Below, in pieces: positions 1 through 35,638 of a stretch of 35,638 nucleotides of DNA; the stretch's first letter is position 1, and each line of letters starts with the position of its first letter. Below the pieces are notes generated by a model. It saw nothing but the letters and a program-made list of their open reading frames with translations, was not told the DNA's origin and ran no database searches. Source of the DNA: Paracamarosporium sp. OC-R06-R3 (Eukaryota > Ascomycota > Dothideomycetes > Pleosporales > Didymosphaeriaceae); contig JACVRA010000027.1 of NCBI GenBank assembly GCA_019828545.1, positions 16,894 through 52,531 of the forward strand, read 5' to 3'. The translations under genes and the position numbers were made by a program.

Positions 1-49
1 TAAGGTATAGGTATTAAACTAGTATATAAAGTTTATAAGACTAAGTAAA

Positions 50-510
50 AAGCTTAATTAGAAATTCCTAGAACTAGGTATAATTAAAGAATATATTAGT
101 TTACTACTAATAGCTTATAAAGTAGACCTACTTAAGTTAGGTAAAGTATATTTAGTATTTTACCCCTTCTTATTAGAGCCATATAGACCTTATAGGTCCC
201 CCTTATACTTATAGGAGCCTATTACTAACACCCTACGCCAGTTGGGTAACGACGTGTACGAAATAGACTTTATAGTTAATAGGTAATAAAGAGACTTTAA
301 AGAATAGGAATACCTTATTAAATAGACTAGCTATAACGTTAGTAAGAACTTATAAGAGATAGGGGCATTTATTAACAGCAACGCTCTAAAGGAGTATTAA
401 AAAAAATTAAAGATATCTTTTAAAAGATTAACTATTAAAATCTCTATATAAAAGCATAAAGGCCGTAGATGACCTTTAAAGAAAAGAAAGGCAAATCTTA
501 ATATTTAAAA
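50..510 (+). pseudogene. pol: Integrase C-terminus plus chromodomain of element F (partial, RIP-mutated)
   Basis: One plus-strand frame (codons starting at positions equal to 2 modulo 3) can be followed from about 50 to 510. It contains an integrase-tail signature read as YPFLLEPYRPYRSP at about 146-187, then a chromodomain at about 296-397 whose core reads EYLIK-stop-TSYNVSKN, matching the usual YLIKWxGY...NTWEP pattern with W and Q codons turned into stops. After it comes a basic tail at about 455-496 (KGR, then PLKKRKAN) that resembles an AT-hook or nuclear-localisation tail. In a chromovirus these parts tether the integration complex to heterochromatin marks. The 5' end is cut off by the window. 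Nearly all stops are TAG or TAA at positions expected to be CAG, CAA or TGG, which is the RIP signature. Confidence 0.85.
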
Positions 511-2860
511 TTAACTATTAGGGATTACTAGAGCTTACTAGGACCTATTAGACTATAATAGACTTAAGAACCTAATACTTAAGTTTTTTAAAATCTATTA
601 GAACCTATTAAATATAGCTATTTATCCTTTTATTCTATATTTCTTTATATATCTTCTATAAGGAGTTTAGTAAAGGTTAGCTTTAAAAAGTAGAGTATTT
701 TAATAGAAAATAGGCTAACAAAATTTCTTAAGTTAAAAATTAAAATTAACTACTAAGGAAGAAAGAAATATTTATAAAATAAAGTCTATTTAGTAAAGAG
801 TTTATATAGGGTAGTACCTATTTAGTCCTATTAGAGCTAAACGGCGCCTAATAGCCTCTATTAAAAGCTAATAGCTAAAAGAAATATTTAAAATACTTAA
901 TAAGAGTAGGATATTACCTAGGGGTATTATAACTAATTTTAAAAACTATAAAATGCTAGAAAATCTCCCTCTATAACTAAATCCTACTAAAAATGTAGTT
1001 AATAGGGCCTATTAGCGCCTATTAGCGCCAGATAGCGCTGAAGGGCCCCTGGGGGTACCTAAGAAATACTTATCTACTATATTTTATTAAGAGCGTTTTA
1101 GGTAGCCTTCTAACTCTTATAGTTATAGGTCTACTCCTCTAGGATCTACGTAAAGGGTATAATGTATTATATATTATAATAGACTTTAGTACGTTAGTTT
1201 AACTCCTTTAGAAGCCGGTTAGTAATTACCTTATAGGTATTACCCTTTCTATTCTCCTAGAGTTCTACTATAAGATTCTTGGTAGGTATGGCTATTAAGG
1301 TATTATAGAGCTTATCCTTTTAACCTTAAATACGGAGCTTCTCCTAAGTATAGGTAGACTAAACTAAAGTATTAATAGGGGTTATAATAGGACTAGGCCT
1401 AGTACAGCTCTCCTTTTTAAGGTTAGTTAACTTATTTTAGTACTTAAGACTAGATATTTATGCCAGTTAGTACCTATTAGGCTTTAGTTGGCCCCTATAG
1501 GCCAATTTAGGCCTTCTTACCTTTTAAGGTAATATATTTAAACCTAGAGTAGTATATTAGTTTTAAATTGTCTTTATATACTACTATTTATTATTATTAT
1601 ATTTACGGGAGCGCTCTACTATACTAGATTAAGTATAATAAGTATAGAGGTTTAGCTAGCTACTATATAACTAGTAATACTTACTATAGCTATTCTTATA
1701 AGTAGCTTAATAGGCCTTCTTTTTAAGAATACCTATTAAGTTAGTAAGAAGTTTATTAGTATATAAGATAATATTTAATACCTTTTAATAGGACTTATTA
1801 ATCCCTAAGTTGCCTAAAAGGGTTTAAATATGGCTAGTTTAACTTTTATATACCTTACACTCTACTATAGTCTTATTCTCTAGAGTAGGCTTAAGAATAA
1901 AAGTTATAGTATTATAGGTAGTACTACTAATATCTTAGAGGTATTAAATATCTTTTAGAGGAAACTAGAGTATATTAGGACCTAATAGAGCCTAGTAGTA
2001 CTAAATAAGGCTAAATAGCCACCTTTAAATATATACTCTCTATAAGGGGATACTTATTATATAGTAGGCCTTTTTAGTTACCTAATATTAGTAATATTAT
2101 AAGTAGATCTTATTACCTACCTTATTAGAAATCTAAAAAGGAATTTAGTTAATACCTTTAGTTAAAAACTTATAGTAGCCAACCTTTAGCTTACCCTTAA
2201 ATATAACTAAGATATATTTAATATAGTATAAGTTAAAAGTAACTAACTTATTATTTATATAATATATATTGCACTAGGTAAGGGTTAACATTACCAATTA
2301 GAGACTAATAGGGACTAATAGAGCTAGATAGAGTTAATAGTAGACTAATAGAAAAAAGTTATTATTACTTATAACTATTAGCATTAGTTAAGTCCCTATA
2401 GGCCTATATAGCTCTAAGGATACTTATATTAGTAAAAGTAAATATATAATAGCTAAGATAAGGGGTTAGTAGTATAGAAGTCTAAAGAAGTAAAGTCTCT
2501 ATACTAAAAAGTTAGTATATACTAATATATAATAGTTAATTAGCTATACTACTTACTAAGTTACTTAATTAAAGAGACCCGAAGAGAATAAGAAAGTTAA
2601 GTATAAAGTACCTAAAATATAGGCTAAGGCCTATATACGCTAGCGCTAGGCCTATGTATATTAATACTAGGCGGTATTGGTTACATACTAGACTAGCCTA
2701 ACACGTAACTAACCCTAGGTAAGAGGTGCTAATATAGGTTAAATAAGGGTTACATTTAGTTTAGCTAGGCCCAACCTAGACTTATTAGGACTTAATATTC
2801 CCAAGTACCTAATATTATAGTAGGATATATATGCCTAAGTAGTCTTGAGGCAAGTCCACC
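511..2860. other. Unassigned 2.35-kb stretch of element F
   Basis: No protein family could be recognised on either strand. The stretch is richer in G and C than most of the window, especially at 840-1075, 1440-1520 and 2620-2860. It has many short palindromes and near-repeats built from CCTATTAG/CTAATAGG, and three tandem 10-base units at 1008-1037. Some minus-strand frames between about 1400 and 2000 stay open for tens of codons, but they show no motif I can name. It may be a long 3' untranslated region of F, a decayed antisense gene like the one in family A, or an older inserted element. Confidence 0.4.
1008..1037. repeat. Three tandem 10-bp units in a GC-rich island
   Basis: Positions 1008-1017 and 1018-1027 are both CCTATTAGCG and 1028-1037 is CCAGATAGCG. 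The repeat lies in a short GC-rich island (about 1000-1060) that keeps CpA and TpG, unusual here. Confidence 0.8.
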
Positions 2861-2861
2861 T

Positions 2862-2876
2862 ATTAGAGGGGGATAA
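2862..2876 (+). other. Polypurine tract of element F
   Basis: The bases just before the LTR read TTAGAGGGGGATAA, a G-rich purine run of the kind that primes plus-strand DNA synthesis. Its position directly against the LTR shows that the LTR at 2877 is a 3' LTR of a plus-strand element and not a solo copy. Confidence 0.65.
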
Positions 2877-3080
2877 TGTTATATAGGTAGGTAAAGAGTA
2901 CCTATTTTTACCCTATATAGGATATTAGGGCCTATTAGGCCCTAATGGGATACGTTAGGTAATGAGGGGTTATATTATACTAGAGTTAGTAAAAATAGTT
3001 AGCTAGTAATTTATCTATCCTATAATTTATTATTAATTTTCTTAAGTTAAGTCTACATTGCTACTACCTGTAACCTAACA
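2877..3080 (+). repeat. 204-bp 3' LTR of element F
   Basis: The LTR starts TGTTATATAGG and ends CTAACA, so both the TG and CA ends survive. The same 204-bp sequence occurs in reverse orientation at 22144-22347, where a 5-bp target duplication confirms the ends. Shared landmarks are the GAGTACC block, the GGGCCTATTAGGCCC palindrome and the AGTTAGCTAGTAATTT block. The flanks here do not match each other (GATAA left, CTAAG right), as expected for the 3' LTR of a longer element. Confidence 0.85.
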
Positions 3081-3240
3081 CTAAGATAGTAAGACTTTTA
3101 TAAAAGAAACCTTAAAATATTAAAGTAATATAAATATAAATATTAGATTTTTAGGTAATACCTAATTTTACGTCTTCTTTAGCCTATATAGATTAAATGG
3201 CCAAATTAATTCTAATTTAGCTTTAAAATATATAGCTTAA

Positions 3241-4845
3241 TTAATAGCTTAAGTTAAGGTATTTACTTTATTAATTAATTAAAACTCTATAAGCCTAGAT
3301 TTCTTAAAACTAATTAAAGCTTTATTATAAATAAATTAAGCTAGCTTCTAGAAAGAATAAAGTAGCCTACTTAATAAATATTAAATTAAAAATAAATTAC
3401 TATTATATAATAGTTAACTTTATATTTAGTCTAATTTAATATTATATATACATTTTATTTATAAAGTCTATAATTAAAAGTGTTTTATTTATTTTAACTA
3501 TACTAAGATTTATTAGCTACTAGCTTAATAATATTATTAAAAAGAAATAGAGGCTATTTATAAGTAATATATATATAATTATATTTTATATAAGTATACT
3601 TATTTTTAATAAACTTAATTAGTTAGTCTACTATATCTTTTACTTATTTTTAATTAGTCTATATAGTACCTCTATATAAATTTTAAAAATTTTTTAAAGA
3701 ATAAAGCTAGTTATAATTAAATTATAGTTATTATTAATAGATTATTAAAATATATAGTATTTATTTTATACTATAAAAATATAGACGTCTATAGTATAAT
3801 TAAATTATTTATATAATAGATTTATTAATTTAATTATACTCTAAAAACTATTATTTTAAATTATAGTCTATAGTTTATTTTAACGTTTTAATCTAAGTTT
3901 TATAGGATATTAAGTATTAAGGTTAAACTATTAACTACCTATTATAAAGAGACTAATGTCTAAATAGAGATTATAAATAAGTATATTAATTAGTACTTTT
4001 AGTCTTTTATATTTTATTATTAAGATAACTAAAGCTTACTACTACTATTATTTAATAAAACTTAAATAATACTATTTTATTTAGCTATTAGTATATTTCT
4101 ATATAAGATTTTATATAGCTTTAAGCTATAGTAGAGCTGGGATTAAACTAGCCTATTATTAACCTAGCTAAATAATTAAATAAACGTTTAAAATACTTAA
4201 AAGTTAACTTAGTATATATATACTACTTAGTAACTAGTCAAGAATAATATATAAAAAGCTTAAAATTAAATATAATTAATAGTTAATTAATACTATAGGT
4301 TAATTAATTAAAGTATTAGTAATATAGTATACCTTAATACTTAAAATCTAACTATATTATAGCCTAGTTATAAGCTATTAGATAAGTAGAAAGGCCTATT
4401 TAAAGTATTTAAGTAAATAGGCTATACTTATTAATTAAAGCTACTTAAAGGTTTTAAAATATATAACGTATTTACTTTAAATCTACTTTATAAAAATCTA
4501 TAAGACTTATTATTAGAATAAAAAGTATTTAAGCTACTAGTAATACTTATTAATAGTATAAAAGAATAAAAAATAAAAGAAATCTTAGCTAGTAAACTTA
4601 TATATAAAATATTAAAATATTAAGTTAAGTAATTAAAATATAATTTAAATTTTATATAGTATTTAGTTTTAAACTTTATAAAAACTCCTTATAAGCTTAA
4701 AAGCTTTTATAATAGATACTTAAATAAGTTAAGTCTTTTAGTAGCTTTAAATAAATAAATTTATAACTAAGAATATAGTATTAAATAGTTAACTAACTTA
4801 TATAACTCTAATAAACGTAGATAAAAGACTATTTATAAGGTTTAA
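3241..4845 (+). pseudogene. pol: Integrase with chromodomain of element H (RIP-inactivated)
   Basis: A single frame (starts equal to 1 modulo 3) runs about 530 codons with scattered TAG/TAA stops and no frameshift. In order: the HHCC zinc-binding region (about 3490-3610, cysteines now Tyr, read YNYILYKYTYF); the integrase core with YINF at 3673-3684 (first catalytic Asp now Asn at 3679-3681), VIINRLLKYIVFI from 3727 (second Asp now Asn at 3736-3738), and the STAYHPxTDxQxE block at 3931-3969 whose catalytic Glu (GAG, 3967-3969) is kept; the C-terminal YNVFTLNLL segment near 4449; and a chromodomain at 4561-4731 read KIKEILASKLIY, then YLVLNF. In an active element this protein would insert the cDNA and the chromodomain would guide it to chromatin. 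It cannot be functional now. Confidence 0.88.
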
Positions 4846-4847
4846 GT

Positions 4848-4856
4848 AAAAGGAAG
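4848..4856 (+). other. Polypurine tract of element H
   Basis: AAAAGGAAG directly precedes the LTR that starts at 4857. Its place between the chromodomain and the LTR fits the plus-strand primer of a gypsy element. Confidence 0.6.
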
Positions 4857-5173
4857 TATAATAAAATTTAAAATTTAATTTTAATATAGCTTTATTAAGC
4901 TCTACTATAAATTACCTAATCTAGCTAGATTAATATATAATTATTAAAAGCTTAAATAAGTAGGATTTTAATAACGTAGCTTAAGTTTACCTATATAGCT
5001 AGCTTTTAGCTATAGATAGTTTAATAGCTTTTTAATATCCTTTTATATTAGGCCTATAGGCTAGTTAATTAATCTTTAGTTTATCTTTTATTATACACTT
5101 TTATATACCTCTATTTAAAGTATACCTAATATAGACCTTTTAATTATTTATATTAATATAGCTATTTTTTATA
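4857..5173 (+). repeat. 317-bp 3' LTR of element H
   Basis: Starts TATAATAA (from TG) and ends TTTTTATA (from CA). The reverse complement of 22791-23109 (319 bp) has the same ends. The clearest shared core begins TTTTAATAACGTAG at 4969 and includes the CTATATAGC block and the AATAGCTTTTTA block. Confidence 0.75.
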
Positions 5174-6034
5174 CTTTTATTCTATTAGCTTTTTTTAACT
5201 AGTTATATTAAAGTATATTATTTTAAGTTACCTTTAGTATTATATACTATTTTATAGGTTTTTTTTTATAAGGTTTAATTTTTAGCTTAGGGTATTTACT
5301 ACTTTATTAAATATTTTTAGTTAATAATAAATTTTAAAATTAAAGTTTATAAGAAGTTTTATTTATTATATTTATTACTAATTTAATTTCTTAGTTATAG
5401 TAAAACTTATTAAGTTTTAATAATTTATTTAAATTTTAATTTAATATAATATACCTATATACTATACTTCTTATTATTTAAAGGTATTTATTATTATTAG
5501 TAGTTTCTTATTATAAATATTATAATTTAGTTTTACTCTTAAAAACTTATATAAATAGTAAAATACTAGTCTCTATTTTTTATTTTTATATAGTTATAAA
5601 AGAATTACTTTTAGTATATAGTTTAAAGTATTTATTTTTATATATATTCTTTTTTTAAGGTTATATATTTATAATAATAGGTTTATAAAGAATCTAGCTT
5701 TTAATTTTTTATATACTTTTTATATTTTAGGTTTAAAGTCTTTTTATTAATTTTTTTTATAAGTTTTATTATTAGTACTATAATTTTAAAGTAATCTTTA
5801 ATAAACTTTTAATAAAAGTTAGTAAACTTTAAAAAGACTTAAGTATTCTTTACTAACTTAAGTTTCTATTATTTTTATATAGTAGCTACCTTCTTAGAGT
5901 TTATAAATATACCTTTTTTTAAAATTATAAATCCTAGGTACTTAGTTTTAGTAATATAAAATTTATACTTTTTTAAATAAAAGAGTAATCTATACTTTTT
6001 TATTTTTTTAAGTACTTTTTTTATATACTCTTAG
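5174..6034 (-). mobile_element. Element G, segment 1: RNase H to RT part of a family A gypsy copy
   Basis: This segment aligns with element 1 at about 14690-15541 in the same orientation and covers the RNase H domain and the thumb side of reverse transcriptase, on the minus strand. It ends exactly at ACTCTTAG (6027-6034), the target duplication of transposon Z. The sequence homologous to the next part of element 1 restarts at 21098, so this segment and 21098-23266 are one original copy pushed 15 kb apart by Z and X (which itself holds element 1). It is among the most heavily mutated copies in the window. Its left part was cut by element H. Confidence 0.8.
6027..6034. repeat. Left 8-bp target duplication of transposon Z
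   Basis: ACTCTTAG here is repeated exactly at 11830-11837, just outside the other terminal inverted repeat. An 8-bp duplication is the mark of the hAT superfamily. Confidence 0.85.
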
Positions 6035-6050
6035 TAGGCTAGTAAATGGA
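6035..6050 (+). repeat. Left terminal inverted repeat of Z
   Basis: TAGGCTAGTAAATGGA pairs with the complement of 11814-11829, with two differences in 16 bases. The inverted similarity fades into TTAAA-rich subterminal repeats. Confidence 0.8.
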
Positions 6051-6240
6051 TTAAAGTTAAGTTAAAATTAAGTCTTATATAATATAACCTTAACCTTAAC
6101 CTAACCCTAATTTATACTAAATATTTTAGTATAGGTTAAGGTTAGGGTTGGGTTATACGGTTCTTAAGTTAAGTTAAAGTTAATTAAAACTAGTATAGAT
6201 TAAAGTTAAATTAAGATTATATAAACTATAATATATTTAT
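6050..6240 (+). repeat. Left subterminal repeat array of Z, with a telomere-like hairpin
   Basis: Several units resembling GATTAAAGTTAAGTTAAAATTAAG occur at 6050-6075, 6163-6190 and 6198-6225. They are the inverse of the units near the right end (11630-11815). Arrays of transposase-binding motifs just inside the ends are common in hAT elements. Between the units lies a large hairpin at 6084-6156. Confidence 0.65.
6084..6156. repeat. Hairpin with telomere-like arms
   Basis: The left arm (6084-6120) contains TTAACCTTAACCTAACCCTA and the right arm (6126-6156) contains GGTTAAGGTTAGGGTTGGG. The arms pair over about 30 bases with small gaps around a loop of about 5 bases. The right arm resembles degenerate TTAGGG telomere repeats but is only about 20 bases long. 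Confidence 0.75.
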
Positions 6241-7440
6241 AAAAGTTTACTAGTATAGGAATATTAATTTTAACTATATAGGAAAGTAATTATAATAGTA
6301 TAAAGTAGAGATTATTATAGTCTATTATTATAAAATAAGAATATAAAGATTATATATTATTAAATTTAAGCTATATATTATCTTCTCTACTAAAAGTGTC
6401 CTCCTAACTAGGATATTATAATCTAAAATCTAGTAAATCTAAACTTATAATAGTATTATTAAGTAAGATATATATTTTTATTTTAAATAATAATATACTT
6501 AATATAAATAATATTAATATTATAGTCTACTATAGTTAATAAAGAAATTAATAGCTTTATATAAAAAATATACCTTTAAAAAATCTAACTAAGAAAGCTT
6601 TAAAAGACTCTTAAATTACTAAAAGTATAAATTTTTAAAAGTAAATTATTATATTAAAATCCTAATAGACCTTATATATAAGTCTTATAAAGGGTACCTT
6701 TAGAATTAAGAATTTAGTTAACTTTTAATACTTATAAATCTTTTAAAGTATAATAGCTATATTCTATTAATTTAAAACTATAATAATAAACTATAATAAC
6801 TTACTATTAGACTTATATTTATAAGGCTTCTTCTTTATAGTAGTCTTATTCTTTTTTAATATTATTAAATATTTTATAGTAGACTATTTATATATAGTTT
6901 TAAAAGTAAGGTCCTTCTTAAGTATTATACTACTAATTATAACCTTCTTTTACTTAAGTCCTTTTATATATTTTTATCCCTTCTTAAGATAACTTCTTAC
7001 TATTATAGAGGTAGTATAGTATAATTATAAATAAGTTATATTAAATTAAAGTAAAAGTATTATAAACGTTTTAATTAAAAATTATAATTAAGAATAGTAA
7101 TTATAAGTATAATTAAGAGGGTAATATACTACTAATTTATAATTATATTAGTACTAAGGTACTTATTTATACTAATTAGTCTTTTTTAATTCTATTAGTA
7201 TACTTAAACTATACTACTTTTAAACCTTAATACTTTAATACTTTATATAGTAATTATATACCTTTATTATAACCTTTTAGTTCTCCTTATTTATAATAGT
7301 TAAAATTAAGCGTAAGTTACTAAAAGGTCTCCTAGAAATTAGTATACTTAAAGATTTTATATATAAAGAGTTTTTTAAGCTTATAAAATTATTAATTCTA
7401 GTATTTTATTATAATAATTACTAATTTATATAAAACTAAA
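6241..7440. other. Unassigned left interior of Z
   Basis: Very AT-rich sequence with no motif I can recognise on either strand. It would hold the promoter and 5' part of the unidentified frame that is legible from 7441. Confidence 0.5.
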
Positions 7441-8490
7441 TATTTAAATATAATAAAGTTAGTTATTTTCTTTTACTTTATAGCTAAACTAGTTCTAGGA
7501 AAGGTTAACCTACTAATTTTAAGTCTATTTTTAAGGGTATACTTAATATAAGTATATAGGTTATCTAGTAGAGAAATTAAGCTACCTTATATTCTAAAAA
7601 AGAGTAAGTCCTAGAAAAAGTATATACTTTAAACTACTAAGTAAAGTTATAATTTAAAAAGAAGTTATAAAAGAATAATATTAAATATAATATATTATTT
7701 AAGTAAGATAAGGCCTTTATACTTAATAGTTAGTAGGAGAAAGAGGCTAAGAAATAATTTAAGAATTAGTAAAGTAGTTAGTATTATTATAGCTTTTTAT
7801 AATAATTACTTACTTTTAATAACTAAGTAGCTAAAGTCTAAGCTAATTTATATTTATAAGAAATAGGCTAGAATCTAAGATATAATTAATAGTAAAATAT
7901 TTAAAATTATAACTATAAAGAAGTTAATTATAGAGTTAAATTCTATAGAAATAAATAATATAAGTTATAGTACTACTTATATTTAAAGTACTAATAGTAT
8001 ACTAAATAAAATTATATATAAGACTTATTAATAAGAAAAGAAGAAGCTTAATACTTACTCCTTTAAAAATAATTAAAAAAAGGCTAAATATATATAATTT
8101 ATTAAGGACCTTACTCCTAAAGAATTAGTAATAGTATTTATAAAATCTATTTAATAAGTTATTATATTCTTTTATTATATTTATATACTTATTGAATTAA
8201 ATAGACCGTCTAAGCTGGCGCCTCTACTTATAATAAAAGGAAAAGCTATAGACTTAAATAATCTTTATATTAAGTTTAAGAATAAAAATAAATATACTAA
8301 GAAAGATAATAAAAACTTTAAAATTAATATAATATATAAATAAGGTAAAAATAGCTATAATAAAAATATTTTAGCTAGTAATAAAGAGTTAAGTAGTAAG
8401 GAGATAAATAATAAAAAAATAAACTTTAAAAGTTTCTTAGTTAAAATTAGTAGTAATAGTAAGGGTAAGATAAAAAGTAAAAGTAAATAA
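7441..8490 (+). pseudogene. Unidentified second gene of transposon Z, about 350 codons
   Basis: A single plus-strand frame (starts equal to 1 modulo 3) can be followed from about 7441 to a TAA at 8488-8490 with roughly 16 internal stops. Almost all are TAG/TAA where CAG, CAA or TGG would be expected, and there is no frameshift. That pattern suggests a real gene degraded by RIP. The middle is rich in basic and aliphatic residues. A well-preserved block at 8188-8238 reads LIELNRPSKLAPLLIIK. The last 80 codons are packed with Asn, Lys and Ser, for example ASNKELSSKEINNKK near 8370. Because RIP turns Asp to Asn and Glu to Lys, that tail was probably acidic. I do not recognise the family. It lies upstream of the transposase on the same strand and may be an accessory protein or an extension of the transposase. 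Confidence 0.6.
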
Positions 8491-9301
8491 AAGGACTTTT
8501 TTAATTAAAAGACTATATAGGTTTTAGTTTAAGGGTAGTAGAGTAAGCTAAGCCTAATAGTAGTTAATAAAGCTAATTAATATATTAGTTTAATCTAATT
8601 AATATATATATAATCTTACTAATATATACTAATATATACTAATTAATGTATTTTATATTATTATATATACCCTTACTTAGTTACTTTTTAAATTTTAGAT
8701 ATTATATATAGTAGACTTACTCTTTAGTTATAGTTTATACTTTTAAGTATTTAAGGGTTTATTATAGTCTTTTATTATAATATTTAATTTAGTTTTTAAA
8801 TTAGGAGAAGTTTAACCTTTTTATAAACTACTAAAAATCCTTTATTATTTTATAATAAGTATATCCTAGATACTTTAAGGTAATAAATAAATAAGTATTA
8901 ATATTATTAAGTATCCAGCCCTATATACTAGAGATAATAAAAATAAAATAGAGTTATTAGCTATATAGAATATATAATAGTTAAAAATAGAATAGGCTTA
9001 AAATTCTATAATAAATAGTCTATATTAGAACTTAATTATATAATTTAATAATATATAGGGGTAAATTAAAAAGGCTACTAATTATATAAATAGTACCCTA
9101 TATATTTTCTATCTTAACTATAGCCTTACACTTTAATATTCTAAAGTAAAGAGTAGGGAAAGGTAAGAAATTAATATAAAGTATATTATTAACTACTTAA
9201 ATACTTAGTACTATAAAAGTATAATTACTCCTATTTACTTTAATTAAAGTTTAGTAATCTACCCTTAACTATATTATAACTATAATATAAGCCTAACTAC
9301 T
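8491..9301. other. Region between the two Z genes
   Basis: No gene is assigned with confidence. It should contain the transposase promoter and N-terminus. A stretch near 9060-9150 could be a decayed BED-type zinc finger (read ATNYINSTLYIFYLN), but the cysteines are not legible, so this is only a suggestion. Confidence 0.4.
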
Positions 9302-11230
9302 ACTATTTTATTTTACTTTATTAAAGCCTTTAAGTAAAAGCTTTTACGTATAGTAATTAATAGTAATTAAACTTTTTATATAATTAAATATTTATTCTTT
9401 TAATACTTTATCTATTTCCTTTAATTAGAGTCTATAATAACTAGCCATTATAAATTTTAGTAAATATTTTTAAGTTAATTTAAATTAGTAAAAAGTTCTC
9501 TTTTTACTAATCTAAAGCTATTAATTAAAATTTTTATTATATTTAATACCTAGTCTACTATAAACTATCTTAGCTTTTTTATAGTAAAAGGCTACTATAT
9601 TAATAGTAATTAAAAACTTTAAAAAAGGCTTTTTAATTTTATCCTAATATATAAAAAATATACTAGCCTATTTATAGTAATAGATATACTATAAGTCCTT
9701 TTAAAAATAAATATTAAAATATACCTTTTAGCTATTACCTATAATAATACTAGTAATAATAATACGCTTTCTTATACTATTAAAAAGAAGCTAACCTATA
9801 AGTAGATTATTTAAAATATAAAAGAAAATATAATCTTATATCTAGTATATATTATTAACCTTATTATATAAAATATTATATAGTATTTAAAGCTAGTAGC
9901 CTTACTTAAGACTATTAGTACTAAGCTATTAAAGAAATAATATTTTTAAAAGATAGATATAGGTATCTTTATTCTAAACTTACTTTATAAGGTAGGTAAT
10001 ATTTATTATAGTTAATTATTATATATTAACTTTCTATTAGCTTTAGGTAATTTATATTATAATTAATATATTTCTATAATGCTATAAACGTTTTATTACT
10101 TTATAATAGTACCTATCTACTAAAAAGTAACTTTCTATTATATATAATATAAAGACGTAATAGAACTTAATATTAAATATATATACCTATATAGTAAAAC
10201 TATAAAGGTATATTAATAAGTAGCTAAAGAAAAAGATTAAAATAAAAATAAATATTTAATTACTAAATACTACCTTTAGAGATTTTAATATTTATAACCT
10301 TAAGTAACTATAGCTATCTTTAGTAAAGTGGTATTACGTAGAGTTTATTATAAAGATATTAAAACATTTTAAGGATACTACTAATACTATAAGTAAAAAT
10401 TAAAAGTCTTAAATTTAATTTATCTAGCTTATATATAATTGCCTTTTTAATTTCCTAGATAAAATGGTAACTAATTTAAATAATAAAAAGTATAATAAAG
10501 AGTATTAAATTAAAGATAGTAATAATTAACCTATAATAGTTTAATTTATTATAAAGAAAGGTAAGACTAAGCTTTAAAAATATTATATAAAGATAAATAT
10601 AGAGTAGAGATTTATCTTTAATTATACTACTATCCTTAACTTAATATAAAAGCTTATAGTATATAAGATATAATTATAATAGCTTTTTATTATAGTATAT
10701 TTATAGTTAATATAATTAAAATAAAACTTAAGAGCCCTACTATAAATACCTCTATTAAGAATAATTTTTTATTTATATTAGTTAATATAATAACTTTAGG
10801 TATACTAGTTAAATACCTCTTTCTTCCTCCTTTATAAGGAGATTATAAAGTAGTAAATAGTTTTAAAAATCTAAGATAATAATAAATAGTACTTTAATAC
10901 TAAGCCCTAGCTTTATTAGTAAGGAAATAGATAATTAAAATTAAATTTATTAAAAAAAAGAGAACTACTTAAATACTATTTATATATTAAAAAATAATAA
11001 CTTTAATATTTTAGAATAGTAGTAGGTATATAAAGCTACTTATCTATAACTAACTTAAATTATAAAGGATATCCTAGTAGTACTAATTACTTAAGTTAAT
11101 ATTAAATAAGTTTTTAATATTATAAAGGACGTTATTAGTAATTAAAAATATTAACTTTTTATATAATTAATTTAATAGATTATAGTTTTTAAAGACTTAA
11201 TTTTAACTTAAGGTAATAACTATACTAGGC
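9302..11230 (+). pseudogene. hAT-family transposase of Z (RIP-inactivated)
   Basis: The protein would excise and insert Z through an RNase H-like DDE fold. Legible parts in order: a segment ending QPF-like at 9362-9400 (N-terminal to the core); the core at 9482-9938 with GYYINSN; the hAT hallmark read LAITYNNTSNNNT at 9728-9766, where family members have an Asp-Asn-Ala-Ser-Asn-Asn core; the NIILYLVYIINLII block at about 9824-9868; a KYYxK segment followed by FNYTTILN near 10563-10640; and the C-terminal dimerisation domain at 10960-11222, including ILVVLIT then RVF-like VFNIIKDVISN. Codon phase changes from 2 to 0 to 1 (modulo 3) along the gene, so there are at least two indels or introns. 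Catalytic Asp positions have become Asn. The 8-bp target duplication agrees independently. Confidence 0.88.
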
Positions 11231-11630
11231 CCTTAATAACTAAACTTAAGCTAGGTAGTAATAAGGCTCCTTATAATAAAGTTAATAATCTTTTTAATCT
11301 TTTAAAACCTCTAGTACTTCTAGATAAGTTAATAATATTAAATTATAATAATATTAAAAAGGTAATAGTACTTAGTAGGATAGTATTTATACTAATAATT
11401 TTTAATAGAATAGTATTTATACTAATAAATTTAAATAAAGTAGAAAAGCTTAAATTATTACTTATATAATAAGTTTTATAGAAATGATAAGTACTAAAAT
11501 AGTATTATAATTAATAGCTATTATAAATATAAGTAGAAGTTTACTATAATAACGTATATTTTAATAATTATATAATAAATAGCTATTATAAATTTAAACT
11601 AAATTAACTATAAATAGTATTTTAATTTTA
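11231..11630. other. 3' flank of the Z transposase
   Basis: No gene is seen. A direct repeat TAGTATTTATACTAATAA occurs at 11381-11398 and 11411-11428 (30-base period), and AATAGCTATTATAAAT occurs at about 11514 and 11579. Confidence 0.5.
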
Positions 11631-11815
11631 TAAAGTTTAAACTACCCTAATTTAATTTTAACCTAATATATAGTTTACTCTACTCTAATTTTAATCTAGT
11701 ATATAAACTACTCTAACTTAACTTTAACCTATATTAATAAACCTTTAATTTAACCTCAACCTAATATATAGTTTACCTTAACTTAATCTTAACTTAATAT
11801 TAAGTATTTTTAACC
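11630..11815 (+). repeat. Right subterminal repeat array of Z
   Basis: About five degenerate units of 31-38 bases follow one another, each close to GTTTACTCTAACTTAATTTT followed by AACCTAATATATA. The complementary form of these units appears at the left end (6050-6240), so they belong to the ends of Z. Confidence 0.65.
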
Positions 11816-11829
11816 TATTTACTAGCCTA
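11814..11829 (-). repeat. Right terminal inverted repeat of Z
   Basis: Reverse complement reads TAGGCTAGTAAATAGG, matching the left end at 6035. Confidence 0.8.
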
Positions 11830-11837
11830 ACTCTTAG
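11830..11837. repeat. Right 8-bp target duplication of Z
   Basis: ACTCTTAG, identical to 6027-6034. It is followed at once by the TA (11838-11839) that is the target duplication of transposon X. Confidence 0.85.
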
Positions 11838-11839
11838 TA

Positions 11840-11904
11840 ATATACTTAATAAATAAGTATATTAAGTAAGTAAGTATATTACTCTATTAAGCCTCTACTA
11901 AAAT
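11840..11904 (+). repeat. Left terminal inverted repeat of X
   Basis: Begins ATATACTTAATAAATAAG and ends CCTCTACTAAAA. It matches the reverse complement of the right repeat at about 9 of 10 positions; most differences are C/T or G/A. The repeat contains two direct copies of a TAAGTAAGTATATTA-like unit, probably the transposase-binding sites. Confidence 0.85.
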
Positions 11905-11956
11905 TTAAATTATATATAATAGTATAAAATTACTATAAAAAATTATAATAGTATAA

Positions 11957-11961
11957 TCTAC
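11957..11961. repeat. Left target duplication of element 1
   Basis: TCTAC, repeated at 19298-19302. Confidence 0.9.
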
Positions 11962-12512
11962 TATTATTGGGGCTATACGTACCTAATTTAATCTATAATA
12001 AGGTAGTAGAGTTTAATTATAAGTAGGGCCATAAACTTTAGTAATAGAAAGGTAGTTTAATAAAAGAAGTAATAAGAAGTTTAATTAAGTATAGGAGTAC
12101 TTAATAACGTAGTAATATAAAACTAACTATTCTTATATAAAAGAAGTACTTATAATTTAGCTATAAGTTAAGTTAATTATAAAGAATAGGAAAAGTATAA
12201 AGATCCTTTTAAACTATATATTAATCTTTTTATCCTTTAATTTTATTTTAATTTATTCCTACTCCCTCTTGGCTCTATTTAGTAAAGGGAGCACCTAAGT
12301 ACTCTATTATAAAGTATACTTTTTAGTAGAGTACTATTACGTAGTATACTCTATTATTTAGTCTTAGTTTTAATAGATTAGTATTATATAAGCTAGGTTA
12401 ACTTATTTTACTCTATAAGATTTCTTTATTATCTTTATTAGCGTTAAGCCCTTTAGGCTTTTATATATTATTCTTATAGTTTGGCTTCTATTTATTTATT
12501 ATACTTATAATA
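11962..12512 (-). repeat. 3' LTR of element 1
   Basis: Plus-strand reading starts TATTATTGGGG (from TG) and ends CTTATAATA (from CA). Length 551 bp, identical to the partner LTR. Confidence 0.92.
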
Positions 12513-12528
12513 TTACCCCCTTATTTAT
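12513..12528 (-). other. Polypurine tract of element 1
   Basis: Minus strand reads ATAAGGGGGTAA against the LTR. The same feature is at 27057-27072 in element 2 and 24571-24586 in B. Confidence 0.7.
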
Positions 12529-12723
12529 AGTTTTTATTTTAAAAGCTTATCTAATTTACTAACTATACTACGTTGTATTATTTAGGTATAAAGGTAGGTA
12601 GTTTTATCTTATTATAACCTCTTTTTTTTTATTTTTATTTACTTAACTATACTAAAAGTTTATCTTTTCTTAACTTAGTATTACTATTGTTGTATTAAAT
12701 AAATTCTTATAGCTAGTATTAAA

Positions 12724-13131
12724 ATACTAACTTCTTATAACTATTATAAAGAGAAGGGTTTAAAATATATAATAGAGTTATTAATAGGTTATTATACTTT
12801 TTATATTTATACTAAATATTATTATAACCTTATTCTGTCCTTAACGGAGTAGTAGGAGATAAAAGAAGAGTAATATTAAATTTCTTTTAATCTTTAAGCT
12901 ACTTACTATTATATCCTTAATCTTAAGGACAAATTAACTACTATTAAAGAAAGAGAGTATTATTATAAGTTAGAAAAGGCTACTTCTATTATAGAGCTTA
13001 AAGAGTTAAAGTATATTATAGAGTTAACTAAGTTATTTTTATTTATTTTTTTAGTTAGTATAGTTACTATTATAGCTCCGTTTTTTAAACCCTTACTATT
13101 TAAGCCCTTATTTAACTTAGACTAGTTATAG
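12724..13131 (+). pseudogene. Convergent plus-strand frame of element 1: cysteine cluster and coiled-coil-like tail
   Basis: The frame (starts equal to 1 modulo 3) runs opposite to pol, between the end of pol and the 3' LTR. It probably began at the codon now ATA at 12724. Near the start it reads TSYNYYKEKGLKY, matching SCxxCKEKGLKC of element 2 with the cysteines turned to Tyr. A second cluster, YYTFYIYT, follows. After about 50 codons comes a Glu/Lys/Leu-rich stretch (EREYYYKLEKATSI, then ELKELKYIIEL) that looks like a coiled coil. Element 2 (27268-27669) and B (24782-25147) carry the same frame, so it is part of the family and not a chance reading. Function unknown; a small DNA- or protein-binding factor is a guess. 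Confidence 0.72.
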
Positions 13132-13245
13132 GCTAATTCTTTCTTCTTTAACCTTTTTAGTTTTCTTTAGGATTTTAATTTAGCTCCTTTAGCTTTAAAT
13201 TTAAGATTATATTTCCTTAAAAGTATACCTTTATATGCTAATACT

Positions 13246-16200
13246 AGAACTTCTTTAGTAGTTTCTTATAATTTATAAGGTTTTCCTTTAGTTCTTACGT
13301 ATTATACTACTTTAGCTATTCTTTTTATAATACTAGGTATTTAAGTTAACTATTAATTTTTTATAGGTTTTTTAATTACTTTAACCTTATATTCTTTATT
13401 TTTTAGTTTTAACTAGGTTTTAATTAGAGCATCTAAAGGTACTAGTTCTAGTAGTAATTTATAAAAGGTATAGTATATTTTAGTTTCTTTAAGTAATTTA
13501 AGCTTATTTATAACTAGTTTTTTATTTTCTAGAATTTTAAAGGGTTCTACTTATAGGTAGTCTAGTTTCTTACTTTACCGTTTAATTTTAAGATTTTTTT
13601 ATAATAGGAAAACTTTGTCCCCCCTTTTAAAAGTTAATTTTTTAATTCTTTACTTATTTATATTCTTAGATGCTAAAAGGGCCTTATAGGCTATTCTTTT
13701 TTATAGGGTTTTATATATTTTCTTTATTTTCTAAGCCTTTTCTTAGACTCCTATAGTAATGCTTTCTATATCCCTTAAGTCTTAATAGGCTACTAACTTA
13801 TACCTATAGTTAACGTAATATAGGGAGTATTCTATAGTACTTAACCTAGTACTATTATATACTAACTATACTATTAGTAGAAGTTTAACTTAATTATCCT
13901 ACTATTTATTTACGTAAAATTATAAATACTACTTTAGTATCTAGTTTATATACTTTATTTATTTATTTATTTATAAGTAGAAGCTTATTAAGAGTTTCTA
14001 GTATATTTCTAAGGTATTAATAAACGTATTTTAATATTTAAACGTAAAGAGCTTATTTCTATTTATAATAATTTCTATTAAAGTATTATACTTTATAAAT
14101 AGTACTTTATCTACCTTATAGGCTAGTTCTTCTACTATAATAAATTCTTTTATAGGTATAAACTTTATTATCTTAGTTAATTAATTAACTATATTAAGTA
14201 TAGTATTATATATTTACTTTAACTTTAATTATAGTAATATTAAGAGCTTTACTATAAAGTCTATTATTATACTTAACTATAGTTAGTCTAGTAGTAGTAA
14301 GGGTTATAGTAACTTATAAAACTTATATCTCTTAAGTTTATTCTTATAATAAATTAAATAGTTGTCTAGTACCTTTTTAACTACCTTTTTAAGCCTAGAT
14401 ATAGTATATTTATTTATAACCTAATATATTATTTTTTTAATGCTAGGGTATTCCTATTCTTTTAACTTATAGAGCTTTTTTACTAAAAAGTTTTCTTATC
14501 TTTTCTTAATAATCTACCTTTACTAGTAGTCCTTTCTATTAAATCCTATTTAATAGAAGTTATATTCCTCTCTTTATTCTTTAAAGAGTCTAGTATAGTC
14601 CTAGAAATTATTTACTTTTAGTCTTTAGTAACTTAAAATAGTTACTTATTACACTTCTATTAGTTATACTTAATATCTTAAGTTTATTTAGTAGTATTAT
14701 TCCTTTAGTTGGTTATATTATAGTATACTATCTTAAACCTTTTTTAATATTATATATTATTTTATAGGTCCTTTTTCTATAAGGTTAGATTTTTAGCTTA
14801 GGATATCTACTACTCCGTTAGACGTTCCTAGTTAATAGTATATTTTAAAGTTAAAATTTACTAAAAATTCTATCTATTATATCTATTATTAGTTTAGTTT
14901 CTTAGTTATAATAAAGCTGGTTAGATTTTAGTAGTCTATTTAAACTTTAATTTAATATAGTATATCTATATATTATACTTCTTATTATTTAAAGGCGTTT
15001 ACTATTGCTAGTAGTTCTTTATTATAAATATTATAATTTAATTCTACTCTTAAGAACTTATATAAATAGTAGAATACTAGTTTCTATTTCTTATCTTTAT
15101 ATAGCTATAAGAGAATTATTCTTAGTATATAGTCTAAAGCGTTTATTTTTATATAAGTCTACCTCTTAAGGTAATGTATTTATAGTAGTAGGTTTATAAA
15201 AAATCTTAATTTTAATTTCTTAAATACTTTTTTTACTTTATTTATAAAGTCTTTCTACTATTTCTTCTTTATAAGATCTATTATTAGCGCTATAATCTTA
15301 GAGTAGTCCTTAATAAACTTTTAATAAAAGTTAATAAACTTTAGAAAGGACTATATATCCTTTATTAACTTAAGTTTCTACTATTTCTATACGGCGGCTA
15401 CCTTTTTTAGGTTTATAAATATACCTTTTCTTAAGATTATAAATCCTAGGTACTCTATTTTAGTAATATAAAATTTATATTTATTTAAATATAAAAGTAA
15501 TCTATACTTCTTTATTTTCTTAAGTACTTTTGTTATATATTCTTAGTACTCTTTTAGGGTTCCTATAGAGTAGATAAGTACGTTATTAAAGTAGACTATA
15601 TAAAATATATTTAAGTATTTATATAGTACCTTATTAATTACTACCTAAAACGTAGTAGGTATATTAGTTAGTCTAAAGAATATAACTATATACTTATATA
15701 GGCTATAATAAGTCTTAAATATAGTTTTCTATTCTTCTTCTTTAACTATTTATATATAGTAATATCTATTACGTATATTAAATTTTATAAATTACTTAGC
15801 TTCTTTAAGCCTATCTATTAACTCTATAATAAGTAGTAGTAGGTATTAGTTCTTTACTATAATATTATTTAGTTATTTATAATTTATATAGAGTTATAGC
15901 TTACTATTCTTTTTTAGTACTTAAAGGATAGGAAATATAGCTAGGCTTTTACTTTTTTAAATAAACTATTGTACTAGGTTTTTACGTAAGTATTCCTATA
16001 ATTTCTTTTCCTAGTCTATTAATATTAGTCTTAGCCGTTTTAGTTGTAGTTTTATATCTACTTTTAAAGGAATTTTATAATCCTACTTTTAGTACTTAAG
16101 TAGGGCCTCTTCTTCTTTTTCTTTAAAGAGTTTTATATACTTCTTATATTTTAGTAGAATTTTTGTTGGCGTAGGTATTACTTAAAGATCTAATCTTTAT

Positions 16201-16700
16201 ACCTATATTACTTTAATATTCTAGAGTTTCTTTTTTATAAGTCTTACTATTCTAGCCCTAGAGATCTCTTAAACTTTATTATTTATTTTAGAAAATACTT
16301 TTTTAGTTTATTCCTTATAGGGCTATCTTACTCTATTAACTACTAATATAGCCTATTTAGCTATAATAGTTTATTTCCTTTAGTTTATAACTAGGTTATA
16401 TTTCTAAAGTTAATTATATTCTATAATTACTTCTACTATTCCTATTTTTAATATAGTAAACTTATGTTAGCTCTTAAATCTCTTAAGGTTTACTAATAGA
16501 AATAGGGTTTCTAGTTATAAATACCCTTTTTTATACTCTTTTAATAGTATACTATCTACTATTTTTAACCTAACTAATTAGTCTTTTTATTAGTAAGGTA
16601 GTCTTAGCCTTTTAACTACGTTTTTAAAGATTAAGTATTCTATTACTCTAAAGTTAATTAATGCCGTTACTTAAAATCCTTTAATTATAATAGACTTGGT
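13246..16700 (-). pseudogene. pol: Pol of element 1: protease, RT, RNase H, integrase, chromodomain (RIP-inactivated)
   Basis: One minus-strand phase (codon first base equal to 2 modulo 3) holds all these landmarks from high to low coordinates. Protease: LIN at 16653-16661 in place of the Asp-Ser/Thr-Gly motif. RT: FRLTNIPTTF-stop at 15645-15677 for FGLTNAPATFQ, and VYFNNVLIYS around 15582-15590, where the FDD box has become FNN. RNase H: INALDYIL near 15141 and ELNYNIYNKELLAIVNAFK down to about 14990. Integrase: DNYLIYYKNK zinc residues near 14360, IIDF with its Asp kept (14259-14261), and ILNIVN where the second Asp is Asn (14184-14186). The GPF region and chromodomain lie at about 13246-13600, with a one-base slip in an A-run near 13370. 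Stops are TAG/TAA at Gln or Trp positions. No activity is possible. Confidence 0.92.
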
Positions 16701-17761
16701 TAGCTATAGGTTTTTATTTAGGTTTTATATAGCTTATTTTACTATTATTATACTCTTACTAGCCTAGCCTTTAGCCTAGTGGCCTTTTAGTTTTTTAACT
16801 AGGCTACTATTATCTACTAGCTTTTAGCCACTTAGATTTTTATATACTAGTATTTATAAATACCTATTACTTAATTATAGTATTTTCCTTCTTTAGTAGG
16901 ATTATTTTCTCTATATTAATAGTAATCTTTTACTAGGCATTCCTATTATTATAGATCTTTATACCCTTGGCTATATAATTTATAGGCTGCTACCTTCTTT
17001 TTTATAAGGTGCCTTAGGTAACCTTTTATTTTATAGTTTCTTTAATTCTCTACTATATAAACTACGTTATACTATAGTAGATACTTTTAAGTATTATATA
17101 TATAGGGAATACTAATAGATTTACTATCTAATTCCTTTAACTATATCTTAGTTATATATTTTTAATTTTAATATATAGGGTAGGTATATAGGTAGTACTT
17201 ATATTATTTTAAGTAGATATACTTCTTACCCTATTTTTCTTTATTATAAATATAGTATAGTTAGACTCTATATTTATAGTTTTTTATTCTTATATAGTCT
17301 TAATTACTAGGTATTTTAGTAATTAATCTTTTTTTTACTTTATAAATATTATAGGCATTCTTATTATAGTATTACTATTTAATTTTATTATAGTTATTTT
17401 CTACTTATACTTATTATATAAGTATTAATATAGTCCCTTACCGTCCTTTAGTCTACTTATAAGTGTCTTATAGTTTAAGTCCTATAATCTTAATCTTTTC
17501 TTAGTAATTAAGGGCTAGGTAGTTTTCTTGTCTATAAATCTAATAGACTTTCTATAGTACCTAATTTATAATCTTATCTTTAATAGTTTTAATTTATATC
17601 TTTTATTATAGGTTACTTATTATTATAACCTTTTAACCTATAGGTTCCTAAAGTTCTTTAGGCTTAGGTTTATAGGGTAGTAGTAGTGTTTTTAGCCTAA
17701 AGTTTATTATCTATACCTTTATAATCTTTACTTATTTTTTATTTTTAGCCTAGTTTTTTAG

Positions 17762-18636
17762 ACAATCTATTTTAAAATGTTTTTTTTTTTATATATTAGG
17801 TATATCCCATTTTAGTAGTATTCCTACCTTTTATTTTATATATTAAGGTCTTTTCCCTTTTTTTTAGAGTAATATTTCTTTTATTTCTAAGCTTTATCTA
17901 CTATAATAACGTTACTATTTTTGTCCTATTATTCCCTTCTTTTGTATATATTAGCTTTTATATTAGGTATTCCTTAAGTATCTTCTCTTTTCTCTTAGCT
18001 TTATTTATATAGTTAGTTATTAATCTTAATTAATACCTTTATTAGATTTTCTAGATCTTTAGGCTTTTTATAATATATTAGTCTATCCTTTATAGATTCC
18101 TTTAGTCTATTATAGTAGACTAATTAAAGTAGGTTGTTATTTTAGTCTATCTTATTTTTTAGATATTTAAATGTAGCGGCGTATTTTCCTACTAATCTAG
18201 TTTACTTTAGGCATTAAATTTATTATTCTATCTACTTTCTTTTATTAACTTCTTTAAATATAATAGTAATCTTTTCCTTAAAGGTCTTCTAGTCTTTAAA
18301 GATTTCCTATATTTTTAAAGAGTAATTTTTAAGTTTTTTGTCTTTTTTTAGATAGTTATCCTCTAATAGTTATATCTATTCTATAGCATCTTCTATTATA
18401 TATATATTAGCTGCCAGGATTTTATTGTAATCTATACTAATCTAGTAGTTATGGGTATATAGTTCTATATATATTAGGAAGGGTTTAAGCTTTAATAATA
18501 CTTTATTAAATAGCTTAGGAATCTTAAAAGTCTCTTAAGCCCTAGACTCCTAGTTTAGTTCCTGTGTCTATAGCTATATAATAACTTATTTTAGCTACTC
18601 CTATATTTATTAAATTATATTGGCCTGTTTGGCCAT
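17762..18636 (-). pseudogene. gag: Gag of element 1 with CCHC zinc knuckle
   Basis: The likely start is the ATG at 18634-18636 (minus strand), reading MAKQAN and followed by a Gln-rich segment. The capsid-like part includes KLFNKVLLKLKPFLIYIELY near 18480, a pattern usual for gypsy Gag. At the C-terminus is a zinc knuckle (about 17762-17803) read YLIYKKK, then HFKIDC, that is CX2CX4HX4C with two cysteines turned to Tyr. A run of 11 A bases inside the knuckle is one base short, so the end is out of phase with the rest. In element 2 the same knuckle is in phase. The nucleocapsid knuckle would bind the element RNA. Confidence 0.8.
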
Positions 18637-18746
18637 TACTATAGCTGTGTTTATTATAGGCCCAGAAGCTGCGCTTCTAGTAGTAGCTTAAAATGCTTAT
18701 AAGCTTAATAGTATTACTATTACTTTTTAACGTTAAGTAGTTAAAG

Positions 18747-19297
18747 TATTATTAGGGCTATATATACCTAATCTAATTTATAATAAGGTAGTAGGGTTTA
18801 ATTATAAGCGGGGCTATAGGCTTTAGTAATAGAAAGGTAGTTTAGTAAAAGAAGTAATAAAAAGCTTAATTAAGTATAAGAGTACTTAATAATATAGTAA
18901 TGTAAAACTAATTATTCTTATATAAAAAAAGTACTTATAATTTAACTATAAGTTAAGTTAATTATAAAGAATAGGAAAAGTATAGAGATTTTTTTAAACT
19001 ATATATTAATCTTTTTATTCTTTAATTCTATCTTAATCTATTCCTGCTCTCTCTTGGCTCTATTTAGTAAAGGGAGCGCCTAGGTGCTCTATTATAAAGT
19101 ATACTTCTTAATAGAGCGCTATTACGTAGTATACTCTATTGTTTAGTCTTAGTTTTAGTAGATTAGTATTACGTAAGCTAGACTAACTTATTTTATTCTA
19201 TAGAATTTCTTTATTATCTTTATTGGCGTTAAGCCCTTTAGGCTTTTATATATTATTCTTATAGTTTGGCTCCTATTTATCTATTATACTTATAACA
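18747..19297 (-). repeat. 5' LTR of element 1
   Basis: Plus-strand reading starts TATTATTAGGG and ends CTTATAACA, keeping the terminal CA. Length 551 bp. It would hold the promoter driving gag-pol leftward. Confidence 0.92.
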
Positions 19298-19302
19298 TCT
19301 AC
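19298..19302. repeat. Right target duplication of element 1
   Basis: TCTAC, identical to 11957-11961. Confidence 0.9.
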
Positions 19303-19908
19303 TTAAAATCTACTTTTATAGGCTACTTATAGGTTATTTTATTATACTTAAACTGGCTATAGCATTTATAATACTATTAAATTAATTTATTTCTATTAGT
19401 ATATACCTTTTTCTTTACCTTCTTTCTATTACTATATACTATAAAGTCCTTTAGAGTAGCTAAACGTAGGCCTTTTTTAGCTATTAAAACTTTTTTATAC
19501 TATATATACTTTCTTTTATATAATTTACGTTATATAGTAGCCTTATTAATAGCTTAAAACTTAGTAATCTATTTTTACGTTAATATTAATTTATATACTA
19601 TTATTACTATGCCCTTTACTATCTTCTTAAAGGTATTAACTATACTAGATAGTAAACTATTTATATACCTCTAAATTCTCTACTTTATAAGTATTAATTA
19701 AGACTTAAATTTTAGAGTATTACTTAGTATTTACAACTACTACGTACTATTATATATAATATAAGGTAATAGAGTACGTAGCCTTATATTAAGCTTTAAT
19801 ATTATAGCTTTTAAATTAAAAGGAACTAATCTAGCGCCTTAAAAGCCTCCTTAAATATTACTTTTAATAATTAAAGTATAAAAAGCTATAATAAAGTAAG
19901 GTAGAAAC
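19303..19908 (-). other. 3' part of transposon X, no motif legible
   Basis: By position this holds the C-terminal tail of the X transposase and the 3' flank, resuming X after the element 1 insertion. I see no recognisable motif. Confidence 0.5.
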
Positions 19909-19983
19909 NNNNNNNNNNNNNNNNNNNNNNNNNNNNNNNNNNNNNNNNNNNNNNNNNNNNNNNNNNNNNNNNNNNNNNNNNNN
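19909..19983. other. Assembly gap of 75 N
   Basis: Seventy-five unknown bases inside transposon X. The true length is not known, so the size of X is approximate. Confidence 1.
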
Positions 19984-20990
19984 TAATATAGTTATATATT
20001 AAATCCTTAGCTTAGTACCTATATACCTTTTTTAAAGGTATAAAATAGCCTATATTAAGTAGCTATAAAAGGTATAATAAATATAAAGGTATATAAAAAG
20101 TAATAATCTTATTATCTTTATAATACTATTAAAATTTAAGTAAGTTATAGCTCTTATAGCCATTAATAATAAGTAAATGTACTATACTAATAATATACTT
20201 CTTTATATACTTATTAAAGTATTTTAATTAATAGAGATTAAGCTTATTTATTATTTAACTATTTTTAGAGACTATAATAACCTAATTATATAATAGATCC
20301 TTCTCTTTATACTAGTTAGAGAGGTAGTACTTACCTTAAAAAATAATAAAGGGTAGAATTATCTACTTTATTATATTAATACTTTAAATAATTATAGTTT
20401 ATTTTTAGTTACTTTACTATATACTCTTTAGTTATCTTTAATACTTAGAGCCTATAACTATTACTCTAGTTAATATTATATCTATTATAAAGCCTAACTT
20501 ATTAAAATTATAGGTATTTTTATTTAGAATACTATACTTGGCTTTAATATTCTTTATAAGTTAGAATTAGCCCTCTATTACCTTAAGATTTTTATAGAGG
20601 GCTTTCTTATAATTATACTTTTAATTAAACTTTACTATAAGTTTTAGTTAATATTTTATAAAATTTATAGTCTACTTTTAGTTAATAGGTCTATAGTATC
20701 GTTTAATAAATAAGGAATTAACTATATCTTTAATAGTAGTAAGCTAAGGCAGGAATCCTTATATATTTAAGTTAAAAATATATTAAATAATTACCTCCTC
20801 TTTTATCTTTAAGAGATTTATTAAGTTAGGTATATAGTTATATTAAAAGGTAGTTTTAGTATATTATTAGCTTAGTATATTTTATATAATTTTATAGATT
20901 ATTATAGTACATTACTATATTAATATTACGTCTTATTAAAGAGCCTAAAGTATAAGCTATAATCTAGCCTCTTTTAACTTAGGTAGTTTA
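19984..20990 (-). pseudogene. Fot1/pogo transposase of X, DD35D catalytic triad mutated
   Basis: The protein would cut and paste X. On the minus strand the N-terminal end reads LPKLKEARL near 20960-20985. The catalytic core is in one phase (first base equal to 1 modulo 3): TYNFNKLGF at 20489-20515, where the family has NFDExGF (first Asp now Asn, 20501-20503); a GSK..R then SIxxSN segment matching VVTGS..R..K..Q.GNRE; LLIINGYKSY with the second Asp now Asn at 20162-20164; and the LQPLD-like block read LLNIGYF with the third Asp now Asn at 20054-20056. Spacing is 113 codons, then 36, that is DD35D, as in Fot1-like elements. All three catalytic Asp codons were GAT preceded by T and are now AAT, the change RIP predicts. 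Confidence 0.93.
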
Positions 20991-21032
20991 TTATATTATT
21001 AAGGTATAATAGTGTACTATTAATAATAGTAT

Positions 21033-21097
21033 ATTTTAGTAAGGGCTTAGTAGAGTAATATACTTACTTATCTAATATACTTACTTATTAAGTACGT
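21033..21097 (-). repeat. Right terminal inverted repeat of X
   Basis: Reverse complement begins ACGTACTTAATAAGTAAG and ends CCCTTACTAAAA. TA at 21098-21099 follows. It is less mutated than the left repeat. Confidence 0.85.
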
Positions 21098-22138
21098 TAT
21101 TCCTTTAAAGTTCCTATAAAGTAAATAAGTATATTATTAAAATAGACTATATAGAATATATTTAAATACTTATATAATATTTTATTAATTAACGCCTAAA
21201 ATATTATAAATATATTAATTAACTTAAAGGATATAACTATATACTTATATAATTTTTATTAAGTTTTAAATATAATTTTTTATTCTTTACCTTTAGTTAT
21301 TTATATATAGTAATATTAATTACGTATATTAAACTTTTTAAACTACTTAACTCTTTTAAGCCTATTTATTAACTTTATAATAAGAAGTAGGGGGTACTAG
21401 TTTTTTATTATAGTATTATTTAGCTATTTATAATTTATATAAAGTTATAGCTTACTATTTTTCTTTAGTATTTAAAGAATTAAAAATATAGCTAGGCTTT
21501 TACTTTTTTAAATAAACTACTTACTTAAGTTCTTTTATAAGTACTCCTATAAATCTTTTTTTTAATTTATTAATATTAACCTTAGCTATTTTAGTTATAG
21601 TTTTATATCTTCTTTTAAAGGTATTTTATAATTTTATTCTTAATATTTTAATAAAGTCTTCTTTTTTTTTTCCTTAAAAAGTTATATATATTCTTTATAT
21701 TCTAGAGTTTATTTTATAGAAGTTTTATTATTTTAATTTTTAAAATTTCTTAAATATTTTTACTTATTTTAAAAAATGTCTTTTTAGCTTGTTCCTTTTA
21801 AGACTATCTTACTTTATTAATTATTAGTATAGCTTATTTAGTTATAATTATTTATTTCCTTTAGTTTATTACTAGATTATATTATTTAAGTTAATTATAT
21901 TCTATAATTACTTCTATAGTTCTTATTTATAATATAATAAATTAGTATTGGCTTTTAAATTTATTAAGGTATACTAGTAGAAATAAGGTTTTTAATTATA
22001 AATACTTTTTTTTATATTCTTTTAATAGTATTTTATTTATTATCTTTAGCCTAACTAATTAGTCTTTCTTTTAGTAAGATAGTTTTAACCTTTTAAATAT
22101 ATCTTTAAAAATTAAGTATTTTATTACTCTTAAGTTAA

Positions 22139-22143
22139 TAAGT
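22139..22143. repeat. Left target duplication of the 204-bp solo LTR
   Basis: TAAGT, repeated at 22348-22352. Confidence 0.85.
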
Positions 22144-22347
22144 TATTACGTCACGGGTAGTAGTAATGTAGACTTAACTTAAAGGAATTAATAATAGATT
22201 ATAAAATAGACAAATTACTAGCTAACTATTTTTATTAGCTCTAGTATAATATAACCCCTTATTACCTAACGTGTCCCGTTGGGGCCTAATAGGCCCCGAT
22301 ATCCCGTATAGGGTGAAAACGAGTACTCTTTACCTGCCTATATAATA
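22144..22347 (-). repeat. Solo LTR of the element F family
   Basis: The reverse complement matches 2877-3080 over all 204 bp. Exact 5-bp duplications (TAAGT) on both sides show a complete insertion that later collapsed to one LTR by recombination. It keeps CACGGG, GTGTCCCGTTGGGGCC and CCTGCC, so it is much less mutated than the surrounding gypsy copy and must be younger. Confidence 0.9.
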
Positions 22348-22790
22348 TAAGTACTATTACTTAAAATTTTTTAATTATAATAGTTTTAATTAGCTATAAG
22401 TTTTTATTTAAGTCTTTTATAGTTTATTTTATTATTATTATATCTTTACTAGTTTAGTCTTTAGTTTAGTAGCTTTTTAGTTTTTTAATTATATTTTAAT
22501 TAAATATTTTACTTTTCTTTAAAAGGTTATAATATATTTCGTTTTATAGTAGTTTTTAATTTATTTAAATTATTTTATTTTTTTTACTTCTTTTATACTA
22601 TACCTAGTATAGTTTTTTATTAAATATTTTTATTTATATAAGTCTTAATATTTTTATTTTAAAGTTTTAATAGTAGTAACTTTTTTTTTTATTAAATATT
22701 TTAGTTATTTTTTTTATAGTTCTTTTAGTTTAGTATTATATAAACTAAATTAATCTATAATAGATACTTTTATAAGTTATATATATATAA

Positions 22791-23109
22791 TATAAAAAGG
22801 GTATTATTTTTTAACTTTATTAACTATTATATTAGTATAGAGTTACTTAAAGCTCTAAGCTTAATATAGCTCTAAATAGAGGCATATAAAAGTATATAGT
22901 TAAAGGATAACCTAGAATAAATTAAATACTTTATAGGCCTAGTATAAAAGAATACTAAAAAGCTATTAAGCTATTTATAATAAAGAGCTGGCTATATAGG
23001 TAGACTTAATCTACGTTATTAAAATTTTATTTATTTAAGCTCCTAATAATTATAGCTCTACTAAGCCACTAGGGCCTAATATAATTAGTAAGTTTTAAGC
23101 CTTATTATA
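22791..23109 (-). repeat. Solo LTR of the element H family
   Basis: Reverse complement runs from TATAATAAGGC to CCCTTTTTATA and matches 4857-5173. It interrupts the homology between G and element 1 (element 1 about 17095-17150). No clear target duplication can be read; about 35 bases of G seem to be missing. Confidence 0.75.
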
Positions 23110-23344
23110 GCTATATTCTTACTATATATTTTTAATTCTAATATAGTAGATATTTTTATATATAATATTTAATCTATTTTAAGTATATATACTATTTAGC
23201 CTAATCTTTTAAGTAGTAGATATAGTATAGTTAAATTTTATATTTATTAATTTATAGTCTTCTATAATATACTTTATAAGTAAGCTAATTACCTAAGTAA
23301 GTTAATTAGAATATTAAGCCCTTACTAAAATATATTATTATTTA

Positions 23345-24048
23345 TAGTATAATATAATACCTTAATAATATAATAAATTATCTAAATTAAAAGAAGCTTA
23401 ATTATAGCTTATACTCTAGACTATTAAATAAGATATAACTTTAACTTAGTAATATACTATAACTATTTATAAAGTCTTTTAAAATATTTTTAATATATAA
23501 TATATTAGAACTACCTTTTAATATAATTGTATACCTAACTTAATAAATCTTTTAAAGATAAAGGAGTAGATAATTATTTAGTATATACTTAATTTAAATA
23601 TATAAAGATTTTTACTCTAGTTTATTACTATTAAAAATATAGTTAACTCTTTATTAGCTAAGTAGTACTATAAGCCTATTAGTTAAAACTAAACTATAAA
23701 CTTTATTAAGTATTAACTAAAGCTTATAATAAAATTTAATTAAAAGTATAACTATAAAAAAGCCCTTTATAAAGATTTTAAGATTATATAAGCTTAGTTC
23801 TAGCTTATAGAAAATACTAAAGCTAAGTATAGTATTTTAAATAATAATATTTATAATTTTAATAAGTTAAACTTTATAATAGGTATAATATTAACTAAAG
23901 TAGTAGTTATAAACTTTAAGTATTAAAAATAACTAAAGAGTATATAGTAAAGTAACTAAAAGTAAACTATAATTATTTAAAATATTAATATAATAAAATA
24001 GATAATTTTACTTTTTATTATTTTTTAGAATAAGTATTACCTCTTTAC
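23345..24048 (+). pseudogene. N-terminal half of a Fot1/pogo transposase (Y)
   Basis: The frame (starts equal to 2 modulo 3 at the core) parallels the X transposase. The N-terminal part begins near 23375 with an LKEA-like segment. The first catalytic block reads IYNFNKLNF at 23849-23875, with the catalytic Asp again Asn at 23861-23863 and the Gly of GF now Asn. The next block, GIILTKVVVINFKY, follows. The second and third Asp lie beyond the insertion of element B. The copy is inactive. Confidence 0.85.
24044..24048. repeat. Probable left target duplication of element B
   Basis: TTTAC just before the LTR of B. Its partner would lie outside the window, so this is inferred from position only. 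Confidence 0.4.
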
Positions 24049-24570
24049 TATTATAGGGTGTACTATATACCTAGTTTAATCTATATTAAAGTAGTAGAGT
24101 TTACTTATAGTAGGGCCTATAGAGCTTTAGTAATAAAAAGTAATTTAATAATAAAAGTTATTAAGCTTTAATTAAGTATTAAGAATACTTAATAATATAT
24201 TAAGAGAAGACTAATTATTCTTATATAAAAGAATTACTTAACTAAAAAGTTAAGATATAATTTAAGTTAACTATAAAAAATAGAAAAAGTATAGAGATTC
24301 TTTTAAATTATATATTAGTTATTCTATCCTTCTACTATTAAGATGTCTTACTAAGAGGAGGTAGTCCTAGGGACTTCCTTAATATATAAAATATTATTAT
24401 ATAAGGTAGTCCTATAAATACCTTATATTTATAAAATATTATTATATAACTTTAGTTAACTTATTCTACCCTATAGGATTTCTTTATTACCTTAATTAGT
24501 ACTAGGCCCTTTAAGCCTTAATACCTTATACTTATTATTTTATAGCTACTTCCTTTTTATACTTGTAATA
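24049..24570 (-). repeat. 3' LTR of element B
   Basis: Starts TATTATAGGGTG and ends CTTGTAATA. It is 522 bp, about 30-40 bp shorter than the LTRs of elements 1 and 2, and contains an internal duplication around AAAATATTATTATATAA (near 24390 and 24430). Confidence 0.85.
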
Positions 24571-24781
24571 TTACCCCCCTATTTAAAGTTTTTATTTTAA
24601 AGACTTGTCTAATTTATTAACTATACTATATTATATTATTTAAGTATAAAGGTAGGTATTTTTATTTTATTATATCCTTTTCCTCTTTATTTTTATCTAT
24701 TTAATTATATTAAAAGCTCTTTATTCTTCTATTATAAGTTATTATTTATATACCTTAAAGGTTTAGTTCTATTCTTTAAAG

Positions 24782-25147
24782 ATGCTAAGAGGTTATAAGT
24801 ATTATATAAAGAATAAGCTTTACTACTTTATAAATATTAAGTCTAGTTACTATATAAAATATATCTCTACCTATATAAAGTATAGTCTTTAGGTTTTAGA
24901 GAAAGAGTAGGATAAGGTTTAGCTTAAGTAAAAGTAAAAGTATTTAAAGCTTCTAGAGTTTAAAGTTAATATAGTATACCTATGCCTTAAACTAGCTTAT
25001 ATTAAAGCTTATAAGTAAAAGTTTACTTATTATAATCTTATAGTTACTAATACTATTAATAGTTTATAAAAGAAGGTTTTAAAGAATATAATTATTAGTA
25101 CTACTTTTATTCTACTACTATTTAAACCCTTAGCTAATTCTAATTAG
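24782..25147 (+). pseudogene. Convergent cysteine-cluster frame of element B
   Basis: This copy starts with a surviving ATG at 24782-24784 and runs to a TAG at 25145-25147 in one phase, with about eight internal stops. It begins MLRGYKYYIKNKLYY, which fits GCxxCxxxxxxC with cysteines turned to Tyr, then SSYYIKYISTYIKYS for the second CX2CX6C. A charged helix-like segment follows (VLEKE, KYLKLLEFKV). Order and spacing match elements 1 and 2 although the residues differ, so the protein diverged between subfamilies while keeping the cysteine pattern. That is what selection on a real protein would leave. Confidence 0.75.
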
Positions 25148-25229
25148 TTATAAATTAATTCTCCCTTCTTTAACTTTTCTAATTTCCTTTATAATTTTAA
25201 TGCTGTTTCTTTAGCTTTAAGTTTTAAAT

Positions 25230-26490
25230 TATACTTCTTTAGAAGTATACTTTTATACGTTTATACTAGAAGTTCTCTAGTAATTTCTTATAGTTTATAA
25301 GGTTTTTCTTTAGTTCTTATATATTATACTACTTTAGCCATCCTTTTTATAATACTAGGTATTTAAGTTAACTATTAATTTTTTATAAGTTCTTAATTTC
25401 TTTAACTTTGTACTTATTGTCTTTTAGTTTTAACTAAGTCTTTATTAAAGTATTTAAAGGTACTAGTTCTAATAGTAACTTATAAAAGGTAGGGTATATT
25501 TTAATTCCTTTTAGTAATTTAAGCTTATTTATAATTAATTTTTTATTTTCTAGAATTTTAAAGGGTCTTACCTATAGATAATTTAGTTTCTTACTTTACT
25601 ATTTAATTTTAAGATTTTTCTATAATAAGAAAACTTTATCTCCTTTTTTAAGAATTAATTTTTTAATCCTTTACTTATTTATATTCCTAAATACTAAAAG
25701 GGCCTTATAAGATATCCTATTTTATAGGGTTTTATATATTTTCTTTATTTTTTAAGCCTTTTTTTAAGCTCCTATAGTAGTGCTTTTTACGTTTCTAGGG
25801 TCTCTATAGGCTACTAACTTATACCTATAGTTAATATAGTATAGTAAATAGCCTATTATACTTAACTTAATACTATTATATATTAACTATACTATTAATA
25901 GGAGTTTAACCTAGTTATTTTACTACTTATTTACGTAGAATTATAGATACTATTCTAGTATTTAATTTATATATTTTATTTATCTATTTATTTAAGAATA
26001 GAAATTTATTAAGAGCTTTCTTATTATTTTTAAAGTACTTATAAACGTGTTTTAGTATTTAAACGTAAAGAGTTTATCTTTATTTATAATAATTTTATTT
26101 AGGGTACTATACTTTAAGAGAAGTGCTCTATTAATTTTATAGGCTAGTTCTTCTACTATTATTAATTTTTTTATAGGTATAAATTTGGCTACTTTTATTA
26201 GTTAATTTATAATGTTTAATATTATATTATATATTTTATTTAATCTTAGTTATAGTAATACTAAAAGCTTTACTATAAAGTCTATTATTATACTTAATTA
26301 TAATTACTTTAGTAGTAGTAGGGGTTATAGTAACCTATAGAGCTTATATTTCTTAAGCTTATTTTTATAATAAGTTAAATAGTTATCTAATATCCTTTTA
26401 ACTACCTCCTTAAGTTTAGGTATAGTATATTTATTTATAATCTAATATATTATTTTTTTAATACTAAAGTATCTCTATTTCCTTAACTTA
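25230..26490 (-). pseudogene. pol: Pol 3' part of element B (integrase C-terminus and chromodomain)
   Basis: Aligns throughout with element 1 at about 13200-14480 on the minus strand: chromodomain near 25240-25400, GPF region near 25560-25640, integrase core near 26150-26290. The reading frame is broken by many stops. It continues at 33861 after element 2. Confidence 0.85.
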
Positions 26491-26495
26491 TAAAG
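26491..26495. repeat. Left target duplication of element 2
   Basis: TAAAG, repeated at 33856-33860. Confidence 0.9.
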
Positions 26496-27056
26496 TATTA
26501 ATGGGGTAATATATACCTAGTTTAATCTATATTAAGGCAGGAGGGTTTACTTATAATAGAGCCATTAGAACTTTAGTAATAAAAAAGTAGTTAATAATAA
26601 AGGATAGGTAAGCTTTAATTATATATTAGAGATACTTAATAATAACTTGTATTAAGGTAAGGCTAACTATTCTTATGTAAAAGAATTACTTACAATTTAG
26701 GGTTAACTAAAGAGTTAAAATACAATCTAAGTTATAAGAGTTAACTATAAAGAAAGGGAAAAGTATAGAGATCCTCTTAGACTATATACTAATTATTTTA
26801 TTCTTTAATTTTATTCTAATTTGTCTATACTCTCTCTACTTTAGGAAAGCACTTTAAGTGCTCTCCTTACTAAGAGAGAGTAGTATTATATAACTTCCTT
26901 AAATACTTTATCTACTAAGAGAGAGTACTATTACGTAACTCTAGTTAACTTATTCTACCCTATAAGATTCCTTTATTACCTTAATTAGCGTTGGGCCTAG
27001 AGGGCCCTAATGCCTTATATATATTATTTTATAGTTATTTTTTTATACTTATAATA
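26496..27056 (-). repeat. 3' LTR of element 2
   Basis: Starts TATTAATGGGGT and ends CTTATAATA. Contains GGGCCTAGAGGGCCC near 26993-27007 and a long hairpin at 26843-26867. Confidence 0.92.
26843..26867. terminator. Hairpin in the element 2 LTR, possible RNA processing signal
   Basis: AGGAAAGCACTT and AAGTGCTCTCCT form 12-bp arms with one mismatch and a one-base centre. The partner LTR has AGGAGAGC and GCTCTCCT at 33642-33649 and 33659-33666. The role is not known; an LTR hairpin could act in transcript ending or packaging. Confidence 0.45.
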
Positions 27057-27072
27057 TTACCCCCCTATTTAT
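27057..27072 (-). other. Polypurine tract of element 2
   Basis: Minus strand reads AAATAGGGGGGTAA against the 3' LTR. Confidence 0.7.
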
Positions 27073-27267
27073 AGTTTTTATTTTAAAAGCTTATCTAATT
27101 TATTAACTATACTACGTTGCGTTATTTAGGTATAAAAGTAGATAGTCTAGTCTTATTATAACCTTTTCCTCTTTATTTTTACCTTTCTAACTATACTAAA
27201 AGTTTAGACCTCTTTAATTAAATACTTTTATTATTATATTGCCTAGATTCTTACTATAGGTATTAAG

Positions 27268-27669
27268 ATGCTAACCCCCTATAGTTGTTATAAAGAGAAG
27301 GGTTTAAAGTGTATAATAAAGTTATTAACTAGTTACTATACTTTCTATATTCGTACATAGTATCGTTGTAATTTAGTATTATTAAAAATAAAGTGGTAAG
27401 AATTAAAGGATGAGTAGTATTATCTTTAGATTAATATTCTTTACCTAAAGGAGTCCTTAACTTATGCTTAACAGGAGTTATTAGAGGCTTAGGAGAAAGA
27501 GTATTATTATAAGTATAAAAACACTACCTCTATAGAGAAGTTAAAAGAGTTAAAGTATATTATTAAACTAGCTAAGTTATCTTTATTTATTTCTTTAGCT
27601 AGTATAATTACTATTATAGCTCTATCTTCTAAATTTTTACTATCTAAGCCCTTATTTAACTTAGGCTAG
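27268..27669 (+). pseudogene. Convergent cysteine-cluster frame of element 2, best-preserved copy
   Basis: Starts at an intact ATG (27268-27270) and stays in one phase for about 134 codons to a TAG at 27667-27669, with about eight internal stops. The N-terminus reads MLTPYSCYKEKGLKC: a CX2CX6C motif in which two cysteines survive. The second cluster reads YTFYIRT-stop-YRC, again CX2CX6C. A long charged region follows (ELKDE, LKESLTYA, QELLEA, EKEYYYKYKN, EKLKELKYIIKLAKL), strongly suggestive of a coiled coil. A Ser/Thr/Ala/Pro-rich stretch ends the frame. It lies downstream of the pol stop and points toward pol. I know of no function. The paired cysteine clusters suggest zinc binding. Confidence 0.78.
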
Positions 27670-27769
27670 TTATAGGCTAATTCTTCCTTTTTTAACTTCT
27701 TTAATTTCTTTTATAATTTTAATCCTAGCCCTTTGTTTTTAGGTTTTAGGTTGTACTTTCCTAGAAGCG

Positions 27770-30700
27770 TGTCTCTGTACGCTTATACTAGAAGTCCTTT
27801 AGTAATTTCTTATAATTTGTAAGGTTTTCTTTTAGTTCCTATGTATTATATTATTCTAGCTATCCTTTTTATAATACTAGGTACTTAAGTTAACTATTAA
27901 TTTTCTATAGGTTTTTAATAGCTTTAACCTTATACTTATTGTCTTTTAGTTTTAACTAGGTTTTAATTAAAGCCTTTAGAGGTACTAGTTTTAATAGTAA
28001 TTTATAAAAGGTTAAGTAAATTTTAATTCCTTTAGGTAATTAAAGCTTATTTATTATTAGTTCTTTATTCTCTAGAATTTTAAAGGGTCCTACCTATAGG
28101 TAATCTAGTTTTTTACTTTACCTTTTTATTTTAAGATTTTTTTATAATAGGAAAACTTTATTCCCTTTTTTAAAGGTTAGTTTTTTAATCCTTTATTTAT
28201 TTACGTTCCTAGATATTAAGAGGGCCTTATAGGATATCCTATCTTATAAGACTTAATATATTTTCTTTATTTTCTAAGCCTTTTCTTAAGCTTCTATAGT
28301 AATGCTTTCTACGTCTCTTGAGTCCTAATAAGTAACTAGCTTATATCTATAATTAGTGTAGTAGGGTAAGTATTCTGTTATACTTAATTTAGTACTATTA
28401 TATACTAACTATATAGTTAGTAGGAGTTTAACCTAGTTATCCTACTATTTATTTACGTAAAATTGTAGGTATTATTTTAATATTTAATTTATACATTCCG
28501 TCTATCCATTTATTTATAAATAGAAACTTATTAAGAGCTTTTTATATATTCCTAATATATTTATAAACGTGTTCTAGTATTTAGATATAAAGAGTTTATC
28601 TCTTTCTATAATTATTTCTATTAGGGTTTTATACTTTATAAAGAGTACTTTATCTACTTTATAAGCTAATTCCTTTACTATTATAGATTTTTCTATAGGT
28701 ATAAACTTTACTACTTTAGTTAATTAATCTACTATATTAAGTATAGTATTATATATTTATTTAGACTTTAGTTATAGTAATATTAAAAGCTTTATTATAA
28801 AGTTTATTATTATACTTAACTATAGTTAGTCTAGTAGGGGTAGAGGTTATAATAACCTATAAGGCTTATATCTTTTAAGCTTATTCTTATAATAGGTTAA
28901 ATAGTTGTCTATTACCTTTTTTACTATCTTCTTAAGTTTAAAGATAGTATATTTATTTGTGATTTAGTATATTGTTTTTTTAATACTAGAGTAATCTTAT
29001 TTCCTTAACTTATAGAGCTTTCTTATTAAAAAGTCTTCTTAGTCTTTTTATATAATCTACCTTTGCTAGTAGTCCTTTCTCTTAAACTTTATTTAGTAGA
29101 AGTAATATTCCTCTCTTTATTTATTAAAGAGTCTTATATAGTCTTAAAAGTTATATACTTTTAATCCTTTATAGTTAAGTAGAACTGCCTACTATACTTC
29201 TATCTAATATACGTAGTATTTTAAGTTTATTTAATAGTATAGTTCTTTTAGTTAATTATACTATAAGGTACTATTACTTACTACTTTTAGTAATATAGTT
29301 TATACCTTAAGTTTCTTTTCTATAAGGTTTAATCTTTAGCTTAGGGTATCTACTACCCTATTTAATGTTTCTAGTTTATAGTAGATTTTAAAGTTAAAGT
29401 TTATAAAAAACTCTATTTATTATACTTAGTATTAATTAAGTTTCTTTATTATAGTAAAGCTTATTAGATTTTAGTAGTCTATTTAAACTTTTATCTAGTA
29501 TAGTATACTTATATACTATACTTTCTATTATTTAAAAGTATTTACTACTCTTAGTAGTTCCTTATTGTAAATATTATAGTTTAGTTCTACCCCTAAGAAC
29601 TTTTAAGAGTAGTAGAACACTAGTCTCTATTTTCTATCTTTATATAGTTATAAAAGAATTACTTCTAGTGTACGGTCTAAAGCGTCTGTTTTTAAGTAGG
29701 TTTTCTACCTTAGGTTATACATCTATAATAACGGTCCTTTAAGGAATCTTCTTTTAAGTTTCTTAAATACTTCTTTTACTTCCTTTATAAGGCCTTTCTA
29801 TTAATCCTTTTTTATAAGATTAGTTATTAGGGCTATAACCTTAGAGTAGTCCTTAATAAACTTTTAATAGAAGTTAGTAAACTTTAGAAAGAACTATATA
29901 TCTTTTACTAACTTAAGTTTCTACTAATCCTATATAGTAGCTATCTTTTTTAGATTTATAAATACGCCTTTCCTTAAGATTACAAATCTTAGGTACTCTA
30001 TTTTAATAATATAAAATTTATATTTTTCTAGATAAAAAAGTAATTTATACTTTTTTATTTTTTTAAGTACTTTTTTTATATACTCCTTATATTCTTCTAG
30101 AGTTCCTAAGGAGTAGATAAGTACGTTATTAAGGTATACTATATAAAATACATTTAAGTACTTATATAGTACTTTATTAATTAGCGCTTAAAATATAGTA
30201 GGTATATTAATTAGTCTAAAGAATATAACCGTATACTTATATAGGCTATAGTATATTCTAAATATTATTTTTTATTTATACCTTTCTACTATTTATATAT
30301 AGTAATACCTATTATATATATTAAATTTTATAAACTACTTAGCTCCTCTAAGCCTATCTATTAGCTTTATAATAAGTAGTAAGGAATATTAATTCTTTAT
30401 TATAGCCTTATTTAGCTATCTATAATCTATATAAAGTCTTAGCTTACTATTTTTCTTTAGTACCTATAAGATAGAGAACGTAGCTAGACTCTTACTTTTC
30501 TAAATAAATTATTTTACTAGATTCTTTTATAGGTATTCTTATAATTCCCTTTTCTAGTCTACTAATATTAGCCTTAGCTATTTTAGTTATAGTTTCGTAC
30601 CTTCCTCTAAAGGTATCCTATAATCCTATTTCTAGTATTTTAGTAAAGCCTTTTTTTTATTTTCTTTAAAGAGTTCTATATACTCTTTATATTCTAGTAG

Positions 30701-31240
30701 AATATTTATAGGCGTAGGTATTACTTAAAGATTTAATCTTTATATCTATATAACTCTAATATCTTAGGGTTTCTTTTTTATAAGTCTTACTATTTTAGCT
30801 TTAGAAATCTCTTAAACTTTGTTATCTATTTTAGGGAATACTCTTTTAGCTCGTCCCTTTTAGGGCTATCTTACTCCCTTAATTACTAGCGTAGTTTATC
30901 TAGCTATAATAGTTTATTTCCTTTAGTCTATTACTAGGTTATATTTTTAAAGCTAATTATAATTAATAATTACTTCTACTATTCCTATTTATATAATAGT
31001 AAACTTATATTAGCTCTTAAATCCCTTAAGGCCTACTAGTAGAGGTAGAGTTTCTAGCTATAAATACTCTTTTTTATACTCTTATAATAGTATTCCGTCT
31101 ACTATCTCTAACCTAACTAGCTAGTCCTTTTATTAATAAGGTAATCCTAACCTTTTAACTACATTCTTAGAGATTAGGTATTTTATTACTCTTAAGTTAA
31201 TTAATACTATTACTTAAAATCCTCTAATTATAATAGTTTT
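27770..31240 (-). pseudogene. pol: Pol of element 2 (RIP-inactivated, lightly)
   Basis: All checkpoints lie in one phase (first base equal to 1 modulo 3), so no net frameshift has occurred over 3.4 kb. Protease LIN at 31196-31204. RT: FRLINIPTIF-stop at 30188-30220 and VYLNNVLIYS with LNN (30125-30133) for LDD. RNase H: TDALDRTL with its first Asp kept (29684-29686). Integrase: IINF, first Asp now Asn (28802-28804), and IVD-stop-LTK, second Asp kept (28727-28729). GPF motif read VGPFKILENKELII near 28090. Chromodomain at 27791-27940 (NKYKVKAIKNL, then YLVL..KG..E..NT..ELKENL). The domain set defines a chromovirus pol. Fewer stops than in element 1. Confidence 0.92.
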
Positions 31241-32304
31241 AGTTAGCTAAAGGTCCTTATTAAGGTTTTTAATAACTTATTTTACTATTATTATACCCTT
31301 ACTAGCCTAGCCTTTAGCCTAGTAGCCTCTTAGTTTTTTAGTTATATAAATATTAATTATTTACTTTTAGCTACTTAAATTTCCGTGTACTAGTACTTAT
31401 AGGTGTTTATTATCTAGTTATAGTATTTTTCTTCTTTAGTAGGGTTATTTTCCCCGTATTAATAGTAGTTCTTTACTAGATACTTTTATTATTATAAATT
31501 CCTATACCTCTAGCTATAGGATTTATAGGCTACTACCTTTTTTTTTATAAGGTGTCTTAGGTAACCTTTTACTTTATAATCTCTTTAGTCTTTTATTATA
31601 TAGACTAGGTCTTATTATAGTAGGTACTTTTAAATATTATATATATAGGAAATATTAATAGACTTACTATTTAATCCCTTTAACTATATCCTAGTTGTAT
31701 ACTTCTAGTCCTAGTATATAGAGTAAGTATATTAATAGTACTTATACTATTTAAGGTAAGTATACTCCTAGCCCTATCCTTCTATATTATAGATATAGTA
31801 TAGTTGGATTTTATATTTATAGTCTTTTAGCCTTACATAGTCTTAGTTACCTAATACTTTAATAATTAACTTTTATTTTACCTTATAGGTATTATAGGCA
31901 TTCTTATAGTAGTTCTACTATTTAATTTTATTATAGTTATTTTCTACTTATATCTACTATATAGGTACTAATATAGTACCTTATCGTCTTTTAGCCTATT
32001 TATATATATCTTAAAGTTTAAACTCTATAATCTTAATTTTTTCTTAGTAGTTAAGGGCTAGATAGTCTTCTTATTTATAAACCTAGTAGACTTTCTATAA
32101 TACCTAGTTTATAATTTTATCTTTAGTAGTTTTAGTTTATATTTCCTATTATAAGTTACTTATTATTATAACTTCTTAACCTATAGGTTTTTAAGGTTCC
32201 TTAGGCTTATTATTCTTAAGTAGTAGTAATATTCCTAGACTTAAGTTTACTATTTTAACCTTTATAATTTTAGCCCTTTTTTTAGCCTTTGTTTAGTTTT
32301 CTAG

Positions 32305-33186
32305 ATAGTCTACCTTAAAGTATCCTTTCTTATTATATATTAGGTATACTTTATCCTAGTAGCGTTCCTACCTTTTTTTTTATATATTAAGGTCTTATTT
32401 ATTCTTTTTCTAGAGTTTATTTTATCTTTAATCCTAGACTTTATTAGCTATAATAATATCTTTATTCTTATCTTAGTATTTCTATTTCTTATAGCTATTA
32501 GTCTTTATTATTGGCGTTCCTTAAGTACCTTCTTTTCTTTCTTAGTTACATTTATAGAGATAGTTATTAATTTTTATTAATACTTTTATTAAGTCCTTTA
32601 AATCCTTTAGTTTTATATAGTATACTAGCCTATCCTTTATAAATTCTTTTAGTCTATTATAGTAGACTAATTAAAGTAGGTTATTGTCCTAGTTTATCTT
32701 ATTTTCTAAACGTTTAAATATAGTAGCGTATTTTCCTACTAATCTAGTTTACTTTAGGTATTAGATTTATCTTTCTATCTACTTCTTCTTATCTATTTCT
32801 TTAAATATAATAGCTATCTTCTCCTTAAAGGTTTTCTAATCCTTAAAGATTTCTTATATTTTTAAAGAATAGTTTTTAAGTTTTCTATCTTCCTTTAAAT
32901 AGTTATTCTTTAATAGTTACATCTATTCTATAGCGTTACTAGTTATATATATACTAGCTACTAAAATCTTATTATAGTTAGTACTAATTTAGTAGTTATA
33001 GGTATATAGTTCTACGTTTATTAGAAAGGGTTTAAGCTTAGATAGTATTCTATTAAATAGCTCTAAAATCTTAAAAGTCCCCTTATAAACTACTAGTTCT
33101 TAGTTTAATTCCTATGTCTATAGTTATGTAATAACCTATACTAGCTATTCTTTTAACTATTAAATTAAGTTAGCTTATTTAGCTAT
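32305..33186 (-). pseudogene. gag: Gag of element 2 with CCHC zinc knuckle
   Basis: The phase (first base equal to 0 modulo 3) is constant from the former start codon, now ATA (33184-33186, aligned with the ATG of element 1), to the zinc knuckle at 32305-32346. The knuckle reads YLIYNKKGYFKVDY: every Cys and the His are now Tyr, but CX2CX4HX4C spacing is exact. Pol is in a different phase, offset by one base in the minus direction. The same offset appears in element 1 after allowing for its homopolymer loss. Confidence 0.8.
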
Positions 33187-33294
33187 AACTATAGCTATAT
33201 TTGTCGTTGGCCTAGAAGCCGTGCTTCTTACGGCGGCCTAAAACGCTTATAAGCTTAATAGTATTACTATATTTCTAACGTTAAATAGTTAAAG

Positions 33295-33855
33295 TATTAA
33301 TAGGGTAATATATACCTAGTCTAATTTATACTAAGGTAGAAGGGTTTACTTATAACGGAGCCATTAAGGCTTTAGTAATAGAAAAGTAGTTAGTAATAAA
33401 AGATAAATAAGCTCTAATTATATATTAGAAATACTTAATAATAACTTATATTAGAATAAGGCTAACTATTCTTATATAAAAGAATTGCTTATAATTTAGG
33501 GTTAATTAAAGAGTTAAAATACAATCTAAGTTATAAGAGTTAACTATAAAGAAAAGGAAAAGTATAGAAATCCTCCTAGACTATATATTAGTTATTCTAT
33601 CCTTTAATTTTATCTTAATTTATTTATACTCTCTCTACTTTAGGAGAGCACTCTAAGCGCTCTCCTTACTAAGAGAGAGTAGTATTATATAACTTTCTTA
33701 AATGCTCTATCTACTAAGAAAGAGTACTATTATATAACCTTAGTTAACTTATTCTACCCTATAAGATTCCTTTATTGCCTTAATTAGCGTTGGGCCTAGA
33801 GGGCCCTAATGCCTTATATATATTATTCTATAGTTGTTTCTTTATACTTATAATA
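33295..33855 (-). repeat. 5' LTR of element 2
   Basis: Starts TATTAATAGGGT and ends CTTATAATA, 561 bp, same length as the partner. Confidence 0.92.
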
Positions 33856-33860
33856 TAAAG
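33856..33860. repeat. Right target duplication of element 2
   Basis: TAAAG, identical to 26491-26495. Confidence 0.9.
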
Positions 33861-35638
33861 CTTTTTAACTAAAAAGTCTTTTTATTCCTTTTAAATTATT
33901 TATTTTTACTAATAGTCTTTTTTATTAAATTCTATTTAATAAAAATTATATTCCTTTCTTTATTCTATAGAGAGTTAGACGTAGTCTTAGAAGTTATTTA
34001 CTTTTAAGTTTTAATATTATATAGTAGTTACCTTTTATATCTTTATTTTTATTATTTTCCTATTTAAGTTTATTTAATGGTATTATTTCTTTGGCTAGTT
34101 ATATTAGAGTATATTATTTTAAGCTATTTTTAGTATTATATATTATTTTAAGGACTTCTTTTTTATAAGATTTAACTTTTTACTTAGGGCATCTACCGCT
34201 CCGTTAAACGTTCCTAGTTAATAGTAGATTTTAAAGTTAAAATTTATAAAAAGTTTTATCTATTATATTTATTATTAGTTTAATTTCTTAGTTATAGTAA
34301 AGCTTATTAGGTTTTAGTAATTTATTTAGACCTTAATTTAATATAGTATATCTATATACTATACTTTTTATTACTTAAAGGCATTTACTATTATTAGTAG
34401 TTTCTTATTATAAATATTATAGTTTAGTTCTACTTTTAAAAACTTTTAAAAATAGTAGAATACTAGTCTCTATTTCCCGTCTTTATATAGCTATAAAAGA
34501 ATTATTTTAAGTATATAGTTTAAAGTATCTATTTCTATATATATTCTTTTCTTAAGATTATATATTTATAATAGTGGCTTTTCTAGGAATCTTTTTTTAA
34601 GTTTTTAAAATACTTTTTTATCTTTTTTTTTAAAGTAGTTTTATTAAACCCCTTTCTTTATAAGTTCTATTAATAGTACTATTATTTTAAAGTAGTCCTT
34701 AATAAACTTTTAATAAAAGTTAGTAAACTCTAGGAAGAATTAAATATCCTTTATTAACTTAAGTTTTTATTATTTTTATACGGCGGCTACCTTCTTTAGG
34801 TTTATAAATATACCTTCCCTTAAAATTATAAATCCTAGGTACTTAGTTTTAGTAATATAAAATTTATACTTTTTTAAATAAAGAAGTAGTCTATACTTCT
34901 TTATTTTTTTAAGTACTTTCTTTATATATTTCTAGTACTCCTCTAGAGTTCCTATAGAGTAGATAAGTATATTATTAAGATAGGCTATATAAAATACATT
35001 TAAATATTTATATAGTACCTTATTAATTAATACCTAAAATATTATAAGTATATTAATTAATTTAAAGGGTATAACCGTGTACTTATATAATTTATATTAA
35101 GTCCTAAATATAGTTTTCTATTCTTTACCTTTAGCTATTTATATATAGTAATATTTATTATATATATTAAATTTTATAAACTACTTAGCTCCTCTAAGCC
35201 TGTCTATTAATTCTATAATAAGTAGTAAGGGGTATTAGTTTTTTATTATAGTATTATTTAACTATTTATAATCTATATAGAGCTATAGTTTATTATTTTT
35301 CTTAAATACCTAAAGAATTAAAAATGTAGCTAGGCTTTTACTTTTTTATATAAACTATTTACTTAGGTTCTTTTATAAGTACTCCTATAGCTCCTTTTTT
35401 TAATCTATAAATATTAGCCTTAGCTATTTTAATTATAGTTTTGTACCTTCTTTTAAAGGTATTCTATAATTCTATTCTTAGTATTTTAGTAAGGCCTTCT
35501 TTTCTTTTTCCTTAAAGAGTTCTATATACTTCTTATATTTTAATAGAATATTCTTAAGTATAGGTATTACCTAAAGATTTAATTTTTATACTTATATTAC
35601 TTTTATATTGGTATAGGTAGTTAAAAGGTCTATACTAG
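33861..35638 (-). mobile_element. Element B, right segment: integrase, RNase H and RT part
   Basis: Resumes B right after element 2 and aligns with element 1 at about 14470-16250. The minus strand carries the RNase H region (near 34515) and the RT box read YLNNILIYS (LNN at 34971-34979, in place of LDD). The segment runs to the end of the window, so protease, gag and the 5' LTR of B lie beyond it. The last 30-40 bases no longer resemble element 1 and may start another insertion. Confidence 0.87.

What the first reader, a model, noticed from the sequence alone, without database searches (positions are those of the whole stretch)
12724..27669. Family A retrotransposons carry a convergent gene with a double CX2CX6C cluster and a coiled-coil-like tail
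Three copies (12724-13131, 24782-25147, 27268-27669, all plus strand) have the same frame at the same place: after pol, before the polypurine tract, on the opposite strand. Two copies keep an ATG at the expected start. The cysteine pattern is shared, while the residues between cysteines differ between B and elements 1 and 2. Stops are of the RIP type. A random antisense frame would not keep cysteine spacing across diverged copies. I recall small Cys-rich coiled-coil hypothetical proteins being frequent in ascomycete proteomes, but cannot verify a match. Such a gene could regulate the element or target it to chromatin.
Basis: partly seen in the sequence, partly recalled or inferred. Interest (0 to 1): 0.75.

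Follow-up and report, generated by a model that had tools for sequence, protein, structure and literature searches.

The report
Swappable antisense gene in fungal retrotransposons
Worn-down copies of a fungal jumping element carry a small gene that runs against the element's main genes, probably makes a zinc-binding protein, and exists in sharply different versions on otherwise near-identical elements, which hints that it may control the element's own switch.

Summary
In the whole window the pattern [C/Y]x2[C/Y]x6[C/Y]x8[C/Y]x2[C/Y]x6[C/Y] occurs three times in six frames, exactly at the three stated places; simulated sequence gives 0.15. Cys is mostly inferred in the window (TAY), but a lightly mutated relative in the same genome, C290, shows all six cysteines. 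Of 29 near-whole pol 3' ends that one search scored, 29 have this ORF region beside them. RIP-blind (purine/pyrimidine) changes are fewest at codon position 2, gaps between classes are multiples of three, stops are TAA/TAG.

[quoted passage not shown] New here: the gene is a cassette. Classes A and B have 0 of 227 fixed RY differences in the leader and 0 of 482 in the pol end, but 87 of 316 in the gene. Within the window's elements the other strong divergence peak is a repeat block in U3, whose type follows the gene's subtype in 27 of 27 copies tested. Best guess: a DNA-binding regulator of the element's own LTR. Zinc binding, DNA binding and expression are inferred. The coiled-coil claim was not supported.

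The parts
12724..13125 (+). Element 1: convergent ORF (class A), ATA at the start position, six C/Y columns at codons 5,8,15,24,27,34, terminal TAG
24782..25147 (+). Element B: convergent ORF, class B version, ATG kept
27268..27669 (+). Element 2: convergent ORF (class A), ATG kept, Cys at codons 7, 15 and 34
12664..12723 (+). Start of the exchanged segment upstream of the ORF: RY divergence to class B is already high in the last 60 nt before the ATG (19 of 55 fixed differences)
12254..12399 (.). Element 1: approximate variable U3 block of the 3' LTR (g1-like type)
24359..24448 (.). Element B: two 45-nt tandem units in U3
26798..26943 (.). Element 2: variable U3 block (g2 type, repeat units with inverted symmetry best seen in C109)
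11960..12512 (-). Element 1, 3' LTR (approximate ends)
18747..19297 (-). Element 1, 5' LTR (approximate ends)
26491..27057 (-). Element 2, 3' LTR (approximate ends); element 2 is nested in element B
33290..33856 (-). Element 2, 5' LTR (approximate ends)
24049..26495 (-). Element B, 3' part (LTR, leader, convergent ORF, pol 3' end), interrupted by element 2
33854..35638 (-). Element B, continuation of pol beyond element 2, to the window end
14859..15164 (-). Element 1, RNase H domain (PF17917, 43.5 bits against a cut-off of 24.8, stops read through by the tool)
29435..29710 (-). Element 2, RNase H domain (PF17917, 41.5 bits, stops read through by the tool)
29930..30187 (-). Element 2, stop-free reverse transcriptase piece (PF00078, E 0.0043, below the curated cut-off)

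Best explanation
The frame is the remains of a small accessory gene of a Ty3/gypsy LTR retrotransposon, placed tail-to-tail with pol between pol and the 3' LTR. Shown: position, orientation, presence beside every pol 3' end scored, signs of past coding constraint, and three divergent versions beside near-identical pol 3' ends (B and C homologous by sequence; A joined to them by place, Cys spacing and alignment only). Inferred: its N-terminus folds around zinc with six cysteines, much like a fungal binuclear zinc cluster; the charged tail pairs or multimerises; it is transcribed from the leader or the LTR in antisense; and it binds the class-specific repeat units in the element's own U3 to repress or time transcription. 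Recombination moves the gene, and perhaps its U3 sites, between element lineages as modules. No copy examined here has an intact frame; RIP explains the stops.
For: Exact C/Y pattern only at the three places. Six real cysteines in C290. ORF region beside 29 of 29 near-whole pol ends scored: A 21 (one cut by a contig end), B 2, C 6. Fixed RY differences by codon position: A-B 25/20/42 of 101/113/102 (p 0.004), B-C 19/13/32 of 118/121/116 (p 0.008); position 2 lowest in 5 of 6 (not independent) comparisons and tied lowest in the sixth; the leader is flat, A-C 14/12/12 and B-C 16/13/12. Gaps that separate classes are 3, 6, 27 and 30 nt. C-B protein match E 6.7e-14. Cassette edges, A-B: 0 of 227 in the leader (C325 left out), 19 of 55 at -60..0, 87 of 316 in the ORF, 0 of 482 in the pol end. 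The U3 block, clustered on its own, follows the ORF subtype in 27 of 27 copies at cuts 0.25-0.5, holds 45-47 nt tandem units or an inverted repeat, and is with the ORF the strong divergence peak of the window's elements.
Against: No Pfam, PDB or protein-database match. The host Zn2Cys6 model does not score it, and class C has X7 where the classic motif has X6. Queries of class B or C do not find class A, so A's homology to them rests on place and alignment. A-C (p 0.29), g1-g2 (0.07) and el1-g2 (0.06) codon-position tests are not significant at 0.05. In a six-frame substitution score a minus frame beat the ORF frame in g1-g2 and in B-others; the ORF frame won in the other two of four. Helix periodicity failed. 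Codon 51 is a stop in 20 of 20 class A copies, and codons 24, 38, 44, 48 and 80 are stops in 5 of 5 class C copies counted (C100 left out), codon 24 inside the Cys region; these must be read as RIP of Gln or Trp codons. C107 and C100 have gaps of 1 and 2 nt. In the multi-copy profile divergence rises again to 0.21 at +1260..+1440 in pairs with class B, though at this place the window's own elements stay at or below 0.07. U3/ORF agreement rests on about five lineages, was seen after the fact, and at a coarser cut A and B U3 blocks merge. Class B is two copies. No expression data.
Confidence: 0.5

Rival explanations
1. It is a real antisense accessory protein of the brtn kind, but works elsewhere than on the LTR (for example nuclear import, RNA binding or integration targeting); divergence and U3 co-variation only reflect module shuffling and fast evolution of non-gag-pol parts.
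For: Same place and strand as brtn and plant aORF-3R genes, whose function is unknown. Class C differs from A in leader and LTR as well as in the ORF, so linkage is partly plain descent.
Against: A and B share the leader between U3 block and ORF with 0 of 227 fixed RY differences, yet differ at both ends.
Confidence: 0.35
2. Only the antisense RNA matters (double-stranded RNA, silencing or interference); the protein is incidental.
For: A plant review allows a dsRNA role for such antisense transcripts. Every copy examined has in-frame stops.
Against: Codon-position bias, in-frame gaps and kept Cys spacing point to protein-level selection.
Confidence: 0.07
3. The frame is a captured host zinc-cluster gene fragment (transduction), decaying without function.
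For: The genome has at least 150 Zn2Cys6 matches (150 scored of 396 candidates).
Against: ORF region beside 29 of 29 scored pol ends and in three diverged classes; no Pfam PF00172 score; an own-genome search with a class C protein finds only class B and C element copies plus one weak hit at E 0.09. A similar C/Y spacing is seen by eye in a second Ty3/gypsy family.
Confidence: 0.05
4. Chance antisense frame in AT-rich RIP DNA, with Tyr codons mistaken for Cys.
For: Four of six columns are TAY in 22 of 22 class A and B copies.
Against: 0.15 pattern matches expected against 3 seen; real Cys in class C; codon-position bias.
Confidence: 0.03

Closest known systems
brtn, antisense gene of Boty-like Ty3/gypsy elements of Botrytis cinerea and Sclerotinia (Zhao et al. 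2011, Virology; paper not held, seen only as cited in passages of PMC7264820, PMC8365987, PMC4227169, PMC5987419)
   Same: Antisense, between pol and 3' LTR, fungal LTR element
gene23 of maize Grande and related plant aORF-3R genes (PMC7264820, passages seen)
   Same: Antisense, pol to 3' LTR, kept in most copies; Grande product nuclear and made from its own promoter
   Different: Plant elements; no Cys cluster mentioned in the passages seen
TRP28 antisense ORFs of Retand elements (PMC11963269, passages seen)
   Same: Antisense ORFs with TRP28 in 97% of clusters, predicted DNA binding, regulatory role proposed
   Different: TRP28 domain, much longer region, plants
Fungal Zn2Cys6 binuclear cluster (PF00172; spacing rule recalled)
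   Same: Two CX2CX6C halves joined by X8 in classes A and B, N-terminal
   Different: No Pfam score; X7 in class C; lacks the usual basic stretch (recalled)
HBZ, the antisense protein of HTLV-1 (name and bZIP nature recalled; a passage of PMC11963269 describes an HTLV-1 antisense product as nuclear)
   Same: Antisense regulator read from the 3' end of a retroelement
   Different: bZIP, not Cys6; an analogy, not a relative

Membership tests
aORF-3R (antisense accessory ORF between pol and 3' LTR) | Lies between pol and 3' LTR | tested here: met
aORF-3R (antisense accessory ORF between pol and 3' LTR) | Antisense to gag-pol | tested here: met
aORF-3R (antisense accessory ORF between pol and 3' LTR) | Present in most copies | tested here: met
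   29 of 29 near-whole pol ends among the 36 matches; one cut by a contig end
brtn (Boty) | Sequence homology to BRTN | not testable with these tools
   Paper not held; no BRTN sequence seen in any call
Zn2Cys6 (PF00172) | Spacing CX2CX6CX5-12CX2CX6-8C (recalled) | tested here: inconclusive
   Met by C/Y columns in A and B; class C has X7
Zn2Cys6 (PF00172) | Score against the Pfam model | tested here: not met
   0 families for 4 pieces of classes A and B and for 4 class C queries from three copies
Ty3/gypsy element | RT and RNase H of the Ty3 type | tested here: met
   PF17917 over the cut-off at element 1, element 2 and B; RT piece below the cut-off
Chromovirus branch | C-terminal chromodomain | tested here: inconclusive
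   Chromodomain-like letters in the pol end by eye, but no PF00385 hit at any family A place up to E 1
Coiled-coil protein | Helical periodicity of the tail | tested here: not met
   Not above shuffles in 5 of 5 copies

The most novel reading that the evidence does not exclude
The antisense gene and the U3 repeats form matched specificity pairs: a Cys6 protein that binds only its own class's U3 units and controls that class of element, so that classes behave like phage immunity groups and spread by swapping the pair onto a common gag-pol backbone.
Probability: 0.18. Interest if true: 0.85.

Novelty: new variant of a known kind. Interest (0 to 1): 0.55.

Why it matters
Antisense accessory genes of LTR retrotransposons have been known for years without a function. 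Old, divergent versions of one such gene beside near-identical pol, paired with class-specific U3 repeats, turn the question into a direct test: does each protein bind its own LTR? If so, retrotransposons would have repressor-and-operator style self-control and exclusion groups, as temperate phages do.

Tried and rejected
Rejected: reading the region on the minus strand (searches gave frames full of stops). Rejected: a shared CTAG giving both genes' stops; the pol-like frame that ends there is not the chromodomain-like frame, so I do not claim overlapping stops. Not run: Rfam, and the phage, plasmid and E. coli collections, judged irrelevant. Structure prediction was not run: its stated rule covers window sequences and loci from other tools, and the window copies carry Tyr for Cys and stops, so a model would mean little. 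Searches that found nothing: Pfam on pieces, PDB (65), 5.8 billion proteins twice (36: 3328 candidates; 66: 15 candidates), IMG/VR (85). Four stretches beside less mutated RNase H matches (L076-L079) showed no real-Cys double cluster on either strand. A second family (L085-L088) shows C/Y spacing by eye, not tested further. Of the paper searches, whose listings I saw, none pointed to a description of a Cys cluster or of exchanged classes in such a gene; I read passages of six papers only, and the library lacks most subscription papers.
Full report
Observation. Window coordinates are on the plus strand; the elements run on the minus strand. A stop-free RT piece and an RNase H piece lie on minus, and RNase H of element 1, element 2 and B passes the Pfam cut-off in the genome search, stops read through by the tool. 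The claimed frames lie on plus between the pol 3' end and a PPT-like G run and LTR. The exact C/Y spacing is found three times in six frames of the window, at 12736, 24794 and 27280, and nowhere else; 20 simulated sequences gave a mean of 0.15. In 22 copies of classes A and B only codons 15 and 34 ever show Cys (5 of 22 each); codons 5, 8, 24 and 27 are TAY in all 22.

Copies elsewhere in the genome. DNA and protein searches of the 43.1 Mb genome gave 26 places; 22 were near-whole and used, 4 were left out of the first alignment (C42, C302 and C76 partial; C336 too diverged). Searching with the pol 3' end gave 36 matches, of which 29 are near-whole (the tool calls its counts lower bounds). All 29 have the ORF region beside them: 21 class A (C42 cut by its contig end), 2 class B, 6 class C. 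C107 (class B) and C100 (class C) have small frame-breaking gaps. Five of the six class C copies were found this way, C336. C290 shows six un-mutated cysteines as CX2CX7CX8CX2CX6C; all class C cells in those columns are TGY or TAY. Class C and window element B match as proteins at E 6.7e-14, 41% identity. Class B or C queries do not find class A; I join A to them by place, start and stop position, spacing and alignment.

Coding constraint. RIP makes only transitions (established knowledge), so I counted purine/pyrimidine differences; 'fixed' means at least 80% of each group in one class. Fixed differences by codon position 1/2/3 are: A-B 25/20/42 of 101/113/102 (p 0.004), B-C 19/13/32 of 118/121/116 (p 0.008), A-C 24/22/30 of 99/114/100 (p 0.29), g1-g2 19/8/18 of 122/125/122 (p 0.07), el1-g1 4/4/12 of 125 each (p 0.04), el1-g2 18/8/20 of 130/133/130 (p 0.06). 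These six share copies and are not independent. In the leader the counts are flat: A-C 14/12/12, B-C 16/13/12. Gaps between classes are multiples of three; single copies have a 1-nt (C107) and a 2-nt (C100) gap. In-frame stops are TAA and TAG only in the first 120 codons of the 22 class A and B copies, and at several stop columns other copies keep Gln, Trp or Arg codons. Against this, a six-frame substitution score favoured a minus frame in two of four comparisons, and codon 51 in class A and codons 24, 38, 44, 48 and 80 in class C show no surviving sense codon.

Cassette. Class A and B elements share the leader (0 of 227 fixed RY differences at -330..-90, C325 left out) and the pol end (0 of 482 at +405..+900), yet differ at 19 of 55 sites in the 60 nt before the ATG and 87 of 316 in the ORF. 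Third positions of the ORF are among the diverged sites, so fast amino-acid change alone does not explain it; an exchange with an older lineage does (inference; class B is two copies). Class C shares the pol end (1 of 386) but differs in leader (38 of 206), ORF (76 of 313) and LTR. Within the window, the profile of elements 1, 2 and B has two strong peaks: the U3 block, 12240-12480 (0.09-0.24), and the ORF with its upstream edge, 12600-13080 (0.04-0.36; elements 1 and 2 differ strongly only in the 12840 bin); the rest is at or below 0.16, mostly 0.01-0.07. In the multi-copy profile a further rise, to 0.21, appears at +1260..+1440 in pairs with class B and within g2; I did not resolve it, and the window's own elements stay at or below 0.07 there.

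U3 repeats. The U3 block holds 45-47 nt tandem units (C109, C237, element B) or an inverted repeat (C290). Clustering it separately from the ORF gives, at cuts 0.35-0.5, {g1 and el1}, {g2}, {B}, {C, five copies} and {C100}; at 0.25-0.3 el1 stands alone. No cluster mixes g1, g2, B and C in 27 copies tested of 28; C325 was left out because its flanking LTR looks like that of the head-to-head neighbour C325b. At a coarser cut of 0.55 the A and B blocks merge. This was noticed after seeing the profile, and rests on about five lineages.

Mechanism. A Cys6 N-terminus, nuclear antisense products in other retroelements, and matched variation in ORF and U3 make a self-regulating DNA-binding protein the most likely function. 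The steps 'binds zinc', 'binds U3' and 'is transcribed' are inferred. Zn2Cys6 membership fails on Pfam, though the layout resembles it. Coiled coil is not supported. The chromodomain is unproven.

Known context. [quoted passage not shown] PMC11963269; PMC4227169; PMC8365987; PMC5987419). In a survey of fungal LTR elements the word antisense does not occur in the main text (PMC3248453, word search). Zhao et al. 2011 was not held. So the gene is a new variant of a known kind; the exchanged classes and the U3 pairing are what I did not find described in the searches listed under Tried and rejected.

Noticed in passing
L085-L088 (contigs C233, C84, C107, C13): A second, related Ty3/gypsy family has an antisense frame near its pol end with YX2YX6YX9YX2YX6Y spacing by eye (clearest in L085 and L086); all four copies are heavily mutated.
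   Followed up: partly
G000 C325:167,600-169,150 (L032, L083): A class A and a class C antisense ORF stand head-to-head around one stretch that looks like an LTR of the class C type.
   Followed up: partly
window 20308-21152 and 23220-24055: An 845-base inverted repeat (82%) flanks stretches at 21098-23266 that match pol and upstream parts of elements 1 and 2.
   Followed up: no
window 5144-6036: A further pol fragment of the family, 85% like 34043-34937; no match to the C/Y pattern of the convergent ORF near it.
   Followed up: no
L037 (C109) 1053-1161: Two to three units like AGCGCTCTCTCCGCCAAGGGAGAGCG...TTACGT with inverted symmetry in U3; by eye many copies of the other classes keep TTACGTA- or TTATATA-like ends at this place.
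   Followed up: partly
class C loci L081, L082 upstream of the ATG: The frame is open (L082) or nearly open (L081) for about 30 to 40 codons further upstream, with another ATG; class A copies have a stop about 7 codons upstream in those looked at.
   Followed up: no
L076 1252-1494, minus strand (C297): An 80-codon open frame downstream of a less mutated Ty3/gypsy element of another family, without a Cys cluster.
   Followed up: no
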